The notes beneath the pieces are model-generated. The model did no database searches, was not told the origin of the DNA, and was given only the letters and a program-made list of their open reading frames with translations. Shown piece by piece: positions 1 through 64,000 of a stretch of DNA of 64,000 nucleotides; position 1 is the stretch's first letter, and the number at the start of each line of letters is the position of its first letter. Made by a program: the position numbers and the translations under genes. This DNA comes from Ascidia mentula (taxonomy: Eukaryota; Chordata; Ascidiacea; Phlebobranchia; Ascidiidae): contig OX387198.1 of the NCBI GenBank assembly GCA_947561715.1, forward strand, positions 16,120,001 to 16,184,000, written 5' to 3'.

Positions 1-3000
1 AAGATGCCTTTTGCAACAACTGGTGCGAAATAATCGTCAATTTGCAAGGTGTGAAATAAGAACTGAAGAAAAGTCATCTCCTTGGTGAAATCGATATTTC
101 GAATTATAATGTAGAAAAAGTAAGATATTTTCCCAAACAACTGACTGTTAGTTAAAGCTTGCAAAGCCCACTTTTTGGCAGAAGTTGTTTTACCGATTCC
201 AGCTTGGCCGATAACTCCCACAATATTGCCGTGCTTCTGCACGTATTTTTCTTTCGCTTTAACCTTGCGTTCTGGAAATTTTTTGTCTGCCTCCTTTTGC
301 GCTCTTTGCTTTGCCCAAGTAAACATTTGCTCTGGGGTGATGTCACCGGTCGGCCGATCGTAAACCTTAGCAAAGTCCTTTCTACGATGGTAATGTCCTT
401 CAGCTAGAAACTCGTCATTAATTCGTTGCGGTTTACTGACCATGCAAAGTTGGACTGGGATTATGGGTCGTTCGGAAAAATCAGCAAGAGTCGACTCTGT
501 GCTGGCGATGGACTCAACTCTGTCACGTAAATCTGACTTGAGACGCTCACCTAAAAATGTTTGTTAAATCATGTTACCAAGCTAAACAACAATGGTTTAC
601 GCATGATCGAAGTCGGTCATTCAGTAAACTTTTTATCAACCACAAAACTGATAAACATCAAACTGACATTGCACTGAACTAATGCAATGTAGCCAGCATG
701 ACTCGGTTTACATTTCTAAGATATTCCAAGCTTACTTTTGTCCTGCGTATCATCAACTGCCTGGACAACCTCGGTTTCTTTTTGGATTAGGTTGACGGTG
801 GATGGCAGTTGATTGAAATTTCCCTGAACACCAACATTACTATATTCAATCTTTGCTTCACTTGCTACAACCTTTTGTGAAGGACCTTCAAAATTATACA
901 CAACAATGTTCATAATTTCAAACTATGTACATCCCCAACATTGAAGACAGAATTCCAAAAATAAAATAACAAATTTAACATGTCCTAGATGCAAAACCTT
1001 TTAATCACTACAAGCAAGGTAACAGAAGTAAACAAAACAACAACGGTTTACAAGTGCATGATCGCAGTCGGTTATGCAGTAAACTTTTCGTCAACTACAA
1101 AAATGATAAACTTTCAAACTGACATTGCATTGAAATAAAGCACATAGCCAATATGACTCGGTTTATGTTTCTAAGAAATTCCAAGCTTACTTTTATCCTG
1201 GGTTTTAACACCTGCCAGGACAGCCTCGGTTACTTTAGGATTAGGTTGTTGATAATTTTGTGAACAGACCAAAAATATACAGAATAATCCTGATATCTTT
1301 ATCTATTGAATGCCTAACGTTTCAGGCTAGGTTTTTCGAATAAATAGAAAGTGTTGGATTGTATCTGATGCAAATGCCAATATGAGTGTGAGAAAAAGAC
1401 CAATGCAGAAACTCACCAACACGTTTGTTCTGAATGCTGCTCGTGTGATGCTTTAAGGGCAAACCACAGGAACTTCGTATCGATGTACTGCGAGTTTTAG
1501 CTTCACGTTTGTCATTCTTCTTCTTACCTTCAGTTCAATATTTGTTAAAGTTCGTTATGTTGACACCATTGCACACCAGTGTACCAAATATATCATGCCA
1601 TTTTAATGCTTATGTAGCCGATAACAGCTCTCAAACACTCCTTGCAACAGCTCGTCACTTTATTCAACTGCGCCCCGGCCAATCTCAAAATTAACACACG
1701 CCGACATGCATCACCAGACACACGGACACACATGACTACATACAAAATCGCGACAATGCCCCCCCCCCCCCCCCCCAACTAACATAATTTTGCCCTCGAA
1801 ATAAAACGTGGTACACTTTACACACATAGTCACACTACAACACATAGTCACACTACAACACATAGTCACGCTACAACACATAGTCACACTACAACACATA
1901 GTCACACTACAACACATAGTCACACTACAACACATAGTCACGCAAGTAAACGTCGCACCCGTCCGCGGAGGGACGTTCCACCGTCCCCAAGGGGAGAAAT
2001 GTCTACGTCCGATGTAGTATTTTCATCGGAGTCGAAGTGAGATTCGTCCTCCTCAGGTTGTAGCCAGTTATTAGGCATTGTTTCTGCCTCGAATCTCCTT
2101 AACTGGTCTGTGTGTACTACCTTTAGTGGATGATCCGAAGACTTTTTGTACAAACTTTTGGACAGCTTTCGTGTCACAAGGAATGATCCTGTCCACCCTC
2201 TTCCGAGTTTTTGCTTTCCAAGCGGTAGATAGTAATACCACACAAACTGGCCAACGCGTACGCGTTTCGTATTGCCTGGCGCATGTCTTCCACATACTGA
2301 CACGGACATTCTGTATCATGATGATATGGAGAAAGTCCCCATATCAGATCCAGAGGAACATTCACTTTCCGTCCGAGCATAAGTTTGTTAGGGGTGTATT
2401 TGGTGGACTCGTGGACCGATGATCTGTAAGCCATCATTACGAAAGGAAGGTGAATATCCCAATCATTATGGTTATCTTTAACATAAGACGAAAGCATTTG
2501 CAATAAAGTTCGATTAAATCTTTCTACAAAACCTGATGATTGCGGATGGTAAGGGGTCGGTCGTGTTTTGTTGATGTCCAACAAACGGCAAACTTTTGCA
2601 AAAAGATTGCTCTCTAAATCACGGCCTTGATCAGAATACAAGGAGACGGAAATTCCAAACCGAGTAAAAATCCACTTAACCAGAGTTTCGGCGACCAACT
2701 CAGCTCGTTGGTTTGGCAAAGGAAAGCATTCTGTCCACTTTGTAAAGTAATCAGACACGACAAGTATGTGCTTGTTACCGAGATCAGTGATAGGAAGCGG
2801 CCCTAAAAAATCAATTCCGATCCGTTGCATCGGTAAATGGCTTCCCTCCTGAACAAGTTGGGCGCGGTGACGTCCATGTGTTGGCTTCCGTTTAGCACAG
2901 TGGTTCTCAAACTGTGGTACGCGTACCACTCCTGGTACGCGAGAGCTTTTCAAGTGGTACGTGATGTAGTCTACTCTATACAATTTGCCGCACTTTACAG

Positions 3001-6000
3001 AAGCCAAAAAAATTCAACTGTGCAAGAATTTCACGTTGATACTATTGCGTCACAAATGCACAATAAAGAAATCCAAGCAACTGATGGTCATGTTGGCTAA
3101 ATTGTTATTCATTAGTGGTATGACATAATAGTTATGGTATAGTAATACGGTGGTACGCAGTGTAATAAAAACAAATGAGCGGTACGTGATTGGAAAAAGT
3201 TTGAGAAACACTGGTTTAGCACAAGTAACGCACCACCTGCACCAATGTTTTATGTCCTCAAGCATTCCAGGCCAAACAAATCGAATTCTTCTCGAAGTTC
3301 TGGCAATACCTACGTGGCCTGCCGTTCGTAAGGTGTGTAACTGGTAAAAAATGTCCCTCCTCACGCTGTGGGGCGCTACTATCAATAGGAATTCACCTTC
3401 ATCGGTGTACTATATTCGGTAAAGCACTCTGTGGTTAACCTCTAAGTGATCCCACTGAGAGTAATACTTCTCACTACCTGTCGCTTCAAGGAAATTTGAT
3501 AAAGGAGGTTTGTGTTGGCTAAGGCTTTTGAATCGTAATTTAGCACAAATCCCAGTGTCTTCAATTTTCATCGAGCGTATGTCTACGCTACTCCAAGTTT
3601 CCAGCCAATTACTGTCCTGTTTTGAACAGGATGAAATCTGCAGAACTTGTCCCTCATGAAAGCTGGCAGCGGAACTGCAATCAATGCATACCTCCCGGCA
3701 ACAGCGCTGCCTCGACAACCCGTCTGCATTCACGTGTTTCTTTCCCGGTCTGTGGACGATTTCAAAGTTGTAAGTGTCCAGTGTAGTCAACCATCTGGCA
3801 AGCATTCCTTCCAATTCCTTAAAGTGCAAAAGCCACTGCAATGAAGCGTGGTCAGTACGTAGCACAAACCTTCGACCCCACAAAAAATGGCGAAAATGCT
3901 TGACATAGTAAACAATTGCGAGCAACACTCTATATGTAGCACAATAGTGTATTTCAGATTTGTTTAGTGTTCGACTGGCATAAGCTACGACCCGTTCTTT
4001 GCAGTTGACAAGCTGTGACAACACGCCTGCTAAATTCGTTTCACTGGCATCTGTGTCCAAAATAAAGGGATCAGTGCGTGTAGGATAACTAAGCATAGGA
4101 GCAGTGACAAATAATTTTTTTAACAAATTAAAAGCCTTTTGACAGTGGAAATCCAAGCAAAAGTCACTTTATCTCGCGTAAGAGCAGTTAAGAGATCAGC
4201 AATGGTTGCGAAATGCTGTATAAATCTTCGATAGTATGACGCAAAGCCCAAGAACTCACGTACTTATTTAACTGACATCGGGGTCTTACACTCCTGAACC
4301 GAGATGGTTTTTGCCCGGTCGCAGCTAACGCCACTGTCAGATACAATGCGGCCCAAAAACTTTGTGGATTTGGCAAACAATTTGCACTTGCTCGGTTTCA
4401 ATTTTAATCCAGCCCGTCGTAACCGAACAAACACTTCGCGAAGTCGGGCTATTCCTGAATTTTAAGCAAAAGAAAACAACAACCTCGATGTAAACTAGAC
4501 ATGAATCCCACAAGATTCCCCTTAGTATTTCTTCCATGAGGCGCTCAAATGTAGTAGGAGCATTCGTGAGACCAAAACACATGACTTTAAATTAAAATAA
4601 ACCGTTTCCAGGGACGTTGAAAGCGGTTTTTTCCTTGTCGGTTTCGCTCATCTCCACTTGCCAATACCCGCTAGCGAGGTCCAATGTGCTAAAGTATTTT
4701 GCGTTGCCAACACTATCCAAAATTTCCTTAATTTTAGGCAAAGGATAGGTGTCTTTTAGTGATGTCTTGCACCGGTTCGGGGTACCCGGACCCGGCCGGA
4801 TATTGACCAATTTTCAATACCCGGATCCTAAAAACGGACAAACATTTCGCTAATTACTCGTTTTTGGGACCCAGTCTGTGATACTCGCCGACTTCCGATT
4901 TTTCTGTTGTATGTTATTAAGGTTTTTCGTGACGTGATGTACCATATTAATAAACGCCCACGTTTATTTGTTCCACTCATGATAAGCTAACCTTAACATA
5001 GCATTCTGTTTGGCAATCAAACATTTTTGCCATACCGATAAAATACACGAATCGGTGTTAACAAACTGCCGGATCCAAATTATCCGGCCGGATTTGATTG
5101 ATAACTATCCGGATCCGGCCGAGTCGGATAATTTGGAACTGGGAACATCAGTAGTGTCTTTGCGAGTAACTTCATTAAGCTTTCGGTAATCCACACAGAA
5201 ATGGTACGTTCCATCTTTTTTAGGGACAAGAACAACGGGAGAAGCCAAAGGCCCATTGCAGCGCTCAATTACACCTGCTTCGAGCATTTTTTCAATCTCA
5301 GCCTCCACAAATTTTTCTTTTCTGCCACGTTACTCGACGCGGTCGTTGCCGAATTGGTCTGGCATTTCCTGTGTCGATGCAATGTTTAACAAGAGACGTT
5401 CGCCCCAGTGTCCCGTGTTTATCGACAAACACATCGAAAAAATTCTCTGAGGAGCTTGCGCACATGCGTTCGGTCATTTTCTGACAGATGTTCACAATTA
5501 CTTAGTAGGCATTTTAAATGGTTTGGCAAATCGGTTGGAGCGGAAGGAATGGGCGGAACAGAACAAAATTGCGATAACAAAATAGTGTTTCTGCCGAATA
5601 GTAATTTCCCATTGGCACAATCTAACAGGGCGTTATTGGCACGCAAAAAATCCAAGCCAAGTATACCCGTGCAAAAACCAAGATCGGTCACAATTAATTT
5701 ACATGCAAGCCTTATAGTGCCTGCGGAGAGTTCGACATTTTTTACTCCTAATGTGCGTAAACGTGTGCCATTTACAGCATTTAATTTGGTGGAACATATG
5801 GACAGATTTGACATGTTACAATAACATTTATCTAAAACTGATACCATTAAACCAGTATCGATAAGAAAAGAGTGTAATTTGACTGAATTATCAATAGAGA
5901 AATGGGCATACCATACATTGTTGTTGTCCAAAGCCGTATGAGTCATCACTGGTGTGCCGGCTAAAACAGCAGCTAGCGGCGATTTAAAGGTCTTTGTGCC

Positions 6001-7241
6001 GCGAGTCGCCTTGGTTCCAATCACTCGCCCGATAACCTCTGCGTTGAAGCGGACTCTGGTTGCAATTCCACTCATGGTGCCCAAACTGCACGCAGCAGTG
6101 GCATGACGTAGCAGTCTGTCACTGAATAGATGCATGACTGCTGTAGGCTTCCAAAGAACTCAGCAAATCCACAGCTTCCTGGAGACTCTTTGGGTTTTTA
6201 ACAAGCAAACTGCTTTGTAAATGAGGCTTATCACAACCAGTGATAAATCGTTGAACTAAAAGATCTTCTACACATTTATTAGGCAGTTGTGGATGACCCA
6301 CTTTCTGTAAATGTCTTAATCGATTGCCAAATTCATGATAGGTTTCATCAGGTTTTCTCAGTGCCGTGTGAAACAAGCTTCTCGCTCGCGGCGCATTTGA
6401 ATGTGTGAAATGATTGTTGAAAGCCATACAAAGATCCTCATAGCACCGCTTTTTCTCTGTGGGTATTAAGTCTTGTATTAAGAGAGCTGGGCCTCGTAAA
6501 CTAGCAGAGAGATGAATTCCCCTTTGTTGATTATTCCAATTATTGACCACAGATACGTTTTCGAAATATAGTTTAAACTGCTGCCAGTTTCTTTTCCAAG
6601 GCACACAGTCTCACATCCATATCATAAAATCCCAGAGGGTCCTGGCGTGCTCGCAACTGTAGCCGATAACAGCTCTCAAACACTCCTTGCAACAGCTCGT
6701 CACTTTATTTAACTGCTCCCTGGCCAATCTCAAAATTAGCGAGACACACACCGACATGCATCACCAGACACACGGACACACATGACTACATACGCACAAA
6801 ATCGCTACACTTATTTCATGAGTTAAACAACTATGCATGGCAGTAAATTAAATAAATTTTAACATAAGTGCAAGAAAAATAAGTGCTTTTACTGTTTCTG
6901 CAGCAGTTGAAGGTGAATGACACTTGGTTAACATTTCCTTGAACACCAACATTACTATTTTCAATCTTTGCTTCACTTGCTACAACCTTTTGTATAGGAC
7001 CTACAAAATTACACACAACAATGTTCAACATTTCAAACTATGCACATCCCCAACATTAAAGACAGGGTTTCAAATATATAATAACAAGTTCGACATGCCC
7101 CAGATGCAAAACATTTTATTCACTACAAGCAAGGTAACAGCAGTAAAGCGAAACAACAACGAATTACTTACCAGCAGATGTTGAAGGCTCATCATCTTTT
7201 ATTTGACAAGCACTTTCTTCGCTGATCTTGTCAGCGTCCAT
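1..7241 (-). CDS. NACHT-domain (NLR-like) protein, 5' part of gene, open at window start
   Basis: Likely a cytosolic innate-immune or death-signalling NTPase of the NLR/STAND class. The exon at 1-550 reads openly off the window edge and holds a Walker A, GVIGQAGIGKTTSAKKWAL, after a Lys/Glu-rich stretch; the following TNSQLFGKISYFFYIIIR fits the NACHT beta-strand after the P-loop. The acceptor at 551-552 is phase 1 and matches the donor of the exon at 736-885 (begins PSQKVVASEAKIE, ends VDDTQDK). A first exon with ATG at 7241 and donor after 7172 starts MDADKISEESACQIKDDEPS, also phase 1. A diverged copy of the 736-885 exon lies at about 6900-7000, and a partial one at about 1194-1245. A Ty3/gypsy element occupies 1613-6809, between these exon copies. 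Which N-terminal exon copies are used cannot be decided here. The NACHT call is firm; the full exon chain is inferred from splice phases. Confidence 0.75.
560..1250 (-). repeat. Tandem duplication of an NLR N-terminal exon and its flanks
   Basis: Bases about 560-1030 and 1030-1250 repeat each other with divergence: both contain a stretch ending in CTGACATTGCA, a TGACTCGGTTTA block and the exon end before the splice donor AAGTAAGCTTGG (minus strand). The second copy keeps only the 3' end of the exon, reading KVTEAVLAGVKTQDK. A third copy of the exon start with its flank is at about 6870-7160. This looks like old unequal exchange within the NLR gene. Confidence 0.7.
1256..1612. other. Intronic or intergenic stretch, nothing recognised
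   Basis: Between the partial NLR exon copy and the gypsy element. No coding, RNA or repeat signal recognised; it ends in CTTA, the left target-site duplication of the gypsy element. Confidence 0.5.
1613..1755 (-). repeat. 3' LTR of the old gypsy element
   Basis: Matches 6658-6809 over its whole length with about five substitutions and two short indels. Its inner edge abuts the long C run at 1759-1777, which is the poly-G polypurine tract on the element's strand. Confidence 0.9.
1823..1942. repeat. 18-bp tandem repeat, about seven units
   Basis: The unit CACATAGTCACACTACAA is repeated almost perfectly, with a few A/G changes. It lies in the gypsy element between the integrase region and the polypurine tract. 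Open frames across it are low-complexity artefacts. Confidence 0.95.
2898..3213. mobile_element. hAT-type MITE nested in the gypsy integrase region
   Basis: A 316-bp element with terminal inverted repeats CAGTGGTTCTCAAACT and AGTTTGAGAAACACTG. A perfect 8-bp target duplication, GTTTAGCA, is at 2890-2897 and 3214-3221. It holds no transposase, so it is non-autonomous. It belongs to the same family as 9146-9549: shared GTGGTACGCGTACCACT near the left end and shared internal sequence. Confidence 0.93.
4758..5153. mobile_element. Second hAT-type MITE nested in the gypsy RT region
   Basis: A 396-bp insertion bounded by a perfect 8-bp duplication, GTGTCTTT (4750-4757 and 5154-5161). The ends are TAGTGATGT and its near-inverse ACATCAGTA; a CCGGATCC/CCGGCCGG-rich subterminal region is palindromic. 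The start resembles hAT ends of the TAGNGNTGCACCG type. It has no coding capacity and belongs to a different family from 2898-3213. Confidence 0.85.
6658..6809 (-). repeat. 5' LTR of the old gypsy element
   Basis: Pairs with 1613-1755. Read leftward, the next bases contain GCGAGCACGCCAGGACCCT (6636-6654), the same motif that follows the 5' LTR of the young gypsy element near 38092, so it is probably the primer-binding region. Confidence 0.9.
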
Positions 7242-8290
7242 ATAAGTTAATGTTGGTCTACATGTTTATAATTTATCAAGTCATTTAATACATAAAATAT
7301 CCTATAAGGTAAAAATATGTTTAACCTTTTTTTTCTGTTAAATTAGTAATGTGCGTACTTAGTGGTAGCTATTTTTAGGTCATCGTTTGCTGTTTATTTG
7401 TAGCACACTTAACCAGAAGGTATTGCTTGAAATGAAATTAACTACAAAACGAGGCAACATAAAAACAAAAACATAAATTTACACACAGTGATTTAGAACT
7501 TAAATCAAAAGTTGGTAACACCATAAACCTCAGGTAAGTGCTTTAAATAACTTTTAACTTTTCGGCTATCAAAGAAACTCTATCTATTTACTTGAACACG
7601 AACCCAAGAAACAACTTGACAAGCCTGTGTAAATGTGTTACCATAGCCTATGAAAGCAATCAAGTGTGACGTTTTCTTCAGGTTAAAATTACAAATCGGG
7701 CTTTCAGCAACGCTTACCTACAATTCCTGCAGTAGCACGGCGCCTTCTTTTGTATTTTAATTTTAAGAGTTTCCGCTACGTATATAACATACGTCCTCCG
7801 TCGGTAACGATGCAACAATACTGCATCGACTTCATGATGTTCATCAATTATTCTTTGTGACATTGTGACTGTTTGTAATTATACTTCGCATGCATTCACA
7901 TCTTGCTTTTTGATTAAATCGTATCGAACACCCTTCTTTGACATGAGTAAATCCTCATTGGGATTAATCAAACTAACCATTGGTTTATCCACACATATCT
8001 ATGTATATATCGACTGGCCCTAAACCACAAGTAGTTAAGTTAAGTTAAGGAAACGATCAAAGGAAATTGGGTCGTTGCGTCGAACGCTGAACTGAAAATA
8101 GTTGTGTACACTGTTTATTACAAACCCCAGGGTATTTTACTTTGTATTTTGTTTCAAAATTTCCTGTTACTCAAAGTTTTTGCTATGAATTGATGTTGGA
8201 AGTGGCCAACCAAACTGTCTATAAGTTAGCAACACAAACGTAACAATTGATCGTGCGAAAAAAGAATACAAATTGAACAAATATTTTCAC
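7242..8290. other. Upstream region of the NLR gene, no gene recognised
   Basis: AT-rich, between the NLR start codon (minus strand) and the duplicated block. It should hold the NLR promoter, but no element could be fixed with confidence. No other coding or RNA signal seen. Confidence 0.4.
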
Positions 8291-9640
8291 TGAAACATCG
8301 TTGGTCGAGAGTTTTGCTGCGTGATCATTGTTGCGTCACAAAGAAAACTTTTTCAACAATCGCTGGGGCGTAAACTTCTCTTGTTTGAGGTTATTGTGCG
8401 AACAAAAGTGTTTTCCGAAACGATTGACGACAAAGAATCCACGCGTCGCTATAATCACGCGGTCGTCAGCGCTGGTTGACGAAACAAACGTGATCTCCCT
8501 GAGGATTTTGTTTGCTGGGACGTTGGTTTACTTCACGAAGGCTAGAATAATCACATGACTGTAGCATTTCGCTCAAATCCAAGCATGGTAGATGTGAACG
8601 AGTCATTTTCTGAAATATACAGCAGATGTAAAATGTGTTTTTACTTGTCATTACTTAACTTAGCAAAAATGAACCACTTTTGAATGTGAGTGCAACGAAT
8701 CAACGACTTTATTGCATTAATTTGGGTTTAAAAGTACAACTTTAGGTAAGAAAAAAAGAAACAAATTCAACAAAAGTATTTCAAGCGACGGTTAACGATA
8801 AAGTGTTTGGTTTCACTCCATGCGTCGCTATGATCAAAACAAACGTGATCTCTGAGCATTTTATTCGCTGGGGCGTTGGTTTACTTCACGAAGAAGAAAC
8901 AGGAATCTCTCCTTACCAACTGATTGGAAGAGAACTTTCCCATCGATTCGCAGAAAACTTGTCCAAGCGGACCACAGAAGAATTAACGGAGTAGCGACAA
9001 GATACATAAAAATTCAGTGCTGGAGCTCAGGTTTTAGACATAAAAACCATAATGCTTGTAAAACAATCTTTCCATAGGTATATTATTAACTTAAAAATTG
9101 ATGAATGTAGCATTTCGCTGAAAGCAAAGAATGGTTGGTGTAAACCAGTGGTTCTCAAACTGTGGTACGCGTACCACTAGTGATACGCGACAGCTTTTCA
9201 AGTGATACGCGACAGCTTTTCAAGTGATACGCGATTTAGTCTAATCTATACAATTTGCCGCACTTTGCAGAAGCCAAAACCGCTGCAAATACATGATGTC
9301 GGTTTTCTTTATTGTGTATTTGTGACGTGAAATTGTTGCACTGTTGAAGTAATTCTGACATCGTGTATTCAACTGTGCAACAATTTCACGTTGATACTAT
9401 TGGGTCACAAATGCCCAATAAAGAAATCCAAGCAACTGGTTATTCATTGGTGGCATGTCATAACAGTTATGGTATAGTAATACGGTGGTACGCAGTGTAT
9501 TAAAAAACAAATGAGCGGTACTTGATTGGAAAAAGTTTGAGAAACACTGGTGTAAACGAATCATTTTCAATGAAATATTCGCGTCGTATTTCTTCGAAGA
9601 TTTTAGTAACTTGTTTTATTTTTAGCAAACAAAATATTTA
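8290..9640 (+). repeat. Local tandem duplication holding a 63-codon open stretch
   Basis: Segments at about 8330-8640 and 8790-9620 are diverged copies. Both contain CGCTGGGGCGT, an ACAAACGTGATCTC block, GTTGGTTTACTTCACGAAG and TGTAGCATTTCGCT, and then a shared stretch read as GAACGAGTCATTTTC or AACGAATCATTTTC; the second copy is split by a hAT MITE. The second copy has an open stretch (8803-8994, no ATG start) with a protein-like run, SPYQLIGRELSHRFAENLS, that I do not recognise. It may be an old exon. Confidence 0.55.
9146..9549. mobile_element. hAT-type MITE, same family as 2898-3213
   Basis: A 404-bp element with ends CAGTGGTTCTCAAACT and GTTTGAGAAACACTG and a perfect 8-bp target duplication, GTGTAAAC (9138-9145 and 9550-9557). 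It is longer than its relative because a segment around GATACGCGACAGCTTTTCAA is repeated at 9180-9230 and there is extra internal sequence. Non-autonomous. Confidence 0.93.
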
Positions 9641-9659
9641 ATTGCGTTGCAAAAATATT

Positions 9660-10182
9660 AAATATAAAACGAATTACCCTACCATTTTGAAACATGATGA
9701 CTTCGTTTCCGGTTCTATAAGGGAGCACGCAATTAGTCGAGTACCTGGAATTGGCGGAAACTATGCACAAAGAATGGTTGACAAGGGATACTCACAGGTA
9801 AATGGAGTTAATGGGAGAATCGAGCCGAGCGTCAACGAGAGACCGCGTCGAACCGACATTTCATAATGGTTTGAGATAAATCTCTGACGCCCACTGGCGG
9901 TAAACTACAGCTTAGTTAAACACTCATTTGCATAAAAAAATTCTTTTGACTTCAATTTTTCTTGGTCCACAAAAGTTAAAAGAGAAAGAGTGGTGTCGTC
10001 ATTACAATCAGTGCGTCCACTTTAAAATATTGTTGTCAATATTGATGACGTCAATAGCGTCTTATCCAAAGCATTTGTTCGATTTCATACACAATCCAGA
10101 GCTCCGCAAACTCAAAACAAATAAAAATCATTCAGTTGAACCCGTGAAGAGCAATCTACAAAAACCTGAACTAGAAAATTAG
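9660..10182 (+). CDS. BAF-like (barrier-to-autointegration factor family) gene, possibly degenerate
   Basis: The first exon, up to the donor CAG|GTAAAT at 9799, reads KHDDFVSGSI and then SRVPGIGGNYAQRMVDKGY. This follows the BAF pattern: KHxDFV at the N-terminus, then a helix-hairpin-helix with GIG and a (K/R)G(Y/F) end. BAF is a DNA-bridging chromatin and nuclear-envelope protein of about 89 residues. A second open stretch (about 9917-10182, ending in TAG) joins in phase and has FLGPQKLKEKEWCRHYNQC, which aligns only loosely with the BAF region FLVLKKDEDLFREWLKD. No in-frame ATG precedes the first exon, since a stop lies just upstream, so the gene needs an upstream start exon or is a relic. 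A hAT MITE and tandem duplication lie directly upstream. The N-terminal motif is good; the second exon is weak. Confidence 0.5.
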
Positions 10183-10189
10183 TGCGCGA

Positions 10190-11320
10190 ATAGAAAAAAA
10201 ACATAAATATTGAAAAAGAAATGTAGAAACCAGTTGCAATTCCACAATGTTATTTATTCACTGAGTGAAAAGCGAACAATGTAAATAACCTTTTTGTAAC
10301 ATAAAATATAAACTTAGGATACTTCTTCGCCCATCTCTGATCGAAAACATTGATAGTTAACATTTGTTGGTTTTGCAAACACCGAAGCACCTACATACTT
10401 CAATTTATTTTTCTCAGACGCAAAATTCTCATATAACACCTAGTTTTCATTACCGACACTTTCGGCCTGCTTGGTGGATCCCCCTTCTGAGTCAATGCAA
10501 CGTTCAGTCAGTGGAAGCAAAGTTTTTGCTTGTTCAACATGCTTTAAAGCTCATATTCATTCTGCCGTTGGATGCCAAGAGTCAATTCTATCAGGTTCAG
10601 AATTGACGAGTCTATTTCCATTAAACTTGAGTTGTGAAACCTTGGAACAAAGAAATTTTCCCAGAATGAGACTTCATGCAACCGATTTAAACTGATCAAA
10701 CACTGGAGTTTGGAGGAAAAGAAACCAAACAGTGTTGTTGAAATGCGATTGTTCATCGTGCAACTTAGAGATTTGCTAAAAACGAAAGCCTTTTCAAAGC
10801 TTTTTTCTAACAAATGTAATTTAGAAACATAACTGACGGTTTTGTAAATCTTCAAGACAAACATGTAATTTAACCAGCTGAATTAAACCGACCAATACAT
10901 ATGGATCTGAATCTTTGTCAATGTGAATTTTTACAAACAGAGCTTTCATACGCAACCGCCTAATATAACTGCTACCAACCCACTCAGTTTAATATAAACC
11001 TTGTGCAAGTAAGTTTGCTGCTGCATTTTTTGTTTGTTTTTTTCAAACTAGCATAACATATATTATATACAAAACAAATCGACTAGGAATCGTTTTTTAG
11101 ATTATTTAAATGGTTTAGTGCGTTTTACACATTCTGTTGAATGGGTTTACAACCAGTGTTATAAAATGCAAGGTGTAAATCTTAAAGGAGTGATTATTAA
11201 TTAAACATATTTTTAACCCAAATGTAAAATACTTGAAGTTTATAAATATTTTACTCACAACTATATTCAATATAAGCTGTTGTGAACGATTGCTTTGTGG
11301 TCCTAAACCTGGAGGCAAGC
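10190..11320. other. Intergenic stretch, nothing recognised
   Basis: AT-rich DNA between the BAF-like gene and the ZP gene terminus. The open frames here have no protein-like features that I recognise. Confidence 0.4.
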
Positions 11321-11326
11321 TGTCAG

Positions 11327-12735
11327 TTACTTTCCACGCACAAGTATGCCCTGGGTAAACCCTCTATTCCCGGAATGTGGTTTCAATTGCGTTATTATTA
11401 ACCCCACGACCACAATAAGCAGAAGAACGATGGGTCCAACAGCAATGTAAAGGATTTCCATTTTCTGAAAACCTTTGCTTTCAACTGCTTCCTCCACTCC
11501 TACAACAAATTAAAAGAAAGTGTTAATATAATTTCTGTGAGCTGCAGACAGATGGCCACTGCTTCCACCTATAAGTTCTCATCAGTACAGCTTGATGTGA
11601 CTCTTAGACGAATTTGCCGACCAATCAGTCAGGCAAAGACTTCCACTTTGTGGTGACTATACAATCACCGTCATCCGTTGGGCACCAAACTAGGTGCAAC
11701 CTTTCGGAGAAAACAAGGTGGAAACACTATGGCCAAGCAAAGCTCAACCATTAGAGCCGCCAGGTCCCGTGTCACTATAGTCACATGTACAAGCAAAGTG
11801 GCCATTTATCTGCAGCTCACTAAAATCATATTATTGGCTCCACTTTGCTTATCACTTAAATTTTCTGCAATTATTCTTTAATCGAATCGTAATTGCCATT
11901 AAATGAGGTTATTTGGTTGTTATCTAATAATTAACCAACACTTTAGATACGCAATATTATTTTCAAATCTACCTATTAAAGTAACGATAACCACATCTTT
12001 TAACAGCTAAGGTTTCCAACACATTTTACCTATACACGTTTTCTTGTCCTTGTCGAGGACGTGACCTTCAAAACATGAACATTTTACAATTCCCTTTACG
12101 ACGTTGCATGAGTCAGAGCAACCTCCATTTTCCTGATTAAAAAGGATCATTAGCCAGTAAGTGCGCACATGTACATTAACACATTGAAAGCAATATGAAA
12201 AACGGTGCTGTAAAACCAACACGTAAATATTTTAACCAATAAAATATTTTGATTTAAAAATACAGCTTTTTTTCGCCTTTCACCCAAGTCTTATCTCTTC
12301 ACATAAGCCTTGTGTGAAAACGTAAAACGGACCAACAGAGACGACTTATGTTAAACTTTCATCCACAGATCGTCGTTGGCGAAGTCCTGTGTATTAAGAA
12401 CAAAGCCTTGGTTAATGCAGAATATAACCTACATAGCCATGTCATTTGTGACACGTTTGCAAATGACAAAATATTTAATATGCCTGTCGGAAGCTTTTAG
12501 GATGTATATTTGCTGTTTGTATGACTGATGACTCATCAACGCATGCAAAATCTTACCGGTTGTTGACAACCATTATTGTTGTTATCGCATAATTGCACGT
12601 AGCAGTGAGTGTAAAGGGATTGTTGGTTTTCGGACACGTTATTCCAAACGAATGAGTGGAACTTAAAGATCCCTGAAGAGGTTTCGTAATTTCTCATTAT
12701 CACGATCGCGTCTTCTGATTCCGAATCGTGCGAAA
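11327..12735 (-). CDS. ZP-domain / EGF / transmembrane protein, 3' exons
   Basis: Three exons with matching splice phases. Exon 12557-12735 is the C-terminal part of a zona pellucida domain: FKFHSFVW, then LYTHCYVQLCDNNNNGCQQ, the typical HCxVxLC pattern before a Cys-Gln pair. Exon 12030-12132 is one EGF-like domain, with six cysteines in GGCSDSCNV, KCSCFEGHV and KKTCIG. Exon 11327-11499 has a short juxtamembrane segment, a hydrophobic helix (ILYIAVGPIVLLLIVVVGL) and a short basic tail ending GILVRGK before the TAA. This makes a type I membrane protein that could polymerise through its ZP module. The upstream exons (N-terminal ZP half, signal peptide) were not identified in 12.8-14 kb. ZP followed by EGF then TM is less usual than EGF before ZP. 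Confidence 0.75.
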
Positions 12736-12839
12736 CTTTGCAAAGAAAAAAAAAATTCGTCCTTAATTTTTTGACAAGTTGTCTCTTGTCGTCAAGCTGT
12801 GACAAAATTTAATTCTCCCCATTTTAAATTTTAAGATTA

Positions 12840-13988
12840 GATTTATCGTACGTGTGTAAAGCTACTGGATGACGTAACTTGAATTAATGCCTGTCGCGAA
12901 ATGAGCCATGAGATCAGTAAAGTTTGTAGCAATGAAATTAATCTTTGGACCTTTTCTCGATGAGAAAATATTGCGCACTTCGTTCGTCAGAAATTGAGTT
13001 GCTGACCCAACAGGATTTCAACTAAAAAAACTTTCAGTAAATCTTGGCGGAAAATAAGCACTGTGCAATTTATCTACACATTTTGGATTCGGTAAGATTT
13101 TACTGCCACCGACAGAGACCTGTATTGCGAGATTTTTTTCGCATTTTTACGCTAAAATTAGAGATCAAACGTTTGGGCAAATTTGTCACACAAGACAAGA
13201 AAAATGACTTCTTCTGAGAAGGGACATAGAAAGTCGACTCACCAGCACATTCAGCATTTCAACAGAGGTGAAAACCTATGCGTAAACATAGTTTGGAACC
13301 ATAACGACTGATGTAGTTGTAAGTGGGGTCGTGATTTGCTCGTCTTCAAATAACTTAAAGCTGATTGTGAAATTCCCAATTGTTTGATTTACCCCAAGAA
13401 ATTGTTGTTTTCCGTAATAAATTAATTTAAGAATTCACGCCAAAATCATAGAGTAAACATGAAACACTGTTGTTGATCGAAATAAAACGATTGATTTTGG
13501 TTTAAATGAGGACAATAATTTCGTAGAGTTTGGTTGATGCCGATCCAGAATTGATCTTGATGTCTTTGTTTATAATTTCTGGGATGACGCACGACATTTG
13601 TTCGTCTTACAACCTGGTTGGTCAATTTAAAATTTCGAACTTGATACACAAGACTTAAACGGTGTTTTCGGATTTCTGCAGAAAATCAAGGTGTTGCGGT
13701 AAAAGGGATCAGTCGACAAAAATAAAGACAACATAGGTTTTGTGCATTTTAAGTTAAAAATTTAAGTCAAATTTTCTTCAGACATTATTTTGTGCACGGA
13801 AAATCAAAAATTACATCCAGAGTTGAAGGACACTCGTCCAGTTCAAACTAGAAAACAGGATTTCCAGCAGTAGCTTTACAAATACCAGGGAGGAAATCAA
13901 GACTTGTCAGTGTATGATTCGAAATATACAAAATATCTTCTCCACTTGCTTCAAGTGAATTCAACCCAAGGGAAGTGACGATGAAAAT
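12840..13988. other. Upstream of the identified ZP exons, missing 5' exons not found
   Basis: This stretch should hold the 5' exons of the ZP gene if the gene is intact. A GTGAGT donor-like site on the minus strand near 13240 follows a few in-frame cysteine codons, but no convincing ZP-N exon could be built. Confidence 0.35.
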
Positions 13989-16900
13989 ATAAATTGGTGA
14001 AGAAATTCAATTTGACATTTTTAAAATAATTTAACAAACGAGCGTTCGCTAAATTGAAACAAATATCCTTTTTTACAAAAAAGAGAATGAATTAATTGGG
14101 AAAACCAAAGCTAGAAGTCTACTGGTAAGCACGAACGACGTCAACCTTTTTGAAAGATATACCAGTGTATCTGACGTCACATTTCTCGTATGTTATGTTG
14201 TGTTTACGTGGCATCAGTATATTTTATTAACGTCGAATAATACGCCACGAACCCATTTCAACCCATACGGCGCACGCGCTGTTTATTGTATGCACGGAAG
14301 ACAGCTTAATATCCGGCTAATCATATTCCGTGACACTTCCAGCAACACAGCGGTCTTTTTAAATGAGTCACGTATCAGTCCGAACCCAAACGACCCTGTA
14401 TGCATTTTCTATATAAGCCACACATTTTTTGGGTAAAAGATGGAGAGAAATATAGAGTCCTATAGAGTCACTTAGAGTCATATATATATAATTCAGTCTC
14501 TGAAGAGGACGATTTTTCAGTCTATAACTCTATTCCATGATTTCTTTATAGACTCACAGACAGAGACTTTAGTACGCGTGGTTGTAACGTTTTGTTGTAA
14601 TATTCGTGCGACTGTTATTTATGCATTAAACTGACAGATTAACTTTGGTTTAGATAGTAGCCTCTTTATCAGGAGTCAGATATACGGCAGTGTTAATATT
14701 TTGTGTAGACGTTTTAAAGAACGTCCTACACCAGTAGTTTTCAACTCACCGCATAAAAACTGTATCCGCCCGGTGAGTTCAAAATCTAGGCTAAACCAAA
14801 ATGTAATAAAGAAAACACATGAAATAAAAATAATATTAGTAATGTAGAATTATGCACTTCGCACCAGAATAAATTCGTTTAATTTCCAAAGAATATGCAC
14901 TGGGGAACCGGTGCTGGTTTAGAAACACTGCCCAATACTGTGTTCTTCATTAGTGCTAACAGTAACACTATAGTTTTTAAAACGTTTGTCTCGTCCCCAC
15001 GCTTGCCAGCAGACTTTTTGCCTTGGCTATTGTCCTGAGAATTGTACGTAAAAGGTATTTTACACCTCAGCTTGGAGTAAGTAATAAGTTACGAAAGGGT
15101 CCAATTCAGTTCATTTATCTTCCTTATAATTTGACTCAAACAGTGGATTACAAGAAACTACATAAGATACGTTTGTGTAAAAGCTTACGAAATTCTTACT
15201 TCATTATGACGGAGTCTGTACATTTCATTTCAGCAAATTGTTCGACTTTACAATCTAAACTTTTGACAAACGAATTAGATATCGCCACTGAAAGTTTTTT
15301 TGTAAGTTAAAGACATCGTAATCTTTCAAAAGTAATTGAATGTTTTTTTCGTATTCTTGTTAATGGGTTAATTTGCACTGTAAAGAATCACATCCAGCAG
15401 TACTTCGCGTTGGCCTACATATATTTGTCTGCAACATTGTGTTGTATTCCAACATTAACGATATAATTTGTGCATGGTTTGGGAATATTACTGCATCTTT
15501 AAACAAATAACACAATTTATCTGCCTATTTTAGGTATGATGGAGACGAAAGTATATCGCTACTAATTTCAAACAATATTTTTTTCTCTTAATGTGAACAG
15601 TAACATTGAGAAGTAGGCTGTCTGCTTTGCACAAATGTTTCATAATTATATGAAGGTTTTAACACAAACCTGCGTGGATGTGGATTTGATGAGCAGTTTC
15701 GGCAGAATAAATAAATATTTAAACGTTGATTTTCCGGGCTTGAAAATTCGCAACTCGTTCGCTTTGAACAATAACCCCAGGTAGTAATGAGTCGTCGGAT
15801 AAAATCTACTACAACAGAGATGTGAAAAAATGTGAAAGAATCGCTTAGTTTTTTTTCCTACGTCCAATCTCATATCACACACGCCACAATTTCGCTTCAC
15901 TGCAACCTTGTCACCCAATAATCGTCTCTTCACTGCATACAGCTAACATCAATAAAACGGCTATAATAATTTTTATCAAAACAGCAACCTGATTAAAAAA
16001 CCTGATTCGTTCGATGTTTTTATGCAGAAAGAAAAAACGGGTTTTGAATAACAGCCTTTCGACCTCCAATTTGTATAAGATGGCGAAACAACCTAGATTT
16101 GTAACAGCGAAAGCTTTCGAAAATCATTAACGTACAAGTGACTGCGGTAATTATTTGTATGGAGTCCACAGGCCTTGCAATTTTGATGAAACAAACGTTT
16201 GTGACAGAACAGTCGACGTCTATTCGTATGAAATTCGTATGAGACAAAATAAATAATTGATTCAATTTAATAAAAAGGAAATATTGCGTTTAATGTTATG
16301 CAATTTTCTGTGTTCTTAATTCATATTTCATGTTTTTTTTTTTTGACTAAACAATTTATTAAAATTGCATCCGCAACAATTAGTGATGAAAAATTTTTAC
16401 CGATCAAGTGGAAACAAACGACTTACGTATGAACCATTGCCATTGATCCATTTATCAAGACCACGAGATGTTGTAATTGTATAGTCACTGGACTTAACAC
16501 CGTGTAATTACTAGCAAGGAATTGTCACAAGTTCCCATCACTCGAAGTTAGAAGAACAAGAGTTGTTGGAAGATGGTCCACGTTCAATTCCGATTCACAA
16601 GATTGTTCGTTAACTAAACAACATTTCATAATTACATCAGTTATATGACTGATAACACATAAGGTGTTTGATAAACAACAAGAAGAAATTGTATTTTAAA
16701 ATTATTCATTGAACCGCTTCTTTTAAAATACAATCTATAACAAAATCTAAAACAATGGAAAGCAAACTTTTTCAACTTGTTTGTCATAAAACCGCAATAT
16801 TTATCACAAAATAAAAGTGTTTCAAGAACTTGTGTGGTATCTACCGGCCACTTCGTTCAGTTTGCTTATTTGGGTTAAATACCTGTATTAGTGATGTTAT

Positions 16901-17984
16901 CATGGTATTATTGCTATCATTTTCTAACTTGGTAAAAGATAATTCCCTGTCTGATTTACATGCTGCACAGAAGGATGTACAAACAGTCGGTGAGTAAACG
17001 ACATTGATGCATTCATTTACGTATTTAGTTGCAAGTTAAAACCAAAAAAATAATTTTTATGGAATATAAAATAAATCAAGTTTTACCACAGGAAACACAT
17101 AGTAGTAACTACAATGAAAGAAGAGTCTCCTTGTTTACTGAAGTATTTTTATCATAGAATAGCAATGCAATAAATTGGGTTAAATTTGGAAGGTATTCTT
17201 CACTAATCTGTCAATAATTCTTTTCTTCGAAACAAAGGGTGAACATCACGGCATAAAATCAACTGACCAGAACTAAACAAATAAATTCGCCTGTCACATT
17301 TTTTAAAGTTGACTACAATCTCTGTCATAATCATTCTTAAAATAAATCGCCCAGAAGTTCAAGTAACGGATACTCCATGCAGTTACCGAAAACGTTTGAT
17401 AATTTAAAAAAATATTTTTCACAAAAAATTATATCACCGCTGTCATCTGTTATTTGATTTTTCAGTTCGCAAACATTAAATCGACATATTGTCTGCTACA
17501 ATTTGTAAAAACGAATATTTTTGAGTGTGGTCAAGGTGGTGAAAAGCCGAAATTGCTTTACCCGGATTTCCAGTGTACTCGAACCAGTCGTTGCTTCCAA
17601 AGCTTTTTATGACAAAGTTAGGTTTGTAATGCACGCCACCTAATGGTTATGGGGGAACAAGTCGGATTTGAAAGGAATATGCGGATATTATCGGCCTTGG
17701 TGCAATCGTGGAAGTAGATTTTATTAAAAGTAAATAAAACGAAGAGTTGTTTTATGCAATCACATGACAAGGCAGGACATCTCAATTGCACAAGGTCAGT
17801 ACTTGGCGATCACAGCTATCGTATCGAGATAATTAGGTTCGCAGGCATTTCCTGGCAAGTCGGTCCAACGATCTACCGACTGAACTCAACGGTTTTGCGG
17901 GGTATATTGTAGCCAAGGTACACTGGTGAGCAAGCGCACAACTTGCCAGGCAACCTTCACATATATACGTAGGAGGTCTCTACC

Positions 17985-18430
17985 TCTGTTTGTGTGCCTT
18001 TGTTGTCACCTTTGTGTTCAAGCATTTTTTTGCATATATTTCCTTTCAACAAAAGGAGAATTCTTATTCTACTAACAATTAATCCGGTAGTGGCGCACAA
18101 CTGGAACAGAAACTGAAGTAAAGGCAGAAATTTGGAATCACATATTATGAATGTGCCATCGCATGCTGCTCGTCACAAGGCTGAATAATATGATAAAATA
18201 TATTCAAAAGATCATCAAGTTTTTGCAAAACGCAGCAACACAGAGGGTAAAAACGTTTCATTTCTCTTTCGTCCTTATTTTTGGTTACACCTCGATGGCA
18301 ACCCTGTTTATTGGTCAGTTTGTTAAATATTTGTTCATTTGCACGATTTGACACCAACATTTCGACAAAAAAAAATTATAACCAGGTTCAAAATGCTAGC
18401 AATTCGTGGAAATAAGGTGGGTTATGGTTT
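17985..18430. repeat. Low-copy flank repeat, also at 25091-25536 and 36468-36870
   Basis: A block of about 430 bp beginning CTCTGTTTGTGTGCCTTTGT and ending in CAATTCGTGGAAATAAGG occurs in both 7.1-kb units and, with a deletion, at 36468-36870. A much diverged relative is at about 43890-43930. It marks the 5' flank of the Reeler/MAM genes as a segment copied several times. Confidence 0.8.
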
Positions 18431-19458
18431 TCAAAACACAGAGGTTTTTTAGGGGTCAGATCGCGTGACAGAACACGACCAACTTCCACGAATTATTATG
18501 CTCAGCTCCAGCTCAGCACAAAGACCTCAAGCGAAGATTGACTAAATGTCAGAAAATCCCGTAATCTCCAACTTTTCGATTACACATAAGTTCTTTGTGA
18601 TGTTTCGTTGATTTTGTTTAGTTTTTGAAGTAAAGTTGATGACGAATGATCAGCACTTAAATTGTTTTTTTTAATCCTGCATGATTTTGGGCAGTTATTT
18701 CCAGTTCATAAAACGCACAGCAATATATCTTGTTCCAAAAAGTATATTTTAGTTGCAAATATAGAAACATTTAATTATAATTCGTGCAGGTTCTTAAATA
18801 CTATCGTCATTGCCTGTTTGCTGCAAGGACAGCTGCAGGCTGTGGTTGATCATTAGCATCGATCGGTACTTTCCTGTTAAAACCGGTTCTTGACCCAACC
18901 ACATGAATTACTTTGTAATGAATAATAACATCGTGTGCGGACAACGTGAAGAATGGTCGTTAACAAAAATGTCACAAAAGCGTTTCCAAATCAACCAACT
19001 TCGGACAAAATACTTCGGACTTACAAGTCTCCAGACGAATTGCAAGTTTTGTTGCGGGTGTTGCGAAAAATGCTGATGTAGATTATGAGGTTATTTAGAA
19101 TTCATAAAATTTTTGAAAATTGAATATTCTAAATATAATTGATAAACAAGTAACCACAGTTTTGTTATCGGATTGAAAGGTTGTGTTTTATATTTAAGCG
19201 GGTAAACGTTACTTGCATAAAGCTCACCTTAAATATCGTTACAACAATGATATAGCAAATTGCTGTGTTTGTTTTTTAAGCGGAGACTATTTCACTTTTT
19301 TTTTGCAACAAAATCGTTCTGACGTTGTGAGGTTGAACAAACACGGTAAATTCCCAAACGTGAAAATAGTAAAAATCTTTTTTACCAACGGACGACAAAA
19401 CTAACGTACGGATTAATAAATAAAATGTTATTTTTCATTAGCGTCATTAAATTCAATC

Positions 19459-20975
19459 ATGTTGCACTCTGCGTGGTTTATTGGGGCGTTGACACTTCTT
19501 GTGACAGTGGAGGGCAGAAGCATTGGACCACCAAGATCATCTTGTGCTTCAATGAGACCTATTGGTCATCGTGGTGAAGGATTCTTAAGTTTACCAGCAC
19601 TCGGTTTTGCAATAAAAGCACCAAACACAGTTGGTCCAGGGGGAAAAATATCAAGTACGCATGTTGATAGATTTATATAAACCAATTATAGTTCTTTTGT
19701 GTTGAAAGGATTTAGGCACCAAAAAATATTTACTTTGACACCTATTTTGTCTTGACGTAAGCAACTTGTACGAAACTCGTAAGATTGAGTCGGCAAACTA
19801 TTGACTCGACCAGCAAAATCATATCCCGGCCTGAATCACAAAAACGTTGCGGACTCGTTGTTCAGGCCGTCGATAATCTGCATAAAATTACGACTACAGA
19901 CTAAAAATACCAATGTACCGGCAACACAGAGTTTGGACCGACATTTACTCAGCTCAAATTATTTCAAACGAAATAATTGTTGTCCTGATTTCTAGTCGAG
20001 GTTCATGGACCGGTACAATTCAAGGGTGTTTTCATTCAAGTACGCAAAGGAAATGCTGCAACATCTGTCGGAGAGTTTTCCAGTCCTCCTCCCGGTTTTC
20101 AGCTCATAAATTGTTTTCTTCCACAAAACAGCGAACGTAATGACGCGTTCGGACATAGCAACGGGGCATTTAAAGGAATGTCTGTGAAGGCGGAATGGAC
20201 AGCTCCTATCAACTGCAACGGCGACCATGTCATAATGTAAGAAAACTTACGTTTAGTTTTAAAAATGACTTCAAATATTGAAAAATTGGGATCTTAACCA
20301 TAGTCTGCAGATGCTGGCCTATATAGCGATCACTGTACCTTCCGTAATGAAAATATGCACACAAAGCACTTTTAATAACAGGATTAGCCCGGCTGTGCGA
20401 AAATATATTCCTGGCTGGCCCTAAAACCCAGTGCCTTGAGTGCGTTTAGGGGTTAAATTATTTGGTGTTCAATTACACGGTTTGATTAAAGATTGGGCTT
20501 TAGTACGTTTGAATTGCAACTGAATGGTCATCTTACAGATATCAAGTACATTGCAAAAGGATTTAAATGCTAAATACATTTTCTTTCCCACACAATTTTT
20601 CTCAAACATTTCATTGTTGAAACTTACATAAATTTGTAAAGCAATAAACGATGTACGACCTAATGAGATATGAATTTTTCCGCTGGGAGCACATTTGTAT
20701 CTGCATTTAGAATATGGTTTCTTTTCTGTACAGGGCGACAGTCGTCGTACGGAAGGCAAAATATCAGACTGATATTACGAAAAACATTCGCTGTGTTCCA
20801 ACCCCACCTCCACCTCCACCACCACCAACACCAACAAGCACGCAAAACGTAACTACGACACCTATGCCAACTCCATCACAAGAACCACCTCCTGTTTCAA
20901 CCACGGGAATGTCTCACACCACTATGGCTTCTAATACAACTTCAAGCGAGGAAATGATAACACACGTACCACCGA
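19459..20975 (+). CDS. Reeler-domain secreted protein, 5' half (copy 1)
   Basis: Exons 19459-19654, 19996-20236 and 20734-20975, with phases 1, 2 and 1. Exon 1 has a signal peptide (MLHSAWFIGALTLLVTVEG) and the start of a Reeler domain (CASMRPIGHRGEG, PGGKIS). Exon 2 holds the Reeler core: GVFIQVRKGNAATSVGEF, a Cys in QLINCFLPQN, then FKGMSVKAEWTAP and CNGDHVIM. Exon 3 ends the domain (ATVVVRKAKY) and runs into a Pro/Thr/Ser-rich linker likely to be O-glycosylated. Reeler domains occur in reelin, spondins and defence proteins. Copy 1 has no MAM exons of its own before the duplication junction, so it is either a truncated gene or an alternative 5' end splicing to exons beyond copy 2. Intact open exons suggest youth, not decay. 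Confidence 0.8.
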
Positions 20976-21082
20976 GTGGGTATCTTTATGATGAATGTAC
21001 AATAAAAATCTTGCTGCCACGCATATTATATTTCAAAAATCTGTCCCTCTGGCTCAAATAAATGTTTTATTCACCAACGTTT

Positions 21083-24000
21083 ATAAATTGGTGAAGAAAT
21101 TCAATTTGACATTTTTAAAATAATTTAACAAACGAGCGTTCGCTAAATTGAAACAAATATCCTTTTTTACAAAAAAGAGAATGAATTAATTGGGAAAACC
21201 AAAGCTAGAAGTCTACTGGTAAGCACGAACGACGTCAACCTTTTTGAAAGATATACCAGTGTATCTGACGTCACATTTCTCGTATGTTATGTTGTGTTTA
21301 CGTGGCATCTGTATTTTTTATTAACGTCGAATAATACGCCACGAACCCATTTCAACCCATACGGCGCACGCGCTGTTTATTGTATGCACGGAAGACAGCT
21401 TAATATCCGGCTAATCATATTCCGTGACACTTCCAGCAACACAGCGGTCTTTTTAAATGAGTCACGTATCAGTCCGAACCCAAACGACCCTGTATGCATT
21501 TTCTATATAAGCCACACATTTTTTGGGTAAAAGATGGAGAGAAATATAGATGGAGAGAAAGAGTCCTATAGAGTCACTTAGAGTCATATATATATAATTC
21601 AGTCTCTGAAGAGGACGATTTTTCAGTCTATAACTCTATTCCATGATTTCTTTATAGACTCACAGACAGAGACTTTAGTACGCGTGGTTGTAACGTTTTG
21701 TTGTAATATTCGTGCGACTGTTATTTATGCATTAAACTGACAGATTAACTTTGGTTTAGATAGTAGCCTCTTTATCAGGAGTCAGATATACGGCAGTGTT
21801 AATATTTTGTGTAGACGTTTTAAAGAACGTCCTACACCAGTAGTTTTCAACTCACCGCATAAAAACTGTATCCGCCCGGTGAGTTCAAAATCTAGGCTAA
21901 ACCAAAATGTAATAAAGAAAACACATGAAATAAAAATAATATTAGTAATGTAGAATTATGCACTTCGCACCAGAATAAATTCGTTTAATTTCCAAAGAAT
22001 ATGCACTGGGGAACCGGTGCTGGTTTAGAAACACTGCCCAATACTGTGTTCTTCATTAGTGCTAACAGTAACACTGTAGTTTTTAAAACGTTTGTCTCGT
22101 CCCCACGCTTGCCAGCAGACTTTTTGCCTTGGCTATTGTCCTGAGAATTGTACGTAAAAGGTATTTTACACCTCAGCTTGGAGTAAGTAATAAGTTACGA
22201 AAGGGTCCAATTCAGTTCCTTTAGCTTCCTTATAATTTGACTCAAACAGTGGATTACAAGAAACTACATAAGATACGTTTGTGTAAAAGCTTACGAAATT
22301 CTTACTTCATTTTGACGGAGTCTGTACATTTCATTTCAGCAAATTGTTCGACTTTACAATCTAAACTTTTGACAAACGAATTAGATATCGCCACTGAAAG
22401 TTTTTTTGTAAGTTAAAGACATCGTAATCTTTCAAAAGTAATTGAACGTTTTTTTCGTATTCTTGTTAATGGGTTAATTTGCACTGTAAAGAATCACATC
22501 CAGCAGTACTTCGCGTTGGCCTACATATATTTGTCTGCAACATTGTGTTGTATTCCAACATTAACGATATAATTTGTGCATGGTTTGGGAATATTACTGC
22601 ATCTTTAAACAAATAACACAATTTATCTGCCTATTTTAGGTATGATGGAGACGAAAGTATATCGCTACTAATTTCAAACAATATTTTTTTCTCTTAATGT
22701 GAACAGTAACATTGAGAAGTAGGCTGTCTGCTTTGCACAAATGTTTCATAATTATATGAAGGTTTTAACACAAACCTGCGTGGATGTGGATTTGATGAGC
22801 AGTTTCGGCAGAATAAATAAATATTTAAACGTTGATTTTCCGGGCTTGAAAATTCGCAACTCGTTCGCTTTGAACAATAACCCCAGGTAGTAATGAGTCG
22901 TCGGATAAAATCTACTACAACAGAGATGTGAAAAAATGTGAAAGAATCGCTTAGTTTTTTTTCCTACGTCCAATCTCATATCACACACGCCACAATTTCG
23001 CTTCACTGCAACCTTGTCACCCAATAATCGTCTCTTCACTGCATACAGCTAACATCAATAAAACGGCTATAATAATTTTTATCAAAACAGCAACCTGATT
23101 AAAAAACCTGATTCGTTCGATGTTTTTATGCAGAAAGAAAAAACGGGTTTTGAATAACAGCCTTTCGACCTCCAATTTGTATAAGATGGCGAAACAACCT
23201 AGATTTGTAACAGCGAAAGCTTTCGAAAATCATTTAACGTACAAGTGACTGCGGTAATTATTTGTATGGAGTCCACAGGCCTTGCAATTTTGATGAAACA
23301 AACGTTTGTGACAGAACAGTCGACGTCTATTCGTATGAAATTCGTATGAGACAAAATAAATAATTGATTTAATTTAATAAAAAGGAAATATTGCGTTTAA
23401 TGTTATGCAATTTTCTGTGTTCTTAATTCATATTTCATGTTTTTTTTTTTGACTAAACAATTTATTAAAATTGCATCCGCAACAATTAGTGATGAAAAAT
23501 TTTTACCGATCAAGTGGAAACAAACGACTTACGTATGAACCATTGCCATTGATCCATTTATCAAGACCACGAGATGTTGTAATTGTAAAGTCACTGGACT
23601 TAACACCGTGTAATTACTAGCAAGGAATTGTCACAAGTTCCCATCACTCGAAGTTAGAAGAACAAGAGTTGTTGGAAGATGGTCCATGTTCAATTCCGAA
23701 TCACAAGATGGTTCGTTAACTAAACAACATTTCATAATTACATCAGTTATATGACTGATAACACATAAGGTGTTTGATAAACAACAAGAAGAAATTGTAT
23801 TTTAAAATTATTCATTGAACCGCTTCTTTTAAAATACAATCTATAACAAAATCTAAAACAATGGAAAGCAAACTTTTTCAACTTGTTTGTCATAAAACCG
23901 CAATATTTATCACAAAATAAAAGTGTTTCAAGAACTTGTGTGGTATCTACCGGCCACTTCGTTCAGTTTGCTTATTTGGGTTAAATACCTGTATTAGTGA

Positions 24001-27000
24001 TGTTATCATGGTATTATTGCTATCATTTTCTAACTTGGTAAAAGATAATTCCCTGTCTGATTTACATGCTGCACAGAAGGATGTACAAACAGTCGGTGAG
24101 TAAACGACATTGATGCATTCATTTACGTATTTAGTTGCAAGTTAAAACCAAAAAAATAATTTTTATGGAATATAAAATAAATCAAGTTTTACCACAGGAA
24201 ACACATAGTAGTAACTACAATGAAAGAAGAGTCTCCTTGTTTACTGAAGTATTTTTATCATAGAATAGCAATGCAATAAATCGGGTTAAATTTGGAAGGT
24301 ATTCTTCACTAATCTGTCAATAATTCTTTTCTTTGAAACAAAGGGTGAACATCACGGCATAAAATCAACTGACCAGAACTAAACAAATAAATTCGCCTGT
24401 CACATTTTTTAAAGTTGACTACAATCTCTGTCATAATCATTCTTAAAATAAATCGCCCAGAAGTTCAAGTAACGGATACTCCATGCAGTTACCGAAAACG
24501 TTTGATAATTTAAAAAAATATTTTTCACAAAAAATTATATCACCGCTGTCATCTGTTATTTGATTTTTCAGTTCGCAAACATTAAATCGACATATTGTCT
24601 GCTACAATTTGTAAAAACGAATATTTTTGAGTGTGGTCAAGGTGGTGAAAAGCCGAAATTGCTTTACCCGGATTTCCAGTGTACTCGAACCAGTCGTTGC
24701 TTCCAAAGCTTTTTATGACAAAGTTAGGTTTGTAATGCACGCCACCTAATGGTTATGGGGGAACAAGTCGGATTTGAAAGGAATATGCGGATATTATCGG
24801 CCTTGGTGCAATCGTGGAAGTAGATTTTATTAAAAGTAAATAAAACGAAGAGTTGTTTTATGCAATCACATGACAAGGCAGGACATCTCAATTGCACAAG
24901 GTCAGTACTTGGCGATCACAGCTATCGTATCGAGATAATTAGGTTCGCAGGCATTTCCTGGCAAGTCGGTCCAACGATCTACCGACTGAACTCAACGGTT
25001 TTGCGGGGTATATTGTAGCCAAGGTACACTGGTGAGCAAGCGCACAACTTGCCAGGCAACCTTCACATATATACGTAGGAGGTCTCTACCTCTGTTTGTG
25101 TGCCTTTGTTGTCACCTTTGTGTTCAAGAATTTTTTTGCATATATTTCCTTTCAACAAAAGGAGAATACTTATTCTACTAACAATTAATCCGGTAGCGGC
25201 GCACAACTGGAACAGAAACTGAAGTAAAGGCAGAAATTTGGAATCACATATTATGAATGTGCCATCGCATGCTGCTCGTCACAAGGCTGAATAATATGAT
25301 AAAATATATTCAAAATATCATCAAGTTTTTGCAAAAGGCAGCAACACAGAGGGAAAAAGCGTTTTATTTCTCTTTCGTCCTTATTTTTGGTTACACCTCG
25401 ATGGCAACCCTGTTTATTGGTCAGTTTGTTAAATATTTGTTCATTTGCACGATTTGACACCAACATTTCGACAAAAAAAAATTATAACCAGGTTCAAAAT
25501 GCTAGCAATTCGTGGAAATAAGGTGGGTTATGGTTTTTAAAACACAGAGGTTTTTTAGGGGTCAGATCGCGTGACAGAACACGACCAACTTCCACGAATT
25601 ATTATGCTCAGCTCCAGCTCAGCACAAAGACCTCAAGCGAAGATTGACTAAATGTCAGAAAATCCCGTAATCTCCAACTTTTCGATTACACATAAGTTCT
25701 TTGTGATGTTTCGTTGATTTTGTTTAGTTTTTGAAGTAAAGTTGATGACGAATGATCAGCACTTAAATTGTTTTTTTTAATCCTGCATGATTTTGGGCAG
25801 TTATTTCCAGTTCATAAAACGCACAGCAATATATCTTGTTCCAAAAAGTATATTTTAGTTGCAAATATAGAAACATTTAATTATAATTCGTGCAGGTTCT
25901 TAAATACTATCGTCATTGCCTGTTTGCTGCAAGGACAGCTGCAGGCTGTGGTTGATCATTAGCATCGATCGGTACTTTCCTGTTAAAACCGGTTCTTGAC
26001 CCAACCACATGAATTACTTTGTAATGAATAATAACATCGTGTGCGGACAACGTGAAGAATGGTCGTTAACAAAAATGTCACAAAAGCGTTTCCAAATCAA
26101 CCAACTTCGGACAAAATACTTCGGACTTACAAGTCTCCAGACGAATTGCAAGTTTTGTTGCGGGTGTTGCGAAAAATGCTGATGTAGATTATGAGGTTAT
26201 TTAGAATTCATAAAATTTTTGAAAATTGAATATTCTAAATATAATTGATAAACAAGTAACCATAGTTTTGTTATCGGATTGAAAGGTTGTGTTTTATATT
26301 TAAGCGGGTAAACGTTACTTGCATAAAGCTCACCTTAAATATCGTTACAACAATGATATAGCAAATTGCTGTGTTTGTTTTTTAAGCGGAGACTATTTCA
26401 CTTTTTTTTTGCAACAAAATCGTTCTGACGTTGTGAGGTTGAACAAACACGGTAAATTCCCAAACGTGAAAATAGTAAAAATCTTTTTTACCAACGGACG
26501 ACAAAACTAACGTACGGATTAATAAATAAAATGTTATTTTTCATTAGCGTCATTAAATTCAATCATGTTGCACTCTGCGTGGTTTATTGGGGCGTTGACA
26601 CTTCTTGTGACAGTGGAGGGCAGAAGCATTGGACCACCAAGATCATCTTGTGCTTCAATGAGACCTATTGGTCATCGTGGTGAAGGATTCTTAAGTTTAC
26701 CAGCACTCGGTTTTGCAATAAAAGCACCAAACACAGTTGGTCCAGGGGGAAAAATATCAAGTACGCATGTTGATAGATTTATATAAACCAATTATAGTTC
26801 TTTTGTGTTGAAAGGATTTAGGCACCAAAAAATATTTACTTTGACACCTATTTTGTCTTGACGTAAGCAACTTGTACGAAACTCGTAAGATTGAGTCGGC
26901 AAACTATTGACTCGACCAGCAAAATCATATCCCGGCCTGAATCACAAAAACGTTGCGGACTCGTTGTTCAGGCCGTCGATAATCTGCATAAAATTACGAC

Positions 27001-28182
27001 TACAGACTAAAAATACCAATGTACCGGCAACACAGAGTTTGGACCGACATTTACTCAGCTCAAATTATTTCAAACGAAATAATTGTTGTCCTGATTTCTA
27101 GTCGAGGTTCATGGACCGGTACAATTCAAGGGTGTTTTCATTCAAGTACGCAAAGGAAATGCTGCAACATCTGTCGGAGAGTTTTCCAGTCCTCCTCCCG
27201 GTTTTCAGCTCATAAATTGTTTTCTTCCACAAAACAGCGAACGTAATGACGCGTTCGGACATAGCAACGGGGCATTTAAAGGAATGTCTGTGAAGGCGGA
27301 ATGGACAGCTCCTATCAACTGCAACGGCGACCATGTCATAATGTAAGAAAACTTACGTTTAGTTTTAAAAATGACTTCAAATATTGAAAAATTGGGATCT
27401 TAACCATAGTCTGCAGATGCTGGCCTATATAGCGATCACTGTACCTTCCGTAATGAAAATATGCACACAAAGCACTTTTAATAACAGGATTAGCCCGGCT
27501 GTGCGAAAATATATTCCTGGCTGGCCCTAAAACCCAGTGCCTTGAGTGCGTTTAGGGGTTAAATTATTTGGTGTTCAATTACACGGTTTGATTAAAGATT
27601 GGGCTTTAGTACGTTTAAATTGCAACTGAATGGTCATCTTACAGATATAAAGTACATTGCAAAAGGATTTAAATGCTAAATACATTTTCTTTCCCACACA
27701 ATTTTTCTCAAACATTTCATTGTTGAAACTTACATAAATTTGTAAAGCAATAAACGATGTACGACCTAATGAGATATGAATTTTTCCGCTGGGAGCACAT
27801 TTGTATCTGCATTTAGAATATGGTTTCTTTTCTGTACAGGGCGACAGTCGTCGTACGGAAGGCAAAATATCAGACTGATATTACGAAAAACATTCGCTGT
27901 GTTCCAACCCCACCTCCACCTCCACCAACACCAACAAGCACGCAAAACGTAACTACGACACCTATGCCAACTCCATCACAAGAACCACCTCCTGTTTCAA
28001 CCACGGGAATGTCTCACACCACTATGGCTTCTAATACAACTTCAAGCGAGGAAATGATAACACACGTACCACCGAGTGGGTATCTTTATGATAAATGTAC
28101 TATAAAAATCTTGCTGCCACGCATATTATGTTTCAAAAATCTGTCCCTCTGGCTCAAATAAATGTTTTATTCACCAACGTTT
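21083..28182. repeat. Tandem duplication unit, copy 2
   Basis: Near-identical to 13989-21082 and directly abutting it. Copy 2 is the one followed by MAM exons. The first 5.4 kb contains no recognised gene, only the flank repeat near 25091 and a hairpin near 23795-23840. Confidence 0.95.
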
Positions 28183-31100
28183 TACGTGCTTCCTTATGAT
28201 ACGTTTAATTGTGCAAATAGGACAGATATTTTAAATATAATATGCCTGGCAGCAAGAGCAACATAATATGATAACAGTCTGAATAAATAGCTTTCTCAAA
28301 CCGAACTGCAATTTTTAAGATAGCAAAAGTGTTTCCCCTTCACAAAGGAGGAAATGAACAAACAATCAGTAATTACAAACCAATCTCCATTCTACTAATA
28401 CTTTCTAAAATATTTGAAACATTGCTATCATAAGTTACTTGGATATTAGCTACTATCAAAATTCCAAAATGGTTTGAGGTCATCCCACCCCACCAGCATG
28501 ACAGTTGCTGAAATTCATGAACACCTTGTTTTAGCAAATTTATATATGTACAATTTTTTTGGATCTAGCAAAAGGGTTGGATACAGTTAATCATCAGACA
28601 CTCCTGCAGAAATTAGGGTAACCTTCAAAAGTTACTTACAAAATTGGCAGCAATTTACCATAGTTTTAGAAGTACATCAACTCTGGGCACAACTATTGGT
28701 CCGCCACTGTTTCTTATTTATATAAATGATCTGCCAAATTCAACCTCCTTCAACACAACATTGATTGCAGATGATACATGTCTGTGAATGTCTGGCAAAA
28801 ATTTGCTTGACTGCAACAATCTGTAAACTGTGAAACGAAAAAAGTTAGCATTTGACTTGATACAAACAAACTATCATTAAATTGTAGTAAAACAAAATAC
28901 ATACTGTTTGAAAATCATCGCACAAAATCCAACTTCCAGTTACTTCCCAAGGTCCAAACAATAGAACAAGTAACAACTGTGAAATAATCATAATTGACCA
29001 AAATCTCATATGGAAACTTTTGTCCAGCCAAAATTAACAAATATTATTAACCACCCTCTACTGAAAACTGTATACTACGCACTCTTCCACTTTGTATGTT
29101 GTTCTGAGGTACACGGTCTACGGTCACAACATCATACAATGTATCACGAGCTTATACCTACCCCGTGTTAAAACCAAACGAGGCCAAGAAACGTTGAAGT
29201 ATCATTGCGTTATGGTGTGATGGTGTGGAATAATATATCCGAAAATATAAAAAGTTTTAGTCTGTTAAGAAACACGCTCTCCACGCTAACCCACGTGTTT
29301 GAATATAAACATCCCTGAGGTCTTTTTATGGTATGCGGCACGTTTCGCTTCATTATATAATCAACACTACTCCTGGTGGCACATTTCCCTGATTATCGTT
29401 GCTTGTGGTTATCTAAGTTCTTCTTGCTCCCAAGGGTCAGCTTCTCGACAATTACTTTTGGTTCTAAGCTGGCCCATCTCGTTAATATAATGTGCAATCT
29501 GCCTTTTTTCGCTATTTTTGATTGCTTTCGGCGGGAGACTAAATTATGTTATGTTAAACATGTTTTTTTTAAGGTGGTGGAGATCCCCACCTGGCAAATT
29601 GTGCGCTTGCGAACCGGTATACATAGACGACATTATGTACGCTGCAAACCTTGACTGCGCTAACAGTTAATCTTATAACCAGTAGACAATAGGCCCTATA
29701 CCCATGATCTCAAAGTAAGAGCTTTCGGAATGGGAGATCCAGCCAAAATCATTTCAATTCAAAGTGTTATCAGATTAGCGTAAACGTAACTTTTGCCTCC
29801 GAGTTTACTTGATAGCTATCAAGGGTACTAGTACACAATTTAAAAACTTTCATTACAATTTAAAAAAGTGTTTATTTTAAAAAAGCAACTTCTTCTTCTT
29901 CAACAACTACAACAACAACTCAAACGTCTCCCGCTCCTGCAACGATTTATCCACATAAGTTCCCAAATGAATCAAACATAACCAAGAAGTCATGTCGATA
30001 CGCGGCAAGAACATCTATTCCCCCAAATCACAGTAAGAACCAATTTATATTTCTGGTGGTGCTTTGTCTAGTCTCGTTAAGTTCAGATTGTACATACATA
30101 CAACCGACATTACGTCTTGCCCGACCAAAACTACAAAGCCGTATTGATAAATTTAGTTTGTTTAATTGCATTTTTTAATATGCTATTTATCAAACATAAA
30201 AATAGCTAATGTTTGGTTTACTACTTCTAGTACAATATAATTTTTTTTGATGTATTTAACAACAAAATGTGTATGCTATCATCGACTCATGCTACTTTCC
30301 GATTTGGTTGAAGTAAACAACACTGTGTTTCTACAACAAACATCAAACAAAATGTTGGCTTGTTATGCTCAGTAAAAATGGGTAAATAAATTTGTTGCAT
30401 TTTTGTTTGGGGCACTGATGCTAACTCTATTCAACAAAACTGAACAATTACACATTTTTCCTGAATTTCAGAATACAGCACCAGCTTTGAAAACGGCTAT
30501 GGAGGTTGGAGAAGGGCGGGAGTACTTAATACAAAAAATAAGCGTTATGACTGTTACTATCCAATGGCAAAGTCACCTTGGTATTCTGGCCTGCCCATGT
30601 GGACGCGGCATCATGGTTCAACCCCAACACTTGGTACAGGACCAAACAAGGCAGCTGATGGTAAAACGTTTGTCAATTTCACACGAATTGTCAACTAAAC
30701 AGTTTTTTGAAATGATGTTATGTCCAACTTCAGTTATTTTAACGTTCATATTAAAATATTCTGACAGACGATGGGATTGTTACATAAAAATGTCGAAGAA
30801 CCTCTCGCATACTTTCACATATATAATAGTATGTGGAAATACTGAATATATTTCATTATGTGACTTTTTTTTAGGCAAGTGGTACTTGTACTTTGAAACA
30901 AGCCAACCTCGAAGACAATTCGACCAAGCGATATTGTTCACAGACTATGATCTTCGTGGATGTTTCTGTCTCCAGTTTTATCATCACCACAACGTTCACC
31001 TGTTCGCTAAACCAAACAACCAACACAAGTTGTCCGTATTTTCCCGGTTTAAAAACGAGATGACGCGACGTGTGACGCCACACAACTCCTAGAGAAAAGT

Positions 31101-34100
31101 ATCGGTTCAGTTTGATGAGAAGTTCTATACAGTGGTGAGTATGTGTGTAGCTAAGATAGCTGGGACAAAACATGATCAAGTCAATTATACATATACAGTT
31201 TTTTCATGAACGTAATCCACGCCAGGCGATAATAAATGTTTATCGTAGCATACACGTATTCAGAAAAGTTATGAAATCTATGTTTATCAGTATCACTAGT
31301 GTGCCCACTTACCCTTTTTTATATTTGCACGTATTGGCTTCCGGTGCAGTATTACCTAAATAATAAAATGATTTAAAATGCAGAAGTAATATCACTACGG
31401 AAACAACAAAACATTCTGATACGACCACATTATCAGCATCTTGCCTAGCACATCACTTGTGAAATTAATCGTTTACCCGCAAACGACACATTGACGATTT
31501 TGAAGCCAACCACCACCTGTGGTTTACTGTTCAGGATTAGTCATACACGTGGTGCATTGGTTTTTTAAATACAACCCTTACGATTACTCAGGTTCAAATT
31601 GTCGGAACACGCGGAAAAGACGAGAGAGGAAACATGGCCATCGACAATATTTCCATCACTGAGGGAATCTGTCCACCAGCACAAGAACCATCTCCTGTTT
31701 CAACCACGGGAATGTCAAACACCAATAAGGCTTCTAATACAACTTCATGCAAGAAGATGTTAACACACGTATCAGCGAGTGGGTATCTTTATGTTGAATA
31801 TAGTATAAAAACCAAAACCGGTTTTTGGCTCATTCACATGAATTAAATTTTGTGCAAATTACAAATTAGTTTTGAAACAAATTAGTTTAGCGACGCTGTA
31901 ATTCTACCCAACAGTCGGAACAAATACCTTTCCCAACCCGAACTGCGATTATAAGCATGGTCACCAACCTCAACTTGGAAAAACGTCCAGGTTACCCTGC
32001 ACTAACCGCCCATAGGTAAAACCTAGAGCCGCACAAGAGGTTACTAATACGGATAAACAGTCTCAACTCTCTCTACACACAAGAATACAGCGTATCAAAA
32101 ATCCTCGACAAACAACCGCCACCACATGAGATCTGCATGGTTTTGCTACTAATTTCACCCGTCGGCATTCAGTTTGTCACACGCCAACCACGCAACCAAA
32201 TGTACTTGGGCGTATAACAATAAACCTTAAATGAGGATAATACATAAAAATGTATGTGGGTAATTAACAACAAAAAATATTTGATAATAAAAGTGAATAC
32301 AGAGGTAAAGTGAATATAAAGATATGCAAACAAAATGTGCAAAATTAAAAACTACAAGTCGTTTATAACTATACGTTACATGATAAAAAAAATTGTGGTA
32401 CTAATGAGGCAAAAATTGTCTGTAAAGTGTTAATTTTTAACTTCTCAAATTTTAATCCGCAATGCAAATTTACGTCTTTCAAAATGAATATATATCTAAA
32501 ATGCAAAATACATAGAGGATATGTTTGGGTCGTTGATGCTAACTCTATTCAACAAAACTGAACAATTACACATTTTTCCTGAATTGCAGAATACAGTACC
32601 AGCTTTGAAAACGGCTATGGAGGTTGGAAAATGGCGGGAGCACAAAATACAAAAAATCAGCGTGAATTAATTTACTATTCAATGCAAACGTTACCTAGGC
32701 GTGTTGGCCAGCCCATGTGGACGCGGAAACAGGGTTCAACCCCAACACTTGGTACAGGACCAAAAAAGGCAGCTGATGGTAAAACGTTTGTCAATATCAC
32801 CCGATCTGTCCCGACACGTCTGATGGTTTAAGGACAAAAAATGCATCACTAATTCCTCATAACAAATAAACAGTTTTTAAAATCATGTTTTGTCCAAATT
32901 CAGTTATTTTATTTAAACGTTTATATTAAAATATTCTGACAGACGATGGGATTGTTACATAAAAATGTCGAAGGAACTTTCGCATACTTTCACAAATATA
33001 ATAGTATGTGGAAATACTGAATACATTTCATTATGTGACTATTTTTTAGGCAAGTGGTACTTGTACTTTGAAACAAGCCACCCTCGAAGACGATTCGACC
33101 AAGCGATATTGTTCACAGACGGCGATCTTAGAGGGTGTTTCTGTCTGCAGTTTTTTCATCATCACAATGTCAGCCCACTCGAGCACAAGCTGTCCGTTTC
33201 CATTTGGTCTGGAAGAAAAAAGATACAACGCGTGAAGCCAAGCAACGTTTGGAGGAAAGTCTCCGTTCAGTTTAATGAGAAAAAATCAGTAATAGTAAGT
33301 ATATATTGGTAAATAGGCGGAACACAGATCTGAAAACGTTTTAGAAGTACAACCCTGTAATTATTAGTTACGAATAAAAAATTTCTGCATCGTGCTGGTG
33401 TTACTAATCCCTCGAAACTGTATTGTTGTCGTTTATTCTCAACATAAATAGAACGAAACAGCAGCGCATACAAACGAATGTAGTTCTATAGAATGACCTT
33501 GACGGCACAGAATATCTCTTATATAAGGGCTTCCCAAACTTTTTCGCGCGCGACCCCTTTTAATCTCCTAAAATTTTCTGCGACCCTTCAGAGATAGTAT
33601 GATAAACTGTGCAAAATATAGATTTGTTATATTTATTGAAGGGATTATTTCGAACGAAAACTAAAAACAAGCTACCGGTAATCGAAGCCTACTACTTGAC
33701 ACGTAGGTATCCTTCTGGAAACAAAACAAAAAAGCAAACACTTATTCAGATAACGAAGTCCCATTATTTAGTACTGGGGCTAGGCCTATTTACGTGGAAT
33801 CACAGTTCAGTTAAGTATAATGTTTTGCACAATTGCACCAGTTTTAATAACTGCGTTTCGAGTTAAACGTCTGAAAATTACAATAGTATAATATGCACTA
33901 TTTGGTGTAAAATTGTTGTACTCTCTGCGACCCCCAGTTTGGGAAGCCCTGTCTTATAATAGGGGATGACGTAACACTACCGCGTTGTAGAATTACTCAT
34001 GCGAAATACACTACGGAAACAACAAAACATTCTGATACGACCACATTATCAGCATCTTGCCTAGCACATCACTTGTGAAATCAATCGTTTACCCGCAATC

Positions 34101-34294
34101 GACACATTGAAGATTTTCAAGCTAACCACCACCTGTGGTTTACTGTTTACGATTAGTCAAACACGTGGTGCATCGGTTTTTATAAAACAACCTTCACGAT
34201 TACTCAGGTTCAAATTGTCGCAACACGCGGAAAAGACGAGAGAGGAGACATGGCCATCGACAATATTTCAATCACTGATGGAATGTGTCCCTAA
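26565..34294 (+). CDS. Reeler - Pro/Thr linker - MAM - linker - MAM secreted protein
   Basis: Ten exons with consistent phases: 26565-26760, 27102-27342, 27840-28075, 29886-30032, 30472-30660, 30875-31134, 31592-31778, 32590-32778, 33050-33294, 34208-34294. Exons 1-3 give a signal peptide, Reeler domain and linker as in copy 1; exon 4 is a Thr/Ser-rich linker. Exons 5-7 and 8-10 are two MAM modules: FENGYGGW, PTLGTGPNKAADG, GKWYLYFETS, RGCFCLQF and finally RGKDERGNMAIDNISITEG with a closing Cys. The second module ends CP-stop. Linker exons are 1-1 symmetric, which suits shuffling. Odd point: exon 6 of the first module has an in-frame TAG at 31090-31092 where its duplicate at 33050 has Trp (NVWRKVSVQF), so the product may stop in MAM 1 or the exon may be skipped. 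Probably secreted, adhesive or defence-related (inferred). Confidence 0.75.
28325..29310 (+). mobile_element. LINE (non-LTR) reverse transcriptase remnant
   Basis: Decayed RT and 3' end of a CR1/Jockey-like LINE in the intron between exons 3 and 4 of the Reeler-MAM gene. Recognisable pieces: PLHKGGNEQTISNYKPIS, LDLAKGLDTVNHQTLLQKL, GPPLFLIYINDLPN followed by a degenerate active site read as LIADDTCL, and a C-terminal VMVWNNISENIKSFSLLR. The pieces are in different frames with several stops and indels, and there is no 5' ORF1 or endonuclease, so it is a 5'-truncated old copy. The exact clade is uncertain. Confidence 0.8.
30400..34294 (+). repeat. Tandem duplication of a three-exon MAM module
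   Basis: About 30400-31800 and 32520-34294 are paralogous: the intron and acceptor sequence before each first MAM exon (GATGCTAACTCTATTCAACA), the introns, and the stretch from ACTACGGAAACAACAAAACA to the last exon are shared. The copies differ by a hAT MITE in module 2 and by the last exon, which in module 1 continues into a linker and in module 2 stops. Confidence 0.85.
33535..33951. mobile_element. hAT-like MITE in the intron of the MAM gene
   Basis: Inverted ends AGGGCTTCCCAAACT and AGTTTGGGAAGCCCT, with GCGACCCC-type subterminal repeats on both sides. An imperfect 8-bp duplication, TCTTATAT / TCTTATAA, flanks it. It is absent from the matching intron of MAM module 1, so it inserted after the module duplication. 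Confidence 0.88.
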
Positions 34295-35630
34295 AGGATT
34301 ATTGCGTTTCCAAAAATTTGTGTTGTGGATTGTTACATCGCAAATTACTGTTTTGTCTACAGTGTCTCCAAATTGTAAACTTCAGTATAAACAGCGCCTT
34401 CATGTGGATAATTTCGCGCCTCGTGTTCGACAAGTTTGCTGAAAACGTCTGTAGTTGGTTTCGTGTGTCTAGGAAACTACTGTCGTTTGTTTTTCAGGAA
34501 AATTAAGTAAATTGTTCGTTAAATCTCGTGTAACCTGTTTCTTATTGCTGTGCACATAAAGTCTGCCAGTAATTCGTGATCAAGTTGTTTTGGTAAGTGT
34601 TGTTTTATTTGCCTGTGTATCTTTGTCAACATTATGTCAACAACCACTGTCTTGTATTGTTAAACCTTTTGTTGTGACAATATGCCTGGTATAAAGTGTA
34701 CTTTGTTACTTGCAGTTTGACTTGATTGCTCGTCAACAAATAACTGTTTTAAAGTCCTGGTCCAAACGTTTCGGTAAGAGTGTTGTTGAAACCGGCATTT
34801 TTCTATTGTGCTTATGGCCTGATATTTCCTTTATAAAACCATCCGCCAGTTTATTTATCTTAATCCCGTTGAAGTAACTGCATCCTGCCAATTAAAGCCA
34901 GCAAGGGCTTTGTCTATACAAATAAACTGTTGGAACCTTGTGTGGAGTGTTAGTGGGAAGAAGCCCGTAGTTGGGACCTGACAATCGAATTTGAAGCACC
35001 AGAGTGGACGTCTGTGCCCACCAGGAGCACTGAAGTAGACGTTACACGGATTTCAAGGATGGCATATTATGAAATAATTTACTCTGCATGCATACTGCAA
35101 TTGTTGTGCATTCGGGTTTCTTTGGATAATTGTGAAAAAGAAACTTTAGTTATTTACAAACTCGTTTGGTATCGCAATGATTGTGAGGTGTTTGGTGAAT
35201 AGAAACTAACATTTACTGATACGCAACACATAATTTTAACCCACTTCTTGTGTTGTTTTTGTAGACACCGAGGATGCTTTTTCTTGAAAGCGAAACATAT
35301 TTGTCTTACATACCATGGCTGACATATTTTAGCCTTTTTTTCGAAAATTACTCATATTTTTTTAATTAGGCAATTCATTTTAAAAATTTATTTTGTTGTA
35401 AGTTGTTCAGAATTCCCCAAAAAAACAGAAGTGTTTCGATTGTTACCGCGAACGAAAAATGCCTATTAGGCTCGTTTTTAAAACACGTCTCAAATGTCTG
35501 AAGTCTCTTCGATACCAGGGTAATATCGCTGATCGAAAACAAAATCGTGGTCACGAATTCCGGTCGAGCCACTAACAGGATTAACTGTGATACTTGACAC
35601 GCTAAATTTTATCAATGTCTGATTAAATAG
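34295..35630. other. 3' flank of the MAM gene, no gene recognised
   Basis: Probably the 3' UTR followed by intergenic DNA. The stretch from about 34330 to 34985 has an LTR-like look: AATAAA-type signals near 34920 and an end in TGGGACCTGACA. No matching second copy or target duplication was found, so I do not call it an LTR. Confidence 0.35.
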
Positions 35631-35729
35631 ATAAAGCTTGTTGGTATCCGTGGAGTGAACATCATGGGAGATATGGCAGTAGATGACTTGCTTTTCACCC
35701 CAGTAAAATGCCCAGATTATGAGAGTTAA
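35631..35729 (+). pseudogene. Orphan last exon of a MAM domain
   Basis: After an AG acceptor at 35629-35630 the frame reads IKLVGIRG, then MGDMAVDDLLF and a closing KCP before the TAA. This is the C-terminal end of a MAM domain (compare RGKDERGDMAIDNISI in the neighbouring gene). No first or second MAM exon was found upstream between 34295 and 35630, so it is either a relic of a third module or a distant alternative last exon. Confidence 0.65.
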
Positions 35730-36316
35730 CGGCTGATCCTGATGTAAAAAAATTATAAGACCTAACAGTTAATAGCAGTTAAAAAATATTACTACGAAAT
35801 AATATAAGGATTTTTGAAGTTATAATGTCTTTGAGAGAAGGTTCACGTTTGCTGAATTTCCAACTAATTTAAAATTAAATTCCAGTCAATGCCAGGATAT
35901 GTGAATTGTAGAATGTGTCATCGTATGTGTATCTTTGTTGAGCTTCTTTAAAAGCAACGACTGTTTATAATATACTAATGTACCGGTCACAAACTCTTCT
36001 ATGTAAACATATCTATGTAAACAATATATCGTATGACCGGATATAACCGCACCAAATATTCTCTTCAAACAAGCAATAGCGAAAGCATAAAAATGTGTAT
36101 ATTGTGTTATGTTTGGTCTTCAACACAAAACTAGGCAGTGGAACACCATAGTTGTCAAATAAAACCGAATCGCCAATCAGGCACGAAAAATATCCCAACG
36201 TTATTGTGGCAGTGTTTTATGAGCAACTGCATATTGGTCTTTATCTCGTTGCAGCGAAAAGCACACATATGGGAAAAAAGAGTAAAAGTAATAAAATGTT
36301 CATACCTAACAAAAGC
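35730..36316. other. Intergenic, nothing recognised
   Basis: AT-rich DNA between the orphan MAM exon and the tRNA; no signal beyond the short T run that ends the tRNA transcript at 36311-36314. Confidence 0.4.
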
Positions 36317-36390
36317 TGGCCAGTACGGGGCTCGAACCCGCGACATTCGCGTTATTAGCACGACGCTCTAACCAACTGAGCTAACCGGCC
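36317..36390 (-). tRNA. tRNA-Ile (AAU anticodon, read as IAU)
   Basis: A 74-nt cloverleaf on the minus strand: acceptor arm GGCCGGT/ACTGGCC with discriminator A, D-arm and A box in TAGCTCAGTTGGTTAGAGCG, anticodon loop CTAATAA, T-arm and B box in GCGGGTTCGAGCCCCG. No intron. A TTTT terminator follows within a few bases. It matches the animal tRNA-Ile(AAU) consensus closely and is probably functional. Confidence 0.96.
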
Positions 36391-36467
36391 GGACGCCCGT
36401 CATCACCAAACGCGTGAAAACCTTGTACGAGTAACTGCAGGGCAGCATACGGCTTGATAACATTTTT

Positions 36468-36870
36468 TTACCTCTGTTTGTGTGCCTTTGTTTTCACCTT
36501 TGTGTTCAAGCATTTTTTTGCATATATAGCTTTTCAACAAAAGGAGAATTCTTACTCTACAAACATATAAGCCGTTAGCGGCGCACAACTGGAACAGAAA
36601 CTGAAGTAAAGGCAGAAATTTGGAATCCCTTATTACGAATGTGCCATCGCATGCTGCTCGTCACAAGGTTAAATAATATGATAAAATATATTTAAAAGAT
36701 CGTCATGTTTTTACAAAATGCAGCAACACAGAGGGTAAAACCCTGTTTATTGGTCAGTTTGTTGAATATTCGCTCATTTGCACGATTTGACATCAACGTT
36801 TCGAAAACAAAAAAAAATTGTAACCAGGTTCAAAATGCCAGCAATTCGTGGAAATAAGGTTGGTATATTT
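36468..36870. repeat. Third copy of the Reeler-gene flank repeat
   Basis: Matches 17985-18430 and 25091-25536, with an internal deletion after GCAGCAACACAGAGGG and scattered changes. It lies just beyond the tRNA, so tRNA and flank were probably copied together. Confidence 0.85.
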
Positions 36871-36885
36871 TTGAAACGTTTTTAG

Positions 36886-37242
36886 GAGATTTTTGCCCGA
36901 CTTGGTCAAAAAACTTCGTTTCTTACTTCAACGCCTAAAAGTCTTGGCGTAATAACCCGCTCACGAAAGCATGTCAGCTATGATGATCAGTTAGATATAT
37001 TAGCAAACAAAATTTGTGGTCGAGAACAATCAAAGCAAGCAAAACTAACACGCGATACAGTCCAGTGGAAAAAATATCGTTTCAAACGTCGACTTCTTTC
37101 AGGAAACTTCTGAACTCCATAAGAAACAACAAGATTATCAACAGAAACAGGTGGCGATGACCAAAGAAGACGAAGAACAATATTTTAACTACTGCTCCGA
37201 GGCTATGTTTCGAATCCATATTCTAGAACTTCGACTGAACAG
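36886..37242 (+). pseudogene. Unrecognised, probably broken exon with coiled-coil-like composition
   Basis: From an acceptor at 36884-36885 one frame is open for about 75 codons (LARxGQKT-like start, then KSLGVITRSRKHVSYDDQL) and ends in TGA at about 37120. A second frame takes over near 37090, with Gln/Lys/Glu-rich sequence (ETSELHKKQQDYQQKQVAM, then EQYFNYCSEAMF), and ends at a good donor, CAG|GTGAGT, at 37242. This looks like one exon with a frameshift, or two alternative exons, the second using the acceptor CTTTCAG at 37096-37102. No family recognised. Confidence 0.4.
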
Positions 37243-37456
37243 GTGAGTCCAGTATTATTACAGAAGACAGTGATTGATAATCCCTAATAAAAAGCAGATC
37301 GGATTGAACACAAGGATCAAAGTATTTAGCAGACGTTTCGAACGCTGTTTTTAAATAACGTTTTGTAGCAGCATAATTATTGAGGTTTTTTGGGGAACTC
37401 TTGATGATGTTTCATGGTACTTTATAAAGTTTGAGCTGTGTCGCCTTATTTGGAAT

Positions 37457-38086
37457 TGTTACGAATTTTCTTTCCTTCTCGTCACCTTTCACTTTGGTTA
37501 GTCATTGTATCTATTTCATTGTTTTCACCTCTCTTGCTGGCACCTTGTAATTTCACTGTTTTCTTTCGTTGTAACCACTTATTTATTATATTGTTTTACG
37601 CACGTATATCGCTTCTCTCACTTCACTTTCACCACACTAGTTTATTACATTCGTCTCCCCTTTCCTATTATTTTACGCTCCGTTTATTTTTGTATGCCCC
37701 GGATGTGCCGCGTGTCGGAAAGGCGCATCCTGATTGGTTGGCGATTGCATGCAACGAACGATTTCCCTAAAACGAGGAGTCTTCTTCTGGGCGTCGTGTA
37801 TAGTTAGCATCTCTTTTACGGTGTTGTGGATTATTGAGATCTTGGCCAGTTTTGTACTGTTTTTATTCGTTTTATAGTTGAACACGACGTCCAATAAGTG
37901 AAATCAGCCTGGGTTACTTTGGCTTTGTGGTGAGCCGTTACTGCAGGGTTCTGGGCAGTATCAGAATTAGGGAGGCAGTTTTGTGCAAAGTACCGAATTA
38001 GGTAGAAGGGTTAATTGGGGGATAACATCGCCACCCAAAAACATCTAACCGCTTAATTACAAAGCTGCCGAAATAATTCCGTAACA
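37457..38086 (+). repeat. 5' LTR of the young gypsy element
   Basis: A 630-bp LTR with T-rich, promoter-like first half (CTTTCACTTTGGTTAGTCAT) and terminal TGTTACG...CGTAACA. About 1-2% different from the 3' LTR. Confidence 0.95.
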
Positions 38087-38195
38087 ACTTGGCGAGCACG
38101 CCAGGACCCTGTCACCACACCCGGCTGGTTTTACTGGGAAGACTCCCACGTGTATTTTGGTTTTATGATATTTTAAAGGTTGGTTTTTCTTAACA

Positions 38196-41100
38196 ATGGC
38201 TTTTAATGTTTTAATGCAACCTCCGCCTTTACGGCCGGGAGCTGACCTAGGACAGTATTTTAATGTATTTGAGTCATATTGTACGAGCGTCGAGGCCTCA
38301 GAAGAAATGAAACGACACCTGTTCCTGGCAAGCATTGACAACGACTTGAAATGGTCAGTACAAGAAAAAGACGCAAACTTTTTCGAGGTTTCCTACAAGG
38401 ACCTCAAAGAACGCGCATTGCGCCAAAGGGCTACTGGTCAACACGCAGAGCGTCAACGCGCCGAGCTGATAAGGCGCGTGCAATTACCTGGCGAATCAGC
38501 ACGTGAATTCGTTTACGCCCTACAGGCACTGGGCGATGGCGCCTACAGCAACTCCGATGAAGCTGCCCTTAAAAAGGAGGTTCTGTACATTACCTTATTG
38601 CGAGGCTTGCAAGACCGGCGCCTCGCGGACACTATCCCGATCACCATCAAGTATGAGCGATCATTCAGAGCCGCAGCTCAAGTCGTTGTCAATACACAAA
38701 CACCGAGCTTTGTCCAAGTCGCTGCAGTGAACACAAGAGCATCAGAGATGGAATTAGTACTAAAAAAGTTAGAAGACATGGAGAAACGGTCCAAGGAAAA
38801 GAACACACAACTCGAGGACACCTTAGCGGCGTTACAAGCTCAAGTGGATGCCATAAAGCGCGAACGACCACAATACAACAACGTGCGAGCACGGACTTGC
38901 TATGGTTGCGGTGGACTGGGCCATATGAGGCGCGACTGCCCACATACGGGTATGCGCACAAAGGACGTCGACACGAGACGTCAAAACATACCATGTACAC
39001 CTGCGTTTCCCAGATCGATTCGTCGCGCACCGGAGATAAAATGCCACTTCGACCAAAAACGTATAACTCGAGATGCACCCAAATGTTTGGCGCCAAAGTC
39101 GGTACAAAAACCCGCTACACCCGCAGCGCCGTTGCGGTTTGTCAACCTACTGGTCGACCGGACGAGGATGTGTGCGTTGTTGGACACCGGGTCCAGTGTC
39201 TGCTTGATTAATACCCTAAAGTGGCATTCCTTAAGCGCCGAGCATCACGACCGGGTAAAGAGGTACTCAAAGAAGAACTTGGTCGGGGCTGGCGGACACC
39301 AATTGGCGGTAAAAGGCTGCGTCGAGCTTCCCCTCCGAGTGGGAGGATTGATGACTCACGCGAGTTTTTACATTGTGGACAATCTTACACACGAACTTAT
39401 TCTAGGATTAGATTTCCTCCAGTCAAACAAATGCCAGATCTGCTACGAAGCCAACGTGCTAACAGCAGGGGATGCAAGCGTGCCACTCTCGCATTCTCCG
39501 GTGCCGTTGCCACAACCTTCCGAGGTGTACGTCGTCGACGATGTCACCGTCCCCGCGTTTACCGAGGTATGTGTAACAGCAAACTTTTGCCAAAAGCCGC
39601 ACACCAGGGAAACCCCTTTTCTAACTGAGAAGATAGACGGGTTTGTGGAAAAATATGGGTTGTTGACGGCTACGAGTATAACAATGGCGCAGAGTAACAC
39701 TGTTAGGGTCTATGTCGCGAATTTGGGGGACGAAGCGGTAGAAATACCAAGCGGCTCAAGGATCGCCCAGGCATCGCCTGTTTATGCCTTTGGCAATGTC
39801 GAATGTCCAATGTCTGGCGCATGTGTGGTAGTCGATGGATCGTCGGGGAAATGTAAACACCCGGATTGTTTTGGCGGCTGCGCTGAAATTTGTTCGGTGT
39901 CACCACACGAAACAGCGGATAACCGTGACCCGTTTAAGTGCATTATAGAGCAAGCTCAGATCGGAAACCACCTAACTGAAGAACAAAGAGGAGAGCTGTT
40001 TGCCCTTCTTCGCGCCAACCAGGACGCCTTCTCAACATCTGACGTTGACCTTGGACGCACGGATGTGGTGCGTCACGTGATCGACACAGGAAATAACGCT
40101 CCAGTGCGACAGCCACCCCGCCGCATGCCCCACCACAACAAGGCGAAAGTGGAAGAGATTTTGGCAGAAATGGACAAAAAAGGACTGATTCGGCCGTCTA
40201 AATTGCCGTGGAGCAGTCCGATCGTGTTGGTTCGGAAGAAATCCGGTGAGACTCGTTTTTGTGTCGATTATCGCAAGCTAAACGAGCTAACTAAAAAGAA
40301 CAGTTACCCGATCCCCCGGATAGACGACAGCCTTGTCCAAATGTCGAACGCGGCGTATTTTTCTACGCTAGACCTGAAATCTGGCTATTGGCAGGTCGCT
40401 ATGGATGCCTCTTCGCAAGAGAAAACTGCGTTTACCAGTCACGTCTGCCTGTTTGAATTTAAAGTAATGCCTATGGGTCTATGCAATTCGGCAGCGACCT
40501 TTCAACGCTTAATGCGCATGGTATTAAGCGGGATCGAGTGGCGGGGTGCCTTAGCGTATCTGGATGACATTATTGTTTACTCCAATACTTTCGAGCAACA
40601 CTTAAATCGACTAGCTGACGTCCTAGAGAGAATTCAAACCGCGGGGCTGACGTTAAAGCCGTCTAAGTGTTCGCTTTTCAAAGAGGAGGTGGCTTTTTTA
40701 GGTCACGTGTTGTCGAAGGACGGAATACGATGCGACCCCAACAAAGTACAGTCGGTTTCCGAATGGCCAACACCGCGTAATGTGAAAGAGATCCGGCAGT
40801 TTTTAGGCCTAACATCTTACTATCGCAAATTTATTCGTGACTATGCGAAGATCGCAGGTCCCCTCCACAGGCAGACAGAAAAAGGAAAGCGGTTCCAGTG
40901 GGACGACCAATGCCAGGAGGCCTTCGCTCAATTGAAACGGTACCTTACGACCGCTCCGATCCTTTGTTACCCTAACTTCAATAAGTCATTCATACTTGAC
41001 ACGGACACATCCGATACGGCCGTGGGATGCGTCCTTTCCCAGGAAGTTGACGGTAAGGAGTGTGTTGTGGCTTATGGCAGCCGTACCCTAAATAGGTCAG

Positions 41101-42934
41101 AGCGCAACTACTCGCCCACGCGAAAAGAGCTGCTCGCCGTAATATTTGCGACCAAGCTTTACCGTTGCTATCTCCTTGGTCAAAAATTTATGTTACGGAC
41201 TGACCATTCTTCGTTGAGGTGGCTGTGGAAGTCAAAAGAATTATACGGGCAATGCGCGCGCTGGGTCGAACATCTCTCCGCTTATGATTTTGATATACAT
41301 CACAGGGAGGGAAGCAAACACCGTAACGCGGACGCACTTTCCCGTCTAGACTCCCTGGAGGATGATCCAGAATGTCCATACAAGATAGTGGATGAAGGCC
41401 GAGGGATTGAACAGGTTAACGCCGTGGACTTGAAAGCAACCATCGGATATGAACAGAACGAGCTGCTGGAGCGGCAGAGTAACGACCCGGAGCTAGCTGC
41501 CGTAAGAGAATGGGTCAAGAGAGGTATACGCCCGAAATTTAAAGCGATCAAGCGAGAATCCGCCGCGATTCGCCACTACTGGTCCCGCTATAGTGGCTTG
41601 TTACTGAAGGCGGACATTCTTTGCTGCCGCGGAAACTCCTCTTGGGAGGATGATTTAAAAATCGTTTTGCCGACAAGCCTTGTCGGGGAAGCGACGTCCA
41701 GCTTACATGATGATGTACATGGAGGGGGACATTTGGGCATTGCCAAAACGTTAGCCAAAGTTTCCGAGCGGTTTTATTGGCATAAATGGCGCGAATCTGT
41801 CGAGACGTTTTGTCGCAACTGTATAACGTGCCAATACAACAAAAAGCCAACACAACATTTTCAAGCGCCGCTTATACCTTCGCATGAGGATAAACCCATG
41901 CAAAGGATTGAAGTAGATGTTATTGGGCCACTACCACTTACCCGTTCGGGTTACCAATTTATACTGGTAGCCTGCGACCTTTTCACGAAATACGTTAGAG
42001 CGTGGCCGATGCGACACCAAACCGCAAATGAGACCGCTAGCTTGCTTTACCGCAATTGGTTTACGGTGCACGGCGTCCCGGAAACGGTCCATTCCGATAG
42101 AGGGACAAATTTTGAAAGTCACCTGTTTTCCGAGCTGCTGCGCCTGATGGGCTGTAAGAAAAGCCGAACTACGTCATATCACGCGCCCGGAAATGGCGGT
42201 GTCGAACGTAATAATAAGACCATAATAACAATGATAAGAAATTACATACAGAAAGACGAACGACGATGGGACGAGGCGTTGCCAGGAGTAGTCGCGGCTT
42301 ACAACGCAAGCGCCCATGAAGCAACGGGAGAAGCTCCGCACACCCTTCTGACCGGCCGACCGTTGCGCCTTCCGGCAGATTTATTGGGATCCTCCGAGAA
42401 GTGTCAAGACGATCTTACGGAGTGGAGATCGACCAGTTACGCGACGGCCTAGAGCTGGCCGAAGAAATTGTCAGGGAAAGTCTTATGACACAGCGCAAGC
42501 GTATGGAAGACCGCTACAACTTGCGACAACGGGGAAAGCCATACTCGATAGGAGACTATGTGCTGTTAACGAACCCGGTCGTTCCCGTAGGTCGGTGCAA
42601 GAAATTGCAGTATCCCTACAAAGGTCCGTACCGAGTGGTCGAAGTACGCGGGCCTGTGAACTATGTCATTGAAGATGGGACTGGTAAACAACAGACTGTC
42701 CATTTCAATCGGCTGAAACCGACCACAGATACATTCCCAATGCCCGCTGAGCAAACGGCGGAACCTCCGCAGGCTGAAGATCAACAACCTACGTTGGTGT
42801 ATGTATTTAGGCCAAATACAACCCGAGTGGACAATGGAGAGGTATCGAGTTCACCGGATAATTCGGGCGGATGCAGAAGGTCTACACGGACCCGGCGCCG
42901 GCCAGTTCGATTCTCGTCGGAGACACACGTGTAG
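38196..42934 (+). CDS. gag-pol coding region of the young gypsy element
   Basis: Parts in order: a gag region with a coiled-coil-rich C-terminal end and one CCHC zinc knuckle (CYGCGGLGHMRRDC), retropepsin (ALLDTGSSVCLIN), reverse transcriptase (CVDYRKLNELT, STLDLKSGYWQV, and active site AYLDDIIVYS), RNase H (FILDTDTSDTAVG, LRTDHSSLRWL), integrase with HHCC zinc finger (HLGIAKT to CITCQ), DDE core (EVDVIGPLP, VHSDRGTNFES, GGVERNNKT) and a C-terminal GPY/F-like region (YKGPYRVVEV). Gag and pol lie in one long frame for most of the length, as in several gypsy clades. As a fossil it has about one interruption. Confidence 0.93.
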
Positions 42935-42978
42935 ACCAATGTCCAACAGGAGTAGGACAATTCTTGGGTTGGGGGGAG

Positions 42979-43607
42979 TGTCACGAATTTTCTTTTCCTT
43001 CACGTCACCTTTCACTTTGGTTAGTCATTGTATCTATTTCATTGTTTTCACCTCTCTTGCTGGCACCTTGTAATTTCACTGTTTTCTTTCGTTGTAACCA
43101 CTTATTTATTATATTGTTTTACGCACGTATATCGCTTCTCTCACTTCACTTTCACCACACTAGTTTATTACATTCGTCTCCCCTTTCCTATTATTTTACG
43201 CTCCGTTTATTTTTGTATGCCCCGGATGTGCCGCGTGTCGGAAAGGCGCATCCTGATTGGTTGGCGATTGCATGTAACGAACGATTTCCCTAAAACGAGG
43301 AGTCTTCTTCTGGGCGTCGTGTAGTTAGCATCTCTTTTACGGTGTTGTGGATTATTGAGATCTTGGCCAGTTTTGTACTGTTTTTATTCGTTTTATAGTT
43401 GAACACGACGTCCAATAAGTGAAATCAGCCTGGGTTACTTTGGCTTTGTGGTGAGCCGTTATTGCAGGGTTCTGGGCAGTATCAGAATTAGGGAGGCAGT
43501 TTTGTGCAAAGTACCGAATTAGGTAGAAGGGTTAATTGGGGGATAACATCGCCACCCAAAAACATCTAACCGCTTAATTACAAAGCTGCCGAAATAATTC
43601 CATAACA
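42979..43607 (+). repeat. 3' LTR of the young gypsy element
   Basis: Matches 37457-38086 nearly base for base and is preceded by the polypurine tract. Confidence 0.95.
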
Positions 43608-43690
43608 GAATTGTGAATTAAAAAAACTATTTGTTGTACTGCGTTGTTGGGAAAATATTGTAAGCGTACAAATTGGTCAAAAATCGTAAT

Positions 43691-43764
43691 TGGCCAGTAC
43701 GGGGCTCGAACCCGCGACATTCGCGTTATTAGCACGACGCTCTTACCAACTGAGCTAACCGGCC
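43691..43764 (-). tRNA. tRNA-Ile (AAU anticodon), second copy
   Basis: Identical to 36317-36390 except one D-loop base (GGTAAGAG for GGTTAGAG). The 5'-flanking GACGGGCGTCC and preceding GATGAC sequence are also shared, and a TTTTT terminator lies about 10 bases downstream on the minus strand. Probably functional. Confidence 0.95.
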
Positions 43765-45860
43765 GGACGCCCGTCATCACCAAATGCGTAACGTTGTTTG
43801 AGTTTATGTATGTAACGCCTTGCGTTTTGCTGATGAATGGCAAATACGTAATGTGTAATGTGAACAAACCTTTTTTGCAGACATAAGCAGATGGCCCCGC
43901 ACAAATACATGCAATTGGAACAAAAACTGAGACAAGATCCAGGGCTATCGCTTTATTTCTAATTCCTTCATCGTTTTTCAAAGCGAAATGTTTTTGTAGA
44001 CTGTTCACTGTTGTAATAAATAAATATTTTTGTAATGGTCGTGCTGAAATGTTAAAAGATATTTTTGTGTTGCAATTTAAAAACAACTCGACTGCGATGT
44101 TCTTTAGTCATTTAATTCACAGCCTCGATTAATCAAGTTCAAATTACTACTACAAAACTGAACATTATTGTTCAAACTAGTTTTGTATTTTCAAGGCATT
44201 ATTGCAAACATTATTCAAACATATTTTAGAATGCTCATTACACTGACTTAGCCTACTGTGAGTCAAACCGGCGGCACACCATGTAATATTACATAATAAA
44301 AAAAGCACAGTTTGTGAAATAACATCGTGCGCAGACAACGTGCAAAATAATCGTTGACAAAAATTACAACAAACATTAATCGGCCCAAACAACATCGGTA
44401 AATATGGTTGCTGGCATGTTTATAAGTTGCGGCAAGCAAAAATTTTTTTCGTGCAATGGATGGCAAGATTTATGACTTAAACTTTTATGGAAGTGAATTG
44501 TTGTCAGTTAAAAGTTATCTTTTATGCCATTTACACTTTATGAAGTTTTAACGATCAGCGACAGTGCGGTCTTTTGTTATAAAGTATGCAGACATATCGA
44601 TTTCGCCTGAACGGCATCTTCAATATCTGTACTGAATAGAACAAAACCAAAGGTCAATGTTTATTTCTGGGTAAAATTTACCCAACATCAAAATCAAGAC
44701 CTTAGTGTTTGTTCATTGTTCTTTGTGTGCTGGGGGTGGCAGTAACCCTTTTTATTTCATTTTAATTTTTTGGACCCAATATCGATGCTTCTTTTTAGCG
44801 AAGTATATTTATCTTGAGTAAACAATTGAATGTTTTTACTTCATGAAATCTTAACTAGCAACACTTCTTTCGCGTGACACAAGTGAAACTTCAATTTCAA
44901 TTTTAAATGTTTAAATGTAAGAACAACTTTGTGTCTACGCTTCTAGTTTTATAAAACATGTTTCGCTTTTTACTGAGCATCTTCTGTTCTACAAACAAAA
45001 TAAACAGAAAAGACATAGTGTTGCGTATTTTTACGTTACATAGCAACGTTTGCATTCATGGAAATATGAACTATGGTCACATAACAGCCAGTTTCGTCAT
45101 CAACGCCCGGAATCTCTTTCAATGGGTTTTTTGTGTTAAGGCATTTTATAGGTAGCGTCTTGTCCAGCATCTTGTTTCAAAATGTATAGCAACGGTTGCT
45201 TTCTCACGTGATTTGATCTCGTTACTAGTTTCTACGCAACAGCCGTGTTTTCATGTGATTTTATTGGCCGGCTTAAATGTGTCGCCTTAGAGAAGTCCTT
45301 CATTGTTTTGTGTAAGAGTGCGTCTTTTGTTGACTGTTCGCTGACCGTTAGTCTTTGGATCTTCCTACTTTCCACAACACTTTTCTCGCTTTGTTTCCCT
45401 CCGTTTTAAATAATGGAACTTTCCGTGTGCGTTCAGCTGAGGCGGAGCGGGGCAGCGCAGTTGTACTTTGCTCTCCTCAGTTCGTAAATTCACTTAGTTT
45501 GGCGTTGGTATAATTGCGTGTGTTAATTTCGTATCCAAAATTGTTCATGATAAATAAATATTGGTGTAGTGTTTGCATCGAGTTTCAATCAAAGTCAGGT
45601 TAGGAAAACACAACAATTAGAACTCACGTGCGATCTAATGTCAAATGCGCTAATCAAATAGGATTCCCATCGATCATAAATAATATTGTTAAGACCCGAT
45701 TCGAGACTCATAGTTGGCATAAAAGGTCGCAACACATAGTTAGATGCTAAAATGATAAAACGATAAAACTGGCCGAACAGTAGAAACCTCTGGTGCTAAC
45801 ATACTGGACGACGCTCTATTCAGATGTTACAAGTGCCCTACTTTTTTATCACCACAGGCA
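43765..45860. other. 5' flank of the third MAM gene, no gene recognised
   Basis: Contains diverged traces of the Reeler-gene flank: GCACAA..TTGGAACAAAAACTGA near 43897-43927 and AACATCGTGCGCAGACAACG near 44322 (compare 18928). A more GC-rich block at about 45250-45560, with GAGGCGGAGCGGGGCAGCG, stands out in base composition but has no frame or RNA shape that I recognise. Confidence 0.45.
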
Positions 45861-45863
45861 TCC

Positions 45864-45952
45864 ATTGCTTATTCAGGTGAAACAACGATAAAAAGATTTA
45901 AAATGAAGAATGAATAGGTTACTTTTATTGTTGTTTCACCTGAATAAGCAAT
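45864..45952. repeat. Long inverted repeat (hairpin), about 31-bp arms
   Basis: ATTGCTTATTCAGGTGAAAC and on to AAAAG pairs with CTTTT and back through GTTTCACCTGAATAAGCAAT, leaving a loop of about 26 bases. There are one or two mismatches near the loop. It could be a foldback element, a tiny MITE or a small-RNA hairpin. Confidence 0.85.
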
Positions 45953-46128
45953 ATTTTCTGTTTATTTTGTTTGTAGAACTGAAGATGCTTAAAAACATGT
46001 TTTCTATATCTAGAAGCGTAGACGCAGCAACGTTGTTCTAGTAACATTTTAAAGTTGTCTTGAGTAAGTATATAAGCTGTCAGGTTTTTGCCTACGGAAA
46101 TAAACGTTTTCATACCGCCAATTTAAAC

Positions 46129-47285
46129 ATGGTTTATTCGACCTGGTTTTTTGTCGCCCTGACTCTATTTGCAAAAGTGGAGGGGATGAACAATACGGAA
46201 ATGTTCAACGCCACTGACGATTCCAATGCAACTTCATGTGATGATATGATGACACACGTACCAGCAAGTAGGTATTTTAAGGTTAAGGAAGTGAAGAACA
46301 AATTGCTTTCATCATCGTATGTCTGGGCCTCTTAATCCTATTAAAAAATTCTTTAATTTAAAGCAAGTTTGAAAACATGCTATAGCCAAAACTTGCTAAT
46401 TCGATACTATGCAAAATACCATGGTCAATTTTTTCTCCTAAACCAGCAGAAATTCTAATAAACGGTTGATATATCTGGAGTGCAATCCACACATAGATAT
46501 GAAGAAGTAAATACTCATAAATATGCTTTATGTTTCGACAATCCAAAAGTTGAAAAACTCAACACAACTTTACAAATTTATTCACCGGTGTAAATTGCTG
46601 TTTTTTCTAGAATACAACACCAGCTTTGAAGTTCTGTGGAGCTTTGAAGGTCAGGGAAGTTGGATTAACACAGGCGACAAATACTGGAGTCGAATATATG
46701 ACTCAACACCAACTTTTGGAACTGGGCCAATTGCAGCCGGACATGGTAACATAAAATAACGACGCAAGGAAAATTCAAATTTATGCACTATCCCATGAGT
46801 GTTGTAAAAGAGTGCCTGGCATCAGCGTGTTATAATTTATTTGGTTCGGGTTGACACTCTTATGTCTGATTGAATATCAGTGAAAATATATTTACAAAAT
46901 TGTACTAAATAACATAAATCAATGCCCACATTACTTTGGATTCATGTAATGCCGATTACTATGTACTTGTTCTTTTTTCCATAAGAAGCTTCAAAAAAAA
47001 TATTTACCATTGAAATGGAACTTTGTTTAAATTTTAGGAACGTTTTATCTTTACACGGAGGCATCAAACGTTGACTCTGGTACTCAATTTGTTCTGGAAA
47101 TTGTCGGAGAATTAGTCGGATGTTTTTGTTTTCACTTTCTGCAACAACACTACGTGGTTAACGACGGGATGCCACATCACATATTCCGTGTGTTCGTTAA
47201 TGAAGAGAAAAAATTGGAAATTGTCAACGAAACTTCAGTGTGGAAACGTTATCACATTCAAGTGAAATCGGTCGAACCTGTGAAG
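46129..47285 (+). CDS. MAM-domain secreted protein, 3'-truncated copy
   Basis: Exons 46129-46267, 46611-46745 and 47038-47285, with phases 1, 1 and 0 as in the Reeler-MAM gene. Exon 1 is a signal peptide (MVYSTWFFVALTLFAKVEG) plus a short linker that goes straight to the MTHVPAS motif seen at the end of the other linkers; there is no Reeler domain. Exons 2-3 are MAM: YNTSFEVLWSFEGQGSW, TPTFGTGP, GTFYLYTEAS, VGCFCFHFLQQHYV and WKRYHIQVKSVEP. The expected last MAM exon (RGxxxxxxMAIDNISI) is not found; a P450 relic begins 240 bp later. So the gene is probably truncated by rearrangement, unless a last exon lies far downstream. Diverged paralogue of the 26565 gene. Confidence 0.72.
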
Positions 47286-47526
47286 GTACGCGAGTGTCTT
47301 TGCATGTTCACTGTCTGTAATTGATGGCATTCATCGAGATTCTAAATAAATATTTATGTTTTTACGATAATTAAATGTATAGACTTGCGATATAACAAAG
47401 CAAAAAGGGAAAAGCTTAAAGAAATGCGAAAAGATGAAGAATATCAACTCATAGGCACAAAAAGTTTTTGTGTATTCTGTTTTTTTATAGTTTGTTTTTG
47501 ATGGATTGTGAAGGTGAGTTTGAAAG

Positions 47527-48470
47527 ATTGTGAAAGAGCACAAGGAAATATTTTAAAAAGACAACTTCCGTGATTTCATCGATGCATATTTAGCAGAGAT
47601 GGAAGAAGGACAAGCAAGTTTCACAGTAAGTATTTATAGAAACACACGGCATATAATCGTTCGACTTCGTCCGTGCAAAATCCGTTCGAAATAAATTTCC
47701 TATATCTTTGACTCGAACAGAATTCTAGTTTTCGTAGTGCAACAAACCTCAGCTGAAAACTTTACTGTAGAACCTACAACTTCTCTATTATATACGGGAC
47801 TTGTTTGAAGCCGGTTCTGAGACGACTTCCAGCGCTTTGGGCAATGCTTTGTCTCATTCACAATCCTGGTGCCCAATACAAGATATACAAGGAGATTGTG
47901 AATGTTTTTGGTAAGCAAAATCTAATTGTTTTAAATGCTATAGGGCAATTAAGGACTTTGGTTATACAGGTGAAACTGGCACACCTCAAATGTCAATGAA
48001 GGACGATATGCCTTACACGTGTGCATTTATTCAAGAGTTACAGATATATCGTACGTTGGTTCCCTTGAGCGTTGTTCATTGTACATCTAATGACGTAGAA
48101 TTGAAAGGGGTATAAAATACCGAAAGGCACTGCTGTAAGTTTCTTTACCGACGTAATCGACATGTTTAAAGTGTAGTTCGTTTACAGATCGCTCCTAATA
48201 TCTGGGCAGTTCACAATGACCCCAACTTATGGGATGAACCGGAGAAATTTAAACCCGAACGTCGTTTAGATGCTGAAGGTTTCGTCAAATGTAATTACAT
48301 ACCTTTCTCTGTTGGACCTCGGCATTGCGTGGGAGAGCAACTTGCCAAAATGGAGCTTTTCATTTTCCTGACTTCAATGATTCAAAAGTTTTCCCGAATA
48401 GAGAAAGCAAGTGGCATTGTATTCATCCGTTGCCGTACAAGATAGTAGCAAGGAAAGGCAATTCCAGAAC
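47527..48470 (+). pseudogene. Cytochrome P450 (CYP2-like) pseudogene, middle and C-terminal exons
   Basis: Exons at about 47527-47625, 47771-47910, 47970-48134 and from 48188. Motifs: DFIDAYLAEMEEG; the I-helix RDLFEAGSETTSS; the K-helix/ExxR region FIQELQIYRTLVPLS; PERRLDAEG; and the heme loop FSVGPRHCVG at 48305-48334. Damage: TAA at 47554-47556, a frameshift near 47832 after the I-helix motif (the rest of helix I is in another frame, LWAMLCLIHNPG), an extra G near 48108, and a further frame change near 48415 before the final PLPYKIVARKG. No N-terminal exons precede it. Where the family ExxR has Glu and Arg, ELQIYR keeps both. Function lost; family assignment firm. Confidence 0.88.
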
Positions 48471-48489
48471 GACCGAATATAGCTTTTTA

Positions 48490-49050
48490 TTGTCGCCTGC
48501 ATACGCTTGCTCTAATTTGGTTAAACGCAAAATGAAATATGTAGAAATAAATATACTCTTGCAAAGTATTTTGTTGTTCTCCTGTGTAAAAAGTTAGTTT
48601 CAAATTTACGAATTACCAAGAAGTTTTGCATGTATTAAATTGCATTCAGCTTATTTGCGACGTAGGTACGGCCATTTATCATGCAAAGGTGTAAGCACAA
48701 AACTTTTAAACTACTTTGCCCTTGTGATATTCTTGTTGTTTGCCTTTTTACTAGCTACATCACACGCAATTCGTGCTGGGCAAATACTTGTTGCAGAACG
48801 TATGTCGGGCAAAATGTTTTGTGATAACCAAAATAATAAAACGTGATTTCGCTCAAGTAAACTGTAAAACAACAAAGTAGGTACACGTAAACATTTTTAC
48901 CAGAGGTAAGTTCGTTAGTAGCTAAATGCACTTTCACATGAAACCCTGGATATATTAGTGCATGTCTTCAACAATTCATACAGAAGAAGAGGTCGCATAA
49001 AAACAGGGATTATTACTAAAATATTTGTGTAATGCCGTGCAATGTTTATG
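48490..49050. other. Between the P450 relic and the Polinton, nothing recognised
   Basis: No coding, RNA or repeat signal recognised. Ends at the Polinton target duplication TACCTG (49051-49056). Confidence 0.4.
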
Positions 49051-49084
49051 TACCTGAGTAGTAGAGTCCAGCCCGTGAACGCTA

Positions 49085-49350
49085 TCACTCTTCACTTATA
49101 AGGGATCGGGCACTCTTCACTTATGTGGGATCGGGCACTCTTCACTTATGTGGGATCGGGCACTCTTCACTTGGTCTGAGATCGGGCACTCTTCACTTGG
49201 TTTGAGATCGCGCACTGTTCTGTGGAATCGCGCACTGTTCTGTGGGATCGGGCACTGTTCTGTGGGATCGGGCACTCTTCACTTGGTTTGAGATCGGGCA
49301 CTGTTCTGTGGAATCGCGCACTGTTCTGTGGGATCGGGCACTGTTCACTT
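49085..49350. repeat. Minisatellite in the left TIR
   Basis: Degenerate units of about 20-25 bp made of GATCGGGCACTCTTCACTT or GATCGCGCACTGTTCTGTGG with variable tails (TATGTGG, GGTTTGA). About eleven units. The frames through it are repeat artefacts. Confidence 0.92.
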
Positions 49351-49475
49351 ATATGGAATTGGTCCCATATTGTAGGAAATATAACTTAGAGTGGTTCATT
49401 TGGTGAATGAGTTGGTCGAGTAAGGACGTAAACCCAAGTGAGAAGTTTTTTGAATGAGCATTACTCACTAGATGG

Positions 49476-49483
49476 TATAAAAG
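49476..49483 (+). promoter_or_regulatory. TATA box of the left BIR gene
   Basis: TATAAAAG, 53 bp before the ATG at 49536; the same box is mirrored at 62127-62134 in the right TIR. Confidence 0.6.
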
Positions 49484-49535
49484 AGTTGTGACTGTCAAGG
49501 CTTTCGGTTTGTTCACTTCTGAGTTGAATAGAAAT

Positions 49536-49904
49536 ATGTCATTTCTTACTGGTCGTTCTCTCTTTGGACGAAGAGATAGAAGTGATGCTCAATACTCTTT
49601 AACCTCGGTCATATGTGCCCCGGGTGGATTGGTCGAGGGAACGAGGAATTATCCTTGTTTGGACCCTACAAATGTTAATATGGCTGAAGAGAGAAAACGT
49701 ATAGATTCGTTCAAATATGGATTTTGGCCTTATCATACCCGATCAACACCGGCGGATTTAGCCGAAGCTGGATTTTACTTTATTGGTATTCACGATAAAG
49801 TGAAATGTTGGTATTGTGGATGTTGCCTCTTTAACTGGGAACTAAATGACGTTGCTTGGGAAGAACATGCCAAACATTCTCCTGGATGTGGTAGAATCCG
49901 TTAA
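49536..49904 (+). CDS. BIR-domain (IAP-like) protein, left TIR copy
   Basis: Starting at the ATG after the TATA box, this copy carries the whole BIR domain: RIDSFKYGFWP, LAEAGFYFIG and the zinc site CWYC ... EEHAKHSPGC. The TIR ends at that last Cys, so the tail differs from the right copy and is very short (GRIR). BIR domains bind caspases or IAP-binding-motif peptides. It differs from the right copy by one residue in the shared part (GIHDK against GNHDK). The short tail comes from the position of the repeat boundary. Confidence 0.88.
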   Translation: MSFLTGRSLFGRRDRSDAQYSLTSVICAPGGLVEGTRNYPCLDPTNVNMAEERKRIDSFKYGFWPYHTRSTPADLAEAGFYFIGIHDKVKCWYCGCCLFNWELNDVAWEEHAKHSPGCGRIR

Positions 49905-50510
49905 TATCCCTTAACTAAATAAATTATAATATTAGAATAAATGCTTGCAAAGTATAATTGTAATTCAGAGAAACTCCAGACGTGGACGGAGGCAATTATA
50001 AGAGCTTGTCCACGAGCCGAAAAACTGCAGAGGCGGTCTTTAAGTCGCCGGGTGCTTCGCGAGAGCAAATAAATCGAATTGCCCCGAGTGGAAATGGCGC
50101 AATGGCGCCCACCGGCGGTGACGAAAGTGTTAGTTGCGTTGAAAGGTTTGTAACGTTTTGTGTGTTTTAATTTTTTTTGATAACCATGACCTGATATGTT
50201 TGTTTACAGCGAAATTAGACCCGAGGCAGCGGTTGATTTGGACTCACTATTGACACAGTACACAGCTTCACAAGAGTTGGAAATAGAAGAAATTTGCAAT
50301 GATGCAGAAGCGAATTCTTCTAGACCTTCCTCTCTTATTCAAAGAGGTTGGTAAGTTCTCAGACGTGGTTGCCCTTGGACCCAGAATTATACTCACTTTT
50401 CTTGTAGGGGAAGCAGTGGTGAAGCCCAACAACGACCACAGGAAAATGAGCGAGATAGACTCATCGCTCGGAACATCAGAGCCATTCAAACACATCGAAG
50501 AATCGGTAAA

Positions 50511-53500
50511 GTGACAAGCGTCTTCAACTTCCGCGCACCAATTTCCTACGAAAACTTAAATAATATTGCCGATGAAGTTTTGCGCTTTGGAAATCGAGCC
50601 TTCAGGATCAATGCCAGTTTTGGCTTTTCTTTGGAAAATGTAGCCGGAGAACAACATTATTTCCACTCGAGTTGTAATAATTATCAAGTTTTTGACACAC
50701 CTTATGTTGTCCGCACACGCGACGACTTGATTGCTTTTCTTGAAAGCCTAGAAGACAAAGATGACTTAGAAAGTGTGCGACTTCTGCGACCTGATAGCTC
50801 CTGGAAACCTAACGAAATTTTAAATGTAACCTTTTATGTTTACCACATGCAAAGTCCATTAATTGGAAAGGGGGTCAATTTGCCTCTGTACGTTTCGCGA
50901 AATTCCGGTCTATTTGCTTTAAACAAAACACCAAGTGGACAAGTTTATTCCGACAACCTCTGCTTTTTTCGTTGCCTCGCAATACATTTGGATTCGAGTG
51001 GGAGAGACGGTATTTCATCGAGGGCTATTGAACTATGTAAACAGTTTTCTGTACACGCCGGTTTGGATCACATTAATTTTCCTGGTGTACAAATGGACGA
51101 CCTGCCTAATTTGGAAATTTATTTTAAGATCAACATAAATGTTTTCCAACTGGTTGCCGGGGAAGATGTCAAGTGTAAACTTGTTTGGCGTAGTGTTGCA
51201 CGCTTAAATGACAAACGGAATCGAGTACTCAACCTGAATTTGTTTGAGAAACATTTTAGCTACATCTTTGACATAAATAAATACTCATCGACCTTTTGTT
51301 GCCGGATTTGTTCAATTTCTTTCGACAGACTCGGAAAATGTGAAGAACATCAGAAATCATGTCAGGCTGTTACAAAGGAGGTCTTTAAGGCAGGTTTCTT
51401 CTCTGAAACAGCAAGTGTGATTGATCGATTAAGAGAGGTTGGCATTGACGTTGATCAATCAATGAATTACTTTCCTTTTCGTGCTTGCTTTGATTTTGAG
51501 AGCTATTTTTCGAGGGACAACTTGCCACCCCCAGCCGCTAAGACCACTTTGCTCTCAGAGCATATTGCCTTGAGTGTGTCAATTTGCTCAAATGTGCCTG
51601 GGTACACGTCACCAAGGTGTATTGTATCCACAGGGGACTGTGGGGATTTAATAAAAAGATTTGTTTCCTACCTTAAAGAAATACAAGAAGCTGCTGCGTC
51701 GTCTATGCTTCACCGATTTCAGGGCATCAGGAAACAGCTTGAAACAATGCTAGACCATTCTTGTAAGTTGGAGTCTTGTGATCCACGCAAGCACCCTCTT
51801 CAACGATTATCATCCGACTTACATCTATACTTAACTAATCTAACCTGCTTATCTTTCAATGGAGGTAAATATGACATCAACTTGGCAAAGAGACATTTGA
51901 TTCCAACTCTATTGGCCGATGACAAAATATTAAATGTAATCAAAAGAAACAATGATTTCATGTCTATTAAAACTACGTCCTTTAACTTTCTTGATTTACG
52001 CAATTATGTTGCGGCAAATTATTCTTATGATTCCCTGTTGCAAGCCTTTAACTGCAAAACACGCAAAGGTTTTTTTCCTTATGAATACATGACTTCAGTT
52101 GAAAAGTTACAAGAAACTTCATTGCCTCCAATCACAGCTTTCTACAGCTCACTGAAAGGTTCAACTATAACCGAAGATGAGTACCAGTTTTGTTTAGACA
52201 CATGGCGTGACGAAAAAATGCACACCCTGAAAGATTTTCTTGTGTGGTACAATAACCGTGATGTAGTTCCTTTTCTCGATGTTGTTTCTAAGCTTTGCAA
52301 CTTTTACGAGGAACGTGGTGTTGACGCGTTTAAAGAGGTAATAAGCGTACCTGGTTTAACTCTACAATATTTAATGAGGTCTCTTGATCGAAACACGCCT
52401 CTTGCACTGTTTGGAGAAAGATTTAAGGACATTCACAATCTCATTCGGGCCAATATAGTTGGAGGTCCAGCAACAATTTTTCACCGCTACCACGAACAAA
52501 ATGAAACCAAAATCCGCACCGTCGACTACGGTACTAAAGCCCGTGTATGTCAAGCAGTCATCGGCTTTGACTGCAATGCTCTATACCTCTGGGGGATTAT
52601 GCAACAGATGCCAACCTCTTTTTTCACTGTTTTGAAATACGAAAATGAAACCCAAGGATTCAGTTTGATGCAATCTTCACGTCACGGTCACATGGCTCGG
52701 GTGTGGCTTGATTGGTGCGCACAAGAATGTGGTCTATTTATTCGTCATCAGTTCAACAAGGGGGGAGAAGCTCGTCTCGGTCAACGAAATTTACCCGTGG
52801 ATGGGTACTGCGCAGAAGTCAAAAAAGTTTTTCAATTTCACGGCTGCTTTTTTCATGGCTGTGATCGCTGTGGTGTCCATTTCGATGACCTCGAAAAAGC
52901 TACAAAAGCCCGTGAAAAGACAGCTGAACATACAGCATACCTCGGTAGTCTTGGATACGAGGTTGTTGAAATGTGGGAATGTGATTGGTATGCTTTGCAA
53001 AAGAACAATCAGCGAGTGCGTGATTTTGTTAGATCTCACCCAGTTCCCAGGTTCCACATCCCAAAAAATAGAAACTTTTTCACCATGCGAGAAGCATTGC
53101 GGAAAGGTGACTTGTTCGGGCTAGTGGAGTGTGACATCATTGTTCCACCTGAAAAAAGAGAATATTTCAAGGAATTAAGCCCTGTGTTTAAAAATACAGA
53201 TGTATCCAGAGCTGATATTGGACAGTATATGCGTGGACATGCAGAGAAGTACGGTGTTTTGAAAACTAAACGAAGGTGCTTAATAGGGAGCATGATGGGG
53301 AAAAAAATCTTGCTTGCCACCCCTCTTCTAAGATGGTACTTGGAACATGGACTTGTTTTGGAACACATATCAAGTGATTTGCTTTGATCCTAAGCCCTGC
53401 TTCAAAACCTTTGGTGATGAAGTTACTGCAGCACGACGTTTGGGTGATGTCAACCCTGACAAAAAAATCATTGGAGACACGTTTAAACTTTTAGGTAATT

Positions 53501-54379
53501 TTTTTAAATTTTTTTTTTTTTTTTTTTTGAAATTTATTGATTGTTAATTGTGCTTTATTTCCAGGTAATAGCTCCTACGGCAAGATGCTAACGAACAAAA
53601 AGCTTCAACGTGATATCTTCTACCAGGAAGCTAAAGATGCTCGGGTGTCAGTTAATAACCCGAGGTTCCAGCACTTGGAGGAAATCAATGATGACCTGTA
53701 TGAAGTCAAGATGAAAAAGCGTCGGATCAACCAAAATTTACCAGTGCACATTGGATTTTTCGTTTACCAATACGCCAAGCTGAGGATGCTACAGTTTCAT
53801 TACGACTTTTTCGATCGATTTGTCGACAGGGAAATGTATCAGCTGTGTCTCATGGACACAGATAGTTACTACGTGGCGATGGCTGGTAAACGTTTGGATG
53901 ATGTGGTTCGTCCCCAACTGTTGAAGGAGTTTTATGAAACTTATCACATGTGGTTTCCATCTCCAGCATGCGACCTGCATCGCTCAGAATTTGTCAAGAG
54001 GCGTGTTTCGGGAAAAGAGTTTACCCAATTGGAATGCTGTCAGAGGCGAGAGCGAGATGACCTACGCACCCCTGGGCTTTTTAAAGTTGAATGGAGTGGC
54101 ACAGGTGTAGTGGCTCTTACGGCCAAGACCTATTATTGCAAAGGAAGCACCAACAAACAAACTTGCAAGGGGATCAACAAGAAGCAAAATCCACTGACGT
54201 TTCAAGCTTATCTCGAAGTGTTGAAAACGGGGGAAAGCGTGTCGGGTACAAACACTGGCTTTCGCACTTTGAATCAAAGAGTTTACACGTATAAACAGAC
54301 AAGAAGTGGGATCACTAATTTCTACGGCAAACGTAAAGTTCTTGCCGACGGGGTTTCAACCGTCCCCCTCGACTTATAA
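50511..54379 (+). CDS. Protein-primed DNA polymerase B (pPolB) region of the Polinton
   Basis: Replicates the element by protein priming. Visible parts: exonuclease motifs FDFES, FNGGKYDINL and YNNRDVV; polymerase motif A, GFDCNALYLW; motif B with GNSSYGK; motif C, MDTDSYYVAM. The N-terminal region includes a CxxC...H..SC zinc-like cluster (CCRICSI to EEHQKSC). The coding region is not one uninterrupted frame; short open stretches upstream from about 49982 have splice-site-like edges and may be a spliced leader. As a fossil it has about one or two interruptions. It heads the rightward gene block. Confidence 0.93.
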
Positions 54380-54911
54380 GTGTTTCATTGTTTTCGTGCT
54401 TGTGTTGTACGTGCACTGCTTAATAATAATAAAGTGATCTGTTCGAAACCTAAGCTAATAAAGTAAGAAGAGAAGTGAGGCAGCCCAATCAGCATAATGT
54501 TAAAAAAAAACTGTTCTTAAACCTTCACTGTTCAGGTAGTGATTCATCTTAAAAGGGTTGCGCCATCGCTGGTAAACCATTCATTGGGAGTGAGGCACAA
54601 TGTGAGAGGTGAAGCAATCCCGAACAAGATGAGCGCTCATGTATTGCACAATTTGTTGGAATATTTTATGGCAGGTTTTGAACGGGATCACGTCATTTTG
54701 ATTGTATATAAGACGGTATAGATACTTTATTCCTCATCAACGAACAGAAGCAACCAACGGAGAAGATGTCACTCAACAGACGTATTGTTCCCGACACCGT
54801 CGATTCAACCAGACAGCAAAGCGCTACACAGCTGCTGACAGAGATATGCAGAAGTCGCCGACCTGCAGGTATGTCTTGACGAGGTTTTGCTTTTCTTCCG
54901 TTTCCTAACTT

Positions 54912-55394
54912 TTGGTTGCTGCAGGTACCAGACTTTGCTGTGCAACGTTGTATGTGAAGTTTAGAGGAGAATGTTTTGACCACGACGAACTCCGGAAACT
55001 GGCTCCTTCCCTGTTTCCAGAAACACCCTACGTGTTGCTATTCCCCAAACCGTTTGCCGACGCCTTCAGTCGCGTGCAGGTGGTGTACTGGTCCACAGCA
55101 GACGCGGTGGAAGATTGTATCATCGCCGACCGAGTGAAGAATATGGCAATCGACGTGGCTGTCGATGGGATTGCATTAAGTTTTAAATCTAAATCTGTGT
55201 TTTCACCCGCCGCGTATTTGAGACCAATAATAGAAAATGCCGATTCTTTTGAATTTTACCAAAGTCGCTCGCAGTTGATTGATTCGGTTGTTCGCGAACA
55301 AGTGCTTCAAGTGCAAGAAATTTTTATTTCTACCGCTCAAGACAAACATTCCGATGTTGGTGCTGCTTTTCTGTGTTTTCCACTTTCACAATAA
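54912..55394 (+). CDS. Unknown Polinton protein, about 160 residues
   Basis: Not recognised. Soluble-looking, with mixed alpha/beta composition, aromatic-rich start (TLYVKFRGECFDHDEL) and PYVLLFPKPFADAF. A short ATG-bearing stretch at about 54765-54870 with a donor-like end suggests a 5' exon. Last gene of the rightward block, just before twin hairpins. A role in replication or packaging is only a guess from position. Confidence 0.6.
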   Translation: MVAAGTRLCCATLYVKFRGECFDHDELRKLAPSLFPETPYVLLFPKPFADAFSRVQVVYWSTADAVEDCIIADRVKNMAIDVAVDGIALSFKSKSVFSPAAYLRPIIENADSFEFYQSRSQLIDSVVREQVLQVQEIFISTAQDKHSDVGAAFLCFPLSQ

Positions 55395-55405
55395 ACCTTC
55401 CCTCT

Positions 55406-55446
55406 CTCTCCTCCTTCGGAGGAGAGCACTCACCTTCGGTGAGTGC
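55406..55446. terminator. Twin perfect hairpins between convergent Polinton gene blocks
   Basis: CTCTCCTCC-TTC-GGAGGAGAG is followed at once by GCACTCACC-TTC-GGTGAGTGC; they share one G, both have 9-bp stems and triloops, and an A7 then G7 run follows. They lie only 12 bp after the stop of the rightward block and 70 bp before the stop of the leftward protease gene. A bidirectional 3'-end or insulator role is inferred. Confidence 0.55.
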
Positions 55447-55516
55447 AAAAAAAGGGGGGGAAACTCGACTTGTACATACCACTATCGTTGTTGTTGCAAA
55501 TTATTGTATTAAACGA

Positions 55517-55963
55517 TTACATGTTTGAAACGAACGCACAGACAGTTTGATCATTCTCACGCAAGTCAGAAGAAAATGTATCGACTATACGAGACATAGA
55601 AAATCCACGTGCACGAAACAGTAAATAATACATACAATGAGGGCCGCAGGCAGATGAGAGGGGGTGCTGTACAATGCGACGGTTCCATTTCCATTGAGTG
55701 GCATTTCGGTTTAGAAAATTTACAAGCTCCTCGTGGATCGGGGCACGCCCGAACGTGTCATAAAACTCGCCCCGTCCTTCCCCATCAAAAAACATCGCAA
55801 GCCAATGCATTCCGGGTCTATTACTGGGATCAGTATTCACAATATATGCTTTGGGATAGGGGTGGTTCAACGTAGTGAGTTCATCCCGCGCATAGACACC
55901 ATAAAACACGGATCCAATGGCTTGGTCACGAGATAAAATAGATGCGATCTGAAGTTCGTCCAT
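55517..55963 (-). CDS. Adenovirus-type maturation cysteine protease (Polinton PRO)
   Basis: 148 residues, matching the compact Polinton protease. Catalytic set visible: His53 in MHWLAMF, Asp69 in FYDTFGR, Gln99 in IVQHPL, Cys106 in SACGPHCMYYL. Cleaves capsid precursors in related viruses. It directly abuts the capsid gene (stop and start one base apart), so the two are likely co-transcribed. Confidence 0.93.
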   Translation of the reverse strand: MDELQIASILSRDQAIGSVFYGVYARDELTTLNHPYPKAYIVNTDPSNRPGMHWLAMFFDGEGRGEFYDTFGRAPIHEELVNFLNRNATQWKWNRRIVQHPLSSACGPHCMYYLLFRARGFSMSRIVDTFSSDLRENDQTVCAFVSNM

Positions 55964-57271
55964 TTAAGCCGAGTAATCGAAAATTACGTTTTTGAATTTG
56001 TCAATCTCCAATACATTGTCATATTCCGCGTACACCAAGATATTTATAGTGTTCGCGAGAGCCGTGCCAAAGTGAACCTCCAAACGAATGTTACCGTGCT
56101 TAACCAAATCAAAGGTAGCCAGATCTGCCATATCAGGACTGAGGTCAAAGCAATAGAGTGTGAATCCCTGCCCATATTCGGAGAGTGATATTCCACTACC
56201 GGCGTTTTCAAAAAATGTTCCCATCCCAGTAAAAAGGCTAATGAAGCTCCTCGCATAATTTTTTGATGTGAAATTTGGTTGAAGCGCCTTTCCCGGCACG
56301 ATTTTCCCGTCATGGTACAGAGCCAGGTAATTCACATCAAAGTGTTTAAAATTAAACGGATTTTTTGCATAAGCCCCATTAAATGCGTCGTTGTCAACAA
56401 ACCCCACCACTACTCGCTTTGGGATCTGGCCACGTATAAATGTGTCATGTGTCGTGGAAAGGTTTCCACGTGGGACCGAGTACACTTGCACAGATGTCCT
56501 CGTGATTGGATATTTGGCAGTAGCCTTCTCCAATGCTTTTATATGTCCCATCAAAACAGGGGCACTCGGACGTACTTTACGAACATACAACCGAACGTCT
56601 TTAAGGTTGACCTTGTAACCGGTATTCGCCTCGGCCATAATCGAAAACGGATCTTTGCTCCTGATCAAGCGGATCTTCACGTCAACGCCATTTAATACAT
56701 AACGAAACTGATTCATCATGTCGATATGGAGCTTGCCTAACATTTCAATGTCACGACTACCACTTGCACAGTCGCGTCTGGTGATATATCCAGCATTTCC
56801 AGCATCCAAAGTCTCAAACTTTCCTGCCGTATCTTTATGCCACATCGCCGCAGTTAATTGGGATTCTTTTGCATCATTCCCGAAGCTTAAAAGGCTCTCG
56901 AGGTAAGCACGGTAGGGATACGTGTTACTAGCAGGTGTGACAACTTTGTTGTTTAAAGACAAGTCAACTTGATCCCATAGAGCATGTAGCCAATAATTAC
57001 AAGGACCAACGGCTGCGTCTGCGTCAATATTTGTCCCATCTGCCTTGGTTATGCGCGCTGTGCACAGAAGCATAGTATTTGCTAGATCTATGTAATCTTC
57101 CCCTGTCCCAGAAACGGTAAATTCTATAGGGCCGGCATCACTCAATGTCGAAAGGGGCATAAATTCCACCCACTGGGAATGTTCGATGCTGACTTGTGTG
57201 GGTTTTAGCGCAAATAAATCAAGTTCACTTTTCAAGCATTTTCCAGACTGTTGGTTAATGAGGCTGCCCAT
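55964..57271 (-). CDS. Major capsid protein, double jelly-roll (Polinton MCP)
   Basis: 435 residues, the usual Polinton MCP size. The N-terminal region has the family pattern QVSIEHSQWVEFMPLSTL, then IEFTVSGTGEDYIDLANTML and NYWLHALWDQVDLSLNN. Forms the hexameric capsomers of an icosahedral shell in the family. The frame looks whole. Confidence 0.92.
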   Translation of the reverse strand: MGSLINQQSGKCLKSELDLFALKPTQVSIEHSQWVEFMPLSTLSDAGPIEFTVSGTGEDYIDLANTMLLCTARITKADGTNIDADAAVGPCNYWLHALWDQVDLSLNNKVVTPASNTYPYRAYLESLLSFGNDAKESQLTAAMWHKDTAGKFETLDAGNAGYITRRDCASGSRDIEMLGKLHIDMMNQFRYVLNGVDVKIRLIRSKDPFSIMAEANTGYKVNLKDVRLYVRKVRPSAPVLMGHIKALEKATAKYPITRTSVQVYSVPRGNLSTTHDTFIRGQIPKRVVVGFVDNDAFNGAYAKNPFNFKHFDVNYLALYHDGKIVPGKALQPNFTSKNYARSFISLFTGMGTFFENAGSGISLSEYGQGFTLYCFDLSPDMADLATFDLVKHGNIRLEVHFGTALANTINILVYAEYDNVLEIDKFKNVIFDYSA

Positions 57272-57272
57272 G

Positions 57273-57695
57273 TTATGAAAATATATCCGCTTTCTTTCGT
57301 CTTGGGGAACGTTTTTTCTTCGTCTTTTTTCTGCGTTTAGTTGCAGGTTCTCCGGGTGGGTGTGTAAAGGACCGCTGCGCAGAACGTAATAATGATTTTC
57401 CCGCCTCTCGTGAACGTTTTATAGCTGCTGCCCGTGGTGATTGCCCAGCCAACATGTCACCGGCGAATTGGGCACCTGATTTAATCACTTCTTTTCCGAT
57501 ACGGCTTGCGCCCGATTTAAGTAGCGGTAGTACAGCCCTACCAAGACTCGCAAACACACTACCCAATCCGTGGCCACGTTGTGAAACTGCTCCACTGAAA
57601 AAAGGCATTCCATGACCAGCATGGGCCACATAGTAATTCTCATAGTCTTTAATATCGTTTTGCACACAATATGGAGTGCCGCATTGACGCTGCAT
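57273..57695 (-). CDS. Small basic core-like / minor capsid protein of the Polinton
   Basis: 140 residues with Gly-rich segments (HAGHGMPFF, QRGHGLGSVF) resembling adenovirus-type protease sites, an amphipathic middle (LGRAVLPLLKSG) and a very basic tail (KRRKKTKKKRSPRRKK) suited to DNA binding. Similar small proteins accompany Polinton capsid genes; naming by position and composition only. Confidence 0.7.
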   Translation of the reverse strand: MQRQCGTPYCVQNDIKDYENYYVAHAGHGMPFFSGAVSQRGHGLGSVFASLGRAVLPLLKSGASRIGKEVIKSGAQFAGDMLAGQSPRAAAIKRSREAGKSLLRSAQRSFTHPPGEPATKRRKKTKKKRSPRRKKADIFS

Positions 57696-57702
57696 TTTCC
57701 GT

Positions 57703-58509
57703 CTAAATGTATAAGGGTGTTTTTCGAAAGTGAAGTGTAGCGATCACCCGACCGCTTTCAAAAGGAATCAAACCCCCGAATTCGTTTCTTAAACTTAGTT
57801 CTACACTCGTGATGGTACTTCCACGTAATGGTTGATACGATAGACGTGAGAACCTTTTAAACACTGTCTCTCCAGGCTCTCCTTGAGCTGAGATCGTATC
57901 GAGAAGGGGAACAAGTGAATCGCCCACTATACGCGGTTCAACGAGATCACAATAGACGAAAATGGTCGAAAATTCATTCTCGAGAGTGCACCTTCCTTCG
58001 GTTGTGTGGCTTCCTTCGTAAAGGTGTGGAAGTGGAGTTGTTTGAAAGCCCAAAAGTTGCCCAAGGTCATCAGAGAGCGCCATTTGACTTTCCCTAGGGA
58101 GGTTTATAGTGGTCAAACGCGTCACCGGATCAAATACAAATAAATTATTAATCACACCCCCATCGGGGTTAAAATCATCGGTTTCTGATTCCTGAAGAAG
58201 TCGTTTAAATTCCTTGGTGCCTTCTGTTTTAACTAATTTTGTCATTGTACTTGCAAGTTCCTTTCCCGATTTATAAAGCCCGCTTGGAAGCGTCAACTTT
58301 TTAGTAGCTTCGGCCCCCACTCTCATTCCGAACCACACTTCTGACCCAATATTTTTCCATGAGTAGGGATATTGAATGTCACTTAACGCCACTTCCCATT
58401 TTCCCTGATCCAAGTGAATGCTTTTGGGAAGTTTAGTTTTGAATTGGGTCGTTGTATTTTCGGGGTAAAACTCTAAACTACTATTGCTCGGAAGAGTCAC
58501 GTAAAACAT
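57703..58509 (-). CDS. Penton (minor capsid, single jelly-roll) protein of the Polinton
   Basis: 268 residues starting MFYVTLPSNSSLEFYPENT, then FKTKLPKSIHL and GKWEVALSDIQYPYSW, the family's typical N-terminal pattern. Forms capsid vertices in related elements. Its 5' end overlaps the small membrane-protein gene by 29 bp. Confidence 0.85.
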   Translation of the reverse strand: MFYVTLPSNSSLEFYPENTTTQFKTKLPKSIHLDQGKWEVALSDIQYPYSWKNIGSEVWFGMRVGAEATKKLTLPSGLYKSGKELASTMTKLVKTEGTKEFKRLLQESETDDFNPDGGVINNLFVFDPVTRLTTINLPRESQMALSDDLGQLLGFQTTPLPHLYEGSHTTEGRCTLENEFSTIFVYCDLVEPRIVGDSLVPLLDTISAQGEPGETVFKRFSRLSYQPLRGSTITSVELSLRNEFGGLIPFESGRVIATLHFRKTPLYI

Positions 58510-58723
58510 TCTTGTTTTTCAAACTCGGTGCTGGCAACAGATACCCAACCCCACTTGCCAGTAACGCTGTCCAAAGATTCGGGTTTGGGTGTCCCAACGT
58601 CAAATTCACAAGACTGGTGATGACTACAACAAAAATGAGAAACACTTGACAAAAAAACACAACTTCTTCACGAGGCAAACTTCGCCCACACCACACCCAA
58701 TCTCCTCCTGAAGTCATTGACAC
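58481..58723 (-). CDS. Small membrane protein of the Polinton
   Basis: 80 residues with one strong hydrophobic helix (VVFFCQVFLIFVVVITSLV) and a weaker second (LWTALLASGVGYLL). Small two-helix proteins at this place are common in Polintons; function unknown. Overlaps the penton start and abuts the integrase stop. Confidence 0.65.
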   Translation of the reverse strand: MSMTSGGDWVWCGRSLPREEVVFFCQVFLIFVVVITSLVNLTLGHPNPNLWTALLASGVGYLLPAPSLKNKNVLRDSSEQ

Positions 58724-58724
58724 G

Positions 58725-59789
58725 CTATACGCTGTAATGTACGACGTCCTCTGCGTTGAGCCACGAATTAAAACTATCGGGGTAGTCGACCCATTTTATA
58801 AGCCATTGCTCTACCCCGTGCCTTTTTCGCTTTTTCAATATCTTCTCAATGTTATAAAGGTCCTTTTCCACACTTTGGAGTTCCTCATCATAAAACGACC
58901 CTTCTATCGGTTCACGATTATAATCGACTAGAGAATAGGTATGGGGATTGGTTTGGCGCCGGGATTTTACAAAAAACACTTCTTCCGTCCAGTTTGGTAA
59001 GTAACCTTTTTTAAACTTTGTACGGGTAACTGCGATTCTAACTGGGGAACCCACTGCAAACTTCCAGGACATAGGTGGATGCGATATATCGCCGTATAAA
59101 TTTTCCCAGACAGTATCCTGATTATCTTGTTTCACCGACGAGGGAGTAGTTCGAATGCTGCGGTGATAGCTGTTGTTGTAGCTTTCTACTACATCATCTA
59201 GCACGTCAATATATTTCGATGTCTGGGCATACGTGAAGTACCGCCATAAACGCTCCTTCAAGGTCCGATTAAATCGCTCAACAATGGAGGCTTTTGTTTC
59301 GTCATTGTACGTCGTAAAAAAATGAATACCGTGATTTTGTAACCAATTTTGCAAAAGTTTATTCACAAACTCTTTGCCACGATCTGTCTGTAATTTCTGC
59401 GGTTGGCGGTCCCCATCTTGCAAGATTTTTTCGAAAGCTCGCACAAGACTTGGCCCCGTTTTTTGTTTTATTGGGACAACCCACGCATACTTTGAAAACA
59501 CATCAATAACGGTAAGTAAGTATTTGAACCCATTGTTGTAACGACTTAGTTTCACCAAATCAACCAAATCAGCCTGCCACTGAAAATCAATACCTCCGAC
59601 TACAACACGAAGACGTTTAAAATTTCGACGTAGAGGTTTGTGGAGTGTGTAAGTGTCCTGCTTTCGCAGCCAATCTTTTACTTCAACTCTTTTTCGTTTT
59701 GAAGCACGGGCGAGGCGCTTCACGCCCCCGAGACTTCCTGGTTGCAAGGGAGAATAATATTCCTCAGAAAACTTTACAGATTTACCCAT
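58725..59789 (-). CDS. Retroviral-type integrase with chromodomain (Polinton INT)
   Basis: 354 residues. Core DDE: Asp74 (ADLVDL), Asp136 (LQTDRGKEF), Glu171 (SIVERFNRTL). The core is preceded by KQDTYTLHKPLRRNF and followed by a C-terminal chromodomain-like segment (QWLIKWVDYPDSFNSWL). Catalyses insertion with the 6-bp duplication seen at the ends. The frame looks whole. Confidence 0.93.
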   Translation of the reverse strand: MGKSVKFSEEYYSPLQPGSLGGVKRLARASKRKRVEVKDWLRKQDTYTLHKPLRRNFKRLRVVVGGIDFQWQADLVDLVKLSRYNNGFKYLLTVIDVFSKYAWVVPIKQKTGPSLVRAFEKILQDGDRQPQKLQTDRGKEFVNKLLQNWLQNHGIHFFTTYNDETKASIVERFNRTLKERLWRYFTYAQTSKYIDVLDDVVESYNNSYHRSIRTTPSSVKQDNQDTVWENLYGDISHPPMSWKFAVGSPVRIAVTRTKFKKGYLPNWTEEVFFVKSRRQTNPHTYSLVDYNREPIEGSFYDEELQSVEKDLYNIEKILKKRKRHGVEQWLIKWVDYPDSFNSWLNAEDVVHYSV

Positions 59790-60451
59790 TGCTTTGCAAA
59801 TCGTCTATTCTGCACCGGTGGTGGTTTAGATCCAACTGGGTGCTGGCCTGGCGCGGGTCTTGTATTTGTATACCCAAGCAATGACTTTGGTGCATTTGCT
59901 TTTTCCAATGCCGACTGGAAATCAGTCCATCCGATAGGCGTCGTTGACGTCGATCCGCGGCGTCGCACAGCATTGTGAATCAGATCCTCAATGTTGCTTC
60001 CCTTAACAACTTCCCCTTTAACCGAAAGCTCTCCTGTCGAGTTGAAATCAATTTCTGGACTTTCCTTGATAATATCAATGACTCGCTTTGCTTTGTATTT
60101 AAACGTCTTCGGCATAGAATCAATTACACGACTTTCGACAACATTTTTCTTTGTTTCCTCAACTTCTCCAGCCACAGTTTTTCCTCGGGCTTCTTCGGTA
60201 ACCGTAAACTTAAGTGGTTTATTCACAAGGGTGTCCTTATAAAATTGATACCGTTGAAGTGCCTGGTTGTAAAGTTTTACTTTGTCTTCCATCGTCCCAG
60301 GCTCGTTTATGATGTCCTTCATTTTCCGATCGAGTGTGGTTAATGCGTTTTCAACAGGCGTCGTTTGTGAAGGTGTGTTTCCCTGTAGACTTTTCAAAAT
60401 ACGAGGGTCCACCAAAGCAAATTTTTGAACACTTTCCATTTCACTTCCCAC
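59774..60451 (-). CDS. Conserved-looking Polinton protein of unknown function
   Basis: 225 residues, charged, with predicted helices in the middle (RKMKDIINEPGTMEDKVKLY). A two-part layout with a TPIGWTDFQSALEKAN motif near the C-terminus is familiar from other Polintons, but the role is unknown. Overlaps the integrase start by 16 bp. Confidence 0.65.
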   Translation of the reverse strand: MGSEMESVQKFALVDPRILKSLQGNTPSQTTPVENALTTLDRKMKDIINEPGTMEDKVKLYNQALQRYQFYKDTLVNKPLKFTVTEEARGKTVAGEVEETKKNVVESRVIDSMPKTFKYKAKRVIDIIKESPEIDFNSTGELSVKGEVVKGSNIEDLIHNAVRRRGSTSTTPIGWTDFQSALEKANAPKSLLGYTNTRPAPGQHPVGSKPPPVQNRRFAKQWVNL

Positions 60452-60821
60452 CAGAAAAAAGACTAGTGACGGCGGGTATTATGCTACCAATCAACGGAGC
60501 TAACAACGCTGATAAAAATCCTCCACGTTGTATAATCTGACGTTTTCGTTTTGCAGGAGTTGACTTTTTTCCAAGTTCACGGATGCCGTTTTTGTATCTG
60601 CAAAGTTTGGCTCGTTCCGTGGGTGTCAATGTTACGTTCCCCTTCAAAACGTTGTATGCACATTCGCAAATGCACTGGATTAATTCACGATCAGCGACTT
60701 TTATAATCGACCGAGCAAGCTTGGGTTTGGCTTTAGCGAGTGTCGTAAGAACTGGAGCTTGGTCATGTAGTCGCCTTGACATGCTACAGAGATTTTGGTA
60801 CGTACACAATCTGGGTTTCAC
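60441..60821 (-). CDS. Small basic Polinton protein with C-terminal hydrophobic segment
   Basis: 126 residues: basic helical body, Cys-rich ELIQCICECAYNVL, a KRKRQIIQRGGF junction that looks like a protease site, and a hydrophobic end (LSALLAPLIGSIIPAVTSLF) resembling a membrane-active peptide, as in adenovirus pVI-like proteins. Function inferred from composition only. Confidence 0.65.
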   Translation of the reverse strand: MKPRLCTYQNLCSMSRRLHDQAPVLTTLAKAKPKLARSIIKVADRELIQCICECAYNVLKGNVTLTPTERAKLCRYKNGIRELGKKSTPAKRKRQIIQRGGFLSALLAPLIGSIIPAVTSLFSGGK

Positions 60822-61386
60822 CGCGAAAAATATTGGTTCTTAAACGAAATTTTTCTGCTGTGCTCTGCTTGAAGTCAAAAAGCAAATAACCGTGTGGACG
60901 AGTGGTCGTGTCACTATATGATTCCTGAACGGCACGCGTCCGCCCTGGTTGAACTTGCTTGGCAAGATGAGTTATTTGAGATGCGTCTCTTGGATTTTTA
61001 AAAACAACGAGGTAATGCGCGTTCAAGCTGATAGTGCGTTGCTCCTTTCCTTTGTGAAATAAATTCTGAACAATGTATATCACACTTATATTTTTGTGGT
61101 GGCTCCCTTTTGTAAAAAGATTGGTCACGCTTTTGTCGCATTCACTCATTAAATCATCAATAATCAAAAGTGTTCTCTCTGACGAATCAAAATCAGTTGC
61201 CAATCCCCGAACAAATTCCACACCGTTAATCCCTTCGTACGCCCCTTGCCACTCGCCGTAACACCATACAATGCGTTGGGGATTTGGTAAAGTTAACTTC
61301 TCGTTTATGAGACGTTTCACAAAGAACGTTTTACCACAACTAGTCGGACCAGCTACAAGGCAAGTGAAAGGGTGAATAAAATCCAT
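60784..61386 (-). CDS. FtsK/HerA-type DNA-packaging ATPase (Polinton ATP)
   Basis: 200 residues. Walker A GPTSCGKT (residues 13-20), Walker B LLIIDD (73-78), then VIYIVQNLF in the sensor region. Drives genome packaging in related viruses. Overlaps the preceding small protein gene by 38 bp. Confidence 0.93.
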   Translation of the reverse strand: MDFIHPFTCLVAGPTSCGKTFFVKRLINEKLTLPNPQRIVWCYGEWQGAYEGINGVEFVRGLATDFDSSERTLLIIDDLMSECDKSVTNLFTKGSHHKNISVIYIVQNLFHKGKEQRTISLNAHYLVVFKNPRDASQITHLAKQVQPGRTRAVQESYSDTTTRPHGYLLFDFKQSTAEKFRLRTNIFRGETQIVYVPKSL

Positions 61387-61537
61387 GGTGTTTTCGCAAA
61401 CAGATTTTGAACAAACTAAAAGTTTTTTATGTTTGTTGCGCTTTTAAACGCTTTTCTTTAGACTGTTCTTATAGGTTACAACCTCAGCTGCTTCAAGCAC
61501 ATGTTGTTTATTCGATAGAACGAACACAAAACTTAGG

Positions 61538-62074
61538 TTAGTATAGCCCAAAACACTTTAGGAAAGAAATTGCATCTGAATTAGTTATTTCATTTTGTGT
61601 TTCAGCCAGTCTCTTCTCTTCACGAAGGCATGCTTCTTCCCAATTCGGACCGCACACATCTTTTCCTTTACCACTAATTCCGGCAACGAATTGCCCACCT
61701 TTGATTTTGAGAAGAAACTCACATCCAGGAGAATGTTTGGCATGTTCTTCCCAAGCAACGTCATTTAGTTCCCAGTTAAAGAGGCAACATCCACAATACC
61801 AACATTTCACTTTATCGTGATTACCAATAAAGTAAAATCCAGCTTCGGCTAAATCCGCCGGTGTTGATCGGGTATGATAAGGCCAAAATCCATATTTGAA
61901 CGAATCTATACGTTTTCTCTCTTCAGCCATATTAACATTTGTAGGGTCCAAACAAGGATAATTCCTCGTTCCCTCGACCAATCCACCCGGGGCACATATG
62001 ACCGAGGTTAAAGAGTATTGAGCATCACTTCTATCTCTTCGTCCAAAGAGAGAACGACCAGTAAGAAATGACAT
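61538..62074 (-). CDS. BIR-domain (IAP-like) protein, right TIR copy, 178 residues
   Basis: One complete BIR domain at about residues 51-118: RIDSFKYGFWP, LAEAGFYFIG, zinc ligands Cys91, Cys94, His111 and Cys118. The tail of about 60 residues (GKGKDVCGPNWEEACLREEK) continues beyond the TIR into unique sequence, and there is no RING. Start chosen as the first ATG after the TATA box at 62127-62134. The BIR part lies inside the TIR and so exists twice in the element. Single-BIR proteins act as caspase or apoptosis regulators in animals and in baculo- and asfarviruses. The host cIAP family is the likely source (inference). Confidence 0.9.
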   Translation of the reverse strand: MSFLTGRSLFGRRDRSDAQYSLTSVICAPGGLVEGTRNYPCLDPTNVNMAEERKRIDSFKYGFWPYHTRSTPADLAEAGFYFIGNHDKVKCWYCGCCLFNWELNDVAWEEHAKHSPGCEFLLKIKGGQFVAGISGKGKDVCGPNWEEACLREEKRLAETQNEITNSDAISFLKCFGLY

Positions 62075-62126
62075 ATTTCTATTCAACTCAGAAGTGAACA
62101 AACCGAAAGCCTTGACAGTCACAACT

Positions 62127-62134
62127 CTTTTATA
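62127..62134 (-). promoter_or_regulatory. TATA box of the right BIR gene
   Basis: TATAAAAG on the minus strand, 53 bp before the ATG at 62074; the mirror of 49476-49483. Confidence 0.6.
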
Positions 62135-62264
62135 CCATCTAGTGACCAGTGCTCATTCAAAAAACTTCTCACTTGGGTTTACGTCCTTATTCGACCAACT
62201 CATTCAACAAATGAACCAATCTAAGTTATATTTCCTACAATATGGGACCAATCCCATATAAGTG

Positions 62265-62566
62265 AACAGTGCCCGATCCCACAGAACAGTGCGCGATTCC
62301 ACAGAACAGTGCGCGATCTCAAACCAAGTGAAGAGTGCCCGATCCCACAGAACAGTGCCCGATCCCACAGAACAGTGCGCGATTCCACAGAACAGTGCGC
62401 GATCTCAAACCAAGTGAAGAGTGCCCGATCCCACAGAACAGTGCGCGATTCCACAGAACAGTGCGCGATCTCAAACCAAGTGAGGAGTGCCCGATCTCAG
62501 ACCAAGTGAAGAGTGCCCGATCCCACATAAGTGAAGAGTGCCCGATCCCTTATAAGTGAAGAGTGA
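62265..62566. repeat. Minisatellite in the right TIR
   Basis: The inverse of the left array with more units: GATCCCACAGAACAGTGC, GATTCCACAGAACAGTGCGC and GATCTCAAACCAAGTGAAGA types alternate. Open frames on both strands here are repeat artefacts. Confidence 0.92.
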
Positions 62567-62600
62567 TAGCGTTCACGGGCTGGACTCTACTACTTACCTG

Positions 62601-63692
62601 GCTTTTCAGTGGAATTGTACTAAAAAGGGTTATTTTATTCCCTGTAATGTTTGCTTTAAGTATTACAAGAATGTTTCTCACTGAGATCAACTTGATTCAG
62701 CGAAGATCCAATAACCTAACCTGAAATCCAAAGTGACACGAATGGTGCTCGGGCTGGCTTAATCGACCGTTAAAGCGGATATTAGCTGGATATTATTGTC
62801 ACCGTTTAGTGAGGTCGCTTGTAGCAATAAACCTCATGTGAGTCTGTGACGTCGGTCAAGTACACCAATCGCGTCATTTATACTGATAATGACATAAGTT
62901 TTTGTCGAAACGTCTTATTTTAAAATGATAGTGTTAATAACAATATGGGCCAGTCTCTTTATACTCAGAAGAACGAAAAAGTTTTTTAAAATGGCTATCC
63001 GCAGTGACGTATATCCACAACGTGATCAATTTCAAACGCAGAAGATGAAACAAAGCGTAGCGGCGGTTACGCCTAAACGTGTTTGTCTGTAACGCCCACC
63101 GCTTGTAATTTTAGTTGAGCGTATGGGACTTGTCGTAGACTGCAGTGCATAGTAAGTAAGGCACGTATGGAATCTGAGGCCCATGCATGAAAGCTTGTAG
63201 AATAAAACCGGTTTAAATCGGCTAAAAGAAAGGACGAAATTTTTTTCGGACTGGTTTTAAAGCCAGCACTTTATAACAATACAATTAGCAAAATGCAACT
63301 GTTAAAATTCGAACTGCAAAACAATAATTTTTAGTGAACGCTCAGTATATGCCTAGTTCATAATCAACGTCTGTTTCTCTTGGCTGTTAATGCTTTTATG
63401 ATTCGTGTGGGTGATGTAAAAGCAACACAGAGACAAGCTATAATTCTTTGCTACATTGCTAGTTGCGGAAGTACGTGACAAATTATTGTAACGTGACACC
63501 CAACACAGTTGGCATATCACGAAGTTGCAACAAGTACAGCTCACCGCGGAAACAGTGTTAAGAGCCTCAGTAACGTACAAATAGTCCCATGTTTCAGATA
63601 CAACCACATTATTTTATTGTCACGATCTTTCAAAAATCAGCTTTTGTATGAATACTGAAATGGAAACCTCAATTTTTCTGTTGCAGATAAAC
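62601..63692. other. Upstream region of a P450 gene, nothing else recognised
   Basis: No gene recognised. A TTTTTCTGTTGCAG acceptor at about 63673-63686, just before the P450 ATG, suggests a 5' UTR intron or, as tunicates often do, a spliced-leader trans-splice site. Confidence 0.4.
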
Positions 63693-63947
63693 ATGATTGA
63701 ATATCTGAGTATCAATGGTGCTACTGCGTTTTTTGCTGTTGCATTGGGCCTTTTGTATTGGTATTGCAGACCTAAAAACATGCCACCTGGTCCCAGGGGA
63801 ATACCTTTGTTAGGAGTTATCCCCTTTCGCGGTTCACATTTTGCAAATAAACTTGCGAGGTGGGGAAAGACATACGGTCCCATCATGTCGGTACGGTTTG
63901 GTCGACAGGATTGGATTGTTCTCAACAACTACGATGCCATAAACGAG
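63693..63947 (+). CDS. Cytochrome P450 (CYP2-like), first coding exon
   Basis: 85 codons ending at a donor GAG|GTAAAG in phase 0; the gene continues past the window. N-terminal membrane anchor (ATAFFAVALGLLYWYC), proline-rich hinge PPGPRGIPLLG, then KLARWGKTYGPIMSVRFG and NNYDAINE, as in microsomal CYP2 exon 1. Monooxygenase of the ER membrane. It is intact, unlike the P450 pseudogene on the other side of the Polinton, and may belong to the same tandem P450 cluster. Confidence 0.9.
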
Positions 63948-64000
63948 GTAAAGTGCTCACAACTGTAGTGGTTCAAATCTGATGAAAACTTGTTTATTTT

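What the first reader, a model, noticed from the sequence alone, without database searches (positions are those of the whole stretch)
49057..62594. Polinton carrying a BIR (IAP-like) gene in each terminal inverted repeat
Seen: the TIRs extend inward to include a whole BIR domain (Cys91, Cys94, His111, Cys118 in the right copy) with its own TATA box, so two copies face inward from the two ends. Known: Polintons carry PolB, INT, ATP, PRO, MCP and penton genes; IAP/BIR genes occur in baculoviruses and asfarviruses to block host cell death. A BIR gene inside Polinton TIRs is not a standard part that I know of. Inference: a captured host anti-apoptotic gene kept in two copies through TIR homogenisation, possibly a host-manipulation trait of a virus-like element.
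Basis: partly seen in the sequence, partly recalled or inferred. Interest (0 to 1): 0.88.

Follow-up and report, generated by a model that had tools for sequence, protein, structure and literature searches.

The report
Virus-like transposons carrying a host survival gene
A family of virus-like jumping elements in what is probably a sea-squirt genome picked up a copy of a host gene of the cell-death-inhibitor type, without its introns, and has kept it as an intact-looking gene, which suggests these elements act, or recently acted, like viruses that need to keep their host cells alive.

Summary
Window 49057-62594 is a Polinton (TSD TACCTG, AGTAGT ends, PolB, rve+chromo integrase, C5-type protease, double-jelly-roll capsid protein). 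Both terminal inverted repeats (TIRs) contain a complete Pfam BIR domain (81.5 and 78.9 bits). The left copy stops straight after the last zinc ligand; only the right copy is a full 178-aa gene. The two-copy TIR is not the normal state: among nine family elements paired at both ends, this one included, seven have a TIR that stops about 10 bp before the BIR start codon, with BIR at one end only. The wider result: BIR lies upstream of integrase in three or four diverged Polinton families (13 of 16 and 9 of 10 integrase loci examined) but in 0 of 6 loci of the next lineage. Its closest non-Polinton relative found here is an intron-bearing host IAP-like gene (C72:807 kb). The Polinton copies are continuous at three of its splice points and share a C-terminal truncation. 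So a spliced host gene was captured, probably once, and kept under constraint between families. Blocking host cell death is the likeliest role, untested. I found no earlier report in the papers I could search.

The parts
49051..49056 (.). target-site duplication, left copy (TACCTG)
   Evidence: read directly
49057..49890 (+). left terminal inverted repeat (extended form, contains the BIR domain)
   Evidence: junction to unique left sequence at 49890/49891 by comparison with two related elements
49476..49481 (+). TATA box of the left copy
   Evidence: consensus match only
49536..49904 (+). left BIR ORF, 122 aa, truncated after the last zinc ligand
   Evidence: Pfam BIR 78.9 bits
49891..50846 (+). 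unique left-end sequence shared with other elements of the family
   Evidence: queried 49905-50846
50847..53387 (+). PolB, first part
   Evidence: Pfam DNA_pol_B_2 1.5e-07
53585..54379 (+). ORF after a frame break, by position the second part of PolB
   Evidence: no Pfam DNA polymerase hit, so assigned by position only
55517..55963 (-). adenovirus-type cysteine protease (PRO)
   Evidence: Pfam Peptidase_C5 9.2e-06
55964..57271 (-). major capsid protein, double jelly-roll
   Evidence: model pLDDT 80.6; Foldseek: Sputnik, PBCV-1, mavirus capsid proteins at 8-14% identity; 2418 homologues, best Phallusia mammillata 66%
57703..58509 (-). ORF at the position expected for the penton protein
   Evidence: position only; no Pfam hit
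58725..59789 (-). integrase with C-terminal chromodomain
   Evidence: Pfam rve 3.7e-16 and Chromo 2.9e-07
60784..61386 (-). packaging ATPase (A32-like)
   Evidence: Pfam Pox_A32 9.6e-05, 22.4 bits against a cut-off of 22.8
61538..62074 (-). right BIR gene, complete, 178 aa
   Evidence: BIR fold model against cIAP1 BIR3; 8 of 12 family-A loci read keep the 178-aa frame
61720..62594 (-). right terminal inverted repeat
62129..62134 (-). TATA box of the right copy
   Evidence: consensus match only
62595..62600 (.). target-site duplication, right copy (TACCTG)
   Evidence: read directly

Best explanation
The element is a Polinton whose lineage captured a spliced (intronless) copy of a host single-BIR, IAP-like gene next to its integrase-side end, most likely before families A, B, C and the C72:17.35 copy separated. 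It has kept the gene since as a one-BIR, RING-less protein of 161-178 aa (supported by anatomy, splice points, distribution and substitution pattern). The TATA box lies inside the TIR in this family and the start codon just inside the unique sequence (seen; use as a promoter inferred). The protein most likely delays host cell death while the element replicates and makes particles, by binding IAP antagonists or caspases, or as a decoy for the host gene's own partners (inferred, about 0.5). The second, truncated copy in this element arose when the right end was copied over the left end, as linear protein-primed genomes with inverted ends can do. This replaced sequence that spans about 1.9 kb in a related element (shown by comparison; the copying mechanism is inferred).
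For: BIR profile hits in families A, B and C and a BIR3-type fold (3d9t_B: TM-score 0.93 by target length, 1.2 A, 42% identity). BIR within 10.5 kb upstream of integrase in 13 of 16 A-type and 9 of 10 B/C/E-type loci, 19 of these 22 within 2.3 kb, and in 0 of 6 D-type loci (32 of the 124 integrase hits, against 38 of the 124 BIR places). In the five D loci read no BIR ORF was seen beside the ATPase. The integrase tree groups the BIR bearers away from D and the outgroups. The host gene C72:807383-809122 has four GT-AG introns; Polinton A, B and C are continuous at its first three junctions and align through the BIR and DVCGPNW. The Polinton proteins and P0001 end near the same residue, where the host protein runs on. 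A BIR tree joins the host gene, Polinton BIRs and P0001 (plus one long-branched host gene, C52:14.26) apart from other IAPs (94.7/76). A against host dN/dS 0.19; in all six pairs compared pS is 0.68-0.97 against pN 0.24-0.32. TSDs perfect in 7 of 9 paired elements; in 7 of 9 the far TIR stops at query base 177, before the ATG.
Against: No expression or biochemistry is available. In the XIAP BIR3 alignment the second groove tryptophan (W323; number and role recalled) is H114 here, so classical Smac/caspase-9 binding may be weak. The tree does not exclude two separate captures (AU p 0.23-0.75), and UFBoot for the whole group is only 76. Within family A variation shows no constraint (6 synonymous, 11 non-synonymous changes, one of them a stop, among 9 copies). 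Four of 12 family-A loci read have a shortened or broken frame. Three of 16 A-type and 1 of 10 B/C-type integrase loci have no BIR on the expected side (one of them, C73:7.25, has it on the other side of an inverted piece). The host gene model rests on splice signals, without RNA data.
Confidence: 0.68

Rival explanations
1. Two (or more) independent captures: family A took the gene from the host separately from families B/C/E.
For: The unconstrained tree places the host gene beside A rather than with B/C; A is closer to the host gene (57.1%) than to B (53.8%) or C (51.9%).
Against: Same side of the integrase in all families, same three intron losses, same C-terminal truncation point and same missing stretch before the BIR (P0001 also lacks most of that stretch). 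The host branch may simply be slow. Monophyly of A+B+C is not rejected (AU p 0.23 and 0.48).
Confidence: 0.25
2. The BIR protein is not anti-apoptotic but acts elsewhere, for example on innate immune signalling or the cell cycle, as several BIR proteins do (recalled).
For: No RING; the groove is altered at H114. The strongest PDB sequence matches are NAIP (BIRC1), though its score sums three BIRs.
Against: The best fold matches are cIAP1 and XIAP BIR3, the antagonist/caspase-9 binding type; W101 and an acidic D105 are kept (roles recalled).
Confidence: 0.3
3. Neutral passenger: a host gene piece carried along without a role.
For: No constraint visible among the few differences within family A; broken copies exist (4 of 12 A loci read).
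Against: Open frame kept across diverged families with pS far above pN, zinc ligands invariant, same side of the integrase.
Confidence: 0.05
4. TIR duplication of BIR is an adaptive dosage change rather than an accident of replication.
For: Seen twice in different form: this element and the palindromic C70:10.656-10.678 Mb element, which has matching TSDs.
Against: 2 of 9 paired elements only; the left copy here lacks its C-terminal third, and one of the two copies of the palindromic element has a stop at codon 145.
Confidence: 0.1

Closest known systems
Polinton/Maverick elements (polintoviruses; adintovirus-like)
   Same: 6-bp TSD, AGT-repeat ends, PolB, rve integrase with chromodomain, adenovirus-type protease, packaging ATPase, double jelly-roll capsid protein; ends and TSD as described for vertebrate Mavericks (PMC8097293, passages read)
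   Different: carries a host-derived BIR gene beside the integrase-side end; no such part turned up in the listings and passages (the listings of 14 and 60 were swamped by unrelated papers)
[quoted passage not shown]
   Same: same broad virus group and a similar kind of cargo
   Different: the words 'apoptosis' and 'IAP' do not occur in its main text, and no BIR gene or host donor is named in the passages seen
Burro giant Gypsy elements of planarians (PMC6431247, passages read)
   Same: a mobile element whose coding region includes BIR and BCL2-like domains; meddling with apoptosis was suggested there
   Different: LTR retroelement with BIR as one domain of a huge polyprotein; here a separate gene in a DNA element
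Baculovirus IAP-3
   Same: BIR protein in an animal DNA virus genome
   Different: three of the four IAP-3 proteins named in the 120 listed hits carry BIR plus RING (P0026, P0027, P0029); the fourth (P0113, 158 aa) lists BIR only; P0026, the one placed in the tree, lies on a separate branch
Host single-BIR gene C72:807 kb of the same genome
   Same: SAGDLL N-terminus (shared with family B), BIR, DVCGPNW linker; 57.1% identical to the window gene over 170 aligned residues
   Different: four introns and a longer C-terminus; sits among BIR-RING genes

Membership tests
Polinton/Maverick | 6-bp target-site duplication and AGT-repeat TIR ends | tested here: met
   perfect in 7 of 9 paired family elements including this one; in the other 2 one end could not be read
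Polinton/Maverick | protein-primed PolB | tested here: met
   DNA_pol_B_2 1.5e-07; the reading frame is broken in this copy; protein priming not testable
Polinton/Maverick | rve integrase (chromodomain) | tested here: met
Polinton/Maverick | adenovirus-type protease and packaging ATPase | tested here: met
   Peptidase_C5 above cut-off; Pox_A32 22.4 bits, just under its 22.8 cut-off
Polinton/Maverick | double jelly-roll major capsid protein | tested here: met
Polinton/Maverick | penton protein | not tested
   ORF 57703-58509 assigned by position only; no Pfam hit
BIR / IAP-like protein | BIR domain with CX2C-H-C zinc ligands | tested here: met
IAP E3 ligase (BIR plus RING) | RING domain | tested here: not met
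   no RING in the 178-aa protein
IAP as apoptosis inhibitor | inhibition of cell death or caspase/antagonist binding | not testable with these tools
   groove residues W101 and D105 kept, second tryptophan replaced by H114 (alignment; residue roles recalled)
[quoted passage not shown]
   reference sequences were not compared; the integrase chromodomain named there is present

The most novel reading that the evidence does not exclude
Tunicate Polintons are (or recently were) true viruses that depend on a captured, intronless host IAP-type gene to keep infected cells alive. Copying of one genome end over the other repeatedly doubles this gene, as an end-duplication route to higher dosage.
Probability: 0.15. 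Interest if true: 0.85.

Novelty: new variant of a known kind. Interest (0 to 1): 0.62.

Why it matters
Whether animal Polintons are viruses with an infectious stage is an open question. A host-derived cell-death-type gene, kept with its frame across diverged families, is the kind of cargo expected of a virus rather than of a purely genomic parasite. The donor-type gene is in the same genome, so capture route, age and function can be tested directly. The end-duplication variants also give a readable record of how linear Polinton genomes recombine.

Tried and rejected
Assembly artefact or chance: rejected by TSDs, many copies and left/right differences. 'BIR is a standard TIR part': rejected, 7 of 9 paired elements lack it at the far end and families B and C have it outside the TIR. 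Relatives in IMG/VR viral contigs: none confirmed with a BIR profile or with the window's integrase. Phage records: none. Single against multiple capture by tree test: unresolved. Domesticated direction (Polinton to host): rejected, because the host gene has introns where the Polinton copies have none, and it sits among BIR genes of the same exon plan (exon plan of the neighbours read by eye from tblastn breaks). A fourth BIR copy (C72:17.35) is interrupted by an insertion with stops; it was left as it is.

Literature: nine paper searches gave no BIR-in-Polinton report in the listings; 920 and 6,688 papers matched, of which 25 and 15 were listed. Passages were read in four papers (PMC11071296, PMC8905726, PMC6431247, PMC8097293); no paper was read whole. 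The key adintovirus paper (doi 10.1093/ve/veaa055) is not held, so a prior mention there cannot be excluded.

Not achieved: a genome-wide capsid-protein count, and a mitochondrial check of the host's identity.

Full report
What is there. Window 49057-62594 is a Polinton flanked by a perfect 6-bp duplication, TACCTG. Its TIRs begin AGTAGTAGAGTCC. It has PolB (in two frames in this copy, the second assigned by position), an adenovirus-type protease, a double jelly-roll capsid protein, an rve integrase with chromodomain and an A32-like ATPase just under the Pfam cut-off. The capsid protein's best database relative is from the ascidian Phallusia mammillata (66%); the next are at 56% and below. This makes a tunicate host likely, though the host was not identified directly.

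The two BIR copies. The right copy (61538-62074, minus) is a 178-aa ORF with one Pfam BIR (81.5 bits); the left copy (49536-49904) has 78.9 bits. The left TIR ends at 49890, directly after the last zinc ligand. From 49891 on, the sequence matches the inner left sequence of two related elements at 98.2 and 97.6%, so the left ORF closes after four more residues. In the stretch compared base by base, the copies differ at 1 of 355 coding and 7 of 185 non-coding sites. The coding difference (I85N) is private to the right copy: the left copy and the ten other family-A ORFs printed have I. Both TATAAA boxes lie inside the TIR.

The normal arrangement. A search with the unique TIR part (window 49350-49560) gave 40 places. 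I paired ends by position into nine elements: the window, C69:17.76, C1:14.75, C73:2.93, C52:7.9, C67:18.67, C70:3.08, C2:12.95 and C70:10.66. A possible tenth pair 46 kb apart (C1:14.862 and C1:14.908) and unpaired ends were left out; that tenth pair also has a far end without BIR. In seven of the nine the far end matches only up to query base 177, that is window 49526, ten bases before the BIR start codon. So the TIR carries the TATA region and BIR lies just inside, at one end. In two of these seven the near-end BIR is itself damaged (C67:18.67, a fragment matching residues 1-69; C2:12.95, a broken frame). TSDs are perfect in seven of the nine; in the other two, one end could not be read. 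In the C1:14.75 element about 1.9 kb lies between the TIR and the inner left sequence where the window has the BIR fragment. The window element therefore carries a copy of its right end over its left end, with loss of left-end sequence. The second exception, C70:10.656-10.678, has BIR and integrase in mirror order with TSD GCGCCT: a palindromic element. C73:7.25 shows an inverted integrase junction. Such fold-back and end-copying products fit replication of linear DNA with inverted ends; that mechanism is inferred.

BIR is a stable part of a Polinton lineage. One search listed 124 BIR matches in the genome, many of them host IAP exons (counts are lower bounds, as the tool says). Of the 12 family-A loci read, 8 keep the 178-aa frame. 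I classified the 32 best of the 124 integrase hits, after dropping three second pieces of split genes, and looked for the 38 best BIR places within 10.5 kb upstream: 13 of 16 at 90% identity or more, 9 of 10 at 56-70%, 0 of 6 at 52-53%. Nineteen of the 22 positives lie within 2.3 kb; three are 5.8-8.6 kb away. A fourteenth A locus (C73:7.25) has BIR on the other side of its inverted integrase piece. In the five D loci read, an ORF resembling the window's ATPase (by eye; a fragment in one of the five) is present and no BIR ORF was seen. Family B has intact BIR ORFs of 161 aa in 4 of 4 C69 copies read, while a related C71:14.84 copy reads 81 aa; in family C one copy has 166 aa and the other reads 127 aa from a later start. 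Their BIR start codon lies roughly 110-116 bp inside the TIR end. Three of the B copies share one flank and are segmental duplicates of one insertion. The integrase tree puts A, B, C and the C72:17.35 copy together, apart from D and the outgroups (the support label of that branch was not printed cleanly after re-rooting).

The donor. The closest host gene found is at C72:807383-809122, in a cluster of BIR-RING genes. Its four introns all have GT-AG ends. The spliced product is 255 aa (model from splice signals only). It aligns with the Polinton proteins through an N-terminal SAGDLL motif (kept in family B), the BIR and the DVCGPNW linker. The first three junctions fall inside the aligned part, and Polinton A, B and C are continuous at each. 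The Polinton proteins end about where the host protein continues into a UBA-like region (label by eye, not tested); P0001, a 186-aa protein from a 1100-bp unnamed contig, ends at the same point. Neighbouring host IAP genes show exon breaks at the same BIR positions (read by eye), so the introns look old and the Polinton form derived. A BIR tree groups these sequences, together with one long-branched host gene (C52:14.26), away from other IAPs with modest support (94.7/76). The order inside the group is unresolved and two captures are not excluded.

Selection. Among A, B, C and the host gene, synonymous differences are near saturation (pS 0.68-0.97) while non-synonymous ones are 0.24-0.32; the only pair with a finite dS gives dN/dS 0.19. 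Within family A the few changes (6 synonymous, 11 non-synonymous including one stop, among nine copies) do not show constraint.

Function. The model has pLDDT block means of 86-97 over residues 41-130 and matches cIAP1 BIR3 at 1.2 A. Against XIAP BIR3 the first groove tryptophan and an acidic partner are kept, and the second tryptophan is a histidine; these residue roles are recalled. A RING-less single BIR could bind IAP antagonists or caspases, or act as a decoy for the host gene's partners. I rate some form of cell-death control at about one in two.

Novelty. BIR domains in a mobile element are known from planarian Burro retroelements (PMC6431247, passages). [quoted passage not shown] I found no report of BIR/IAP genes in Polintons in the listings, but one central paper is not held and the library lacks most subscription journals. 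I therefore call it a new variant of a known kind.

Noticed in passing
C70:10655802-10677759 of G000 (loci L020, L021): Palindromic Polinton with BIR and integrase mirrored at both ends and a matching 6-bp TSD; one of its integrase copies is split in two frames.
   Followed up: partly
C73:7245353-7246138 of G000 (L072): Fold-back junction inside a Polinton integrase gene, two inverted pieces abutting.
   Followed up: no
C69:5669000-5734000 of G000 (L049-L051): Dense host array of BIR-RING genes, 24 BIR matches in 65 kb; an IAP family expansion.
   Followed up: partly
C2:15667621-15713240 of G000 (L043, L044): Four decayed BIR copies (82-84% identical) at 12-19 kb steps, three of them with a piece of the TIR, and no integrase hit; looks like segmental duplication of an old end.
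   Followed up: no
C1:9525597-9528861 and C71:19074848-19087429 of G000: Paired family-C-type TIR ends 3.3 and 12.6 kb apart without a listed BIR or integrase hit; possible non-autonomous derivatives.
   Followed up: no
window 38169-42934: Ty3/Gypsy-type element with a 1427-aa open frame (RT, RNase H, integrase); similar ORFs at 37435-37770 and 42862-43293 suggest its LTRs.
   Followed up: partly
window 14053-14436 / 21147-21530 and 20469-21061 / 27575-28161: Near-identical ORFs repeated about 7.1 kb apart: a tandem host duplication.
   Followed up: no
left ends of family-A elements (L038 2419-3071): The inner left sequence occurs as two diverged tandem copies (74%), suggesting a small repeated gene family at the PolB end.
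   Followed up: no
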